This document shows positions 1-51,440 of a stretch of 51,440 bases of DNA, piece by piece. The translations under genes and the position numbers were made by a program. Numbering within the stretch: position 1 is the stretch's first letter; each line of letters opens with the position of its first letter. Source of the DNA: a virus; the IMG/VR virus record IMGVR_UViG_3300023178_000068, positions 1 to 51,440 of that record. One strand, 5' to 3'. The notes under the pieces are model-generated. The model did no database searches. It was not told where the DNA came from and was given only the letters and a program-made list of their open reading frames with translations.

Positions 1-388
1 CCCTAAGACCGTCAACGCTGAAAATAACAGCACCCATCCTGCCAAAGACTTGGGCCAATTCACTCCACCATGCTTCATCTCTTGCTCCTGCGTTTGTATT
101 CATAGATAGCCACATATCTTTGTTGTGTTCTCTAAAATATTTGAATATTTCAAGTGTATCTCGTGCAACAATAGGATCACCCAAGTTACCACACATATAC
201 ATAGTTTTTAATTGTGCAATAAACTCTGGCTCAAATATACGTTTACAATCTTCCAATGTAAGTTCACTTAAATCTATATGCGGATTTAATGCACCGCCGT
301 TTTGATTGCGATCACACATAGGACAACTTGCTTGACAGTTTTGTGTATTTTCTAAGTGTATAACTTTTATATCTTCGTATCTATACAT
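1..388 (-). CDS. Radical SAM protein, 3' end beyond the window
   Basis: The reading frame starts at the ATG at 388-386 and runs off the left edge, so only about 129 N-terminal residues are visible. Residues 18-25 read CQASCPMC, a CxxxCxxC cluster that in radical SAM enzymes binds the 4Fe-4S cluster that cleaves S-adenosylmethionine. About 40 residues later CGNLGDP occupies the place of the usual GGEP-type SAM-binding loop. A strand ending in SMNTNAG and then FSVDG follow, as expected of the partial TIM barrel. It is the last visible gene of the operon that begins at 6254 and overlaps the SGNH-like gene before it by 22 bases. The substrate is unknown. The glycan context suggests a sugar or peptide modification, but that is inference. 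The family call is strong; the function is not. Confidence 0.85.
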   Translation of the reverse strand, partial: MYRYEDIKVIHLENTQNCQASCPMCDRNQNGGALNPHIDLSELTLEDCKRIFEPEFIAQLKTMYMCGNLGDPIVARDTLEIFKYFREHNKDMWLSMNTNAGARDEAWWSELAQVFGRMGAVIFSVDGLR

Positions 389-1104
389 TTCTTCACATAC
401 TTTGCTATATTTTTATTTGTAATTTTTCCCATATGACTATTATCAAATCCTCTATCAATTTTTTCAATATATTGAATATTATAAAAATTACTATCTTCTT
501 CTATAATCGAGAACTGAACGTTTGGTATATTATACATTTCTAACAAATTATTTGTAAATTTTTTGCACCAAAGACTATATGTTTCTATAGTATTTCCATG
601 ATAAACAAGTTCTTCAAATATTTTTCCTTTAGAACCGTATTCTGTATTTGCTCTTATATTATATATACCATCATACGGTTTTGTGAAAGGCAAACCGATA
701 CGCATATTGTTAGGCCATTGAATAATTACTGCTTTCGGAGGTTTTGAACTTGTCATAATATTTGAAATATTCATCATTACTAAATTAGCACTGCCTCCAG
801 ATATTCCAAAATTGTAAACAGGAATATTAAAATGACTTTCTAACAGATTTGAATAACGTTCATTTTCGTGAAGATACAATCCATATGTATTGCTACATCC
901 TAAGGCAGCTATATAATCTTTTTCAAAATCAAATTCGTGTGTCCTATAACCTAAACTATTATGATTGTAGTGTATAGGATCTTCTAATAAATTATAGTAG
1001 CGCCAATCCGATCCTTGTATTTTACATTGTTCTTCCCAGCGTTTTTTATCGTCAGGATGACCAAAATTAATCCAAGATTTGTTAGTTCCGCAAGTAATTA
1101 GCAT
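367..1104 (-). CDS. SGNH/GDSL-type hydrolase-like protein
   Basis: This 245-residue protein carries spaced blocks typical of the SGNH hydrolase fold. They are ALGCSNTYG at 67-75, with Ser71 as the likely nucleophile, NFGISGGSAN at 98-107, which supplies the oxyanion glycine and asparagine, and DNSHMG at 221-226, whose Asp221 and His224 have the D-x-x-H spacing of the catalytic pair. Members of the family add or remove acyl groups on sugars, lipids and cell-wall polymers. No signal peptide is visible, so it should act in the cytoplasm. It overlaps the genes on either side (7 and 22 bases), so it belongs to the glycan operon. An O-acetyl transfer or esterase role on a sugar is plausible but unproven. 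Confidence 0.65.
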   Translation of the reverse strand: MLITCGTNKSWINFGHPDDKKRWEEQCKIQGSDWRYYNLLEDPIHYNHNSLGYRTHEFDFEKDYIAALGCSNTYGLYLHENERYSNLLESHFNIPVYNFGISGGSANLVMMNISNIMTSSKPPKAVIIQWPNNMRIGLPFTKPYDGIYNIRANTEYGSKGKIFEELVYHGNTIETYSLWCKKFTNNLLEMYNIPNVQFSIIEEDSNFYNIQYIEKIDRGFDNSHMGKITNKNIAKYVKKCIDTKI

Positions 1105-1493
1105 ATTTCAAATCCTTTTGCATGACTATACCAACAATACTGTTCTTTTTTAATAGAGTGAAAACTATCGTCAGGAAACAGCATACTAAGATTTAGCACA
1201 ACTAATCCGGATTGTTTACGGCATACTTTTGAAATACATCTACCTAAATGAAAACCGCAATAATAATAATTGTTATATCCTTGTGGTATGTCGTTAACTA
1301 CAACACCTGTTTTCATCTCATCCATAATTTCTCTACCACTTGCATATTGAAATATATCACAATTGTTAATTTGTTTTAATTGTGAATTTATAAATGCACC
1401 AAATAGTTTTGTTTCTTTTTCTAACCAAGGATATTTTTCAACATCTTCTTTTTCACAATGCTTCCATGCATCTACAACAACAAGACAGTTCAT
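1098..1493 (-). CDS. Small protein, tentatively isochorismatase-like
   Basis: This is a 131-residue cysteine-rich protein. The N-terminus CLVVVDAW looks like the first beta strand of an isochorismatase-like cysteine hydrolase, with Asp8 in the position of the catalytic aspartate. The segment YYCGFHLGRC at 77-86 resembles the strand-loop carrying the family's catalytic cysteine, here Cys86. The lysine expected between them could be Lys61. At 131 residues it is shorter than usual members (about 180-220), so it may be a reduced or inactive version, or the resemblance may be accidental. It overlaps the dehydrogenase before it by 4 bases and the SGNH-like gene after it by 7. I do not assign a substrate. 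Confidence 0.4.
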   Translation of the reverse strand: MNCLVVVDAWKHCEKEDVEKYPWLEKETKLFGAFINSQLKQINNCDIFQYASGREIMDEMKTGVVVNDIPQGYNNYYYCGFHLGRCISKVCRKQSGLVVLNLSMLFPDDSFHSIKKEQYCWYSHAKGFEIC

Positions 1494-2590
1494 CCGTTAC
1501 CGTATCCTTTCCACGGATCAAATATTTCTACATTTTCCGGAACAACATCTGTTTGGTGGACCTTTACATATACATCAGGATCTTGTTCAACTATTTTTCC
1601 GCCTAGTTCTTTTACATAGTGCTGCACTAGTAAACTATAGCTGCCATCTGTGTATTCAACACCAGCTTTGTAACTGTTTGAACTAAACTGCACAGCGTTG
1701 CCTTTTTTTAGTATTTCTTTTGCCATGTTACAGGCTTGTTGTTCTCTTGCTGTCATTATGCTGTCAAAAATATCATACCCAAGATTTAATTTATCCGCAA
1801 GATATCGTAATGCAATATTATCTCTTGGATGACATGCGCCGCCATCACCCATACCTGCTTTCATATATGCAGGTCCAGTTATACGTTGGCTACTATGTGC
1901 CAAAGCATCGGTTACTACATCAACATTTATATTTCCTTGTTTAACTGCAACGTCTTGTATCATGTTAACTAATGCAATTTTAGTGCTGATAAATGTATTG
2001 TAAAATACCTTTATACATTCGCATTCGTTATATGTTCCAACTATATATCGCGGATCATTTTCCATAATAATTTTGTAAAAATCAATTAATGTTTTTGCAG
2101 CGTTAGATTTTTTACCATCTTCAGTTCCAATCATTACCATTTCGGGATTTACCATATCCCAAGCTACTGTTCCCATTGCAATTAAATAAGGATTGTAAAT
2201 CAATGTTGCTTTGGTTATCTTTTTCTTTATACGTTCTATAGTGCCTGGTAATACTGTTGATATGATTACCAATATTTGACCTTTACGCATGTTTCGATCA
2301 CATTCGGTTACTACATCTTCTAATATAGTGTAATCAAAATCTTTTGGTGGTAAATGACTTGTAGGCGCACTGCCATCATAAGCAGGGTCGTGTGGCGTTG
2401 GCACAGAAACAAAAACTATATCAGTAGACGAAACTGCTCCTGCAATGTTAGGAAATTGCAATACACGTTTTGTTTTCTTTCTTTCTATATCATAACCATT
2501 GACGCTGATATCTTTGCTGGCTATAATTTCTGCACAAGGTAATCCAAGTTTGCCTAATCCAATCCAACTAATATACATATTCTTCCCCAA
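1490..2590 (-). CDS. UDP-glucose/GDP-mannose-type nucleotide-sugar dehydrogenase
   Basis: The family oxidises a nucleotide sugar twice at C6 with NAD+, giving UDP-glucuronate from UDP-glucose or GDP-mannuronate from GDP-mannose. The Rossmann motif GLGKLGLP is at 11-18. VPTPHDP at 63-69 and STVLPGT at 111-117 are the usual NAD and substrate contacts. ECIKVFYN at 191-198 holds the conserved lysine and asparagine. GDGGACHPRD at 248-257 contains catalytic Cys253, with Arg in place of the usual Lys of the CxPKD motif. The length (366 residues) is slightly below the usual 390-450. Starts at 2590 and at 2578 (MYIS) are both possible; the shorter one removes most of the overlap with the previous gene. 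Its product would feed the glycosyltransferases in the same operon. Which sugar it uses cannot be told from the sequence. Confidence 0.85.
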   Translation of the reverse strand: MGKNMYISWIGLGKLGLPCAEIIASKDISVNGYDIERKKTKRVLQFPNIAGAVSSTDIVFVSVPTPHDPAYDGSAPTSHLPPKDFDYTILEDVVTECDRNMRKGQILVIISTVLPGTIERIKKKITKATLIYNPYLIAMGTVAWDMVNPEMVMIGTEDGKKSNAAKTLIDFYKIIMENDPRYIVGTYNECECIKVFYNTFISTKIALVNMIQDVAVKQGNINVDVVTDALAHSSQRITGPAYMKAGMGDGGACHPRDNIALRYLADKLNLGYDIFDSIMTAREQQACNMAKEILKKGNAVQFSSNSYKAGVEYTDGSYSLLVQHYVKELGGKIVEQDPDVYVKVHQTDVVPENVEIFDPWKGYGNG

Positions 2591-3698
2591 TTGCCAATTG
2601 TAAATTTTCTTTGAGAATATTTTTACTTCTAATCATTTTATATAAATTCAAGTTGTGTTGTAATATAGGTTCCATATCTTTTCTAATAGTAATAAGATCG
2701 TTCCTATTGTAAGTCGAAAACTTTTTAATGTTTTCAATTATTATTTGTATTCTTCTGTTTATATTATAATCATTATCATAAGTTTCGTCAATCCATTCGG
2801 AAAATGTAACAAATCCTCTATTACGCAAATCTTGTAGTGTTCCTGGATTGCCTAGCGTAATGAATGGCATTCCGATCCCAATTGGTTTATAAATTTTTTC
2901 ACTAAAAAACATGTTTTCACTATCAACACTAGTTTCAGTGCTTAGATACAAAAAACTATGTATACAATGTTTTTTTGGAACATTGTAGTTTGGATTTATA
3001 CTAGATAAATCTTCAATATCTAGTGTGTCAAATTTTACTTTGTCTATTTTTGTGTTAGGATTTTCTGCTTTGTATTTTCCGAATATTGTGTATACATCAC
3101 CCCAGGTGTTGAAACCATATTTCAATAAATCATTGTCTATCAATCTGTCTGTAAGCAAACACCTGTGCCATCTAGCCACTCTTGTTAAATTAATGTATAT
3201 TTTATTTGGTTTGTATCTTATGATATCTGAAGCAGGCTCAAATCGTTTAATCCATGTGTCATTATAAATTACTCTGCATTGACCAGATTTAAGTTTTTTA
3301 TCAGCACTTATAATCCATATCTTAACATCAAATTGATATTGTAAATCTTCGGCAATGTAAACAAGTTTTTTGCTTGTTTCGTAAAAATCACATATGCATA
3401 GATATACATTGTTTTGCTGTAATACTGTTTTGTGTTTGGTTATAAATTTTTTTACATAATCTAACCAAGGTTTTTGTGTGAAATGATCTTCGTTGTAATA
3501 AACAATTGGAACTATATAAAAATTATTATTTTTTAAATTTTCATCAGTTTCAATGCTATCAACTGATTTGAATATATCGTTGTCAAAACTTTCAAAAAAA
3601 TATTTGTTTGAAGACTGTGGAATAACAAAATCCTTAAAGGCATTGTTAATAGAAAACTGTTCTTTGTCAAATATTTTTAAAATAGTTTTATTGATCAT
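2568..3698 (-). CDS. Glycosyltransferase, fucosyltransferase (GT10)-like
   Basis: This 376-residue protein has no transmembrane segment. Residues 265-299 contain FFSEKIYKPIGIGMPFITLG followed by a GTLQDLRNRGFVTF stretch. This pattern (SEKI.KPI..G.PFI, then L..L...GF.TF) is the donor-nucleotide binding signature of GT10 fucosyltransferases and related GT-B enzymes. The N-terminal half is not obviously conserved and probably forms the acceptor-binding lobe. The gene overlaps the small unknown gene upstream by 11 bases and the nucleotide-sugar dehydrogenase downstream by up to 23, so it is translated with them. Donor and acceptor are unknown. The GT call rests on one strong motif, so I rate it good but not certain. 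Confidence 0.7.
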   Translation of the reverse strand: MINKTILKIFDKEQFSINNAFKDFVIPQSSNKYFFESFDNDIFKSVDSIETDENLKNNNFYIVPIVYYNEDHFTQKPWLDYVKKFITKHKTVLQQNNVYLCICDFYETSKKLVYIAEDLQYQFDVKIWIISADKKLKSGQCRVIYNDTWIKRFEPASDIIRYKPNKIYINLTRVARWHRCLLTDRLIDNDLLKYGFNTWGDVYTIFGKYKAENPNTKIDKVKFDTLDIEDLSSINPNYNVPKKHCIHSFLYLSTETSVDSENMFFSEKIYKPIGIGMPFITLGNPGTLQDLRNRGFVTFSEWIDETYDNDYNINRRIQIIIENIKKFSTYNRNDLITIRKDMEPILQHNLNLYKMIRSKNILKENLQLAIGEEYVY

Positions 3699-3912
3699 GA
3701 ATTAATTTTACTTCCTTACCAGGGCCTACCTTACTAGGCAAGTCTCCGTATTGTTCTACATACCATTCAATTACTGCCACATACCAATTTTGGCTATTAT
3801 GGTGTGCTTTTTTGTTGAACTGCCAAATATTGTTATTTGTTGCTTGCATAGTGCTTAATGCTCTTGCACTTTCTAACTGTAGTTGTCTTACTGAAAAGTT
3901 ACTTAAATCCAA
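3688..3912 (-). CDS. Small conserved-looking protein of unknown function
   Basis: This is a 74-residue open frame inside a tightly overlapping operon (14 bases shared with the methyltransferase gene, 11 with the glycosyltransferase gene), which argues that it is translated. It begins MDLSNFSVRQLQLESARAL and has an aromatic-rich middle (WYVAVIEWYVEQYG). It has no cysteine pair, signal peptide or membrane segment. I do not recognise it. It could be a partner of either neighbouring enzyme. Confidence 0.6.
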   Translation of the reverse strand: MDLSNFSVRQLQLESARALSTMQATNNNIWQFNKKAHHNSQNWYVAVIEWYVEQYGDLPSKVGPGKEVKLIHDQ

Positions 3913-4942
3913 TTCTCATAAACCTTTTGTAATGTTGCAAATCAAGTTCTCCATTGTATAATTCAGTTTCCATTGGTGTTTGAGATGCAAAACTTTCTAA
4001 GCTACTGTGCGTATTAACATGTTCTTCAATTTCTTCATAGTTGTTACATTGTAACACAACTAGTTTACCGTTTGGTATTTTTGCATACCATTCTTCAAAA
4101 TTCTGTATATGTTCGCAGCTAGTGTTTATAATGGTATTAGGTATATCCCAAAGTCTTTCAAATTCACCATTATCTTTTGATACTATATAATTATGTTCTT
4201 CAAAATCTATATCATGTATATCTTGCACAACTGGTTTAAACTTCCATCCATTTATCCACTGCCTATTGAATATTTCTGCAATATTTTCAGTATTAGGATC
4301 GATATCAAAACTTCTAATTTTTTCAATACTCATGCCAGATTCAAATAGCATTGTTGCTAAAGTTCCATACCAGCCAGCACATAAAAACACAACACCCAAA
4401 TCTACACTTATATTTTTAAGCTCATTTACCAGCCAAATTTTACTTTGTAATTGACCCCTACTTAAACAATCTTCGTCAAATTCTATTTCTTCAAAAAACA
4501 TCCATTTCAATGCATGAGCAAATTGACTATCGGTATATTCTATAAGTGTATCATATAATGCATAAGGATTGTCATATTCTATAATTTTTTTAACTGTTTC
4601 TGCATTAAGTAATTTGTAAATGCTGTGTATGTTATCATTACAAACTGCTTTCTTAAGATCTTCGTAATCATCACCTAATAGTCTAAAAAGACTATATAGA
4701 TTTTGATCAACAACTGCTTTGCGTAAATCCTCAACACTTCCTAGAACTGTAGCATCTTCTGCTAGACGGAATACACTATGAACGTTTTTTTCTAATATTG
4801 CTTTACGTAATTCTTCGTCAGCGTCTGCTAATTTAAAAATACTGTGTATATCATTATCAATGTATGCCCTACGCAAAAACTGTAATTTTTCTATATGAGG
4901 ATACATCAACTCAAATCTATCTAATATCTTATAGATTTCCAT
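3899..4942 (-). CDS. Class I methyltransferase-like protein with N-terminal repeats
   Basis: This 347-residue protein has two parts. Residues 23-134 hold five copies of an 18-residue helical unit of the form LRKA...N.HSIFRL (annotated separately). The C-terminal part looks like a SAM-dependent methyltransferase. VVFLCAGWYGTLATMLF at 184-200 fits motif I (strand then glycine-rich loop). RSFDIDPNTENIA at 210-222 has acidic residues where the SAM ribose is bound. A later TIINTSCEHIQNFEEW segment fits motif IV, followed by a GKLVVLQCNNY strand. Target and reaction are not known. The gene overlaps the upstream three-unit protein by 14 bases. Methylation of a glycan or of another phage product is inferred from the neighbours only. 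Confidence 0.55.
   Translation of the reverse strand: MEIYKILDRFELMYPHIEKLQFLRRAYIDNDIHSIFKLADADEELRKAILEKNVHSVFRLAEDATVLGSVEDLRKAVVDQNLYSLFRLLGDDYEDLKKAVCNDNIHSIYKLLNAETVKKIIEYDNPYALYDTLIEYTDSQFAHALKWMFFEEIEFDEDCLSRGQLQSKIWLVNELKNISVDLGVVFLCAGWYGTLATMLFESGMSIEKIRSFDIDPNTENIAEIFNRQWINGWKFKPVVQDIHDIDFEEHNYIVSKDNGEFERLWDIPNTIINTSCEHIQNFEEWYAKIPNGKLVVLQCNNYEEIEEHVNTHSSLESFASQTPMETELYNGELDLQHYKRFMRIGFK
4541..4876 (-). repeat. Five tandem 18-residue units in the methyltransferase-like protein
   Basis: Units start at residues 23 (LRRAYIDNDIHSIFKLAD), 45 (LRKAILEKNVHSVFRLAE), 73 (LRKAVVDQNLYSLFRLLG), 96 (LKKAVCNDNIHSIYKLLN) and a degenerate one at 117 (VKKIIEYDNPYALYDTLI). The spacing is 21-28 residues. 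The common pattern is L-[RK]-[RK]-A-x5-N-x-[HY]-S-[IVL]-[FY]-[RK]-L, which looks like one amphipathic helix per unit and suggests a short solenoid or docking arm. Confidence 0.85.
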
Positions 4943-6254
4943 TAAATTTTTCCTTTAACCAGTCAAAATCGTTTATCATTTTTAATGCTTCTGTATCAGT
5001 TTTGTTTGCAGATCCGTATGCCATGCCAGCACGAGCACCAGCAATAGCATGTTCTCCAAATGGTTTATCTCTGCCAATACTACACCAAATTTTTAATCTT
5101 CTTTCAGTTTCATCATCTTTTTGTCTATCAATAATTTTACTGCTTAATTTACAACATTCTCTAAAAGCACTTTTCCATGTTTCAAACTCGCCGGTATTGA
5201 ATCCTGTAACATTGCTTACTTTTTTTACAGCAACAAACTTATCACTAATACTTGTAGTCATATCCGGCTTACTGGTATCCATGTCAATTGTAAGTTGTCT
5301 TGGAAATAGTTTTACTCCGCCGTATCCGTATACCAATCCGTTTATAGGATTTTTACTTCTCCACACATGAACATGATTATGTTGCCATGCAGGTATCGGA
5401 TAATCAAATTCAAAATCATCTACTATAGTTGCATCGCCATCAACAATCCAAATCATAGGGGTTGAACAAATTTTTGCTGCTTCAATGTGTGCTTGATGTA
5501 TTCCTTTTACACCATGCACTCTTTTTGCGTTTGGTGCTTTCTTTTTCAAATTCTCATAGTTTATATCAGCATCTGGTTCTTGATAACTTATAAAAACAAC
5601 ATCATAAGGCTTAGGATAACTTGCAACAATATTGTGTTCTTTTTTTCCTGCAATAAATTTAAATGTCCATTCTCTTTCGCTGATTTTTACTTTTTTACTG
5701 CATAACATAACACCATCATGATGTTCACCATTTAAGAACATATGATTAATTTTTTTATCATATGGATTATGATGACTTATATAAAAATCAAATTTATAAT
5801 CGTTGCAAATATTAACATAATTAGGAACAATATAAAACATATCAAACTGCGATGTTTCAAAGGCTTTAACATATTCTTCATATGTATCAGCATAAAATAT
5901 TTCATATTTGGCAGGGGTGCTTGCTAAAATTTCTACCTTTTTGTGTGCAACATAAAATCTATTTTCTATTTCTTTATCAGAATAGTTATGGGTTTTTGGA
6001 AGCAAAACTATGCCATCGTATTCTTTATCATTAAGGAATACGTGAGCTACATCTTGACTCCATTCATCAGGAATATAATCAAACGCAAAATTATCTTGTA
6101 TTTCAGTATCTGCATACACAATCCAAAAATGCTTTGTTAAGCTCTTTTGTGTTGCTTTTGTTACACTTTCAGCACATTTTGCAGCTGGATAATTTTGTTT
6201 GAATTTTTGCCATTGTATATCAGATTTTGAACCAACATAGAATATATCATACAT
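4929..6254 (-). CDS. Three-unit glycosyltransferase-like protein
   Basis: This 441-residue protein is built of three related units. Unit 3 (about 217-441) starts YDVVFISYQEPDADINYENL and contains RVHGVKG at 245-251 and IWIVDGD at 268-274. The DGD motif is where a GT-A glycosyltransferase would bind metal and nucleotide sugar. INGLVYGYGG follows at 304-313. Unit 1 (1-112, YDIFYV...) and unit 2 (117-212, YEIFYA...) share the framework, including a strand, the FxFDY region and HxFLNxxxxDGxxL, but have YAD or PNY where unit 3 has DGD, so only unit 3 is likely catalytic. The 309-residue protein at 10461-11390 is a paralogue of unit 3. It is the first gene of the operon and the predicted transcription start falls on its ATG. 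No Shine-Dalgarno sequence is visible. The GT assignment is by motif only. Confidence 0.55.
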   Translation of the reverse strand: MYDIFYVGSKSDIQWQKFKQNYPAAKCAESVTKATQKSLTKHFWIVYADTEIQDNFAFDYIPDEWSQDVAHVFLNDKEYDGIVLLPKTHNYSDKEIENRFYVAHKKVEILASTPAKYEIFYADTYEEYVKAFETSQFDMFYIVPNYVNICNDYKFDFYISHHNPYDKKINHMFLNGEHHDGVMLCSKKVKISEREWTFKFIAGKKEHNIVASYPKPYDVVFISYQEPDADINYENLKKKAPNAKRVHGVKGIHQAHIEAAKICSTPMIWIVDGDATIVDDFEFDYPIPAWQHNHVHVWRSKNPINGLVYGYGGVKLFPRQLTIDMDTSKPDMTTSISDKFVAVKKVSNVTGFNTGEFETWKSAFRECCKLSSKIIDRQKDDETERRLKIWCSIGRDKPFGEHAIAGARAGMAYGSANKTDTEALKMINDFDWLKEKFNGNL

Positions 6255-6260
6255 ACAGTA

Positions 6261-6289
6261 ATTATACTAAAATGATAAAGCGATGTCAA
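6261..6289 (-). promoter_or_regulatory. Perfect-consensus sigma70-type promoter for the glycan operon
   Basis: On the minus strand, TTGACA (6289-6284) is followed by exactly 17 bases and TATAAT (6266-6261). Counting from the -10 box, the predicted first transcribed base is about 6254, the A of the ATG of the three-unit protein. The mRNA would therefore be leaderless, and no ribosome binding site is seen upstream. The box lies in the 74-base divergent gap shared with the late promoter of the plus-strand tail-fibre gene. Confidence 0.85.
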
Positions 6290-6301
6290 GAACAGAATTA
6301 G

Positions 6302-6309
6302 GATAAATA
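6302..6309 (+). promoter_or_regulatory. T4-type late promoter box GATAAATA
   Basis: GATAAATA, close to the T4 late consensus TATAAATA, ends 19 bases before the ATG of the tail-fibre gene. AAGGAG at 6318-6323 gives a ribosome binding site 5 bases before the start. It matches six other boxes in the window in sequence and distance. Late boxes of this type are recognised by gp55-containing polymerase. Confidence 0.75.
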
Positions 6310-6328
6310 CTTTACACAAGGAGTTCCT

Positions 6329-7723
6329 ATGGCAGATTTTATACCAGGTGAAAGTTACAGATTAGATGTAGTTGGTGCTGACGGCGATCTTTTAGTAGAT
6401 AGTTGGACCAGTCAAGTAAAAGCAAGTGTTGTATCAAAGGCAGGTTCTTTACAAGTTGATGTTGATACAGGCAAAGTTTTTGGACCATTAATTGGTGACA
6501 TTGAAGACATCGACGGCACCGTAATATTTGATAGCTCAGCTAATACTATTAAAACAAATTTAATCGGTGAAGTTAGAGATCTTTCAGGAAACATAGTAGT
6601 AGATCCTGAAGTTGCAATGGTAAATGCTGATGTTACAGGAAACGTGTTAGATGAATTTGGTAGTGCTATAATTGATATTGCAAATCGGACTGTTGATGCT
6701 GATGCTGTATATGGAACATTTTATGGAGACCTTATTGGTAACGTAACCAGTGATAGCACACTGTTTGGCGCTTTCAGTGGTGATTTTAACGGAAGTCATT
6801 ATGGAGAGTTTTACGGAGACATTACAGGTAATGTTACTGGTTCAGTTACAGGGGATGTTATAGGTAATGTTACTGGAGTTGTAACTGGTAGCCTTATTGG
6901 CGAAGTTATGGCAGACGAAAATACTTCACTTATGGCGCCGCCAAACGATGATTACAATCAACATAACTGGTTAGGTGGAATAGCACATCCCGTTTTACCA
7001 CCAGAAGATGCAATAGCTAGAGGACCAATTGTTGTTTTAGGAGCAGATAGATCAGAAAGCTCATTACGTGGACACGTAGAGCATTACGATGGAAGACCTA
7101 TTGTAAAAGCAGATATTTTAGGAAATTCACCTTGGGTTGCACATCATTTTGGTAAATTCAGAGGCGAGTTATACAGTGGAAGTGACAAAGCCCTACTTAC
7201 ATACAACGAAAATACTGGACAAGTAATTGTTAAGTCATATGGTATACTTTCACTTGAGGCTTATAATGGCACAGGCGCTTTAAATTTTGTTGGCGATACA
7301 GCAACATTTAATGTAAGAGGTCCACAAACTGTAAGAAGTTTTAACGGAACTTGGGATAATAAAACAGCACTACTGCCAGACGATTGTGTATTACAATTTG
7401 ATGCAGAAGGTTTTGATGGCAACGGTTGGAGACAGGCAGGTGGATTTGGTATCTATGTTGCAGACGAACCTATCAACAATACAGCATACAATGCATACTT
7501 TGGAGTTGCGCTATCCAACGGAGTTAACGGCCCGGCAGCAAATGAATCTAAAGGTTTGATATTTGATAGCGCAGGTGTTCTAAGAACGCCAATAGCCAAA
7601 GTAGGAAGCCATACATATGCACAACGTGACAGTATGTCAGCCGAAGCAGGCATGATAATTTTCAACAGTAGCAGTAACAAGTTTGAAGGTTACAACGGCA
7701 GTGCTTGGGTTGTGCTAGGCTAA
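6329..7723 (+). CDS. Tail-fibre-like protein with Gly tetrapeptide repeats
   Basis: This 464-residue, likely trimeric beta-structured virion protein begins MADFIPGESYRLDVVGADG. The N-terminal part has several related segments of about 35 residues (GDIEDIDGTVIFD, GEVRDLSGNIVVD, GNVLDEFGSAIID), each a short beta hairpin. A run of GxVx tetrapeptides follows (residues 163-190). The C-terminus SMSAEAGMIIFNSSSNKFEG ending in an NGSAW motif is the type found at the tips of phage tail fibres. It lies alone on the plus strand, has its own late promoter, and its stop codon overlaps the convergent desaturase stop by 3 bases. It probably contributes to receptor recognition. No chaperone or enzymatic domain is seen. 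Confidence 0.75.
   Translation: MADFIPGESYRLDVVGADGDLLVDSWTSQVKASVVSKAGSLQVDVDTGKVFGPLIGDIEDIDGTVIFDSSANTIKTNLIGEVRDLSGNIVVDPEVAMVNADVTGNVLDEFGSAIIDIANRTVDADAVYGTFYGDLIGNVTSDSTLFGAFSGDFNGSHYGEFYGDITGNVTGSVTGDVIGNVTGVVTGSLIGEVMADENTSLMAPPNDDYNQHNWLGGIAHPVLPPEDAIARGPIVVLGADRSESSLRGHVEHYDGRPIVKADILGNSPWVAHHFGKFRGELYSGSDKALLTYNENTGQVIVKSYGILSLEAYNGTGALNFVGDTATFNVRGPQTVRSFNGTWDNKTALLPDDCVLQFDAEGFDGNGWRQAGGFGIYVADEPINNTAYNAYFGVALSNGVNGPAANESKGLIFDSAGVLRTPIAKVGSHTYAQRDSMSAEAGMIIFNSSSNKFEGYNGSAWVVLG
6815..6898 (+). repeat. Tetrapeptide repeat GxVT/GxVI in the fibre gene
   Basis: Seven consecutive 12-base units encode GDIT, GNVT, GSVT, GDVI, GNVT, GVVT and GSLI, with GEV after them. At DNA level, GGTAATGTTACTGG occurs twice. 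The fibre gene at 19814-21955 has a similar run (GNLQ, GNVN, GNVT, GNVT, antisense of about 20660-20720), so the two fibres share a short recombinable repeat. Confidence 0.85.
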
Positions 7724-8466
7724 GTTTTAATCAATCTTATAATCCATGCAGGAGGATCAAGTTCCCACCAACGTTCTTGATTGTTCCATGCTTTACTATT
7801 AGCATGATGATTGTTGTGCCAACCTTCTCCTAGTGTAATTAAACTTGCTATCCAACTATTGCGGCTTTCATCATCTACATTGTGATTTTTGTATCCATGG
7901 ATGTGTGCAATTACAATAATTGCACTTGTGCTGTGTAGCACCAACACAGTTGGTATAGCATAAGCAAATATAACAAGTAATGGATTTACTACAAACAATA
8001 TTGCAACATAAACAATATTAATTAAGAAATAATATCTGTGTGTTAGTTTATAAAAATTTTGTTTACGTATGTCTTTGATATATTTTGGATTGATATGCTG
8101 TATATTCCAAAAACCAAACCATGCTTTTGCCCAACCTAGTTTGTGTGGGCTATGAACGTCTTTGTCTGTATCAGCATGTCCATGATGTTGTCTGTGTATT
8201 GCTGTCCATGCAAGCGGACTACCTATCATTGTAATACAACCGATTAGTCCTAAAACATATTCTAACCATTTGTATGTTGTAAAACTCCTATGACTTATAA
8301 GTCTGTGATATCCTATGTTTATACCAAATACACCTATAAACCAATAGGTAAGTAAGCTGTATAAAAGATATACAGGCGATAAATCGTAAAACAAAATCAA
8401 ACTTAATCCAACTAATAGTAAAATGTGGTTAAGTATTTGTGTAGCTCGGACTAATGTATTGTGCAT
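7720..8466 (-). CDS. Membrane fatty-acid (acyl-lipid/acyl-CoA delta-9 type) desaturase
   Basis: This di-iron integral-membrane desaturase would introduce a double bond into membrane acyl chains. All three histidine boxes are present (numbered from the ATG at 8466): HRLISH at 54-59, HRQHH at 91-95 and HNNHH at 217-221, plus GEGWHNNHH. Four hydrophobic segments flank them. The length, 248 residues, is short but complete for the bacterial type. I chose the ATG at 8466 rather than the GTG at 8484 because GGAG lies 6 bases upstream of it. It has its own sigma70-type promoter. Lipid desaturases are known in marine cyanophages, where they are thought to adjust membrane fluidity during infection; the same role is inferred here. 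Its stop codon overlaps that of the convergent fibre gene. Confidence 0.9.
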   Translation of the reverse strand: MHNTLVRATQILNHILLLVGLSLILFYDLSPVYLLYSLLTYWFIGVFGINIGYHRLISHRSFTTYKWLEYVLGLIGCITMIGSPLAWTAIHRQHHGHADTDKDVHSPHKLGWAKAWFGFWNIQHINPKYIKDIRKQNFYKLTHRYYFLINIVYVAILFVVNPLLVIFAYAIPTVLVLHSTSAIIVIAHIHGYKNHNVDDESRNSWIASLITLGEGWHNNHHANSKAWNNQERWWELDPPAWIIRLIKT

Positions 8467-8475
8467 TATTACTCC

Positions 8476-8503
8476 ATTATACACTATTTAATCAAAATGT
8501 CAA
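8476..8503 (-). promoter_or_regulatory. Sigma70-type promoter for the desaturase
   Basis: On the minus strand, TTGACA (8503-8498) is separated by 16 bases from TATAAT (8481-8476). The predicted start of transcription is about 8469, only 3 bases before the ATG. The GGAG would then lie at or upstream of the RNA 5' end, so the transcript may be near-leaderless. The -35 box coincides with the start codon region of the divergent plus-strand gene. Confidence 0.75.
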
Positions 8504-9123
8504 TGTGGAAACTAGAAATTTATAACGGAACACAGGACTTGGAACAGTGGTTTCATGATGCTGCTGCTAAGAATTATGTTAATAACAGCAGCCAACAAAT
8601 GTTACTTGATTACTTGCAAAACGAAGAAGATACAACATTATTTTTATTATACAACAACAACAGGATAGTAGGAAATTTTGTTACACACAGATTGCGTAGT
8701 TTAGGTATACTTGGCGCAAATGCACATAGAATAGCTGCAAGGATGTGTGTGATAAATGATCATATTAAAGGACCAAGAAAGATTGCTGGATTGCGTAGCA
8801 TGAACGCAGAAAACTGCCACGATCATATAAACCATCAATTTTTATATAGTGTTGGTATACGTTATTTAGGTTTAGACACGCCAATGTATGTAAGTAGCCA
8901 TCCTAGTGCAGTAGGCAGTCAAAAAATAGTTCATAATAAATATTGTCCTAAACTAAAAGAAATAGGATTATTACAAGAACCTATTGAGTTGGAATATAGA
9001 AATCATTTTCAATATTTTTGGAGAGTGAACACTGAAAAATGGTGGGATACGTTTGTAGAGCAACAATGGCCTGAAAGCAAAGAGTGCTTAGATGTATTCT
9101 TTGCACAACTCAAAGAAATCTGA
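8497..9123 (+). CDS. Protein of unknown function
   Basis: The product has about 208 residues when started at the ATG at 8497 (MSMWKLEIYNG; an ATG at 8503 is also possible). The frame is open upstream to a GTG at 8461, but that would overlap the desaturase start and has no ribosome site. I see no clear Shine-Dalgarno sequence before any start. The stretch LFLLYNNNRIVGNF is reminiscent of strands 2-4 of a GNAT acetyltransferase, but the acetyl-CoA loop (RxxGxG/A) is missing, so I do not name it. It is rich in His, Asn and Trp, and has no signal or membrane segment. It ends 36 bases inside the convergent radical SAM gene. No good plus-strand promoter is seen. Confidence 0.6.
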   Translation: MSMWKLEIYNGTQDLEQWFHDAAAKNYVNNSSQQMLLDYLQNEEDTTLFLLYNNNRIVGNFVTHRLRSLGILGANAHRIAARMCVINDHIKGPRKIAGLRSMNAENCHDHINHQFLYSVGIRYLGLDTPMYVSSHPSAVGSQKIVHNKYCPKLKEIGLLQEPIELEYRNHFQYFWRVNTEKWWDTFVEQQWPESKECLDVFFAQLKEI

Positions 9124-10461
9124 CATTTCTGGAAACACTTGTTCATGATCGACTCCACGTCTACGACCTTGTTCTGCAAAGAAGTTGTGAAAGTCTCTAC
9201 GTCCTTGTATAACTTTGTCTAATGGATATTCTGTTGTATCCATATAATCAACAACACGCCTAAACTTTTCGTATTCAATAGTGCTAAAAGCATCTTTGCG
9301 ATTGTCATCTACATTTTCTTTTATAAACTGCAAATGGTCACGCATATAGCTCATATAATGCTTAGGTAAAATATTAATATCATATTGCAACGGCTCTTTA
9401 AGGTGTGGTGTATCAAAGCCCAAACGTTGCCATCTGTGTGTTTCAACGTCATTGTATTTTGCACGCCATTCTAAGATTTTTTCTAATAGTGTGCGGAATG
9501 TTGTTACACTGAAAATGTTAAACGTAATCATCAACACCATAGGTGCTTCACAGTTTCGCATAAAATAATCCAAGTTGCGTTCAAAAACTTCAATGTCTAA
9601 GCCGTCACGGATATATTCTGCACGTTTGCCCCAAGTGTCAATACTTGTAAACATTTTGAAGCGTCTAATCTTATTATTTGTTAGCAAGTCATTTACACGA
9701 TTTGTAAACTTTTCCAACTGCTTTGGTTTGCCACCTAAGTTACTGTTACAGTTTAGTTCTAGTTCTGGCTTAGGATCTGCATCCAACATATCAAACAGTT
9801 TGTATGTGCTTTTTTGTATTGTAGGCTCACCTCCTGTAATACGCAAGATGTGTAGTTCTTTACTAAGCTCAGGCCACCAACGCCAAAATGCATCCAGATA
9901 CGGATTGTTTTCTTCTTCAAATATTTTGAACCAATCAATGTCACATCTATGATTACGCACCATATCATACGGTCCGTGTTGTTTTATCTCTTGATAATAT
10001 CTGCTGCTGGCTTTTGGATGACAGTAACCACAACGGAAGTTACACTCGTTGCCAAAACTTACTTCTAAGTATTCTGGATTAACATCAAATTCTGCGCCGC
10101 CTTCTTTTACTGCTTTGAGTCTGTGCTTGAAGAAGATAGTTTGATTACGCTGTTTTCTATCACTAACATAATCTTTGCCAAGTGCTTCAATTTTCCAGCA
10201 GTAACTACAGCCAGCAGGTTGTTCACCACGCATCATAGCAGCACGTTCTTGTTTCTTTTGTGCTGTGTTGTGTATTGCACTTGGATTTTCTAATAATGGT
10301 GCTGTGTCAATTTTATGGGGAGCAGGATGATAACAACTGTGTGTTTCACCTGTCTGGAAATATATGTTGGCATGATACCATTTTGCGAAACAAAACGTAG
10401 GTGATATTTCTTGTGTTATTGCATCAATGCGCTTTATTTCTTCGCTTTCGCTACGCTCCAT
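9088..10461 (-). CDS. Twitch-domain radical SAM protein
   Basis: This 457-residue protein has the radical SAM cluster motif CNFRCGYC at 140-147 and a later RITGGEPT segment that binds SAM. Before the core are further cysteines at 24, 43, 85 and 88 (CSYCWK), which could bind an auxiliary iron-sulfur cluster as in SPASM/twitch enzymes. This places the extra domain N-terminal, an order I recall from phage-encoded 'twitch domain-containing radical SAM' proteins. It is the last gene of the operon from 13945, starts with a 1-base stop/start overlap (10461), and its 3' end overlaps the convergent gene. The substrate is unknown. Together with the truncated one at 1-388, this phage has at least two distinct radical SAM enzymes beside glycosyltransferases. 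Confidence 0.85.
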   Translation of the reverse strand: MERSESEEIKRIDAITQEISPTFCFAKWYHANIYFQTGETHSCYHPAPHKIDTAPLLENPSAIHNTAQKKQERAAMMRGEQPAGCSYCWKIEALGKDYVSDRKQRNQTIFFKHRLKAVKEGGAEFDVNPEYLEVSFGNECNFRCGYCHPKASSRYYQEIKQHGPYDMVRNHRCDIDWFKIFEEENNPYLDAFWRWWPELSKELHILRITGGEPTIQKSTYKLFDMLDADPKPELELNCNSNLGGKPKQLEKFTNRVNDLLTNNKIRRFKMFTSIDTWGKRAEYIRDGLDIEVFERNLDYFMRNCEAPMVLMITFNIFSVTTFRTLLEKILEWRAKYNDVETHRWQRLGFDTPHLKEPLQYDINILPKHYMSYMRDHLQFIKENVDDNRKDAFSTIEYEKFRRVVDYMDTTEYPLDKVIQGRRDFHNFFAEQGRRRGVDHEQVFPEMSDFFELCKEYI

Positions 10462-11390
10462 TAAGTCTCTCTATCTAAAAACTGTTGGCTGTTATCACGT
10501 ATAGGATTTTGATATACAGTTTTAAAGAACAAACTTTGATTGCCGTTAAGTGGCTCAGCAGCAATGGGCAAATCAAGTTCTTCAATCAGCTTGTAACCAA
10601 GTTCTTCAGTATAATGATCAATGTCTTCTTCTACAAGATCGCCTTTTTCGTCCCAGTAATTGTTTAGCCATTCGAAATCACGAACGTTAACAAAATCCCA
10701 ATCGGTGCACATTGTTTTATACAATCCTTCTCTTGCACCGTATATAGCCCAACGTCCGTTTTCTACATCAGCACCAATCATTAACCACACATACAAGCGA
10801 TGTAGATTTTTCCAATGGTTTTTATGAAACTCATCAATATCTACTCGCATACCTCTATCCAATGCCATTTTTACACCTTCGCGGAAACCAGCACGCCATG
10901 CTTGATGCGGAGTGGCATTGTTATAAATTTTACTAAATGTGCCATTCATTTGCACATATTCGGTATCCCAACAAAAATCTACTTGTGCATGTGGATTGTT
11001 AGGATCTGCATTTTCGTGTGTGCGCATGTTAAGGACATGTTGTTTAGGCCAACATTTCAATCCGCCGTTTCCATAACTTAATCCATTAATAATATTACTT
11101 GCAGTCCAACTAATTACTTTGTTTGTTAAGTCTACATTTTCATCAAAATTAATTTCTTGTGTGAGAAATTTATCCGAAATTCTGTTATCTCCATCCACTG
11201 TTACAAAGCGATCAGATTCGCTTTGTTCGGCAGCAGCTTTGTGTGCGCTATCACTACCTTTTACACCATGAACACGTTTTGCCCAAGGCACTTTTTTACA
11301 CAAATCTGCGTAATTCTGTTCAGCATTTGGCTCGTCGTAGCTAAGATATATTATATCATAGTCAATGACCCTAAATGTATTAGCCATCAA
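10461..11390 (-). CDS. GT-A-like glycosyltransferase, paralogue of unit 3 of the three-unit protein
   Basis: This 309-residue protein opens with IDYDIIYLSYDEPNAEQNY. RVHGVKG at 39-45, VDGD at 65-68 and NGLSYGNGGLKCWPKQ correspond in order to RVHGVKG, VDGD and NGLVYGYGGVKLFPRQ in unit 3 of the 4929-6254 protein. Near the C-terminus, WRAGFREGVKMA, LYVWLMIGAD, GAREGLY and DFEWLNNYW also have counterparts there. The DGD is the likely metal and nucleotide-sugar site. No membrane segment is seen. The gene overlaps the unknown gene upstream by 11 bases. Function as a glycosyltransferase is inferred from the motif pattern, and donor and acceptor are unknown. Confidence 0.55.
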   Translation of the reverse strand: MMANTFRVIDYDIIYLSYDEPNAEQNYADLCKKVPWAKRVHGVKGSDSAHKAAAEQSESDRFVTVDGDNRISDKFLTQEINFDENVDLTNKVISWTASNIINGLSYGNGGLKCWPKQHVLNMRTHENADPNNPHAQVDFCWDTEYVQMNGTFSKIYNNATPHQAWRAGFREGVKMALDRGMRVDIDEFHKNHWKNLHRLYVWLMIGADVENGRWAIYGAREGLYKTMCTDWDFVNVRDFEWLNNYWDEKGDLVEEDIDHYTEELGYKLIEELDLPIAAEPLNGNQSLFFKTVYQNPIRDNSQQFLDRET

Positions 11391-11925
11391 TTACCTCATA
11401 AGAATATGTAGAAAACTTCCTAACAGTATATATTGACAAATCAAGGTTGTCAACTTCAAAATCAAATTTAAACGGCACAATGTATTCTTGGTCTACTTTT
11501 TCAAATCGCATAAGTCTATACAAAACATTAGGATCGTATTTCTTAGTAATACTGTAGAACTGATTAGTAGGATCAATATTTGCTTGCAAAACATCTTCAC
11601 TTAAAACAAGCCTCCAGCATTTGTTTTGTTTGTCTTGTTGTATTACAGCATCAGCATTTTCGTCATTTTTTACTTCAAATAAAAAGCTGTCTTTTAGTTG
11701 ATCATTTTGCCATTGTGTAATGTGTTTTAGCACATTTTTCTTTTCTAAAAAATCCCATTCAATCAGATATGATGCTAGTGATTCTTTGCCTGTCATTAAA
11801 GGCTTAACTTCTTCAAATGAAACTTCAATGCATGATTGTGATTCGTCTTTGGTTGGAGAAATTTTTGTTATTTTTCCATCTTCGTCATAATGCACAAATC
11901 TGCTTTTTACTAATTCTATTTGCAT
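11380..11925 (-). CDS. Protein of unknown function, beta-rich
   Basis: This 181-residue acidic protein is predicted to be mainly beta (for example MQIELVKSRFVHYDEDG, then KCWRLVLSEDVLQ), with no cysteine motif, signal or membrane segment. It lies 1 base after the stop of the glycosyltransferase gene upstream and overlaps the next one by 11 bases, so it is made together with them. I do not recognise a family. It could be an accessory subunit of one of the neighbouring transferases. Confidence 0.6.
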   Translation of the reverse strand: MQIELVKSRFVHYDEDGKITKISPTKDESQSCIEVSFEEVKPLMTGKESLASYLIEWDFLEKKNVLKHITQWQNDQLKDSFLFEVKNDENADAVIQQDKQNKCWRLVLSEDVLQANIDPTNQFYSITKKYDPNVLYRLMRFEKVDQEYIVPFKFDFEVDNLDLSIYTVRKFSTYSYEVIDG

Positions 11926-11926
11926 T

Positions 11927-12772
11927 TTACAACCCTAAACTTTCTTCATACATACTAATTATACGGTTATTCAAAAAGTCTTTTTCTGTATAATGAAAAA
12001 TACCATTTTGCTTGTAATTACCTATTTTAAGTTGTAAGTTTTTATCCAAATATACACCAACACGATTTTGCCATTTATCAGTAAAGTTTTGATTCCAATT
12101 TTGTATTTTTGGCTTCATATGTATAAAACTAGGATACATTACATTCGGATTTGTAATTTTGTTTTCAATATTCATTATTTTTGCAGCAATAGCGGCACTT
12201 AGATCCATGCTGCAAACTTTTTGAAAAATTTTGCCGCCTGCATGTGCTTTGTAAAATTGCTGCCAATTATTTGTAATCATTTCTAACCATGTGTAAAATT
12301 CATGTGCTTGATCGCACTTTTTAAACCAATGAAATCCACTGTATAAATTTGGCAAATGAAATTTGTTAAATGCTTTTCTATAGTAGTTGTCTACTACTAC
12401 CTCTCCGCGATATGTTAAAACTTTGCTTGTGTAAAACAAATCATAGTTTCTTAGGAAATCAAACCAACTGGATAAATCTTGCAATACAAGCATATCTGTA
12501 TCAATTACAACAGTTTCGTCATAAGGTATTGCGTGATATATTTTCCATCGATTACTAATTTTCCAATCTTCATCTTCTGCATGATCACCCCAAGGTATTT
12601 CGACTATGTGATCAAATAAAGGTTTGTAACGTGTTGGAACAGGGTCGTTTGTTATAAGACAAATACTAGAATTTTCGTTGGTTGCACGTATACTCATTGC
12701 AGCAAGACATGCTTGTCTTACATAGTCAAAATCACTATTTTGAGCAAGCATTGTAAAATTATTGGTTGTCAA
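11927..12772 (-). CDS. GT-A (GT8-like) glycosyltransferase
   Basis: This 281-residue protein opens with FTMLAQNSDFDYVRQACLAA, an N-terminal strand-helix of a GT-A fold, and ICLITND follows. PYDETVVIDTDMLV at 83-96 holds the DTD (91-93) that binds Mn2+ and nucleotide sugar in this class. A later YSGFHWFKK segment and a block around KAHAGG fit the acceptor side. The gene overlaps the paralogue at 12759-13601 by 14 bases. The two share PYDETxVxDTD and the YVxQAxxxA start but have otherwise diverged, so they are an old tandem duplication, probably adding different sugars. There is no signal peptide. Confidence 0.7.
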   Translation of the reverse strand: MTTNNFTMLAQNSDFDYVRQACLAAMSIRATNENSSICLITNDPVPTRYKPLFDHIVEIPWGDHAEDEDWKISNRWKIYHAIPYDETVVIDTDMLVLQDLSSWFDFLRNYDLFYTSKVLTYRGEVVVDNYYRKAFNKFHLPNLYSGFHWFKKCDQAHEFYTWLEMITNNWQQFYKAHAGGKIFQKVCSMDLSAAIAAKIMNIENKITNPNVMYPSFIHMKPKIQNWNQNFTDKWQNRVGVYLDKNLQLKIGNYKQNGIFHYTEKDFLNNRIISMYEESLGL

Positions 12773-13601
12773 TTGCTCTCTCCAAACTAAATTTATTCAT
12801 TACATGCAAATTCATGCCTTTAACTTTTGATAGCGTATATTCTCCAAGCCTTTGAGATTTTTCAAGTAATACTGTCATTTCGTCATCTTTGATAGTGTGT
12901 AATACATCTTTATCTATACTGTAATAATGTTTGCCAGGCAAACTGGATACAAAATCACCTTTTTGATATCCGTTCATAATATGTGCAGCTATACTAAATG
13001 CAAAATCATTTCTATACACATTGCTTTTGAATTGATACACACTTCTATAGTGCATATAGTTTTCTTGTATGTGTTTTATTAAATTAAAAAATATTTCATT
13101 TTCTTTTGATTTACGAAAGAATACAACCGTTGCCCAATAAAATTCTACACTCGTATCACTTATCCTATCAAACTCAGGAGTGCCGCTGTGTATGCCTAAA
13201 TGCACTGCATCTGTGTATAGCAAAAGATCTTTTTGCTGTGCAAAGCAGTTGTTAAGTATGTTGTTTGACACAATGTAATCAGTATCCATTACAATTGTTT
13301 CATCGTATGGAGTTAAAAAATATGCTTCTGCTCGATTACCGTTGTTAAAATTTAAAATTCTGTTAGATAGCGTTCCGTCATGATATCTTTTATTTGCATA
13401 ACTATGCTTTAAATTATTTACAGTAATAATTTGATCAAATACCGAAACATAATCAGGATATTTTTCTTTTATATCAACATCAGTAACAATTGTAGTTGGC
13501 AAGTTCATATACTTGCTAATACGCTTTGCAAGAAAATGTGCTTGCTTTACATAATTAATTTTTGAATTGTTACTGGCAAATAATACTACGCCTTGGCTCA
13601 T
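12759..13601 (-). CDS. GT-A (GT8-like) glycosyltransferase, paralogue of the next gene
   Basis: This 280-residue protein has the same plan as the 281-residue protein downstream: GVVLFASNNSKINYVKQAHF at the start, TTIVTDVD, then PYDETIVMDTDYIV at 98-111 with DTD at 106-108. Between them is a block with NGNRAEAYFL. The C-terminal half contains AHIMNGYQKG and a MNLHVMNK segment that may supply the third metal-binding His. It overlaps the preceding small gene by 4 bases and the next by 14. A cytoplasmic sugar transferase is the best reading; donor and acceptor are unknown. Confidence 0.65.
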   Translation of the reverse strand: MSQGVVLFASNNSKINYVKQAHFLAKRISKYMNLPTTIVTDVDIKEKYPDYVSVFDQIITVNNLKHSYANKRYHDGTLSNRILNFNNGNRAEAYFLTPYDETIVMDTDYIVSNNILNNCFAQQKDLLLYTDAVHLGIHSGTPEFDRISDTSVEFYWATVVFFRKSKENEIFFNLIKHIQENYMHYRSVYQFKSNVYRNDFAFSIAAHIMNGYQKGDFVSSLPGKHYYSIDKDVLHTIKDDEMTVLLEKSQRLGEYTLSKVKGMNLHVMNKFSLERAIDNQ

Positions 13602-13945
13602 AAATCCATTATACTTTCAATTGATCTGTTTTTCTTTAATTTATTGTATTCAGTAAGATAAACATTACTTGCTTCAAAATACTTAGAAATTATAGAATTA
13701 GTAAAATCTTTTAGATCAGATATCTCAATTGGAATATTATTATCATCTATCAAAATTGCTTCTTCTTGATCACATGATAACAAACTTTGACAGAAACTTA
13801 TAATTTGTTGTGTTATAGAAAATTGTCCACCATTAAAATAATAAATCAAATTTTCCTTATATTGTTCATTTAACAATCGTTTTTGATTGTTTAATGTTAC
13901 CATATAATTACTTATATCTAGTGCTTTTGATAAACGTTCGTCCAT
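13598..13945 (-). CDS. Small protein of unknown function, first gene of the operon
   Basis: This 115-residue protein is mainly helical (MDERLSKALDISNYMVTLNN, then KRLLNEQYKENLIYYFNGGQ) with an acidic ILIDDNNIPIEI hairpin in the middle and a charged C-terminus. I recall similar small proteins in T4-like marine phages but know no function. It starts 16 bases after the predicted transcription start, with GGAG about 8 bases before the ATG. The stop overlaps the first glycosyltransferase gene by 4 bases. Confidence 0.7.
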   Translation of the reverse strand: MDERLSKALDISNYMVTLNNQKRLLNEQYKENLIYYFNGGQFSITQQIISFCQSLLSCDQEEAILIDDNNIPIEISDLKDFTNSIISKYFEASNVYLTEYNKLKKNRSIESIMDL

Positions 13946-13967
13946 ACATAATCTCCATTAGAGCTAT

Positions 13968-13996
13968 AGTATATAATAATTTTTTTGAAAAGTCAA
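13968..13996 (-). promoter_or_regulatory. Sigma70-type promoter for the 13945-9088 operon
   Basis: On the minus strand, TTGACT (13996-13991) is followed by 17 bases and TATACT (13973-13968). The predicted start is about 13961. The 16-base leader contains GGAG in front of the ATG at 13945. It lies in the 62-base gap after the last structural gene, so the glycosyltransferase operon has a host-type promoter separate from the late genes before it. No clear terminator hairpin separates the two. Confidence 0.75.
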
Positions 13997-14007
13997 TGTA
14001 TTAATGA

Positions 14008-15183
14008 TTATACAAGAGCAGAATTTACTGTGCCTTCTGGTGGCGCCTGTCCAACAGCAGAATATGTAACACCATCATAAACAAAAGTGCTACTCGGCGT
14101 ATATGTGTAAATGTTGCTTGTTACAGTCCCTGTTACATCTTCGTCAATTCCGCCAACATCAGGTTCGGAAGGATATCCTTGTTGGCCGCCAGTTCCTGGA
14201 TCAGCATCATCAAATTGTATTTCAAAAATAAGTTGTGTTGCTGATGAAAATGCTACATTTGTGCTTGCATAAATTTTATATGCGTTATCATCATAGATCG
14301 TTGTGCCACCGGGGTCGCCAGGACTTGGATTACCAGTTGTTACGCCGCCTTGTTTTTGGAATATTAATGTGCTAGGTGAAGCACCTGTGCTGATAGAACT
14401 TAGCAAACTGCCTGTTCCGCTACCACTTAAACTTTCTGTTCGCCAATTACCTGCAACTCTACCAAATCTAATTGTCCCCATTGCAGCTAAGATTTGATCC
14501 CAATCCCAATCTTTTGTGTTTGCTGTTCCACTGGTGCCGCCTGTAAAACTAGCATCAAAACGTATTTCGCCGCCGGCACTTAAAAAATACAACATAGCAT
14601 TATGACTAATAAAACTAACGGTAACTCTGTGAGTTATGGTATCAGGAGATCCGCCCCAAGGATTAATTGATCCGTCTCTTGTGCTGCTACAACTTGCTCC
14701 GCCACTTGTTCTTAAAATAGCAGTAGTAAAACTAGACGAGTCAAAATCTGTTGCAGCATGGTTAAAAGTGTTTACCGCGGCAGCAATATCACGTAAATCG
14801 TTATTAGGTCCAGACACATCATCATAATGATCCCAATCAATAACATCTCTTAGTGCATAATCTGCATCATTAGGATATGTTAACTTACCTTCAAATGCTG
14901 TAGGTTGTATACCACTGTATTGAGACCCAAATTGATGAACATGGGCTGATTGAAGATCTAACCAAAGATCAAAATGTTGTTGTTCTGTTACAGTGTCACT
15001 GACACCCGGAGTGCTACCACCTACTACAAGATTACTAGTAAAGTTTTTACCGTATCCACTGGTAGTTGTGCTTGTTGTTAACCCGTGCTCATTCCACGTA
15101 GAAAAATCACCAAGTTTTTGAGCAATACTGCCTCTGGTGTTATTGTATTCTAACGCTGTAATTGGAAGGTTATGACCAGCCAT
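14008..15183 (-). CDS. Virion/tail-fibre-associated protein, paralogue of the next gene
   Basis: This 391-residue protein is rich in Ser, Thr, Gly and Asp and has no catalytic motif. Shared landmarks with the protein at 15236-16237 are an AxxYNxxxGxxAxxLG start (ALEYNNTRGSIAQKLG here), HVHQFG (HVHQTG there), an SAGGEIRF segment (NAGGEIRF there), then WDQILAAMGTIRF (WKLMLAAMQTVKF there). The proteins are thus duplicated members of a family I associate with marine phage structural clusters. It carries both a late box and a sigma70-like promoter. A role at the tail tip or in fibre decoration is inferred from position only. Confidence 0.6.
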   Translation of the reverse strand: MAGHNLPITALEYNNTRGSIAQKLGDFSTWNEHGLTTSTTTSGYGKNFTSNLVVGGSTPGVSDTVTEQQHFDLWLDLQSAHVHQFGSQYSGIQPTAFEGKLTYPNDADYALRDVIDWDHYDDVSGPNNDLRDIAAAVNTFNHAATDFDSSSFTTAILRTSGGASCSSTRDGSINPWGGSPDTITHRVTVSFISHNAMLYFLSAGGEIRFDASFTGGTSGTANTKDWDWDQILAAMGTIRFGRVAGNWRTESLSGSGTGSLLSSISTGASPSTLIFQKQGGVTTGNPSPGDPGGTTIYDDNAYKIYASTNVAFSSATQLIFEIQFDDADPGTGGQQGYPSEPDVGGIDEDVTGTVTSNIYTYTPSSTFVYDGVTYSAVGQAPPEGTVNSALV

Positions 15184-15200
15184 TTAAACTCCTTATGTAT

Positions 15201-15208
15201 ATATTTAG
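15201..15208 (-). promoter_or_regulatory. T4-type late promoter box CTAAATAT
   Basis: On the minus strand, the TAAATA core ends 18 bases before the ATG at 15183. AAGGAG precedes the start codon. The two leading bases CT are also the last two bases of a TATACT -10 box (next entry), so late and host-type elements are interlocked. Confidence 0.65.
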
Positions 15209-15235
15209 TATACAAATAATTTTCATTTTTGTCAA
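15207..15235 (-). promoter_or_regulatory. Sigma70-type promoter overlapping the late box
   Basis: TTGACA (15235-15230), 17 bases, then TATACT (15212-15207), all on the minus strand and starting right after the stop codon of the preceding gene. The spacing and -35 are ideal. In T4, late promoters need no -35, so this could let the gene be read before as well as after the late switch. A chance match in AT-rich DNA cannot be excluded. Confidence 0.55.
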
Positions 15236-16237
15236 CTAGAGGCTGGTAATTAATGAGTAAGCAGGAGCAGGATTATTAACATATGATGTGCTATCTGCTC
15301 TTAAATGACTAATACTACTGGTTAGTGTTCCGTTAACTCTTTCGTCTGCGCCTCCAGAACCGTTTGCATCATCAGCGAATGTAATTAGAAATCTAATTTG
15401 ACTACTTGATTCTTCTTTAGCTTGTATAGTGTATTCGTTATCAATGTATGCTGCTGAACCAGTTTTTGTATAAATGGTTTGATAACTTGATGTTAAATCA
15501 AGGTTACCAATTGCAGATCCTGTGCCTGCGCCGGTTACAGTATCGTCAGATACATCTTCACCGTCTGGTTCTCCGTCGCCGCCTGTAATATTTAAGTTAT
15601 AACTATCAGTTGTGTCATAATTAAACTTGACAGTTTGCATTGCTGCTAACATTAATTTCCAGTCTTCAGTTTTTTGATAATCTGGATCAGATACTGTTAA
15701 GGAATGAGATAAAGAAGAACTAAATCTTATTTCGCCGCCTGCATTGAAAAAACCTCTACGAGCATTTGCTGAACCAAAATCAACAATAAACTCATGTATT
15801 ACACTCTGTGGTAATGAACTACCACCCCATACAGTAGATCTTGAACTGTTTGCACCCGAAGATTCAACAGCAGCGTAATTGAAATTTATATCAAATCTGT
15901 TTGTTTCTAGTGCTGAAAGGTTAGCTTCATATTCAGCATATAGGTCATCCCAAATCAAACCTCTTTGATATTCTTCAAAACCCGATTTCAAACGAGTTTC
16001 AACATCTATTCCAATCAATCCTCCAGGTAAAGCACCTGTTTGATGGACATGTATTTTTGTGTAGTCTGATGCTAAGTTTTGTAAATCTTCAGCAGTAACA
16101 TCGTTGCCAGGCAAAACCGGAGTTGACAAGACTGTATTATTGTATCCTTTATCTCCACTTCCAACACCTAAGAGTGTAGCAACTCTACCTTGTAGTGTGT
16201 TGTATCTAGCTGCGCCTACAATGTCTTCTACTGCCAT
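15236..16237 (-). CDS. Virion/tail-fibre-associated protein, paralogue of the preceding entry
   Basis: This 333-residue protein starts MAVEDIVGAARYNTLQGRVA. It shares with the 14008-15183 protein HVHQTG, a conserved Trp/Asp region (GLIWDDLYAEY), the block RRGFFNAGGEIRF and DWKLMLAAMQTVKF. The C-terminal part is a predicted beta domain with acidic loops. It has its own late promoter and a GGA ribosome site. Its function is unknown; membership of the late structural block makes a virion role likely. Confidence 0.6.
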   Translation of the reverse strand: MAVEDIVGAARYNTLQGRVATLLGVGSGDKGYNNTVLSTPVLPGNDVTAEDLQNLASDYTKIHVHQTGALPGGLIGIDVETRLKSGFEEYQRGLIWDDLYAEYEANLSALETNRFDINFNYAAVESSGANSSRSTVWGGSSLPQSVIHEFIVDFGSANARRGFFNAGGEIRFSSSLSHSLTVSDPDYQKTEDWKLMLAAMQTVKFNYDTTDSYNLNITGGDGEPDGEDVSDDTVTGAGTGSAIGNLDLTSSYQTIYTKTGSAAYIDNEYTIQAKEESSSQIRFLITFADDANGSGGADERVNGTLTSSISHLRADSTSYVNNPAPAYSLITSL

Positions 16238-16260
16238 AACTATTCCTTAATTAACTACGT

Positions 16261-16268
16261 ATATTTAT
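16261..16268 (-). promoter_or_regulatory. T4-type late promoter box ATAAATAT
   Basis: The TAAATA core ends 24 bases before the ATG at 16237. The TAA stop codon of the fibre gene 16265-17773 is formed by the first three bases of TAAATA, so promoter and stop share sequence. Confidence 0.7.
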
Positions 16269-17773
16269 GTTTTCAAAATACACTCAACAAGTTTTTCTTC
16301 TGCATTTGTATTTGTTTCAAGTGCTATACCAATTAATGCTCTTGTTGCAGTAGTTGTGCAAACACCATCTTGCCATGCGTATACTGCTTGACCTTTTGAT
16401 ACTGGTTCTTTTACTCTTACTGGAACACGACCTTTAAGTGCAATAGCCTGTCCGTCAAGATCACTGTTCATCAAATAAGCAGGATTTTCACTTATAACAC
16501 CAACTGCAATATCTGAACTCTTACATGCTGTTGCTTCTGCTTCGATTTCAGCACCACCAATTGCCATAGCTGTTCCAACAGGATACTCTTTATCAGTTGT
16601 ATAATTTTCAGCTAGGTCAGCATAACGTGCTTTTGTTGCTGTTCCTGAAAATAAAACAGCAGAAAGGTTACCAGACGGATCTCTAACTGCTACTGTGTTT
16701 GCAGTATCAGCTGTGGACGCTGTTCTTGCAGTTCCAGCAACATCAAGTGCAGCAGCAGAAGTTGCTTCACCATTAAATGTATCTGCCCAAACATTTGAAA
16801 ATTTAAGTGCTGAACTACCAATGTTATACTGAGCTGTTGTTTCAGGAAAAATACCTGTATTTGTAGCATCTACATTTCTAACACTGATAATATTTGCAAC
16901 ACCAACTCCGCTACGTGTAGCACCAAAATATATCCTATCACCGATTGTATTTTGTATTTGTCCTATTGTATCTGAAACAATACTTACAGACAAATCATTA
17001 CTGTTACCAACTGTAAATCCTGCATCTGCAAATCTTGCAGTTGTTGTAAAGTTTGCTGTAGTTGATGTAAGGAAATCACTTGCTGGTTGTCCATTTAATT
17101 TGAGTGCATCGCTTGCAGTTGCCCAAAGAACTGGTTCGCCTGCAGTGCCTGCTCCTGTTGTAACACCGGTTGTGCTATCAGTATTAATCAGTGTAATACC
17201 TCGACGTATTAGAGTAAATCCTGTTAAATCTGGAACATCTGCAGGTTGTGTTGATCCTAATGTAAATTCTTGTGAGCTGATGACATAAACTGGTGTATCG
17301 TTAATAAGAGCAACAATAATAGACTTGTTAGCACTGAGGGTGTCTGTTACTGTAACACTTAACATTTGTGTTGTTCCGTCGCCAGCAGCTTGTGGACCTA
17401 CAAGTATAAATTCACCTGTGCCGTTTTTTGCATATAGCTGGCTACTTGTGGTGCTATACCAAAGGTCGCCTTCGTTTAATCCTGCAGGTTCTGTAGCAGC
17501 AACTTCAGCGCCGCCTGCATTTTTCCATGCTGTTCCTGTATAGAATTTAAGTTTTGCAGTTCCTGCATCATACCAAACCTGTCCTGTAATTGCTTTTGCA
17601 GGTGCAGTTGTATTTGCAAAATGCTCTAGTAAATGCAAAAAGTTCTCGTTTTGTGCTTCGCCGTAACCACTGTAGTTTTTACCTATCAGTTTGATATCGG
17701 TAGTTTGATCAACTGTGCCGTCTTCAACTACAACCAGTTGGTTACCGTTAAAAGTGTTTATTATGTATGCCAT
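16265..17773 (-). CDS. Tail-fibre-like protein 3 of a tandem family
   Basis: This 502-residue protein shares its N-terminal module of roughly 200 residues with the next two fibre proteins: NENFLHLLEHFANTTAPAKA then GQVWYDAGTAKLKFYTGTAW, GDLWYSTTSSQLY and a SQEFT..GFTLIRRG segment. That common module is probably the virion attachment and trunk part. The C-terminal part is different: ARYADLAENYTTDKEYPVGT, then GVISENPAYLMN and KGRVPVRVKEPVSKGQAVYA. This type of end domain occurs at the tips of many phage fibres and appendages. Receptor binding or fibre assembly is inferred. It has its own late promoter and a GAGG site before the ATG. Confidence 0.75.
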   Translation of the reverse strand: MAYIINTFNGNQLVVVEDGTVDQTTDIKLIGKNYSGYGEAQNENFLHLLEHFANTTAPAKAITGQVWYDAGTAKLKFYTGTAWKNAGGAEVAATEPAGLNEGDLWYSTTSSQLYAKNGTGEFILVGPQAAGDGTTQMLSVTVTDTLSANKSIIVALINDTPVYVISSQEFTLGSTQPADVPDLTGFTLIRRGITLINTDSTTGVTTGAGTAGEPVLWATASDALKLNGQPASDFLTSTTANFTTTARFADAGFTVGNSNDLSVSIVSDTIGQIQNTIGDRIYFGATRSGVGVANIISVRNVDATNTGIFPETTAQYNIGSSALKFSNVWADTFNGEATSAAALDVAGTARTASTADTANTVAVRDPSGNLSAVLFSGTATKARYADLAENYTTDKEYPVGTAMAIGGAEIEAEATACKSSDIAVGVISENPAYLMNSDLDGQAIALKGRVPVRVKEPVSKGQAVYAWQDGVCTTTATRALIGIALETNTNAEEKLVECILKT

Positions 17774-17794
17774 ATTCGCTCCTCGTGCTTACAC

Positions 17795-17802
17795 TTATTT
17801 AT
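17795..17802 (-). promoter_or_regulatory. T4-type late promoter box ATAAATAA
   Basis: Minus-strand ATAAATAA, preceded by ACG as in the box at 22582-22589, ends 22 bases before the ATG at 17773. GAGGAG lies just before the start codon. Confidence 0.7.
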
Positions 17803-17807
17803 CGTAA

Positions 17808-19814
17808 TTATGGATATGTTACGGTTGACACCCATTCCCATGTATTCAAACCAAAATTTGCTCTTAATTCAATTATATGCCTATCCATTCCAAATGTAAT
17901 AGTAGATGTTGGATCAGGACTTACAATAACATCTGATAATACAGATACGTTTTGAACACCCGCACTATCAACAGCTAAGAAACTTTTTACTACGCTAGAG
18001 TTTACATCAATTGGATCCGTTGTTGCGGTTGGAGATTCTGCTAAAATTCTGCACGTTGTATTATTTTGAACAACATTTGCATTAATAGGTATCCATACAT
18101 TTAATAAATTTACCAATGCAGTTTCTAAGTCGCCTGCTGCTCCAAATCCAGCTGCACCAAATCCTGTTGCATTTACAGTGAAATATCTAGTGGCACCTGT
18201 AATTTCTTCATCTACATAACCTTTTGTTGCTGCAAGATCATCTGCCGATTCATTCTCGACACTATAATCTGCAACTAATTTACTTATTGGTTTTTTAACA
18301 CCTGTAATATTTCTATAATTAAGTGTTCCTGGATTGATTGCTATATCGTTAAGAACATTAAATTCTAGTCCGTCAGCATTAGAACTTGTTATTACATTTC
18401 CGTCAATATTAATGTCATCAACATCAATTGCAACTAGTGTTCCAATACTTGTAAGATTACTGTTAACAACGCTAGGACCTAGTCCTGTTTTTGTTAAAAC
18501 TGTTTCATCTTCAATTTTATATTTTCCAGCAATGCTGTCAATGTTAATATTAACTGCTGTTGTCCAGTTATGGTTTTCGTTTCTATATACCCAGTCAATA
18601 CTTCCAGAAGTTGTATTGATTACTATACCAGCACCGTCTATATATTCACTTGAACTATCTAGCAATGTGCTGTCGTCTGGGGTTGCAAGTTCAATAACCT
18701 TATCTGCAACCTTCAATGTTGTGACTTGTTCATTTACAACAGTTCCTACACGTAGATCGCCTTCAATACGCATATCACCTGTAACTACTAAGTTACGTGG
18801 ATCGGCTGTTGTTCCTATATGAACACCTGTAGTTCTTGGTGATAAACCGTCAGAAATATCACCACGTTCAATACTAGGATTCGGAGCATCATTAAAAATA
18901 CCCATACGTTGATTAGCTGCATCAAATTTAAATGCACTGTAAGTTAAAGGAGTTCCTGATCCAAGGTCTTGGCGCAATTGTAGTTCAAAATCATTATCAG
19001 GGCCGGTGTTGTCGAGAAGTGTTTTTGTTCCAGATTTTTTAATGTTTAATCTATTATCATTACCAACAAAAATACCATTTGGACCTCTAAAAGTAAGTGT
19101 TCCATACGCAGTTCTAGCACCAGCCGGATTAGTATCATCAAGTGTGCTTAAGAAACTATCTTTAGTAAATTGATCTCCAGTTGAAGACACCAATTTTTCA
19201 GCACTATCAGCTTTTCCATAAAAACTAAAGTCTGCAAATCCACTATTAGGATTGAATCCTGTTTTTATATCAGTAAATCCGGCTATTGCAGGAAATGGTG
19301 TAAATGTTTCTTTTGACCAAATACCAACATTACTACCATTAATAAACAGTTTTACAATAATTTTATTTTGACCAATTGTATCTTTGACTGTTACTGTTTC
19401 AATACCTGATTTTAATTGAGATTTTGTGTAGGTAGGTCCAACTGGTATTAAGTCAGTTCCGTCAAAGAAATACATAACATTTTCAACACCATTAATCCAA
19501 ATATCTCCTTGCACAAGAGTAGAAGGTTGCGTAGATGAAAATATTGTGCTATCAGTGCTTCTAAAAGTAGTTCCGTCATATACTTTTAATCTGCCTTCAG
19601 CTGTATCATACCATAATTGTCCTCGTAGTGGTTTATTAGGTGGTGCAGTGTTTGCAAAGGATTCTAATATTGCAATAAAATTTTCATTTATGCTTTCTCC
19701 AAACCCTTGATAGTTTTTTCCTATTAATGCAATGTCTGTCGTATTAACATCTAGTTTACCATCTACTAAATCTACAAGTAATGATCCGTCTGTTTTGTTT
19801 AATTTATAACTCAT
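17808..19814 (-). CDS. Tail-fibre-like protein 2 of a tandem family
   Basis: This 668-residue protein has the shared N-terminal module: NENFIAILESFANTAPPNKP, GQLWYDTAEGRLKVYDGT, GDIWINGVENVMYFFDG, and ETFTPFPAIAGFTDIKTG. The middle holds beta-rich repeats including an RGDISDGL stretch and a MRIEGDLRVGT stretch of the kind seen in fibre shafts. Its end is unlike either neighbour: a GFGAAGFGAAGDL linker, then a predicted beta sandwich ending NFGLNTWEWVSTVTY. The start codon overlaps the stop of the gene before it (TAATG), so its translation is coupled. A late virion fibre is the best reading; the C-terminal domain is unrecognised. Confidence 0.7.
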   Translation of the reverse strand: MSYKLNKTDGSLLVDLVDGKLDVNTTDIALIGKNYQGFGESINENFIAILESFANTAPPNKPLRGQLWYDTAEGRLKVYDGTTFRSTDSTIFSSTQPSTLVQGDIWINGVENVMYFFDGTDLIPVGPTYTKSQLKSGIETVTVKDTIGQNKIIVKLFINGSNVGIWSKETFTPFPAIAGFTDIKTGFNPNSGFADFSFYGKADSAEKLVSSTGDQFTKDSFLSTLDDTNPAGARTAYGTLTFRGPNGIFVGNDNRLNIKKSGTKTLLDNTGPDNDFELQLRQDLGSGTPLTYSAFKFDAANQRMGIFNDAPNPSIERGDISDGLSPRTTGVHIGTTADPRNLVVTGDMRIEGDLRVGTVVNEQVTTLKVADKVIELATPDDSTLLDSSSEYIDGAGIVINTTSGSIDWVYRNENHNWTTAVNINIDSIAGKYKIEDETVLTKTGLGPSVVNSNLTSIGTLVAIDVDDINIDGNVITSSNADGLEFNVLNDIAINPGTLNYRNITGVKKPISKLVADYSVENESADDLAATKGYVDEEITGATRYFTVNATGFGAAGFGAAGDLETALVNLLNVWIPINANVVQNNTTCRILAESPTATTDPIDVNSSVVKSFLAVDSAGVQNVSVLSDVIVSPDPTSTITFGMDRHIIELRANFGLNTWEWVSTVTYP

Positions 19815-21955
19815 TATGTTACCCCGTGATAGATGATAAAGTTGATTGCAGCAAACGGTGGTGTAATATCTAAAGGATCGTTAGGAGTGCCGTCAGTTAT
19901 AGATCCACTATTAAGTAGTCTACTACCTGTTCCGCCATCAATTCCTCCTCCACTAATTGTTTCCGAAGAACTTGTTGTAGCGTTTGTTACTGCATAAAAT
20001 TGTTCACCTGTGCCAGCAGCACGTAAATCGTGTGTGTGTTCTGGCAAATTTGGTTGCGTAATAGTCACTTCGTCACTACCTGATACACCGCCCATGCTAC
20101 CTGTGCCGCTATTAGTTATTCGGTTTGCTCCACCAGGAGTTCCTATACCAGTTGGTAAGCGACCTCTAAAATCCGGTATACGGAAAAAGTCTGTTGCACT
20201 ACCAGAATATGGATTACCCCAATACCAGGTTGTTGAATTACTTGGATCCCAACCCATAGCATCAGCAAGTAGTCGATAATTAGTTGATCCTGTTCTAGGT
20301 TTATCTGTTCCATCGCATATAAACCAACCAGTTGGTGCAACCAATCCTGCCCACATCATAACTGTTCCAATTGGCAGTGAAGAAATTTGTGCAGTTATGT
20401 CTGCTATTGTGGTTTTGAATACTCCTAAAGTTCCTGTAGGATCTACTGTAACATCGTCTGCTGTTGGTCTATAGATGATGATTTCATCTGAGCTAATTAA
20501 TCTACCAAGTTGTGTTGCTACATCTAATTTTGTGTTTATAAAATCATCGTTAATAGTGGTTGTAAAAGTTTTTGAACTTCCGCCAGTTTGTCCATCAAAA
20601 CTAAAAGATGTTGCACTTACATCACCTGTCATACTAAAAGTAGTAGGACTAGTTAATTTGCTCGATGAACCTGTAACATTGCCAGTTACATTACCGTTGA
20701 CGTTGCCTTGTAGATTACCGTATACTGTATTGGCATATATACCGCTGAATCTTTTACCTGTGCTACCTATGATACCTTGTCCGTTTGTATCAGGTTCCAT
20801 AACAGTTCCAACAGGGTTTGTCTGGATTACATCTGTAAATGTAGCTCTGCCACCAACTTGTAATTGCTTTGCAACCCCTAAACCGCCTTTGACAGTTGCA
20901 GCACCTGTTGTTGGTGCTAAACTATCAAACTCACTGTTTACAACAAGTTTACCACTGGTATCTAATTCTGCATCATCGCCTGTTTCTACACCAATATTGA
21001 GATTGCCTCTCATGTCTAATTTTTCTGTTGGACTTAAAGTATTGATGCCAAAATTACCATCGTTGCTTATTCTTACAACAGGATTAGTGCTTACTGGAGT
21101 TCTTATATCTAACGTTCCAGCACCAGTTAATTCTAGTATACCGCTTTGTCCTTCAACTAATGCACTAAAAGTTTTTACTGTGCCAATTTCAATACCTGCA
21201 TTAGGTGTTGTAAGTTTGTTTTGAAATACTTGAGTGCCGCCACCTGCATCCTTACGTGCAAGTGTTGCAACAGCAACAGTTCCTGAAGGCTGTGTGAGTG
21301 TTGGATTTTCTTGTATATATGCCGCTTGCTCAACAATACCTTTGATGTTTGCTAAGTCTCCGCCTACATTTGTGCTTAAAGTTGTGCCTTTATATATTTT
21401 AGAAAATCCAGACCATGCAGCCTTAGGTGTAAATTCTGTGGCACTTATTACACTAACAGGTATGTCATTTACATAATTTACAATTACATCTCTTTCTACA
21501 TCACTGGTATCAGTTCTTGTTTCAGCTAATGCTCCTGTTTTATTACCAGTGGCAAAACTAGGCCCTACAAGAATCCATCCACTACCACTATACAAATATA
21601 ATTGGCTAGTGCTTGTGTCAACCCAAAGATCGCCTACTGTGCTGTTAATGCTTTCAGGCTCTGCTCCGCTTTTTTTAAGACCTCCGGCAGCAACCCAATT
21701 TGTGCCATCATATATTTTTAATTGATCAACATCATTGGTTGTATCATACCATAATTGTCCTTCAACTGGATTTCTTGGTGGATTTACATCAGCAAAATTT
21801 TCTAACAGATGTAAAAAATTTGTTAATATAGGTAAACCATAGTCTGTGCTATTTTGAGGAGGTAATTGTAAACTAGTCTCAGTATTCGGACTAGTGCCTT
21901 CAACGGTGATGCTACCTTTGTTTGCTGAATCTGTAAACGGAACATTATATGCCAT
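19814..21955 (-). CDS. Short-tail-fibre-like protein with tail collar domain
   Basis: This 713-residue protein starts with the shared module (TNFLHLLENFADVNPPRNPV, GQLWYDTTNDVDQLKIYDGT). The shaft contains the tetrapeptide run GNLQ GNVN GNVT GNVT, with beta repeats before it. Residues 527-713 are a phage tail collar domain: MWAGLVAPTGWFICDGT, FFRIPDFRGRLPTGIG, LPEHTHDL with its HxH metal-type motif, and PPFAAINFIIYHG at the end. This is the domain of T4 gp12, whose tip binds lipopolysaccharide, so this is the best candidate for the host-binding short fibre. It is not a full-length gp12 relative; only the C-terminus matches. The stop/start overlaps at both ends show coupling with its neighbours. 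Confidence 0.85.
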   Translation of the reverse strand: MAYNVPFTDSANKGSITVEGTSPNTETSLQLPPQNSTDYGLPILTNFLHLLENFADVNPPRNPVEGQLWYDTTNDVDQLKIYDGTNWVAAGGLKKSGAEPESINSTVGDLWVDTSTSQLYLYSGSGWILVGPSFATGNKTGALAETRTDTSDVERDVIVNYVNDIPVSVISATEFTPKAAWSGFSKIYKGTTLSTNVGGDLANIKGIVEQAAYIQENPTLTQPSGTVAVATLARKDAGGGTQVFQNKLTTPNAGIEIGTVKTFSALVEGQSGILELTGAGTLDIRTPVSTNPVVRISNDGNFGINTLSPTEKLDMRGNLNIGVETGDDAELDTSGKLVVNSEFDSLAPTTGAATVKGGLGVAKQLQVGGRATFTDVIQTNPVGTVMEPDTNGQGIIGSTGKRFSGIYANTVYGNLQGNVNGNVTGNVTGSSSKLTSPTTFSMTGDVSATSFSFDGQTGGSSKTFTTTINDDFINTKLDVATQLGRLISSDEIIIYRPTADDVTVDPTGTLGVFKTTIADITAQISSLPIGTVMMWAGLVAPTGWFICDGTDKPRTGSTNYRLLADAMGWDPSNSTTWYWGNPYSGSATDFFRIPDFRGRLPTGIGTPGGANRITNSGTGSMGGVSGSDEVTITQPNLPEHTHDLRAAGTGEQFYAVTNATTSSSETISGGGIDGGTGSRLLNSGSITDGTPNDPLDITPPFAAINFIIYHGVT

Positions 21956-22563
21956 TAAATGTTACCTCCACTCAAACTCTGCACTCTAACTGTATAATCA
22001 ATTTGTATAAGTCTGTTTAAGGATTTTTGCACAGGATGGAATATAACATGTGTTATAAGTTTTCCTGTGCCAGTTGGTGAATAACTTATCAATCCAAGTT
22101 CATCAAAAACAAATTGGTCTTCAGCATTGGCGGCAGTATCGTATGCTGCTTGACCATCTGGCTCACCATAATCTAACAAACATGAAACTAATATGTCAGT
22201 ATAATTAGTTCCACTTAAATGCCTTGTTTCTATTTTGTTCCTTGTTGGATCAGTGTTGTTTACACTTTGATCATCAACTACTTTTGTATAGGTTTGATTA
22301 TAAAGGCTTGCATTAGTTCCTGTGCTGTTGGGTGTGAGATACGTAATTATACCAGTAGGATCAACACTTGTGCCTCCATTGCCAAACGCCATTTCATATA
22401 TAAATCCTTGGCCAGCATTACCGAGGCTTTCTGCCAAAGCAATACTCATGTTTTCATAATGAATAGCATTACGTTTGTTTATAAAGACTTCACCAGATTC
22501 TGGGTTGTGTATCTTTATATGTCCTTCAACGTGTATGCCGCTATAATCAGTTTTTTGTTCCAT
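21955..22563 (-). CDS. Virion structural protein of unknown role
   Basis: This 202-residue protein starts MEQKTDYSGIHVEGHIKIHN, with INKRNAIHYENMSIALAESL following and an IYEMAFGNGG segment. A similar N-terminal pattern occurs, as far as I recall, next to the fibre genes of T4-like marine phages. It could be a baseplate or fibre connector such as T4 gp9 or gp11, but I see no clear match. It is the first gene of the fibre transcription unit, with a late promoter 18 bases upstream, and it ends in a TAATG overlap with the collar-domain fibre. Confidence 0.65.
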   Translation of the reverse strand: MEQKTDYSGIHVEGHIKIHNPESGEVFINKRNAIHYENMSIALAESLGNAGQGFIYEMAFGNGGTSVDPTGIITYLTPNSTGTNASLYNQTYTKVVDDQSVNNTDPTRNKIETRHLSGTNYTDILVSCLLDYGEPDGQAAYDTAANAEDQFVFDELGLISYSPTGTGKLITHVIFHPVQKSLNRLIQIDYTVRVQSLSGGNI

Positions 22564-22581
22564 GTTATCTCACCTATACTG

Positions 22582-22589
22582 TATTTATC
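22582..22589 (-). promoter_or_regulatory. T4-type late promoter box GATAAATA
   Basis: The TAAATA core ends 18 bases before the ATG at 22563. The first three bases of TAAATA are the TAA stop codon of the giant structural gene, the same arrangement as at 16261-16268. Confidence 0.75.
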
Positions 22590-25500
22590 GTGGTAGCGAT
22601 ATTGTTTTGTCTCTTATAAATCTTGCGATTTTATTTTGGCTATCACTGAGCGATAGTGAAGTATTTGTATCAACTATATCGTTCCAGAGATTACCATTTT
22701 TCTTAACTAGTAATATTTGTTCACCAGTCAACGGTATATTATCAGGGTGTGCATCATCCTGTATATTTAATATTAACAGCGTTTTTGGTTGTCCATCAAT
22801 ATACGCTATTTCCATTGTATATTCAGCTGGCACTATTTCGTCACCGTCTGGAGAATCTAAATCAACTGCTGCATTAAATTTATACCAATTCCTGTCTTTG
22901 AGTTTGTTGTTTGGTTCTAGAGGTAAAGGCTTTCTTAATCGTCTTCCACCAACAAAAATATCAACCATACTTGCTGCTATTTCATCAATTAATGTTTCAG
23001 ACTCAAATGCACTTAAACTGCTTCCTATTTTTGTAACGTATTCGTTTGCAGGAGTATGAAGATCTACATCTAGTAATATTTCTCCTGTGCTACCATCAGC
23101 AAAATCTGTTAAATCAGTAATTTGTTGATTTTCTTTATAAGGAATAGTTTCTTCAGGTCCTTGCCCTACAACAGTTGTGCCGCTTTGATGCACAGTTGCA
23201 ATACCTGTTCCTAATGTTCCTCTACGTAATCCAGATAATGTTGCATTTTCTACAGCATAATATTCAATACGTTCTTTATCAATCCATATTATACCAGGCT
23301 GATTTCTATTGCGATCAGGTATTGTAATTCCATCAGCATTTTGTAAAATAATTTGACTATCATAATAATTTAATGGTTGTGCTAATGTATATGTATTTTG
23401 ATTATTCAAACGCTTGAAGTGGAATCTGTTTAGCATGTCTTTGAATATTCTAAATCCATATTTAGGTGTTGATACACTACCTGCAAAATGCAACACTTCT
23501 ATTGTGCTGTTTTTGTTTACACGTCTTGCTAATTGGACTCCTGTCTTATCTGCATTTAACACGTAATCAATTTCTGGTGTCAATAATTTGCCATTTTTAA
23601 CAATCCAAACATAGTTTGTGCTTATAGCAGGCTTGCTTAATTCTAAATATCCTTTAGTTAGATTATTTCTATCTATATAAGCATTTGTTCCTTCTGGAGC
23701 ATGTGTGGTTGAAAACACAACATCAAAACTTTCTCTTTCAAGTCCAGTGATATCATGATTACTAAATGTATATATTTTAACATCGTGTGTAGATCTAGGA
23801 GCATATGCAAAATTTAGCGTGTCGCCCTGTGTGTAATCAAACCCTGTCAATGTTACAGTTTCGTATGTGCTATCATTTCCATAAGTAGCAATTGCTGTAA
23901 CACGTTGTGGTGTGTCATCGATTGTAAATAGAGCTTCCATATCTCTCAAATATCCATATAATTTTAATGTTACTGAATTTCCATTTACACTTTTTTCTTT
24001 GACAATACCTCTAACAGTTGTGCTATCATCTGTCAATGCCAATATTATTTCATCTCCAACTGGAATGCCGTTAGTCCACGCAGGACTTGTTGTTTCAAAT
24101 GTGATACTCGTATCAGTAAAAGTATATTCCGCATCTCTAATAATATGCACTTCTAATGTATCGCCTACTTCTCCAATTTGGTTAGAAGTTAAAACTATCC
24201 TACCAGTTATTGCATCAAAGTCCCAATATTGAGGTGCAAGATAAGTTTCATTAAGGTAAACCAAAATATCTCTTTGGAAAACTTTTGATAAATTTTCAAA
24301 CTGCCATTTGTCTATTTCATAACTTCTATCAGAAGTTATTATTATTTTTTTCCTATATCCAGGATTTAATATCTTATTGTTGACTTGCACAATTATGTTG
24401 TTTGCAATAGGTAATCTATTGTAAGGCAATAATACAGAACCGTTTGGATTTTTCGCTGTTTTAAATTCGTGATAATATTTTACATCGTCAGGAACAAAAG
24501 ATTCGTCAATTACAATTTGACTAAAATCAGGAGTTGTGTTATTATACACAGTATAATCAAAAATGTCACCTATAGCACTTTGTGTTGTAAGTTCAATTTC
24601 TAATGTTCCATTATTATCTTTTGGTTCAGCTAATTCAACATTTCCGTTTCTTGTTACAAATAAACTATATTCTGTGCTGTATTTTATATTTGTATCAAGT
24701 CTTGTGGTTTTTTCTGTTGTTACTATTCTGTCACTATCAATTAAATCTAATCCATTGTTATCAATAAGAATAATATTGAGATTTTTATTTGGTTCTATTG
24801 CTGTGCTATCTGCAAAAATAAATGTGTTTGTTTTCCAATCAATAGTATATTCAGATTGATCAATAATAACATCGTCTAATTTAGCAATAACATTTGTTTG
24901 AGATGCAGCAACTCCACTTAATGGATATTCTAATCTACCATCATCGGTTAGGTAGTTATGAACTGTAATTATACCTTGGCCGTCTTGAACTCTGTTGAAG
25001 ACTTGTATATCAAGTGCATCGACTAACTGTCCTGGAACTTGCTCTTCTGGACCTTTGCTCGTTGTTGGCGTAACAAACCCATCACCGTCAACAGTTATAT
25101 CACCTGCTTGCACACCGGTAGCTGTAGAAAGCGCAAAATCGCCGCCTTTTAATTCTATGTCAAAGTTTGTAAAGTCTGGTGTTGTAGTTCCATCACTAGA
25201 TGCTTTTCTGAATATTACAGTATCGCCTGTTGTGTTTGCAACATACGGAACATCGTCGAGTTCATTGAATTTTTCTAAAATATCGTTTACAACAATACTT
25301 GTGGTTATACCGTCACCTGTAATAGGAGATATAACTGCATATGGAACCTTTGGATCTGGAGTAGGCCATGATGAACTGTCTAATCTAATAGGATTTTCAC
25401 TAGTAGGTGCTAATACACTTTTAAAGTATACATTGTATTCAACATTGGCTTCGAGAGGAAGAGCTAAATCTAAAATATCAGTGCTTCCATCTAAGACAAA

Positions 25501-28500
25501 TATTTCATCATCAAATGTAGTATCATATGTGTCAAAACTATTGGCTCCAAAACCATCGGCATCAAATCCAAGAGTATTGCCAAAACTGATTGTGTCTATC
25601 TGAACTCCACCATAATCAATTCCGTCCATTACTTGTGCTAAATCAACACTGCCGTCTTCATTAGTGCCTAAACCAGGCATACCAGTTGTAGGTTTATAAA
25701 AATAACTAATCCTATCAGCAGCAGTAAGCATACTTGCGTTTCTATAATAATCAACCAAAATTTCTGCACCCAAAGCAGGTGGTTCAGTAAAGGTAATAGT
25801 GCCCAGGTTTCTAGTATAACCTACACTTGTATCTTCTTTGTTTCCTGGGGTGTATTCACTACTTAATGCTTCAACACCATTTACTGTTACAACAACTTTT
25901 GATTTTCTTGTGTCAATAGGCCAAGTAAGTGTAAATTCTTCTTGTGCACCAGTTCCTGTAAATGTTTCTGTAGGAACTTGAAGACTTGTGAATACTAAGC
26001 TACCACTTACACGGTCAAACTTCATTAACATATGTGTGGCTTTTGCTTTACCATTTCCAAGTATAACAATTGCTTTTGCTGGTGTAGAGTCTTCGTCTTG
26101 ACTTCCATCAAATGTAATTGTAGGAGCTGTAATGTATCTAGCATTACTTGTATTAATTTCTATTGAATTTACCTTGGTTCCTGCAAGAGATGCTGTCCCT
26201 TTTAGTGTAGGACCTCCGCCGCCGCTGATTGTAACGTTAGGACCGTCTGTCCATCCACTACCACCGTCGTAAATTTTAATTTCTTTGATTTCAAAACCAA
26301 CATTATCTAACCAATGTTTCTGAGGATAAGTTTGAACAAAAGGACTATATGTCTGAACTTCGCTATTAAATACACTTGTTCTTTCAGCAACAATACGTCC
26401 TTCAACTGCATCATAACGTGGCTGTAGGTCAAAATCTGTGACGCTTGTTTGAGAAGGTTCAGTTTTTTGGTAACTGCTAACATATTCTCTAATTTTGGTT
26501 TTGTAAGGTTTAACTTCGTTTACATAATCTTGATAATTTGATAAATTATCATTTTTAAATGTTATTTTCTGTTCTAATTCGCCAACGTTGTGTTGTGCTT
26601 TAACAAAGCTGGTTTTGAATATCCAATCAATATTAACCTGTTCTGATAATGCATATCTTACACTTGCAAAGAATAATTTATTCCATTCAACTTCTAATTG
26701 ATCAACAAATATTTGATTTTGTAATGATTCCATAATTATACGAACTTCATTAACTGGTTCTCTATCATACAAATAAGAATCAAATACTTGATTATCAAAA
26801 CCGCTTGATACATTTTGATATAACAATTTACTGAATTCTATTGTTCCGTTTTGTCTACCAATTACTTTATAATTTACAGTATAATCTACTTCTGGCTGAT
26901 TATCTATTTTTTCTAGTAGAAGCCAACCGCCTGAACCTATATTTTCGATTTTAACAATTTCACCAATAAGGTCATTTGTTGCTTCAAGAGCATAGCTGCC
27001 TGGGACTAAATGATTTATAGCTGTTGTTTCATCATATCCATCTACATAATAATCTACATATTGCCAATACAGAGTTGTGTCATATGATTGTATTCTTTCA
27101 ACACTCCATTCTCGTTGTGCAGGTGTATAATTGTATAAACTCCAAAATCCGCCTATAGTGCTATCGTTTTCTACTAGGACAGTAAAACGTCTTACAATAC
27201 AAATTGTATCGGCACCATAATTTTTACCTTCATTCAAAACTACTGCACTAGTTACTTGTCCTATATTATTAATATACAATTGTATTTTTGCACCAGTTCC
27301 TGTGCCTCTAATGTCAACTGTTGGACCTTTTCTTACACTACCAGAAACATAACTAGTGTCAATATATCCTCTACCAGGATTAGTAATTGTAACACTTTTT
27401 ATTCTACCGTCAATAACTGTAGGCGACAAAGTAGCAGTTTCAATTTTAGCAACTGCAACAAATCTTAAAAGATTTTCACTTGCAATTTTTACATCATAAT
27501 CATTACTGTATATGCTAGGCAAAGGATCAACTTTTTGTAATCCACTGATGTCAAAATCATCAACAATTAAATTTTCCGCTAATACACCGTTGACCCTTTC
27601 AACTATTTGTTTTAAGGCTTCAGTTTTATTAATAAACATACTTTGATTAGGTGTGTTTAAAACACCATATCTACGTGGTATGCTTATATCTATATCAGGT
27701 ATTTGGTTACTGTTTTTATCATAACCAACTAAACTGTCTATCCATTTTTGCACAATATCTGCATTTGGTTTACTTGAAGGCACACCTTCAGTTAGAAGCT
27801 GATATTCACTATGAATGTTGTTTTCAGTTTCAAACTTTTTCCATTCAATATGCAGAACTATATTTTCATCCTTGACTAGATTTCTTACGTTATAAAGTCC
27901 AAATTTGTTGTTTTCATAGAACGCAACAAATCTGTATCCTTGCCCTGCAGGATCTTGTATAAGAAGTGTAACATCAAATGCACTAATTGATCTTGATTCA
28001 ATTGAAGGCAATGTTTTTTTATTTTTTACCCAATAATAATATTTGTTTGCAAACGTTCCTGTAACAGGATCATAAATGTTTGCTATTACATAACTATCGT
28101 CACCATACTTAGATGTTCCGCTAATGCCATCGGCTAAACCTTCTACAGTGTCTGCAATATCATCCCATTCTGTTGGAAGTAAATCACTTTCAACCCATTC
28201 ATAGACATCTACTTCAAAACTAGGTAATGGTGTATTCCAGTTATTAGTTTTATATTCTAATCCACGTTGTCTTGTATTAAACCACTTAATAGTGCTTAAA
28301 TCCCACCACAGTTTTCCTATATAACTACTGTCCCAAGGTGTTTTGTTTCCTGTATTTGTGCTGCCTATATTATAAACAGCAGGATCATAATATAGTTTAT
28401 ATGACAATTCTTGTTCTGCAGGTCCTGCAATTTTTCCCTGCACAGGGTCGATATAATCTAGATATGTTACAAGATCTCCATTGGTTTTATCGTATAAGAA

Positions 28501-31500
28501 AACATTTTTAATTTTTGTTAAATCAACAAAATCTTGAACTAAACTGTTTGATGTCCATGAGTTTGTATTTTTGTCAGATCTAAAATCTACAACAAAACCA
28601 GTATTTGTTCCAACACCTGCATCGTTTGTAAACAACGAACCAGGCTGTCCAACAATAATATGATTATCAATTAGTTTTAATGTTGGTTCAACTGCTTTTG
28701 TTGTGTCTCTAAAATAGCGCATTTTTTCTGCATATATCCAAGTATCATTATAATTTTCAAAAATGTATACTTGTCCATTATCTCTTACAGTGTCTGTAAT
28801 TGTTGTAGCACTATTATCAAATTGTGTTGTGTTGCTATCAAATGTAACTTGAGAAATATTATCTCCGTTTATACTCATAATACCTAATTTATTATTTGCA
28901 AAATCGATACTATATCCAAACGCTTCATTTGCATCACCTTTTGGTGAAAATAATTCTTGTTGAAAACTATATTCAGGATTATCACTATCAAAGTTATATC
29001 TAAAAATATAAACTTTTCCGTTGTTTAATCCAGTAACATCACTACCTATAGCACCAACTGCTATATCTTTTCCATCATCAGAAACAGCAAGAGCTTGTCC
29101 AAAATCTTCTTCTAATTTTATATCGCCATCAATATTGGATTCATATATGTAACGGCCTTGATTATCATTATATCTGTATACACTTATACGATTAATTTCT
29201 GTAAGATCCAAATAACCTGATATAGCTAATACACTGCCATCTTTACTAACGTCAAAACTTTTACCAATTTCAACAGCAGTTCCTAAACCAACACTGTCAC
29301 TTTCAACTGCTGTAACATCTCCAAAGTTAGGCACAAACCCTACATAATCAACATATTGATCTAATGCTTCCCAATCTGATGAGCTGCCAGGTAAAACACC
29401 ACTACTTGCAAAAATATTAGTTGTAGCTCTATACAAAATATAATCGGCAAATACTATCTCATTTTGATAATAATTTTTCAAAGGATCAAAAGTGCCTTTG
29501 TAATTTTGATCTCTAGTATAGTTGAAAAAATTAACATTTGCTAAACTATTTTCTATAAAATAGATTCTGCCGTTATCTGCTAAACTTCTTATGTAGAACC
29601 TATGAACTAAATCGTTAGTAAATGCCGATTTAATAGCAATACCAAATTGTTCATTATCTCTAGCTACAGGAGATAAGATTGTGGTTTCTAATTTATATGT
29701 TGTTACATCTTTTTTGTAAACATGGATAACACCTTGATTGCTATAACCGCTTAGATTTCCTGTGGGATCTGCTTCAAGAACATCAACCAATTCCCAATCT
29801 TGAGATAATGTTCCTATTGTGCTATCCGCAATACCAGCCGGTGTGTCTCTAACAGCTCTCCATAGTGTTCCTCTATCGCTTACAATATCATATTGTAAAT
29901 AACTTGCTGTGCCGTCAAATTCTCCAACATACTTACTGCGAACATCACTTGCTAACGGCGCACCAACTAAAATGTATTGTCCATTTTGAGTTACATCAAC
30001 TGATGTTCCAAACCCAGAACCGGTGTCATATAAAACACCTGTAGAAATTAAACCAGAATTAGTTGTGTGTGAACCCATTGCTGAAGTATCAACAGGAGAA
30101 GTAAGATCTTTATCATTATAGATACTAAATGATGTAGAAGTCAAAATAGAAACATAATAGTAATTGTCGTTTAAAGCAGTAAGTCCTTCTGCGTTTCTGA
30201 TTTGTATTCTTTCACTTTCTCTTAAACCATGCGGACCTGAAGTAGTAATTTCACCTGGATTGCTATTCACAATTCCTACAATACCTACTGATGAAATTGC
30301 TTCTGGTTCTAGTGTTTGTAATAATGTGTATTCTAATGCTTCACTTAATCTTGAATAAACGGCTACTTTACCATTCAAGCCAACATCAGGCATACCAACT
30401 GCTAATACTTGATTGCTGCCGCTTGCAGCAAAAGCTGTGCCATATCCTACATCGTTAAGGCCTTCTTCGTTTGGTATTTCTGCTTGTAGATTAAATATTT
30501 TTGTATTTGAAATAACTTCGCTTTTTTCGGCTCCGTTATTGTCTATCCATAAATTATCATTGTCATTGATATCGTAGTCTATTAGTAAAGCGTTCACATC
30601 GGTGATATTTGCTATTCTGCGACTGTTCAGCTGACTTACTATTCCAAGAGTGCTATCGCTTAAATCAATTTCATCATCGCCGATGTCTTTGTTAGAATAA
30701 AATTCTACAACATTTAATGATACATCTCTAGCTGTCCAAAATCCATTTACATCCTCGTTTATATTGTTAATACCGATTATTTCACCAGTTGTAAATGGCA
30801 CAGCTCTATCAAATATTGCTGTGAATCCTAAATCTGTTTTTATAATTTTGTTTATACGTGCAGGTGATTGAATATGCTTGTAAACATTCCAACTCTGTTG
30901 AACTTCAGGCACCCAAATATATGTGTCTAGGTTAACTGAATTAATATCAAAACTTAGAACATCTTTTAAACTACGTGCAATAAAATTAACTTGATCTAAT
31001 GCTACATATCCGCCAGTCTTTGTATATTCTTCTAAACTAGAATTAGTTGGAAATGGTGCATGATCATAATCTTGGTTTTGCAAGTAAACTTTATTTTTAG
31101 GATATTGGTAAACAAGGTCTGTTCGGCTAATATCAACAGTGTTTACAAGTTCAACAGTTTGAGGTTCAATCCTAAATTGTTTTTCGTCTAGTTGATATTC
31201 AACTTCGTCAAAACTATCTGTCGCACCATACTGTCCTAAACGTATTGCCCATTCTTCATAAAATTCAAGACTGTCTTTGTCTGCACTGCCTAACTTGTCA
31301 AATAGTTTTGTTAGTGCATTTTTTGTGCCTTTGTCTTGTAACATTCCTTGATAGAATTTGTATTGTGCAACATCATCATTGATTATGTTTTCTAAATATT
31401 GACGTTTTTGATAGCCTATCAAATGCTGTGCTAAACGTTGCTGTTCGCTGTCAAAATTATCAGTATCTAAATCATAAAAATCAGTGAACTGATTTGCTCT

Positions 31501-34500
31501 ATAATCCCAGTTAGGCATCAAAGAACTTTCAGGACGTTTTGGCAACACATTCCAGTTGTTAAAATCAAATTCTTCTGTGCCTGTATGTGTTACAGTAGCA
31601 GTATAATAAAATTGTTTATATTTTACTAGTTCGCCAATGTAATAATCTTTCCAAGATTCCCATTCTGTGACAAGTGCTTCATCATATGTGAAGCCTGGAA
31701 TATTTAGACTACCGTTCCACCCGTCGGTTCTATATCCTACAATCTTTATACGCTCTTGTCTATAGCCTGGCTCAGGATCATATATTGTATCATTGAATAC
31801 CGTGGTATTATCAATTAGCACAACATGCTCTTTTTGAACAAGCGGAAGTTTAACAAAGAATATGCCTTGAGCTGTTGATTTTGGAGTAATACCAAATTGG
31901 TTTGTATTGTCTCTAATTATGTTAGTAAAGCTACTTCTCAGTTTTGAAGTATCGGCTTGTAAAACATCCAGACCATAAAAATTGTCAAAGATATTATCTA
32001 CAACAAAATAATCTTTAGAAAATTTAAGTTGGTTAGCTGCGGGACTTAATACGATTACACTTGCTTCTGCCCAATTTTGTGTTGTCCAAAACAAATATTC
32101 TTTTATAGCTAACCTAAAATCTTCAATACTTTCAGTTTCTCTATTATTATAATCAAAAACAAATCCTTGTTCTTTTAAATATTTTTCATAACCTAAAATA
32201 AAATCAACGACTTCTTGTATCTTTGTATATACAGTGCCATAATCAACAACAGAAGGAACAGACTGATATCTTTTTCTAATTAAAGCAGTAGCACCACCTG
32301 TAATAGGCAACTCGTTTAATTGTGTATACAAAGTGTTGTCAAAATTTGTTCCGGTTGTGTGTGTTTCATTTATCCTGTAGAATCTATTATTGTATTTTAC
32401 AATTTTTCCTGCGACAAGTTGTTTGCCTTCATCCCAGGTTATAAAACTATCACTGATGCCGCCAACGTTGATTGCAATATCGTTTGCGCTTTCAAAAGGT
32501 TTATAGATTGTAAAGAATGGATCTTCTTTATCATATCCAGAAACTTTAAATCCTCTATCTACTTTTTCAATTACTATTCCACTATAAGAAATGAGATTTT
32601 GCGCACTACTTGTGTTTAGGAAAATTTGATAATTTTCCTGAGGAATAAAAACATTACCTTGATTTAAAGGTGTCCTACTGTCTAATACTAGTTTTAATTT
32701 GTCTTTATCTGCAAATCCTGCTAATTTAATTCCCATTTGTGAGTTTAAATTTTGTAAATTATCAATATATTTTTCATAATTTGCATTGATATTGTTTTGT
32801 AAATAATTTTCTATATAATTTACTAAACCCAATGTTTGATTAACTAAATTATTTGTTTTAGTTTTAGGAAAAACTAGATCAACTGAACGAATTGCTTTTT
32901 TGTTATTGTAAACATAATTACCAGCAAGATTCCTACTAGTTCTAGATCTATCAAATGCAATTGCAAAAACTTGTGCAGGTCTATTTACAATCATAGCTAG
33001 TAATAAACTAAAAGCATAATCACTACTACGTCTCCATGCTGTTTCAATAGGTGCTTCATCTCCAAATTTAAATAAAACATTAGACATAGTTGTGTAGCTA
33101 AAATCTTTAGCATACCCGCTGGCTAGTGGATCTAATAATTGTCCATATTCGTTTACGGGCAAATGACTTGTCAAGCCTGGACGCACATATTTTTTTGCAA
33201 CAATAAGTGGTTTGCCTGGTTCTTTAATATAACCATTTTCAATGTCTTTCCACATTATCAAATTATCTTTTGTATAAGGTGCTGGACCGTATTTGGTTTC
33301 CCACCATGTAGGCTTAACACTAAATCCTAGCATTTCCCATGGAGTTGTATGAGGTGTGTCAGTTTCGTATGCCATTTTGTATACTGCACGCCAATACCCT
33401 GGTAGTTGTTCACCAGTAGGACTTACACTCCTGCTGTAATTGTAAGTAAAACCATCACCTCGTGTTACAAAATCATTTTCAGTATAATCAGGATTTCCTA
33501 CCAATGGTAACCAAGAAATAAAGTCACTTATTAATATTTTGTCTAATGATTTTTTTGTAACATTACTATTGCGATAATTGCCTTCTATGTAATCATGTAT
33601 ATTTAAAATAGACTTATCATAATCAATTTTTAAATTATTATAAATTCTTTTTTCTAATTCTAAAAGTAGATCATCTCTATAATCATTATAGGCAACAGAT
33701 TTACTACCATCGTGACCTATTATTATATTGGTATTTGAAGAATATGTATTATCTACTTGCAATGACGGAACATACGAAGGATAAATTCCTATTTTTGTTG
33801 GAGTCGGAGGAACAAAACTACCTTCAGTATTTTCATACTCATAAATTTTAATTACATCGTCATTTTGCATTGTCGCTGTAATATCTACAAATCCGTTATC
33901 GGTAAAAGTATAATCAAGTCCATAAACTAATTGTGTATCGTTAATGTAAACATACACAGCTTTTCTACTTAATTGTTTTACATTGAATATTTTTGATAAA
34001 GCATAATATGTATTTCTGCTATCTAAAACTTTATATTCAAGTAGTTTAGCACCACCAAATCCTAACATATCAGTGCTGTAAAATGGCATATTTTTTGACT
34101 TGTTTTTTGTCAATTCTTGCATAATTAAATCAACATGATCTTTTATAGGTCCTACAAAAGAACTATTGGTTGCTGCTTTTAAAAATTCCCTTTTGAATTT
34201 GCTGTATTCTGTTTTTGCTAACCTAATAGCTTTTACTATATTTGCATTTTTATCTGTTAAATGATAAAGAGGTAAGTTTATAGGTCCGCTGTGTTGTAAG
34301 AACTTGCGTCCATATTTTGATACTATACCCAAATCTCTAAGATTACTACGTCCTGGTTGCATACCAGAAAATTCTGGTATTTCAGCAATCATGCCTTCAA
34401 CATGATCATTTACTTGACCAAGTGTAAATTCTGTAATATTATTGTTTAGTGGGTTGCGTTCTAAATTGTAGGGTATTTCATAATATCCAACATCTGTTTT

Positions 34501-36804
34501 TTCTGCACTGCTTTTTGTTTTAATAATAATAACATCATCTGTAGATAATTCTTCAACTAGATTAATTTTTCTTACAGACAAGTCATCTACAAAATTCCAA
34601 TCAATGCCTTGTATTAAAAATTTGTTGTTAACAAATACCTTACAAACCAAGTCTGTTAGATTTGCACTATTTTTATATACATCAATAGGAAAGCGATTTG
34701 TTATATCATCGCCAGTGTATTTTCTAATCACATATTGACTGCTTAATTCATTTGCTTTTGTCCAACCGTTGCAATAGTATGTGGAACCGTTTTTAATTTT
34801 CTTTAAAAATAATTCTTCACTTGCAGTTGTAAAAATAGTATTATTTGTTTCATACTCGTAGCTTTGAGTAAGCAAAGGAAAATCAAATACTATATCACCT
34901 ACATTGTTAATATTTTTGTAAGATAATGGAAATCCTAATTCTGTGTCATTTGCACCGGTGCCAACTCTATATGCAAAAATCCTGTTACCATTAAAACTGT
35001 TTGCTGGATAATAATCTGTGTCACCTACGCTATATCCATTGCTATCAAATAAATCAAATTTTGGTGCTTGGTTTAAGGCTGTTTTATCTTGCGCAGATTG
35101 CCATTCTGTTCCGTTATACCAAAACATCTTACCAGCATTTTTGTTACCATCTTTAACTAAAACTGTTTGGTCTAATAAAGGATCAGTGTCTTCAGTTTCA
35201 ATTAAACTAATTTGAGTTGTATTAGTATGTGTAATAAATTTAACTTCATAAATTTTGCCGTTTACTAAAGTATCAGGATCTGCTGTAAACAAAATACGCA
35301 TACCCTCTACAATATCTATGCCATCGATATTGTATCCTGCTTGTCCTTCTATATTACTAAAAACATCTTTAGTATAGGTATCAACAAGATCAACATTCTT
35401 CTTTGCTGTTGATCCATGATTATACAAACGTATGTTTGCTTCAAATTCTATAATAGGACGTTTTGCTCTAAACGACTCGTCTAGGCCTGCATCTTGATTG
35501 TTAATTTGTGCAGCTAATTCTATTACATCTTTGTGGAACCAACGGTTATATCTTGCCCAACCATTTCTGCTTTCATCTGCTCTGTTAATACAGATATAAT
35601 CTTTTGTTCCTGCAAAACTTTTTGCATCGCCAAAAGGAACTCTGTCAAAGCCGTTTGTATCAAATGGTATAAGTGTATCTTGTGTGAATATAGCAGGAAC
35701 AGCTAAGTCTGTCAATGGAATAAGTTTTATGCCTTCGCCTACACCTTCAACATAAAATAATCCTTCAGCATATTCTGCTGGAGTAACATTGCCTTGGAAA
35801 TACACTTTCATACCATTTGTGAAATTCCAACCGTTACTTGTTGTATAAGTTTTTTTACCAAGTATTTCTGCTGCGACATCAATTTCTGTGTTTGCTTCTA
35901 TATCGTAGATATTAAATACTCCACTAGTATTGATATCATTTTGACTTATATAGTATAATGTTTCAGGGGCGTTCATCGGAACAGTAAATTCAAGAATGCC
36001 TTTTTCAATAAAGCCTTCTCGAATAGCATATTCTCTGTCTTTCAGCTCTCCTGTATCTTCTGGGATAATTTCAATACCATCCTCGTATAATGTAGTAATA
36101 AGACTACTGTCAATAACATCAACAGCAGGCTGGAAAGCACGACTGATTGCAATACTAATAGGATGTCCTGGGCAATCCACTTCAAATCTATATGTTTGAC
36201 CTCTAAATAATTTTATTGTTGGATTTCTTGTTAATCCATTTGGTGTTAAAAGGAAAGCAGTGTTATCGTCATCAGTGACAGTTGATATTGTATATGTGCT
36301 ACGGACTTCTAAACTTTGTCCTACTACAGGAACTTCTTGTGGTCCATTTGGTAACCAATAATATTCACGGAAGTTTGTAAATTTATCCCAATCAACATGG
36401 GGATCCCAAGAATAAAATTCTTGACTGTTTAATTTACTGTGATCTTTTGTTGTAGATCTAAAAGCAGTTAGTTGTCCAATATAATCATTATAATCTTTAT
36501 AAAAGTCAACATTACCAATATTGTCTTTAATTACAACAGCAGGTTCCAGCTGATAATTTTCTCTGTTTGCACTTATTTCTGGCAAGTAGGTGTCAGTAGC
36601 TTTCACAGCCTTTGCTTCTCTACGTCCGGCAAAAGCATTAATTTTTTCTACAACTCCCGGAGAAGTAACTTGATCAAGAGTGCTGCCTAAGAATTTTTTG
36701 TTAGCATCGCTTCTAAAATATCTTGGTAAAAAATTAGCACTTTTTTGATTACTGGAATCGCCAACTGGCAAAGGGTATTCGTTTTGCTCGTCGTTATATG
36801 ACAT
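22585..36804 (-). CDS. Giant mosaic baseplate-cluster protein (4739 residues)
   Basis: This is a single unbroken frame of 14.2 kb between gp6 and the fibres, where T4 has gp7-gp8. It starts YPLPVGDSSNQK, then LPRYFRSDANKKFLGSTLDQ, a signature I associate with large structural proteins of marine T4-like phages. Visible parts in order: an N-terminal region; two NG-type beta modules (about 720-760 and 950-1000); carbohydrate-binding-like modules at about 1454-1499 and 1712-1757; a seven-blade FG-GAP-like propeller at 2116-2735 with three insertions; GSGY/GGGG repeats around 3130-3210 and 3505-3560; more NG-type modules from 3630 on; and a C-terminal IWIDKERIEYYAVENATLSG then RRGTLGTG. No enzyme motif is seen. 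It probably forms an extended baseplate arm or wedge. The start overlaps the gp6 stop (TAATG). Confidence 0.8.
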   Translation of the reverse strand: MSYNDEQNEYPLPVGDSSNQKSANFLPRYFRSDANKKFLGSTLDQVTSPGVVEKINAFAGRREAKAVKATDTYLPEISANRENYQLEPAVVIKDNIGNVDFYKDYNDYIGQLTAFRSTTKDHSKLNSQEFYSWDPHVDWDKFTNFREYYWLPNGPQEVPVVGQSLEVRSTYTISTVTDDDNTAFLLTPNGLTRNPTIKLFRGQTYRFEVDCPGHPISIAISRAFQPAVDVIDSSLITTLYEDGIEIIPEDTGELKDREYAIREGFIEKGILEFTVPMNAPETLYYISQNDINTSGVFNIYDIEANTEIDVAAEILGKKTYTTSNGWNFTNGMKVYFQGNVTPAEYAEGLFYVEGVGEGIKLIPLTDLAVPAIFTQDTLIPFDTNGFDRVPFGDAKSFAGTKDYICINRADESRNGWARYNRWFHKDVIELAAQINNQDAGLDESFRAKRPIIEFEANIRLYNHGSTAKKNVDLVDTYTKDVFSNIEGQAGYNIDGIDIVEGMRILFTADPDTLVNGKIYEVKFITHTNTTQISLIETEDTDPLLDQTVLVKDGNKNAGKMFWYNGTEWQSAQDKTALNQAPKFDLFDSNGYSVGDTDYYPANSFNGNRIFAYRVGTGANDTELGFPLSYKNINNVGDIVFDFPLLTQSYEYETNNTIFTTASEELFLKKIKNGSTYYCNGWTKANELSSQYVIRKYTGDDITNRFPIDVYKNSANLTDLVCKVFVNNKFLIQGIDWNFVDDLSVRKINLVEELSTDDVIIIKTKSSAEKTDVGYYEIPYNLERNPLNNNITEFTLGQVNDHVEGMIAEIPEFSGMQPGRSNLRDLGIVSKYGRKFLQHSGPINLPLYHLTDKNANIVKAIRLAKTEYSKFKREFLKAATNSSFVGPIKDHVDLIMQELTKNKSKNMPFYSTDMLGFGGAKLLEYKVLDSRNTYYALSKIFNVKQLSRKAVYVYINDTQLVYGLDYTFTDNGFVDITATMQNDDVIKIYEYENTEGSFVPPTPTKIGIYPSYVPSLQVDNTYSSNTNIIIGHDGSKSVAYNDYRDDLLLELEKRIYNNLKIDYDKSILNIHDYIEGNYRNSNVTKKSLDKILISDFISWLPLVGNPDYTENDFVTRGDGFTYNYSRSVSPTGEQLPGYWRAVYKMAYETDTPHTTPWEMLGFSVKPTWWETKYGPAPYTKDNLIMWKDIENGYIKEPGKPLIVAKKYVRPGLTSHLPVNEYGQLLDPLASGYAKDFSYTTMSNVLFKFGDEAPIETAWRRSSDYAFSLLLAMIVNRPAQVFAIAFDRSRTSRNLAGNYVYNNKKAIRSVDLVFPKTKTNNLVNQTLGLVNYIENYLQNNINANYEKYIDNLQNLNSQMGIKLAGFADKDKLKLVLDSRTPLNQGNVFIPQENYQIFLNTSSAQNLISYSGIVIEKVDRGFKVSGYDKEDPFFTIYKPFESANDIAINVGGISDSFITWDEGKQLVAGKIVKYNNRFYRINETHTTGTNFDNTLYTQLNELPITGGATALIRKRYQSVPSVVDYGTVYTKIQEVVDFILGYEKYLKEQGFVFDYNNRETESIEDFRLAIKEYLFWTTQNWAEASVIVLSPAANQLKFSKDYFVVDNIFDNFYGLDVLQADTSKLRSSFTNIIRDNTNQFGITPKSTAQGIFFVKLPLVQKEHVVLIDNTTVFNDTIYDPEPGYRQERIKIVGYRTDGWNGSLNIPGFTYDEALVTEWESWKDYYIGELVKYKQFYYTATVTHTGTEEFDFNNWNVLPKRPESSLMPNWDYRANQFTDFYDLDTDNFDSEQQRLAQHLIGYQKRQYLENIINDDVAQYKFYQGMLQDKGTKNALTKLFDKLGSADKDSLEFYEEWAIRLGQYGATDSFDEVEYQLDEKQFRIEPQTVELVNTVDISRTDLVYQYPKNKVYLQNQDYDHAPFPTNSSLEEYTKTGGYVALDQVNFIARSLKDVLSFDINSVNLDTYIWVPEVQQSWNVYKHIQSPARINKIIKTDLGFTAIFDRAVPFTTGEIIGINNINEDVNGFWTARDVSLNVVEFYSNKDIGDDEIDLSDSTLGIVSQLNSRRIANITDVNALLIDYDINDNDNLWIDNNGAEKSEVISNTKIFNLQAEIPNEEGLNDVGYGTAFAASGSNQVLAVGMPDVGLNGKVAVYSRLSEALEYTLLQTLEPEAISSVGIVGIVNSNPGEITTSGPHGLRESERIQIRNAEGLTALNDNYYYVSILTSTSFSIYNDKDLTSPVDTSAMGSHTTNSGLISTGVLYDTGSGFGTSVDVTQNGQYILVGAPLASDVRSKYVGEFDGTASYLQYDIVSDRGTLWRAVRDTPAGIADSTIGTLSQDWELVDVLEADPTGNLSGYSNQGVIHVYKKDVTTYKLETTILSPVARDNEQFGIAIKSAFTNDLVHRFYIRSLADNGRIYFIENSLANVNFFNYTRDQNYKGTFDPLKNYYQNEIVFADYILYRATTNIFASSGVLPGSSSDWEALDQYVDYVGFVPNFGDVTAVESDSVGLGTAVEIGKSFDVSKDGSVLAISGYLDLTEINRISVYRYNDNQGRYIYESNIDGDIKLEEDFGQALAVSDDGKDIAVGAIGSDVTGLNNGKVYIFRYNFDSDNPEYSFQQELFSPKGDANEAFGYSIDFANNKLGIMSINGDNISQVTFDSNTTQFDNSATTITDTVRDNGQVYIFENYNDTWIYAEKMRYFRDTTKAVEPTLKLIDNHIIVGQPGSLFTNDAGVGTNTGFVVDFRSDKNTNSWTSNSLVQDFVDLTKIKNVFLYDKTNGDLVTYLDYIDPVQGKIAGPAEQELSYKLYYDPAVYNIGSTNTGNKTPWDSSYIGKLWWDLSTIKWFNTRQRGLEYKTNNWNTPLPSFEVDVYEWVESDLLPTEWDDIADTVEGLADGISGTSKYGDDSYVIANIYDPVTGTFANKYYYWVKNKKTLPSIESRSISAFDVTLLIQDPAGQGYRFVAFYENNKFGLYNVRNLVKDENIVLHIEWKKFETENNIHSEYQLLTEGVPSSKPNADIVQKWIDSLVGYDKNSNQIPDIDISIPRRYGVLNTPNQSMFINKTEALKQIVERVNGVLAENLIVDDFDISGLQKVDPLPSIYSNDYDVKIASENLLRFVAVAKIETATLSPTVIDGRIKSVTITNPGRGYIDTSYVSGSVRKGPTVDIRGTGTGAKIQLYINNIGQVTSAVVLNEGKNYGADTICIVRRFTVLVENDSTIGGFWSLYNYTPAQREWSVERIQSYDTTLYWQYVDYYVDGYDETTAINHLVPGSYALEATNDLIGEIVKIENIGSGGWLLLEKIDNQPEVDYTVNYKVIGRQNGTIEFSKLLYQNVSSGFDNQVFDSYLYDREPVNEVRIIMESLQNQIFVDQLEVEWNKLFFASVRYALSEQVNIDWIFKTSFVKAQHNVGELEQKITFKNDNLSNYQDYVNEVKPYKTKIREYVSSYQKTEPSQTSVTDFDLQPRYDAVEGRIVAERTSVFNSEVQTYSPFVQTYPQKHWLDNVGFEIKEIKIYDGGSGWTDGPNVTISGGGGPTLKGTASLAGTKVNSIEINTSNARYITAPTITFDGSQDEDSTPAKAIVILGNGKAKATHMLMKFDRVSGSLVFTSLQVPTETFTGTGAQEEFTLTWPIDTRKSKVVVTVNGVEALSSEYTPGNKEDTSVGYTRNLGTITFTEPPALGAEILVDYYRNASMLTAADRISYFYKPTTGMPGLGTNEDGSVDLAQVMDGIDYGGVQIDTISFGNTLGFDADGFGANSFDTYDTTFDDEIFVLDGSTDILDLALPLEANVEYNVYFKSVLAPTSENPIRLDSSSWPTPDPKVPYAVISPITGDGITTSIVVNDILEKFNELDDVPYVANTTGDTVIFRKASSDGTTTPDFTNFDIELKGGDFALSTATGVQAGDITVDGDGFVTPTTSKGPEEQVPGQLVDALDIQVFNRVQDGQGIITVHNYLTDDGRLEYPLSGVAASQTNVIAKLDDVIIDQSEYTIDWKTNTFIFADSTAIEPNKNLNIILIDNNGLDLIDSDRIVTTEKTTRLDTNIKYSTEYSLFVTRNGNVELAEPKDNNGTLEIELTTQSAIGDIFDYTVYNNTTPDFSQIVIDESFVPDDVKYYHEFKTAKNPNGSVLLPYNRLPIANNIIVQVNNKILNPGYRKKIIITSDRSYEIDKWQFENLSKVFQRDILVYLNETYLAPQYWDFDAITGRIVLTSNQIGEVGDTLEVHIIRDAEYTFTDTSITFETTSPAWTNGIPVGDEIILALTDDSTTVRGIVKEKSVNGNSVTLKLYGYLRDMEALFTIDDTPQRVTAIATYGNDSTYETVTLTGFDYTQGDTLNFAYAPRSTHDVKIYTFSNHDITGLERESFDVVFSTTHAPEGTNAYIDRNNLTKGYLELSKPAISTNYVWIVKNGKLLTPEIDYVLNADKTGVQLARRVNKNSTIEVLHFAGSVSTPKYGFRIFKDMLNRFHFKRLNNQNTYTLAQPLNYYDSQIILQNADGITIPDRNRNQPGIIWIDKERIEYYAVENATLSGLRRGTLGTGIATVHQSGTTVVGQGPEETIPYKENQQITDLTDFADGSTGEILLDVDLHTPANEYVTKIGSSLSAFESETLIDEIAASMVDIFVGGRRLRKPLPLEPNNKLKDRNWYKFNAAVDLDSPDGDEIVPAEYTMEIAYIDGQPKTLLILNIQDDAHPDNIPLTGEQILLVKKNGNLWNDIVDTNTSLSLSDSQNKIARFIRDKTISLPR
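28600..30460 (-). repeat. Seven-blade FG-GAP-like beta-propeller inside the giant protein
   Basis: Seven units have the pattern G.G.a......n..VG.P...n.G.v.vy. Examples are GYGTAFAASGSNQVLAVGMP, GFGTSVDVTQNGQYILVGAP, QFGIAIKSAFTND, a unit around SKDGSVLAISG, FGQALAVSDDGKDIAVGAI, FGYSIDFANNKLGIMSI and LKLIDNHIIVGQPGSLF. Each is followed by a closing strand such as GKVAVYSR, GVIHVYKK, GRIYFIEN, NRISVYRY, GKVYIFRY or GQVYIFEN. Three extra modules are spliced in between blades: an FCCH-like beta domain (about 30071-30290) and two carbohydrate-binding-like modules (29780-29940 and 29350-29515). Confidence 0.65.
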
Positions 36805-39800
36805 TAATAATCGCCTCCAATAATAATTGTGCTTGCTGATTCACTACTTTGAACTCCTGTGTTGAGAACCTCATCACTGGTTACTACATTTCCGGCTGCT
36901 TTCAATCTACTTGCTGTTATAGCATCAATAATTTCTACATCTTCGACTGTTGCCGAGCTAATGAATATTTCATCGTTTTCACTTTTGATTTCATACATAC
37001 TACCAAAACTTTGCGATTCTTGTCTTGGAACTAGAACTATACTACTAAGATCAGGCGCAGTTTGTTTTACAATATATGCAGCTAATTCACTGAAATAAAA
37101 TGTTTCTCCAAAATCCCAGTTTTCTAAAGAGAAATACTCATTTATTGCTTCAATTACCCTTGCTTTAATATCGTTATCATTTACTACCTTTGTAGGATTT
37201 TTTACAATTTTAAATACTGCTTGCAAATTACTACTCGCTTTACTACCAAACAACGGTTTATATTTTACTGGGTGATAAATTACTTCGTCGCTGATACTTT
37301 TAATTTGAGCAATGTCTGCTCCATAACTTTGAAATAAACTATCGCTACTAGGAGGTAATACCACATCGGTAATTTCTCCATTTAATGATTTCCTATAGTT
37401 TGTATCATAAGACTTAGTTAATATATAAACATCCATAATATTTGAACTACTTGGGTCTATTCTGCGATTTTCGTTAGCAGCATGACTATATCCAAATTTT
37501 ATGTTATCTCTACCTGTATAAACTTTGTAATTTGTGTTTAACTCAAATTGATTAGATGTTAGATTTACTGTATAAAAAATATCTTTTTTCCAATTATATA
37601 TTATGGTGCCATCAGCATATGATGTAATAGCATTAGGATCTCCTAATGCTGGAACAACTATATTTTCAGATTCAGCATTAATATAATCATAAACTTCGGT
37701 GCCATTTCTAGTATATTTTTTAGCAAATATATATTTTGTGGTAGGAGATACAGTTGGTTGAATTATATTTCTAAAAGTATCAGGGTCATCAACAACTCCG
37801 TCATCGTCGCTATCAAAAAATCCAACTTCAAGTTTTTTGTTATCAATATAGCCGTCGGCATCTCTATATTCTTTAACAACTTGCCAAGGCCAATCTACTG
37901 TAAATGCATTTAAACTGTCAGGCTGATTGTTGTTACTCAACACAGTTATCGAATCTTTAACAATTTTTCCTGTTTTACTATCATATATCCTATCCGTGCT
38001 ATCATGATAAAAACGTATCTGATCGTCACTTTCAAAAACATATCGATACGAACGTGTTGTCATTGTATACTTTTCGCCATTGGTTTCGAACAGCAAAAGC
38101 CAACTTGCATCTAATTGTTGATTAGTATTATCACCTTGTTTACCTAAACTAAAATCGCTATTTGCATTTAAATTTGTATTTAAAACTAGTTTCCATTGTC
38201 TAGCATCAACATCGTATCTCAATCCAAATGTTTTGTATGCAAAAACTTGATCAACAAGTTGCACTGTAACATCACCTGTCAATGCTCCAACAATAGGAGA
38301 AATAATTTCAGCAACAGTTACACCATTTGGAATTACGTCATTGAACACTATAGGACCTAGTCCAGTATCGGCATCAATTACTGTGCCATCTTCGTCAACA
38401 CTTATCACCTTGCTCCAAATATAAGTTCTATCACCAGCAACACTTGGGGTGCCTTCTTTCAGTGCATTATCTTTGTCGAAGTAAAAACCTGCTGGAGGAG
38501 CAAATTTAATCAATGCTTCAGGTTCGATGTATTTTGGCAAACCTTGTGTAAATGAACTAACAACAACAGGTAAGGTATATAGGTCAGTAAAATATCCTGT
38601 AGAAATATTTGTTCCTGTTGTTGTTTGATTCCATGTTATGTTTAAATTTGCAATACTTGTATTTCTTGGAAATTTTTCGTAATAATAATTTTTAATGTTT
38701 GCAGTTTTAATTTTTGGAATTATTAAATTATTAATAGCTGCTTCAATATCAGTTTTTGTAGCAAATTCAAAACTATCTAGTTCGTTAAATTCTTCAGCAA
38801 ATAAAACACCATCATTTCCATACATCAACGTATTGCTGTATTTTCCTGTTGCATCTCTTAAATCATAATATCTGCTTATACCACTACTGGTGCGGTTTAT
38901 TGCTTTTGTTTTAATTATTTGTTGATTAATACCTAATGTTCCGATATTATAATCTTCACCTGTAATTAATCTGTTTTGTGTATAATATGTGCTAGGTGCA
39001 ACACTTTTAATACTTTCATTTGTTTCGCTTGTTGAACTATTTTCAACAACACTTTTTAGTTCTAATACTAAATTAAGTGTTTGTTCTTTGTTGCTTCTAT
39101 CTACATATGGAATTTGAACATTTATACCAATTAGATCAGATGGATTAATTCTAAAATCTAAATTTTTACTTGTTCTGTAATATACCTTAAAACTACCTTT
39201 TGGAATATTTCCAAAAACACCATCAGCAAATATTAGACTAATTCTATCTTCTATTCTTGTTTGAATTGCATATATGTCACGTATACCTTTAGAGACACTG
39301 TTATAAATTACATTATTACCTTCTACAGCATCAACTTTTGTCCACAACGATTCTTCATTGTTTTGTTTATCTAATTTATAAAGCCATACATCGCTATCAT
39401 TTATGTTATCTGTGTCAATGTTTACCACAGTGTTTGGTGCATTATTTGTAATTGCAAAAGTATTATTTTTTAAAACACCTTGCCTAAAATGCATAAAAAA
39501 TCCGCTATTATTAGATCCAGCACCTTGACCGTTATCTCTATAAACAAAAGCCATTTTGTTACCAGGTAACGGATCTTCTTCTACCAAAGAATTAGTATCA
39601 GTATCAATACCGGTGCTAACAATTTCAAATTGAGTGCTCACACTGTTAATTTGCTTGCTAAATGTAAAGCTAGGAATATCAGTGTTTATTCCATTAAATC
39701 TATATTGCTCTGTAACAACACCGTTTATAGTTGCTTTTTTGATAGGACGTCCAAAAGCAGTATTAACTGGTAATGCTGCGTTTAATATTTTTATAAATTG

Positions 39801-40262
39801 TTCATACCAATTTGGATTAGTCCCGTCGTTCCAAATAATACTTTGGTTTGCAAGGTTATTTCCGTTACTATCTACAACATCTTCGGTTGAGCTAATACTC
39901 TCAATTTTTAATAATCCATTTGCTGCTTGGTTTCTTTTTGGATTATAACTAATTAAACGAGCTAAACGGAGAATACTTTCTCTACGTTCAGCAATTTCTA
40001 TAAAGTTTTCTCGTGCGTTTAGGTCAGTGCGGAAAGCAAGGTTTTGTCCAAGGAAAGCAATAAGGTCAATCAGTGCAAGATATTCACTGCTTTCAATATA
40101 GTCGTTAAAATCTTCAGGATAATTTTGACGTATATAACTAATCATTGTTCGACGTAGGTTGTCGAAATCATAACTTTGAAAATCAGCGTATTTAAAACTC
40201 TGATATATCGTTTTCCAATCTTCTGCTAAGAGAAGTCTATTTTGACGTTCTGTACTTGACAT
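36804..40262 (-). CDS. 6: Baseplate wedge protein, T4 gp6-like (Baseplate J family)
   Basis: This 1152-residue protein is about 1.7 times the length of T4 gp6 (660 residues). The N-terminus has SFKYADFQSYDFDNLRRTMI, ESSEYLALIDLIAFLGQNLA and ARENFIEIAERRESILRLAR, the diagnostic helices of gp6. The C-terminal part has KPLFGSKASSNLQAVFKIVK then VIEAINEYFSLENWDFGETF and FSELAAYIVKQTAPDLSSIV, as in Baseplate J proteins. The extra length is in the middle, where predicted beta domains are inserted (about residues 250-850). gp6 forms the dimeric ring of the baseplate wedge around the hub. The gene is preceded by its own late promoter and follows gp25, the same order as in T4-like phages. Confidence 0.9.
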   Translation of the reverse strand: MSSTERQNRLLLAEDWKTIYQSFKYADFQSYDFDNLRRTMISYIRQNYPEDFNDYIESSEYLALIDLIAFLGQNLAFRTDLNARENFIEIAERRESILRLARLISYNPKRNQAANGLLKIESISSTEDVVDSNGNNLANQSIIWNDGTNPNWYEQFIKILNAALPVNTAFGRPIKKATINGVVTEQYRFNGINTDIPSFTFSKQINSVSTQFEIVSTGIDTDTNSLVEEDPLPGNKMAFVYRDNGQGAGSNNSGFFMHFRQGVLKNNTFAITNNAPNTVVNIDTDNINDSDVWLYKLDKQNNEESLWTKVDAVEGNNVIYNSVSKGIRDIYAIQTRIEDRISLIFADGVFGNIPKGSFKVYYRTSKNLDFRINPSDLIGINVQIPYVDRSNKEQTLNLVLELKSVVENSSTSETNESIKSVAPSTYYTQNRLITGEDYNIGTLGINQQIIKTKAINRTSSGISRYYDLRDATGKYSNTLMYGNDGVLFAEEFNELDSFEFATKTDIEAAINNLIIPKIKTANIKNYYYEKFPRNTSIANLNITWNQTTTGTNISTGYFTDLYTLPVVVSSFTQGLPKYIEPEALIKFAPPAGFYFDKDNALKEGTPSVAGDRTYIWSKVISVDEDGTVIDADTGLGPIVFNDVIPNGVTVAEIISPIVGALTGDVTVQLVDQVFAYKTFGLRYDVDARQWKLVLNTNLNANSDFSLGKQGDNTNQQLDASWLLLFETNGEKYTMTTRSYRYVFESDDQIRFYHDSTDRIYDSKTGKIVKDSITVLSNNNQPDSLNAFTVDWPWQVVKEYRDADGYIDNKKLEVGFFDSDDDGVVDDPDTFRNIIQPTVSPTTKYIFAKKYTRNGTEVYDYINAESENIVVPALGDPNAITSYADGTIIYNWKKDIFYTVNLTSNQFELNTNYKVYTGRDNIKFGYSHAANENRRIDPSSSNIMDVYILTKSYDTNYRKSLNGEITDVVLPPSSDSLFQSYGADIAQIKSISDEVIYHPVKYKPLFGSKASSNLQAVFKIVKNPTKVVNDNDIKARVIEAINEYFSLENWDFGETFYFSELAAYIVKQTAPDLSSIVLVPRQESQSFGSMYEIKSENDEIFISSATVEDVEIIDAITASRLKAAGNVVTSDEVLNTGVQSSESASTIIIGGDY

Positions 40263-40284
40263 TTTGCACTGTCCTCGCTTTGTA

Positions 40285-40292
40285 ATATTTAT
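40285..40292 (-). promoter_or_regulatory. T4-type late promoter box ATAAATAT
   Basis: The minus-strand box follows CAC (CACATAAATATTAC). The TAAATA core ends 23 bases before the ATG at 40262, and a GAGGA site lies between. It serves gp6 and the coupled giant gene. Confidence 0.75.
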
Positions 40293-40301
40293 GTGATTTA
40301 A

Positions 40302-40317
40302 TTAAGTGCGCACTTAA
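40302..40317. repeat. 16-base perfect palindrome at the gp25 stop
   Basis: TTAAGTGCGCACTTAA is an exact inverted repeat with no loop. It covers the TAA stop of gp25 (40314-40316) and ends 10 bases before the gp6 late box. A perfect palindrome without a loop or T-run is not a typical terminator and could be a dimeric protein binding site. Confidence 0.8.
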
Positions 40318-40757
40318 ATTAGTCCGGCACTTTGATCAAATTTCAATCGCATAGTTTCACTTATACTGTATGTTAAGTAAGTTAGCGAGCAATCAATTTG
40401 AATGCCACTTTCATATGAATCTACAGTTACACTATCTACGCTTACACGAGGATCATAATTTATTATTTCTGTGACATTTTGTATAATAGCGTCTCTTAAC
40501 CCATCAGTAAGAGGTTCAAATAAAATGTCCCAAATAATTGTTCCAAATGTAGGATTTTCGAGTTTTTCTCCCTGGCGTATATGAAAATGATTTACAATAT
40601 CTTGCTTTATCAAACTAATATCGTAGAGATTGAAGCTGCCTGTATTTGGGTTAACTGTGCTTATACCTCTATACTTTTTACTTGTCACAGGTGTATCGTC
40701 GTCGTTTGCCGCTCTTACTGTGATATTTTTATATAATGGTTTGTCGTTAGTAGCCAT
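40314..40757 (-). CDS. 25: Baseplate wedge protein gp25 (GPW/gp25 family)
   Basis: This 147-residue protein matches the family's size (T4 gp25: 132 residues). Landmarks are DISLIKQDIVNHFHIRQGEK, then NPTFGTIIWDILFEP, and EIINYDPRVSVDSV in the second half, as in the gp25-like proteins of contractile tails. gp25 joins the gp6 ring to the sheath end and hub and helps start sheath assembly. The gene lies directly upstream of gp6 in the transcript and 12 bases after the stop of the Ala/Gly-rich gene. No convincing promoter of its own is seen. Confidence 0.92.
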   Translation of the reverse strand: MATNDKPLYKNITVRAANDDDTPVTSKKYRGISTVNPNTGSFNLYDISLIKQDIVNHFHIRQGEKLENPTFGTIIWDILFEPLTDGLRDAIIQNVTEIINYDPRVSVDSVTVDSYESGIQIDCSLTYLTYSISETMRLKFDQSAGLI

Positions 40758-40769
40758 AACGTATTTACC

Positions 40770-42338
40770 TTACAGTCCTTTTGCGGTATACCGACTCTTA
40801 CTGCTGCGATAGAACAATAAGAATCTGTCTGCAAGTGATTTGATTAACTTGGCATCGGTGTTTTTAATTTCAAGAACAAATGCTTTTGTTTCTGGCGAAA
40901 CTAATTGCTCAAATTCAATGTATTCTCTATATGCTTGATTGGCAAGTATTTGTGCATCGCCTCCGTAGGATGCAAATTTACCATTTAAAATTCTGGCATA
41001 GGTTTCATAACTTTGTAATTGTATACTATTTAGGTTATCAACAAATGTATTTGTAGTTGGCGTAATTGCACCATTGGTTATTACTTGTGTCTTTTGAATA
41101 TTTGATTCTGCTCTTTCTGGATTTCTATTCATTTGGAAATCACCGTCGTCATTTCTTCTAATATTCTTTTCCATTTCTTTAGCTGCTTTTGTTGCAGCAC
41201 TGGCAATATTTGCAAATCTTGGATCTCTAGTTTCAGGAAATGTTTTTCTATCAACTTCTTTTGCAGTAGATGCAATTTGCCTTAGTTGGGCAGCAGGATT
41301 ATCTGCCATTGTTAAAGAAGCAACTACGGTTCCTGCTATAGCCGGAGATATTTTTGGCAATCCGATGTTTGTTTTGTTTAACAAAGCAGCACCAGTGGCT
41401 GCTATAGCACCATTTACACCTGCTTGCACACCTTGTGGTAAATTATCAAAGCCTTTACTAATATTTCCGGCAAAATCTCCGATTGCATTTGTCATATTAC
41501 TTAAAACAGGACCTACACCTGGTATGCTTTTTATAGCATTTCCTAATCCAGTCATAATACCATTTGCTGCATCACCTAATGCATTTGCTAATCCACCTAG
41601 TGCTTTTCCTAGTCCTTCACTGAGCCCGTTCATTAGTCCACCTAACGCACCACTAAGAGCTGTGCTGCTCATTAATTGCTGCATTGCGCCGCCAAGTAAT
41701 CCGCCTATTCCTTGAGCAAGACTACTTAAACTTCCTTGTAGTCCTTGTAAAAAGCTATCAACTGTAATTTCAACATCTGCTTGTGTAGGATCTTGTATGC
41801 TGGTTCTTGCAGCAGCAGGCGAATCTGTAGGTATTGTTCCTGATCGTGTAACACCTGCTCTTGCTGCGGCTGCTGCTCCACCACTTGCACCGCTTATACT
41901 GCTGCCACCTAAGGCAGGAAGTCCTGGAACTGCTGGTAAATTTACACCTAATTGTCCTGCAACACTATTCAATTGATCGGCTATGCCGCTTTGAGCTATA
42001 GCTGCATTCAAAGCACTGTTCAATCCACCTTCAATAGCACCTTTTAATCCACCATTTAATGCACCTGCTATACCGCCAACTATTAAATTATCTTTGATAG
42101 ACAACGAAACACTAATGTCTTGCACAGCAGATGATATACTTGCTACAGTTGCACCACTAACAAATTTATTTGCTGCACCTGCTTGACTTATTCCATTGGC
42201 TGTAACTGCCCATGTGCGAGAAATATCTTCAGCAAACCCTGGTAAATCACCTTCAACCAATCTCCGTTGTGCATCAAGAGCTCTACTTTGCAAATATTGC
42301 TGCGGTGTTGTTTTATCTGATACTACTGCCCCCGTCAT
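40770..42338 (-). CDS. Ala/Gly-rich structural protein with glycine-zipper region
   Basis: This 522-residue protein has long stretches of small residues, for example GGIAGALNGGLKGAIEGGLN and GIGGLLGGAMQQLMSSTALS, and GALGGLMNGLSEGLGKALGG, i.e. GxxxG-type patterns over about residues 80-340. The N-terminal 60 residues and the C-terminal 120 (with SYETYARILNGKFASYGGDA and AKLIKSLADRFLLFYRSSKS) are ordinary and charged. Its place between the gp5-like hub protein and gp25 suggests a hub or central-spike component. Glycine-zipper segments can insert into membranes or pack into helical bundles, so a role when the tail meets the cell membrane is conceivable. No homologue in T4 is recognised. AAGGAG precedes the start. 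Confidence 0.65.
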   Translation of the reverse strand: MTGAVVSDKTTPQQYLQSRALDAQRRLVEGDLPGFAEDISRTWAVTANGISQAGAANKFVSGATVASISSAVQDISVSLSIKDNLIVGGIAGALNGGLKGAIEGGLNSALNAAIAQSGIADQLNSVAGQLGVNLPAVPGLPALGGSSISGASGGAAAAARAGVTRSGTIPTDSPAAARTSIQDPTQADVEITVDSFLQGLQGSLSSLAQGIGGLLGGAMQQLMSSTALSGALGGLMNGLSEGLGKALGGLANALGDAANGIMTGLGNAIKSIPGVGPVLSNMTNAIGDFAGNISKGFDNLPQGVQAGVNGAIAATGAALLNKTNIGLPKISPAIAGTVVASLTMADNPAAQLRQIASTAKEVDRKTFPETRDPRFANIASAATKAAKEMEKNIRRNDDGDFQMNRNPERAESNIQKTQVITNGAITPTTNTFVDNLNSIQLQSYETYARILNGKFASYGGDAQILANQAYREYIEFEQLVSPETKAFVLEIKNTDAKLIKSLADRFLLFYRSSKSRYTAKGL

Positions 42339-42342
42339 AGTT

Positions 42343-43827
42343 TTACTCCTTGCCCAAGTCGTTCATTATTGTTCTGTCAGTTTGCACAGTCCTATCTTCA
42401 GGATGTATATCTTGGCTTTCTGTTACATTTACTGAATCTGTTTTTTCTGGTTCTACTTCAGGTGGATTCCAGTTTTCATGTCCATTCCAAGGTTCATGTT
42501 GTGGAACACGTTGTGGAAAATGTGCTTTTAGTGCTGCTTCTGCTGCATTACCGCCATTAAGTTGAACATCAGGTCCACCATCAATCCACACTGTGCCGCC
42601 TGCTGTTACAATAGTGTCCTCTCCACTAAGTGTTTGCAAGGAAACACCAGCGTGTATTTTGCCGTCTACACCAACTTTTACTTCTAAGTTTTGTCCAGCT
42701 GATTGAAATATCGATTCATTAACAATCATATTAATGTTTCTACCAGCTTCAAAATTAATATCTCTATCTGCAACAAAATTCATGTCAACTTCAGTATGAA
42801 AACTTATGCTGTCTTGTGCATAAACATCAAGTTTACCATTGCTAGACATTTCTAGCCAACATGTTCCTCTGCTGTTGTTGATATAAATTAGATCTTCACT
42901 GGTGTGCATTAATATTTGTGCGCCAGTTCTAGTGCGTAAACGTATTAATTCGTTGTGTGGCCTTGTTACATCTCCACCTTTACCGCTTGCTTCTTTGTTA
43001 ACATACTCATAAGGTGTATCTTCAGGTGATCCTTTGCGTATTAATTTGTCATCTCCATCATCAATAACAAAACTGCTACTGCCTAAACGACTTGTATGCA
43101 CTGTTGCTTGGCTTTCCTTTAAGCCAATCTTGCCTTGTGGTGATCCGCCACGTTTGTCTACAGGCCCTGGTGAGCTAATACCTATTACTGCACTAGGAAA
43201 TTCACGTTGCGCACTACTAGAAGTAATTCCTCTTATGTCATCTTCTACTAATCCTTGCTCTAAAAGCTGATTCACAAAATCATCATTAATAGGACGTTTG
43301 TATTTTATAACATTATTGGTTTGAGGCTTTGTAGTTGACTTGTTATATTCGCCTGCAGGCAATCTTTTGCCTTTTAAATCGCTAGGAACTTGTCCTGTAA
43401 GTTGTTCTGTTGCTGGTTGTCCTCCTGGAACCATATATGTCATGCCTTTTTCAGGCACACAAGCAAACCAATATCCAAATTCCCTAGTTCCTTCAACAAA
43501 TGTCACAAGAACCAAGCTGCCAGGGTCAGGAGGAATAGCCCAAAAGCCATAGCTTTTCTGTGTATCACTGTATTTGTCATTTTTACCAATATTTGCACTC
43601 TGTGTTATACCGTAAAACGGACTTGCATAGTAAACTATAGTAGTTTGACCTAATGTTTCGCCTATATTACCTGCTTCTGTAGTTTTTAAAAGCTCAACTT
43701 CTAAGCCTCCTAGATAATAAGGATCTGCATGTTTAATAACACGGGCTAGATAAGGTCCAGGATTACGCTCTTGCACTCCTTGGTCTGCTGTGCGTTGATG
43801 TTCTGTTTTACCTGCTGTATCTACCAT
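42343..43827 (-). CDS. 5: Baseplate hub/spike protein, T4 gp5-like without lysozyme domain
   Basis: This 494-residue protein's N-terminal region (PYLARVIKHADPYYLGGLEV, then FWAIPPDPGSLVLVTF and EFGYWFACV) fits the OB-fold domain of gp5/VgrG-type spikes. Residues about 300-420 form a run of short beta repeats (LIYINNSRGTCWLEM, ISFHTEVDMNFVADRDINFE, GRNINMIVNESIFQSAGQNL) like the triple-stranded beta prism of gp5. The lysozyme domain that sits between these parts in T4 gp5 is absent, replaced by a linker with PAGEYNKSTTKPQ and similar. The protein should be the trimeric cell-puncturing spike. The start overlaps the stop of the gene before it (TAATG) and the stop is 4 bases from the next start. 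Confidence 0.85.
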   Translation of the reverse strand: MVDTAGKTEHQRTADQGVQERNPGPYLARVIKHADPYYLGGLEVELLKTTEAGNIGETLGQTTIVYYASPFYGITQSANIGKNDKYSDTQKSYGFWAIPPDPGSLVLVTFVEGTREFGYWFACVPEKGMTYMVPGGQPATEQLTGQVPSDLKGKRLPAGEYNKSTTKPQTNNVIKYKRPINDDFVNQLLEQGLVEDDIRGITSSSAQREFPSAVIGISSPGPVDKRGGSPQGKIGLKESQATVHTSRLGSSSFVIDDGDDKLIRKGSPEDTPYEYVNKEASGKGGDVTRPHNELIRLRTRTGAQILMHTSEDLIYINNSRGTCWLEMSSNGKLDVYAQDSISFHTEVDMNFVADRDINFEAGRNINMIVNESIFQSAGQNLEVKVGVDGKIHAGVSLQTLSGEDTIVTAGGTVWIDGGPDVQLNGGNAAEAALKAHFPQRVPQHEPWNGHENWNPPEVEPEKTDSVNVTESQDIHPEDRTVQTDRTIMNDLGKE

Positions 43828-46169
43828 TATCCTGCTCCATAGGGACTATAAACTTGTTGTTCAGGTGATGCATCTTTTACTTTTACAGCTTTGTCTTGTG
43901 CTGCAACTTGTTTTATATCACGTTCTTGGTTGCGTCTACGTAATAGTGTTAATCTTTGTGTAAAACGTCCATTTTTAAAATTATTTACAGCACTAACAAC
44001 CCTATACAATCCACTAAATGCATCTACAGGAACTGTATCTTCTGGAAAATCCATTGTTCCAGTATTTTCGTTATAATCAACTGGTGTTCTAAAGTTTACA
44101 ACAATGTCAACTTCACCTCTTTGATATTCTATATCCCCGTTTTCTGTTTCATTTTGATCAATATCTTTTGCAGTATAATTTCCCATACCGCTATCAAACA
44201 CATAATAAGGATCGCCAAGTATTTCAAGTTCTAAACTTACTAAATCTACATTGCTATTAATAATTATGTCATGAAACATACGTGCTGTTCTAATTTTATT
44301 GTTATCAATGCCGGCACCACCGCCACCTTGAGTGCTAGAACGCAATTGATCTACCATCAAAACCTGTCCTGATGAACTTATTGCGCTAGTTGGTTCATTT
44401 AATGTCAATTGTCCATCTTTATCTTGGACTACTTTCATTTGTGAGCCACCTGTTTTGAAACTTACATTGTTTTGACCTTGATCCGCCATTGTCGCTGTAA
44501 AAAATGCAGCATTGATATTAATATCAAAACTAAGAATATCTTTACTTTCTCCAGTGTAGATATAATTGTATTCTTTTACTACCTTATCTTGCAATGCATT
44601 GTAGTTTAACCCAGGATCAGTTGGTTTTTGAAAGTGACTTGTATGAACTTTATAAGGAACAATCTTATAATGATAAGTTTGTGCAGGAGCACCGTTTAGT
44701 TGTTCGGCTTGTGCACCAGGTTTTATATAAACTTCGCTGATAATCTTGAACCATTCAACCATTCCGTTTTCATCTGGAGCTCTTTCTTTTACATTTTTTG
44801 CCCATTCACTTGTAAGCACCACTTCTTCAATTACTCTAGTAACTTTTGAACCGCTTGGAAAGGCAAAAACACGTTCATCAGGACTGATTACGTTTTTACC
44901 ACGTGTCATTACCTTGTTTTTACTATCATAAACCTGTCCTGTTTGGGGCATAGGTGCTTGTCCCATGTCTTGGAACGCATCTATTATTTTATTGTTACCT
45001 AAACTGTTAACACTACCAGATGCTTGTGATAATTTTGATAGTCCTTCGCCAATGCTGCTTTTTGTAAACACTTGTCCTGTTATCATACTGATAAATGCTT
45101 CAAAATCTTGTGGTGCTTGTGCTCCTAAAAAGCCTGTAATACCTTGAAATAATCCATTTACATCGCCTTCTTTAAAACTGGTAAGTAATCCTCCAATGCT
45201 TGCGCTGAGTCCTCCAGCAAAACCGCCTCCAAGTGCTCCACCAAGTGCTCCACCTAGTGCATTTTGTCCTATATTCTTATTTCCGCTTAGAGCACCGCCA
45301 ATTATACCTCCAACAGCGCCTTTTACAATGTTTCCAAATAGTCCGCCGCCTTTTTTACGTGTGCTTTTACCAGGCATAGTAGCACCTTGATCGTTATTAC
45401 TAAGTCTTTGAGCAGGTGTAAGTCCGGTAGCAAATTCATTTGGAAAACTAATTACAATCTCATCAGCTGTGCTTAGTTTATTTGCCTTTCTAAGTTCTTC
45501 AAAACGACCATTCATAATTGTAGTCAAACTTTGTTCGCCGTTTTGTAGTATTTCTACTACTGTCTTACCTTTTAATGCTAAATCTGTTTTTGTTTGTTCA
45601 ACATTATCTAAAAATGCCTGTTCATTCCAAGGGATACATTCAACTTGATATGTGGTTCCGTTTTCTGCAATGTTAAATTCAACATTTGTAAATTTTAAAG
45701 GAAACATTCTTTTCAAATTACGACCATCTTCGACTACAAGTATATCTCCATCATCGTCATAACCAATAAATTCAACTGTTAACAAGAACGGTGCTTGCAA
45801 ATAGTTTGTATAGCCTGCTGTGGTAGCAGCAATTTGCAAGGTTTGCAAAAACAAACCCATACTATAAGGTTCTGTAACATTAAACTCTATAAATGTTGCG
45901 TTTGTAGTTCTTGTTTTACTGTTAGGAACCATAAGTCCTTCAATAGATACATCATCAATGAAGTATTCTAATTTCTTACCAATAGCATCTTCATATGCTG
46001 TTGTAATCTTGTTTTCTGCGCCGCCGCCGCTGCGTAGAATTTGTAAAAGAGGTTCTCCTACTCTATATGTTTCATCTGGCATGTTAACTTCGTCCACTGT
46101 CAACACCGACAGCGTAAAAACATTGTTGAAACTTGCAAATTGATGCAACATGTTAGGTTTTATAGTCAT
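43827..46169 (-). CDS. Baseplate hub-type structural protein with Gly-rich insert
   Basis: This 780-residue protein has an N-terminal domain (MLHQFASFNNVFTLSVLTVD, then EYFIDDVSIEGLMVPN, FNVTEPYSMGLFLQTL and FTNVEFNIAENGTTYQVECI) with the character of a beta-barrel hub protein. Its position right upstream of the gp5-like gene is that of T4 gp27, but I cannot confirm homology. Residues about 274-334 are a hydrophobic glycine-rich stretch (GGLFGNIVKGAVGGIIGGAL, GGALGGALGGGFAGGLSASI), again GxxxG-like. The C-terminal half has conserved-looking FDININAAFFTAT, FDSGMGNYTAKDID and GLYRVVSAVNNFKNGRFTQR, typical of tail hub proteins. It is coupled to gp53 and gp5 by TAATG overlaps. Confidence 0.65.
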   Translation of the reverse strand: MTIKPNMLHQFASFNNVFTLSVLTVDEVNMPDETYRVGEPLLQILRSGGGAENKITTAYEDAIGKKLEYFIDDVSIEGLMVPNSKTRTTNATFIEFNVTEPYSMGLFLQTLQIAATTAGYTNYLQAPFLLTVEFIGYDDDGDILVVEDGRNLKRMFPLKFTNVEFNIAENGTTYQVECIPWNEQAFLDNVEQTKTDLALKGKTVVEILQNGEQSLTTIMNGRFEELRKANKLSTADEIVISFPNEFATGLTPAQRLSNNDQGATMPGKSTRKKGGGLFGNIVKGAVGGIIGGALSGNKNIGQNALGGALGGALGGGFAGGLSASIGGLLTSFKEGDVNGLFQGITGFLGAQAPQDFEAFISMITGQVFTKSSIGEGLSKLSQASGSVNSLGNNKIIDAFQDMGQAPMPQTGQVYDSKNKVMTRGKNVISPDERVFAFPSGSKVTRVIEEVVLTSEWAKNVKERAPDENGMVEWFKIISEVYIKPGAQAEQLNGAPAQTYHYKIVPYKVHTSHFQKPTDPGLNYNALQDKVVKEYNYIYTGESKDILSFDININAAFFTATMADQGQNNVSFKTGGSQMKVVQDKDGQLTLNEPTSAISSSGQVLMVDQLRSSTQGGGGAGIDNNKIRTARMFHDIIINSNVDLVSLELEILGDPYYVFDSGMGNYTAKDIDQNETENGDIEYQRGEVDIVVNFRTPVDYNENTGTMDFPEDTVPVDAFSGLYRVVSAVNNFKNGRFTQRLTLLRRRNQERDIKQVAAQDKAVKVKDASPEQQVYSPYGAG

Positions 46170-46471
46170 TAGATACCTAAGGCCTTCTGTAATGCGCTTT
46201 TCTTTGGTAAAAATATTTTAACACCTGATTTAAAATCAAATACAGGATCTTTTAATATGTCTAAATTACGCTGAGCAAACACCCACCATAACTTTGGAGT
46301 GCCATATAAGTCATAACTTAACAAATCTGGACGAAAATTATATTGAGCTTCTACTTCGTATAGGTAATCGTCATCATCTGCAGGCACCGGACGTATTTTT
46401 AATATATCAAGTTCGCCACTTTCTGTTATTGTTGTATTAGAATATGGACTTGTTTTAGTATATGTAGCCAT
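46169..46471 (-). CDS. 53: Baseplate wedge protein gp53-like
   Basis: This is a 100-residue protein, about half the length of T4 gp53 (196). The conserved core is present: RPDLLSYDLYGTPKLWWVFA followed by QRNLDILKDPVFDFKSG and IFLPKKSALQKALG. This pattern (LSYDLYG..KLWW..A..N.I.DP) identifies gp53-type wedge proteins, which clamp gp6, gp25 and gp7 together in the T4 wedge. The missing part is N-terminal, so this is a reduced form. It is coupled to both neighbours by 1-base stop/start overlaps. Confidence 0.85.
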   Translation of the reverse strand: MATYTKTSPYSNTTITESGELDILKIRPVPADDDDYLYEVEAQYNFRPDLLSYDLYGTPKLWWVFAQRNLDILKDPVFDFKSGVKIFLPKKSALQKALGI

Positions 46472-47307
46472 TAGATAAATCCTTTATCAGTTAAATCTCC
46501 GTTTACAAACTTGTCAAGACTAAATTCAGCAATTCTACCTCTACTGTATGTTGGTCTAACAGTAATTGCAATTGTGCTATTACGTGGAACCATTTGATAT
46601 TTTGGTGCATACGAACCAACTTGTTGTGCATTTTCAACAGGAACACGGATATAATCAACATTGTTAGGCAAATCACTTACAAAACTTGTTACAACAACAG
46701 GAACATTATTCAAAACAAAGTCGCCATAGCCGTTTAACTTACACAACGGAGGTGGTGCACCTTTGTTACTGCTGTCTCCGTAAAACATTTTTGTAACGCT
46801 ACGGAAGAAATGTGTTGCGGCTATCCAGTATCTACCTTCTTCTTCGCTTTGCACAGGAAATTCTCCTGTAATAGCAATCTCGTTTACACTACTATTCACG
46901 TATTGAGGATAAGTATAGTTAGTATGAACCGGTGCGATACTGTCATATTGAGCCATATACTGCACAGCAATAGTAGGAACAATAGGAAAGACAACATTGA
47001 AACCAGTGTCAGCTAAAGGAGTTAATAAAGGACTAGATCTAAACGTGGCAAGATCAGGAACACTTATTTTTACACGCCAATCATCCCCAATATCTGAGTT
47101 TAAAGGAGCCATAGACGCTATTTTTGCATCTTTTTTCAAAGGCTCTGCACCTGCAGGAATGTTTCTTGCACGGTGCCTACTCATAAGTTGATTAGCATTT
47201 GAACCTGTGAGATCACTTAAATTTTGCTTTGAGTAACGGTTATTAGCATTGAACTGTGTTAGTTCACTACCATTACTTGCAGGTGTGGTTTGAAAGGTAT
47301 TAGCCAT
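46471..47307 (-). CDS. 48: Tail tube cap/baseplate protein gp48-like
   Basis: This 278-residue protein is shorter than T4 gp48 (364). Diagnostic stretches are DWRVKISVPDLATFRSSPLL, FPIVPTIAVQYMAQYDSIAP, VHTNYTYPQYVNSSVNEIAI, YWIAATHFFRSVTKMFYGDS, GAPPPLCKLNGYGDFVLNNV and a C-terminal TVRPTYSRGRIAEFSLDKFV, a pattern known from gp48-like tube-cap proteins of T4-like marine phages. It initiates the tail tube on the baseplate. It is the first gene of the late baseplate operon, 17 bases after a late box, with TAGGAG as ribosome site. Confidence 0.85.
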   Translation of the reverse strand: MANTFQTTPASNGSELTQFNANNRYSKQNLSDLTGSNANQLMSRHRARNIPAGAEPLKKDAKIASMAPLNSDIGDDWRVKISVPDLATFRSSPLLTPLADTGFNVVFPIVPTIAVQYMAQYDSIAPVHTNYTYPQYVNSSVNEIAITGEFPVQSEEEGRYWIAATHFFRSVTKMFYGDSSNKGAPPPLCKLNGYGDFVLNNVPVVVTSFVSDLPNNVDYIRVPVENAQQVGSYAPKYQMVPRNSTIAITVRPTYSRGRIAEFSLDKFVNGDLTDKGFI

Positions 47308-47323
47308 TTATTTCTCCTATACA

Positions 47324-47331
47324 TTATTTAG
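47324..47331 (-). promoter_or_regulatory. T4-type late promoter box CTAAATAA for the baseplate operon
   Basis: The minus-strand TAAATA core ends 17 bases before the gp48 ATG. It abuts, on the other strand, the -35 box of the gp55 promoter (47332-47337), so both lie in one 72-base divergent gap. Confidence 0.75.
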
Positions 47332-47360
47332 TTGACAAAATTAAGTGCATAGTTTATTAT
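47332..47360 (+). promoter_or_regulatory. Sigma70-type promoter for gp55
   Basis: TTGACA (47332-47337), 17 bases, then TATTAT (47355-47360). The predicted start is about 47367, with AAGGAG directly after it (47368-47373), so the leader is about 13 bases. Confidence 0.8.
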
Positions 47361-47379
47361 GCTATAAAAGGAGTCTATA

Positions 47380-48210
47380 TTGGCTAGAAAAGTAAATTAT
47401 TTAAACAACAAAGACATGTTAGCTGAGATACACAAGTCAAAAGCAACATTTTGCAGCTATGTGTCGCCAGAATACGCTGACTATGATATCATTTTACCAG
47501 AAATTGCAAAAATTAACATTAGAACAATAGCAGAAGCAAAGCGTAACAAGGCAAAAAAGCAAGGACAAACTGCATATGAAGCAGCTAAAGCAGCTGGAAA
47601 AAAGGTAAAACTTGCAGAATTTGAAGTAGATTATAGAACAATAGAAAAAACAGACTTGGTGTTTCGTGTTATGATGTTTGATCATATACCAGACGAACCT
47701 GGACGTAAGAAAAACCCTAAAACTGTTGCAGATCACAAAACAAAACTAAATTTTCCACCATTTCAACACTTCAAGTTTGACGAGAACGACAATTTAGTGT
47801 GCATAGGCAAGTCACATTGGATAGGCGGAATGGAAAACGGACATTTTAGTAAAGAACATGGTAAAGCAACTAACAAACTTGCCATGATGTGGCTAAAACT
47901 TGTTGATAGATACTCTACACGAGGTAACGTTAGAGGTTATACATACAAAGACGAGATGAAAGGCCAAGCAATACTCCAACTAGCTCAGATAGGACTACAA
48001 TTTGATGAATCTAAATCCAACAATCCTTTTGCTTATTATACCGCTGCTGTTACTAATAGCTTTGTGCGTGTCATTAATTTAGAAAAGCGAAATCAAAACA
48101 TACGTGATGACATACTTGAAATGAATGATTACAGTCCAAGTTACACAAGACTACACCAAGGTGAGTGGGAAGCAGCACTAAGAAGGCAAGAAGAACAAAA
48201 ATCTGGTTGA
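47380..48210 (+). CDS. 55: Late-transcription sigma factor gp55
   Basis: gp55 directs host RNA polymerase to TATAAATA-type late promoters together with the sliding clamp. The start is TTG at 47380, supported by AAGGAG 6 bases before it. Residues 6-14 (NYLNNKDML) match the T4 gp55 N-terminus. Residues 160-245 hold the sigma region-2 part: GKATNKLAMMWLKLVDRYST, GYTYKDEMKGQAILQLAQIG, FDESKSNNPFAYYTAAVTNS and VINLEKRNQNIRDDILEM. At 276 residues it is much longer than T4 gp55 (185). The extra 130 or so residues (about 22-158, basic, with KKQGQTAYEAAKAAGKK) sit between these conserved parts. Three genes follow on the same strand, but gp47 appears to have its own promoter. Confidence 0.9.
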   Translation: MARKVNYLNNKDMLAEIHKSKATFCSYVSPEYADYDIILPEIAKINIRTIAEAKRNKAKKQGQTAYEAAKAAGKKVKLAEFEVDYRTIEKTDLVFRVMMFDHIPDEPGRKKNPKTVADHKTKLNFPPFQHFKFDENDNLVCIGKSHWIGGMENGHFSKEHGKATNKLAMMWLKLVDRYSTRGNVRGYTYKDEMKGQAILQLAQIGLQFDESKSNNPFAYYTAAVTNSFVRVINLEKRNQNIRDDILEMNDYSPSYTRLHQGEWEAALRRQEEQKSG

Positions 48211-48235
48211 TTTTGTTAGATTTTCTTGCTATAGT
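48207..48235 (+). promoter_or_regulatory. Sigma70-type promoter for gp47-gp46
   Basis: TTGATT (48207-48212), 17 bases, TATAGT (48230-48235). The -35 overlaps the gp55 stop codon. The predicted start is about 48242, with GGAGA (48248-48252) in a leader of about 17 bases before the TTG start of gp47. Confidence 0.55.
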
Positions 48236-48258
48236 AGTATTCAATACGGAGAAATTAT

Positions 48259-49272
48259 TTGTTTAAGAAAGCAGCAGTGTTTACTGACATACATTTAGGT
48301 ATGAAGGGTAACTCACGAGTTCATAATCAGGACTGCGAAGCCTATATCGATTGGTATATCAAACAAGCCAAAGCTAATAACTGTGAAACAGGCATCTTTT
48401 GCGGCGACTGGCACCATAATAGGAACAGTTTGAACCTTACAACCATGGATACAACCATACGATTGCTAGAAAAGCTAGGCGAATCGTTTGAGAAGTTCTA
48501 CATGTTTGCTGGTAACCACGACTTATACTACAAAGACAAACGTGATGTGAAGTCAACTGAGTTTGCAAAACACATACCAGGCATTACTATGGTAGATGAA
48601 ATGCAAGTTATAGAAGATGTTGCACTAGTTCCATGGTTAGTAGGCGACGAATGGCGTAGAATAGAGAAGTTACAAGCCAAATACCTGTTTGGACACTTTG
48701 AATTGCCTAGCTTCTATATGAATGCCATGGTGCAGATGCCAGATCACGGTGAACTAAAGAGTGAACATTTCAAGAATCAAGAGTATGTGTTTAGTGGCCA
48801 CTTCCACAAGCGACAACGGCAGGGTAAGATCCACTATATTGGTAATGCTTTTCCACATAACTATGCAGATGCTTGGGATGATGACCGTGGTATGATGATA
48901 TTGGACCGTGAGAACGATGCAGAACCAGAGTATATCAACTGGCCAGATTGTCCTAAGTATAGAACAGTCAAGTTATCACAGTTGATTGATGAACAAGAGA
49001 CACTTATCAAACCAAATATGTATCTTAGAGTTAACTTAGACATTGATATCAGCTATGAAGAAGCAAGTTTTATCAAAGAAACCTTTATAGATCGCTTTGG
49101 TTGTAGAGAAATAACACTTATTCCACAAAAACAGTTGGAAGAAATAAACACCGACTTGGATATTACACAATTTGAAAGTGTCGACCAGATTGTTAGTAAG
49201 GAAATACAAAGTATCGACACAGACAGCTTTAACAAAAAGCTACTTTTGGACATTTATAACGAATTAGCATGA
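48259..49272 (+). CDS. 47: Recombination nuclease subunit gp47 (SbcD/Mre11-like)
   Basis: This is the 337-residue nuclease subunit of the gp46/gp47 complex, which resects double-strand ends for recombination-dependent replication and helps degrade host DNA. The metallophosphatase motifs are all visible: DIHLG at 10-14, GDWHH at 49-53, GNHD at 85-88, GHFE at 145-148 and GHFHKR at 180-185. The start is a TTG (48259) with GGAG 7 bases before it. The stop overlaps the gp46 start by 4 bases (ATGA). Length matches T4 gp47 (339). Confidence 0.95.
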   Translation: MFKKAAVFTDIHLGMKGNSRVHNQDCEAYIDWYIKQAKANNCETGIFCGDWHHNRNSLNLTTMDTTIRLLEKLGESFEKFYMFAGNHDLYYKDKRDVKSTEFAKHIPGITMVDEMQVIEDVALVPWLVGDEWRRIEKLQAKYLFGHFELPSFYMNAMVQMPDHGELKSEHFKNQEYVFSGHFHKRQRQGKIHYIGNAFPHNYADAWDDDRGMMILDRENDAEPEYINWPDCPKYRTVKLSQLIDEQETLIKPNMYLRVNLDIDISYEEASFIKETFIDRFGCREITLIPQKQLEEINTDLDITQFESVDQIVSKEIQSIDTDSFNKKLLLDIYNELA

Positions 49273-51047
49273 TAAAAATTAAAGATTTAACTGTAAAAAA
49301 CTTTATGAGTGTGGGTAATGTTACCCAAGCTGTTGATTTTAACAAAGAACAGCTAACACTTGTGCTTGGTGAAAACTTAGACCAAGGAGGTGACGACACT
49401 GGATCAAGAAACGGAACGGGCAAGACAACAATAATTAATGCACTGTCTTATGCCTTATACGGCCAAGCACTGACTAACATCAAACGGAACAATCTTATTA
49501 ACAAGACCAATTCCAAAGGTATGTTAGTCACCCTTAACTTCGATAAAGATGGCAATAGTTATCGGATTGAACGTGGCAGGTCGCCTAATGTTCTTAAGTT
49601 TTACATCAACAATCACGAACAAGTAGATGCAAACATTGACGAATCACAAGGCGATAGCCGAGAAACACAAAAATCTATTGCAGAACTGTTAGATATGAGT
49701 CACGATATGTTCAAACATATTGTTGCACTCAACACATACACAGAGCCTTTCCTCAGTATGAGAGCAAATGATCAACGTGCAGTTATTGAACAGTTACTTG
49801 GTATTACTATCCTTACTGAAAAAGCCGAATTACTTAAAGAAAAAACAAAACAAACAAAAGATTTTATTACAGAAGAAACATTAAAGATTAATGCAATAGA
49901 AGCAAGTAACAAAAAAATTGAACAAAGCATCGAGACACTGGCTGGTAGACAACGTGCATGGCTTGCAAAACAAAAGAAAGACTATGAAAAACTAGAAACT
50001 GCTATTGAAGAATTAGAAAAACTAGATATTGATGCAGAACTAGAAGCACATGATAATTTAACTAACTGGACAGAACTAAATAATCGTCTTACTAGCCTTA
50101 ACAAAGAAAAAGCAACACTTGAAGCTGCATTATTAAGAGCAACTAAAAGTGTTGACAAGGCGGAAAAGGATATTACAGATTTAGATGACGCTATTTGTTA
50201 TACTTGCGGTCAAGAACTTCATGCAGACAAGAAAAAAGAAATTGAAACACGCAAACAAAAAGAATTAAGCGATGCACTTGCTTATCAAACTGAGGTTGCT
50301 GATAAATTAGAAGCTACTATGGGCTTTCTCAACGAGATTGGACACATAAACGGACGACCAAACACGTTTTATGAGAGTGCCAAAGAAGCATATGAACATA
50401 GAAACAACGTAGATAATCTTAAGAAAACACTGATAAGTAAAACGCAAGAAGAAGATCCTTATCAGGCACAGATTGACGACTTAAAAACAACAGCACTACA
50501 AGAAATTGATTGGAATGCTGTAAACACATTAACAAATTTAAAAGAACACCAAGAGTTTCTCCTTAAACTCCTGACCAATAAAGACAGTTTTATACGTAAG
50601 AAGATTATTGATCAGAACTTGGCGTATCTAAACAACAGGCTAACTTACTACTTAGATAAACTAGGCTTGCCTCATCAGGTCAAGTTCTTAAATGATCTGT
50701 CTGTTGAGATTACTCAACTAGGACAAGATTTAGATTTTGACAACTTATCAAGAGGCGAACGCAACAGGCTAATACTAGGCATGAGCTGGGCATTTAGAGA
50801 TGTTTGGGAATCATTGTATCAAGGCATCAACTTGTTGTTCATTGACGAGCTTATTGACTCAGGTATGGACACTGCTGGTGTTGAAAATAGTTTGGCTGTG
50901 CTCAAGAAGATGGGCAGAGAAAGACAGAAGAATGTATTCTTAATTTCACACAAAGACGAACTTGTTGGTAGAGTCAATCATGTTATGAAAGTTATCAAAG
51001 AAAATGGCTTTACTAACTATGAAAACGATATTGACATAGTAGAATGA
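49269..51047 (+). CDS. 46: Recombination ATPase subunit gp46 (SbcC/Rad50-like)
   Basis: This 592-residue ATPase is the partner of gp47. The Walker A motif GSRNGTGKTT is at 45-54. Long coiled-coil arms (about 185-300 and 325-440) meet at a zinc hook CYTC at 310-313. The ABC signature LSRGE at 493-497 and Walker B LLFIDE at 522-527 close the second half. T4 gp46 is 560 residues. The gene overlaps gp47 by 4 bases and the following small gene by 4, so the three are coupled. Confidence 0.95.
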   Translation: MIKIKDLTVKNFMSVGNVTQAVDFNKEQLTLVLGENLDQGGDDTGSRNGTGKTTIINALSYALYGQALTNIKRNNLINKTNSKGMLVTLNFDKDGNSYRIERGRSPNVLKFYINNHEQVDANIDESQGDSRETQKSIAELLDMSHDMFKHIVALNTYTEPFLSMRANDQRAVIEQLLGITILTEKAELLKEKTKQTKDFITEETLKINAIEASNKKIEQSIETLAGRQRAWLAKQKKDYEKLETAIEELEKLDIDAELEAHDNLTNWTELNNRLTSLNKEKATLEAALLRATKSVDKAEKDITDLDDAICYTCGQELHADKKKEIETRKQKELSDALAYQTEVADKLEATMGFLNEIGHINGRPNTFYESAKEAYEHRNNVDNLKKTLISKTQEEDPYQAQIDDLKTTALQEIDWNAVNTLTNLKEHQEFLLKLLTNKDSFIRKKIIDQNLAYLNNRLTYYLDKLGLPHQVKFLNDLSVEITQLGQDLDFDNLSRGERNRLILGMSWAFRDVWESLYQGINLLFIDELIDSGMDTAGVENSLAVLKKMGRERQKNVFLISHKDELVGRVNHVMKVIKENGFTNYENDIDIVE

Positions 51048-51283
51048 CAGACGACACACACGACTTGTTGATGCAGAAAGTAATGGACTACCTCAAAGCA
51101 AGTGAGGAGTTTGAAACACGGCCAAGTAAAAATACTAGCCGCACAGCAAGACGTGAACTACGAGAATTAATGAGACTAGCAAAGGCAAGACAAGACGAAA
51201 TTATGAATCACTACAACGAAGTGCTTGAAGGATTTCGTAAAGATCAAAAATGGCAAGGCAGAAGAAAACACCCACTTATATAG
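51044..51283 (+). CDS. Small basic protein of unknown function
   Basis: This 79-residue, highly charged helical protein (RPSKNTSRTARRELRELMRL, then ARQDEIMNHYNEVLEGFRKD) has a basic tail (WQGRRKHP). It starts inside the last codons of gp46 and is translated with it. I recall similar short proteins after gp46 in T4-like marine phages, but no function. The charge pattern would allow DNA binding. Confidence 0.65.
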   Translation: MTDDTHDLLMQKVMDYLKASEEFETRPSKNTSRTARRELRELMRLAKARQDEIMNHYNEVLEGFRKDQKWQGRRKHPLI

Positions 51284-51286
51284 TGT

Positions 51287-51440
51287 ATGAGTTGGACATA
51301 CAAAGGTAAGAAAGTAGAATCAATACCTGACGAATACGAAGGCTTTGTATATCTGATCACAAACAAAAAGACAAAACAAAAATACGTAGGCAAGAAGTTA
51401 GCAAAATTTAAAACAACCAAGCCACCATTAAAAGGCAAAA
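51287..51440 (+). CDS. GIY-YIG-type nuclease-like protein, 3' end beyond the window
   Basis: The first 51 codons are visible, starting ATG at 51287, 3 bases after the previous stop. Residues about 24-38 read GFVYLITNKKTKQKY and then VGKK, which fits the GIY...YIG core strands of GIY-YIG endonucleases (GFVYLI for GIY, YVG for YIG). Such proteins include homing-type and repair nucleases. The catalytic Arg and Glu would be further downstream, outside the window, so activity cannot be judged. Confidence 0.7.
   Translation, partial: MSWTYKGKKVESIPDEYEGFVYLITNKKTKQKYVGKKLAKFKTTKPPLKGK

Follow-up and report, generated by a model that had tools for sequence, protein, structure and literature searches.

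The window, a stretch of 51,440 nt (IMG/VR record IMGVR_UViG_3300023178_000068), is a genome fragment of a large uncultivated marine phage and carries two minus-strand operons of sugar-related genes beside its tail-fibre genes. Judged from the sequence, its source is an uncultivated T4-like jumbo-type myovirus. The gp6 of the window (1152 aa) is closest to that of GAP32/Phosso-type phages; its best isolate matches are jumbo phages at 34–37% identity (maximum ~37% among isolates), and contigs with a 640-aa T4-type gp6 match it only at E ~1e-6 to 1e-8. A Kyanoviridae/pelagimyophage genome type would require a close gp6, and none was found in the comparison with isolates and contigs. A link to the moraphage jumbo lineage is unsupported because the paper on that lineage makes no mention of radical SAM and predicts mostly Bacteroidota hosts (PMC12619734). 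The sole host clue is the tmRNA of a relative, which hints at an alphaproteobacterium. The gene order runs from the baseplate gene gp6 through a gene for a 4739-aa protein (phrog_10938) and the fibre genes to the cassette. The tail-fibre/structural genes p333, p502, p668, p713, and p202 (15236–22563, minus strand), with PHROG matches to tail fibre and virion proteins, lie directly upstream of the cassette.

Operon 1 consists of eight minus-strand ORFs (6254–4929, 4942–3899, 3912–3688, 3698–2568, 2590–1490, 1493–1098, 1104–367, and 388–2). Their consecutive ends overlap by 4–23 nt, in agreement with the first-pass annotation; the eighth ORF, rSAM1, runs off the window, which leaves the operon without its 3′ end. 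That annotation proposed two glycosyltransferases, of which the first is secure and the second moderately supported. GTa (4929–6254; 441 aa) has two smaller repeats followed by a C-terminal domain at about residues 213–430. Its AlphaFold model (pLDDT 91.5) matched chondroitin polymerase K4CP in Foldseek (E 1.6e-6), residues 214–423 compared with GT-A enzymes at VIA Z 9–11, and on this predicted structure the C-terminal domain is confirmed as a GT-A glycosyltransferase. Structure search matches for the N-terminal part (residues 1–210) were dominated by the C-terminal domain. GTb (2568–3698; 376 aa) is a probable GT-B glycosyltransferase; its model (pTM 0.78) gave the GT-B enzymes TreT, SdgB, and Gtf3/GtfC as best Foldseek matches (E 4e-4 to 1e-2, TM ~0.4), and a Pfam search returned no match.

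Three further operon 1 assignments of the first-pass annotation held in profile searches. UGD (1490–2590; 366 aa), its nucleotide-sugar dehydrogenase, is a UDP-glucose/GDP-mannose-type 6-dehydrogenase (PF03721, 5.1e-18; PF00984, 9.7e-17; phrog_9148, 4.6e-96) with 50–60% identity to genes of HTVC008M and Bellamy. The SGNH-type hydrolase/acyltransferase-like protein (367–1104; 245 aa) matched PF20078 (DUF6473) with 34.2 bits against a cut-off of 27. Its block I (GCS.T.G) is conserved, GCS and D221..H224 are invariant in the alignment, and its weak PDB matches are all SGNH. The truncated rSAM1 (2–388; first 129 aa) matched radical SAM profiles (PF04055, 1e-4; phrog_21308, 6e-11) and shares 88% identity with a 359-aa protein in the relative L011. 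Two earlier labels found no such backing. The C-terminal half of MT (3899–4942; 347 aa) is Rossmann/SAM-methyltransferase-like by motifs, with a conserved block (VFLCAGWYGTLATMLFE...IRSFDID) that holds the Rossmann/SAM-type pattern in register, and hydropathy marks one borderline membrane segment; profile searches including hhalign gave no methyltransferase match, and hhalign scores were no better than those of unrelated controls. In p131 (1098–1493; 131 aa), the Asp and Cys positions resemble those of isochorismatase-type hydrolases and are conserved. The Lys was not identified, and hhalign against the isochorismatase set reached a probability of 5.8 with the Cys in register. Pfam, NCBIfam, PDB profile, and hhalign searches yielded no significant match, and the isochorismatase label is unconfirmed. 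The remaining gene encodes sm74 (3688–3912), a 74-aa conserved protein.

Operon 2 (13945–9088, minus strand) contains the three glycosyltransferases and the radical SAM gene noted previously, together with two genes of no assigned function, p115 and p181. The first gene, p115 (13598–13945), adjoins GTe in 21/21 nonredundant loci. GTe (12759–13601) and GTd (11927–12772) are GT8-like glycosyltransferases; their A2 profile matched glycogenin at 4e-8, and the DxD motif is invariant in the alignment. Next come p181 (11380–11925), which adjoins GTc in 12/12 nonredundant loci, and GTc (10461–11390), a GT-A transferase that shares a family with GTa (alignment A7) and has no match among 50,697 isolate phage records. 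The last gene, rSAM2 (9088–10461), encodes a twitch-domain radical SAM protein (NF033640, 2.8e-89; 300 bits against a curated cut-off of 170). The sole notable PADLOC match was a viperin-like one to rSAM2 (1e-5). It covers no more than the generic radical SAM core, the NF033640 score is far higher, and we set a defence-system reading aside.

The genes co-occur in relatives of the phage, so the earlier concern that they might never do so falls away. Operon 1 is nevertheless not the fixed eight-gene unit first described. It is a conserved backbone of GTa, MT, sm74, and rSAM1 into which a cargo module of ~3.3 kb (389–3693, minus strand; GTb, UGD, p131, and SGNH) is precisely inserted between sm74 and rSAM1. 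By blastn, window positions 3694–9915 and 3–388 are contiguous in the close relative L295 at 83–85% identity. In a second close relative, L296, the cargo slot holds only a GTb-like gene; UGD, p131, and SGNH are absent from both. L295 and L296, which have the backbone without most of the cargo, displaced an earlier view in which the eight-gene operon was fixed and L011 was the nearest relative. Of 67 loci, 63 have MT immediately ahead of sm74 and 47 have rSAM1 immediately behind it. Elsewhere, aminotransferase, hexapeptide transferase, epimerase, carbamoyltransferase, and extra radical SAM genes occupy positions between core genes, and a 335-kb relative carries extra DegT aminotransferase and hexapeptide transferase genes, which are typical of surface amino sugars. 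In many relatives the two operons form one block beside fibre genes, and in L016 a GTc-GTa-MT fusion joins GTc of operon 2 to GTa and MT of operon 1; they are therefore probably one pathway. Fusions in relatives join GTc to GTa or GTa-MT, and rSAM1 to GTa.

Up to 10 radical SAM genes occur within 21 kb in relatives, and sm74 and rSAM1 are tightly linked and among the best conserved genes (sm74 at 66–84% identity across relatives, with 324 encoding stretches among pattern matches in viral contigs). These features, along with neighbour families that include halogenase, P450, AMP-binding, and B12-binding domains, would suit a natural-product-like pathway in which the sugar enzymes decorate a modified peptide or small molecule produced by the radical SAM proteins with sm74. 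However, conservation of sm74 spans its whole length, with neither a variable core nor Cys, and no peptidase or exporter was found in the cassette. The neighbour proteins also represent many loci, so that some of them may lie outside the cassette, and we regard such a pathway as improbable. One Bdellovibrionia locus brings together GTa, MT, p131, GTb-like, and SGNH-like proteins with radical SAM genes. The radical SAM enzymes, with sm74 as carrier or activator, might instead make the sugars of the pathway, the gene set being shared with Bdellovibrionota chromosomes and the backbone a dock for exchangeable sugar modules; this, too, seems to us a rather unlikely account.

The promoters of the cassette and of the structural genes fall into two classes, sigma-70-type for the former and the T4-type late motif for the fibre/baseplate genes. 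Operon 1 has a TTGACA-17-TATAAT element (6261–6289, minus strand), separated by 6 nt from the GTa start codon, from which a leaderless mRNA is predicted, and operon 2 has TTGACT-17-TATACT (13968–13996, minus strand). The consensus promoter claimed earlier for operon 1 is well supported, with two perfect TTGACA-17-TATAAT matches in the window against 0.09 expected and the same kind of element 5–7 nt ahead of the GTa start codon in relatives. The late motif ATAAATA occurs 6 times in the window against 31 expected, and 5 of the 6 copies lie 18–24 nt before structural genes. One (6303–6309, plus strand) belongs to the fibre-like gene at 6329–7723, other copies lie at 16262, 17796, 22582, and 40286 on the minus strand, and none was found before the cassette genes of the window. 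Upstream scoring in relatives bore out the difference in promoter class inferred in the first-pass annotation. Sigma-70-type scores of at least 11/12 were reached by 14 of 38 distinct GTa upstreams (0/38 shuffled) and 25 of 43 distinct p115 upstreams (0/43 shuffled), and the late motif was absent from both sets. The late motif preceded p502 in 47/58, p202 in 53/64, and fiber464 in 19/27, none of which had a sigma-70-type score of at least 11/12.

The assignment of these genes to glycan assembly is supported by the joint presence of a UDP-sugar dehydrogenase, a GT8 pair, a GT-A pair, and GT-B-like and SGNH proteins, as predicted from sequence and modelled structures. In our leading interpretation, offered tentatively and with somewhat less than even confidence, this modular locus for glycan assembly, situated in the host-recognition region, edits the envelope glycan of the infected cell before progeny are made. 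Soluble cassette enzymes would make a uronate-type donor, the glycosyltransferases would add sugars in sequence, and tailoring would involve acylation, radical SAM chemistry, and probably methylation. The least certain step is the acceptor, which may be a lipid-linked envelope glycan on the inner side of the host membrane; GT8 enzymes are a family established to act in this way on the LPS core. The receptor of the infected cell would then change ahead of progeny production, and a cassette linked to the fibre genes would keep its receptor editing in step with the specificity of the fibres. The occurrence of GTa family members in GT-rich bacterial loci, the fusions, the one-block operons, the backbone and cargo seen through L295 and L296, the surface amino-sugar genes of the 335-kb relative, and the promoter split count for envelope editing. 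The same host-surface reading has been published for pelagimyophage (PMC7029224) and cyanophage (PMC2984593) clusters. By hydropathy, neither operon encodes a multi-pass membrane protein, and the multi-pass GtrA flippase and membrane-bound transferases of Gtr-type serotype conversion are thus missing. The cassette has a desaturase as its sole multi-pass membrane protein and no flippase, polymerase, or ligase, and export would therefore rely on the host. The MT and p131 assignments are putative, and this weighs against the envelope interpretation.

The same enzymes could act in the cytoplasm on the tail fibres or baseplate proteins of the phage itself. Mycobacteriophages glycosylate capsid and tail proteins. 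The chlorovirus PBCV-1 glycosylates its own capsid protein (PMC9614988), and the GTc-GTa-MT fusion shares its GT-GT-MT order with PBCV-1 A064R, a soluble, early protein responsible for assembling the glycan of the capsid (PMC9614988). In 46/49 loci of relatives, operon 2 begins with p115-GT8-GT8 directly after the fibre genes, a linkage that fits fibre glycosylation equally and so tells against envelope editing, and the two operons lack multi-pass membrane proteins. The structural neighbours of GTa and GTb include peptide/protein glycosyltransferases (SunS/ThuS, Gtf3/GtfC, and SdgB), but a common fold does not reveal the acceptor. The late motif of the fibre genes is absent before every cassette gene of the window, although a promoter of early type is compatible with glycosylation of the virion, given that chloroviruses also express their virion glycosyltransferase genes early (PMC9614988). 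A further point against this reading is that surface polysaccharide clusters usually contain UDP-sugar dehydrogenase and O-chain-type sugar genes. We hold virion glycosylation to be a real possibility, albeit a doubtful one.

Glycosyltransferases of T-even phages have an established DNA-modifying role, and the first-pass annotation allowed for a sugar on the phage DNA; such a sugar could protect the bases against restriction. None of the present results points to such modification, which is unlikely, and in our estimate very much so. In the 335-kb relative, a thymidylate synthase/dCMP-hydroxymethylase family gene is missing from the phage contig and present only on another contig of the bin, and the window has no DNA glucosyltransferase profile match. 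The cassette is linked to fibre genes, and the cyanomyoviruses show no sign of modified bases (PMC2984593).

The first-pass annotation matched the combination to no known system; the locus is, however, a variant of an already published kind of cluster, the host recognition cluster (HRC) of pelagimyophages and cyanomyophages (Zaragoza-Solas et al. 2020, PMC7029224). This hypervariable island adjoins the tail fibres on the downstream side of a giant baseplate protein and carries radical SAM cassettes, UDP-glucose 6-dehydrogenase, and glycosyltransferases, among which GT8 is prominent. The authors propose O-chain modification and, like the first-pass annotation, a role in superinfection exclusion (PMC7029224). 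The HRC ends at the neck gene gp14, whereas the window stops inside rSAM1. Our locus occupies the same position, with the 4739-aa protein as putative VrlC counterpart, and its glycosyltransferase, UDP-glucose dehydrogenase, and radical SAM genes likewise vary between relatives. Unlike the HRC phages, the phage of the window is a jumbo-type T4-like phage with a 1152-aa gp6, a near-fixed p115-GT8-GT8 start, and a GTa-MT-sm74-rSAM1 backbone; this backbone, the cargo insertion, and the GTc family, which lacks a match in isolate phage records, set the locus apart. P-SSM2 similarly has 24 LPS genes in two clusters with a proposed change of the infected cell surface (PMC2984593); no homologous gene order is shown here, and the passage on these clusters does not describe radical SAM content. 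The likeness to PBCV-1 A064R/A061L (GT-GT-methyltransferase domain order, soluble, virus-encoded, early; PMC9614988) is one of architecture only, and PBCV-1 is a eukaryotic virus with a known acceptor, unlike this phage. Other T4-like phages are rich in radical SAM genes, with 11 and 12 in Campylobacter phages CP220 and CPt10 (PMC2853527) and 12 in TARA_ERS488813_N000010 (PMC5332604). These genes lie partly in interchangeable modules, their function is unexplained, and a linked GTa/GTc-MT backbone is not described for them (PMC2853527, PMC5332604).

Islands of glycosyltransferase and radical SAM genes are common in marine T4-like phages, and the published accounts compared here demonstrate no acceptor for them. 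The locus offers a minimal, testable core (GTa-MT-sm74-rSAM1 plus p115-GT8-GT8) and natural pairs with and without the cargo module (the window and L011 versus L295), and its promoter split allows timing to be told apart from position. The proposal first put forward for cyanophage clusters (PMC2984593) and taken up again for pelagimyophages (PMC7029224) turns on whether the sugars are destined for the host or the fibre.

The eight overlapping genes claimed for operon 1 (minus strand, 6254-2) are all present, the eighth, the radical SAM gene rSAM1, being cut off by the window edge. The nucleotide-sugar dehydrogenase call (UGD) is firm, the SGNH and radical SAM calls were upheld, and the glycosyltransferase call for the 441-aa GTa was borne out by a predicted structure (pLDDT 91.5) placing a GT-A domain at residues ~213-430. 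The 376-aa GTb is probably a GT-B glycosyltransferase. The putative labels methyltransferase-like (MT) and isochorismatase-like (p131) come from motifs only. Operon 2 (minus strand, 13945-9088) encodes p115, two GT8-like proteins (GTe and GTd; glycogenin match, 4e-8), p181, GTc from the same family as GTa, and the twitch radical SAM protein rSAM2 (NF033640 match); GTc had zero matches among 50,697 phage records. Between the operons, beside a fibre-like gene, lie a fatty acid desaturase (7720-8484, minus strand) and a 220-aa protein weakly matching acyltransferase-like proteins (8461-9123, plus strand), a set kept in the relatives L295 and L296.

Operon 1 comprises a backbone (GTa, MT, the conserved 74-aa sm74 and rSAM1) and cargo between sm74 and rSAM1. 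In non-random locus sets (the best 80 matches per scan, some near-duplicates included), MT lies immediately upstream of sm74 in 63 of 67 loci, the downstream neighbour is rSAM1 in 47/67 and GTb in 7/67, and p115-GTe-GTd is present in 46 of 49 loci that were retrieved through p202, a conserved gene on the fibre side, and extend at least 9.5 kb downstream. L295 contiguously matches window 3694-9915 and 3-388 (83-85% identity); thus, the stretch 389-3693, with GTb, UGD, p131 and SGNH, represents an insertion there or, alternatively, a clean loss in L295. In L296, a GTb-like gene alone fills the slot. One phage contig (L011:920-20302) holds ten radical SAM genes in 21 kb, several in tandem, matched by rSAM1/rSAM2. 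A 937-kb Bdellovibrionia contig clusters GTa, MT, p131-like, GTb-like and SGNH-like genes (the last two labelled by eye, SGNH-like with a sub-threshold Lipase_GDSL match) with several radical SAM genes, and the MT family occurs in 30/144 Bdellovibrionia genomes, so phages are not the only carriers of this gene set. Clusters rich in radical SAM genes that include homologues of GTa and MT lie on Bdellovibrionota chromosomes (L101:1067-18578 and L102:8804-15153), and one of them contains an rSAM1-GTa fusion.

The window, a 51,440-base IMG/VR virus record, codes for T4-like gp46/gp47, gp5 and gp6 and for a virion protein of 4739 aa (phrog_10938). Among isolates, gp6 is most similar to that of jumbo phages, including Phosso, GAP32 and MIJ3 (34-37% identity), and uncultivated contigs of up to 186 kb reach 43-58%. 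PBPT01000016.1 (335,231 bp), in the bin of a Neomarinimicrobiota MAG, is colinear with the window (p276, gp47 and gp46 75-78% identical; gp6 55%). Its permuted alphaproteobacterial-type tmRNA gene (L168:2048-2400; tag ANDNYAPEMAMAA; Rfam 145 bits) is a weak hint of an alphaproteobacterial host. The same contig carries a full phosphate-type ABC transporter operon (L166:13938-17951; binding protein, two permeases, ATPase). With the 153-kb phage contig PBPT01000082.1, it puts the locus twice (L084, L087) inside this bin, a placement that looks like binning contamination.

The window contains 6 copies of ATAAATA where 31 would be expected, and 5/6 lie 18-24 nt upstream of structural genes (binomial chance 4e-10). 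Among relatives, it precedes the structural genes p502 (47/58), p202 (53/64) and fiber464 (19/27), and never GTa or p115. Sigma-70-type promoters scoring at least 11/12 lie in 14/38 distinct GTa upstreams and 25/43 distinct p115 upstreams of relatives, a score no shuffled GTa or p115 upstream reached. The relatives' GTa promoters have their 3' end 5-7 nt ahead of the start codon, so leaderless GTa mRNA is predicted. Perfect promoters in the first locus set form two distance classes to the start (~5-6 and 20-30 nt). Those at window 6261-6289 and 8476-8503 (minus strand) and L011:7118-7146 end 5-9 nt upstream of start codons, and leaderless mRNAs are thus predicted there. The cassette of the 335-kb relative has no strong sigma-70-type motif and no late motif; read-through from the late fibre operon may occur.

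Many relatives have operon 2 and UGD-GTa-MT in a single same-strand block adjoining fibre genes. GTc-GTa fusions occur in five proteins, some from duplicate contigs, one relative fuses GTc-GTa-MT into an 890-aa protein (L016:7332-10004), and on an Oligoflexia chromosome an rSAM1-GTa fusion precedes MT. Because of these fusions, we infer that both operons and the radical SAM gene are functionally tied, probably as one pathway. The first-pass annotation saw no known system in this combination; a published host recognition cluster, in fact, shares its content and location, and T4-like phages rich in radical SAM genes are already known (PMC2853527, PMC5332604). As far as the literature was searched, the lineage, the backbone/cargo structure and its exact junction, the gene fusions, the counterpart in bacteria and the split between promoter types are new.

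The encoded parts fit glycan building and tailoring. Deposition of the glycan on the virion is a rather doubtful reading that agrees with the linkage of the cassette to fibre genes and with the GT-GT-MT architecture; the GTc-GTa-MT order resembles, in architecture, PBCV-1 A064R, which belongs to a group of eight early-expressed glycosyltransferase genes in that virus (PMC9614988). The host envelope is the destination we tentatively favour, and GT8 enzymes and early-type promoters suit it; PMC7029224 and PMC2984593 present this model for similar clusters.
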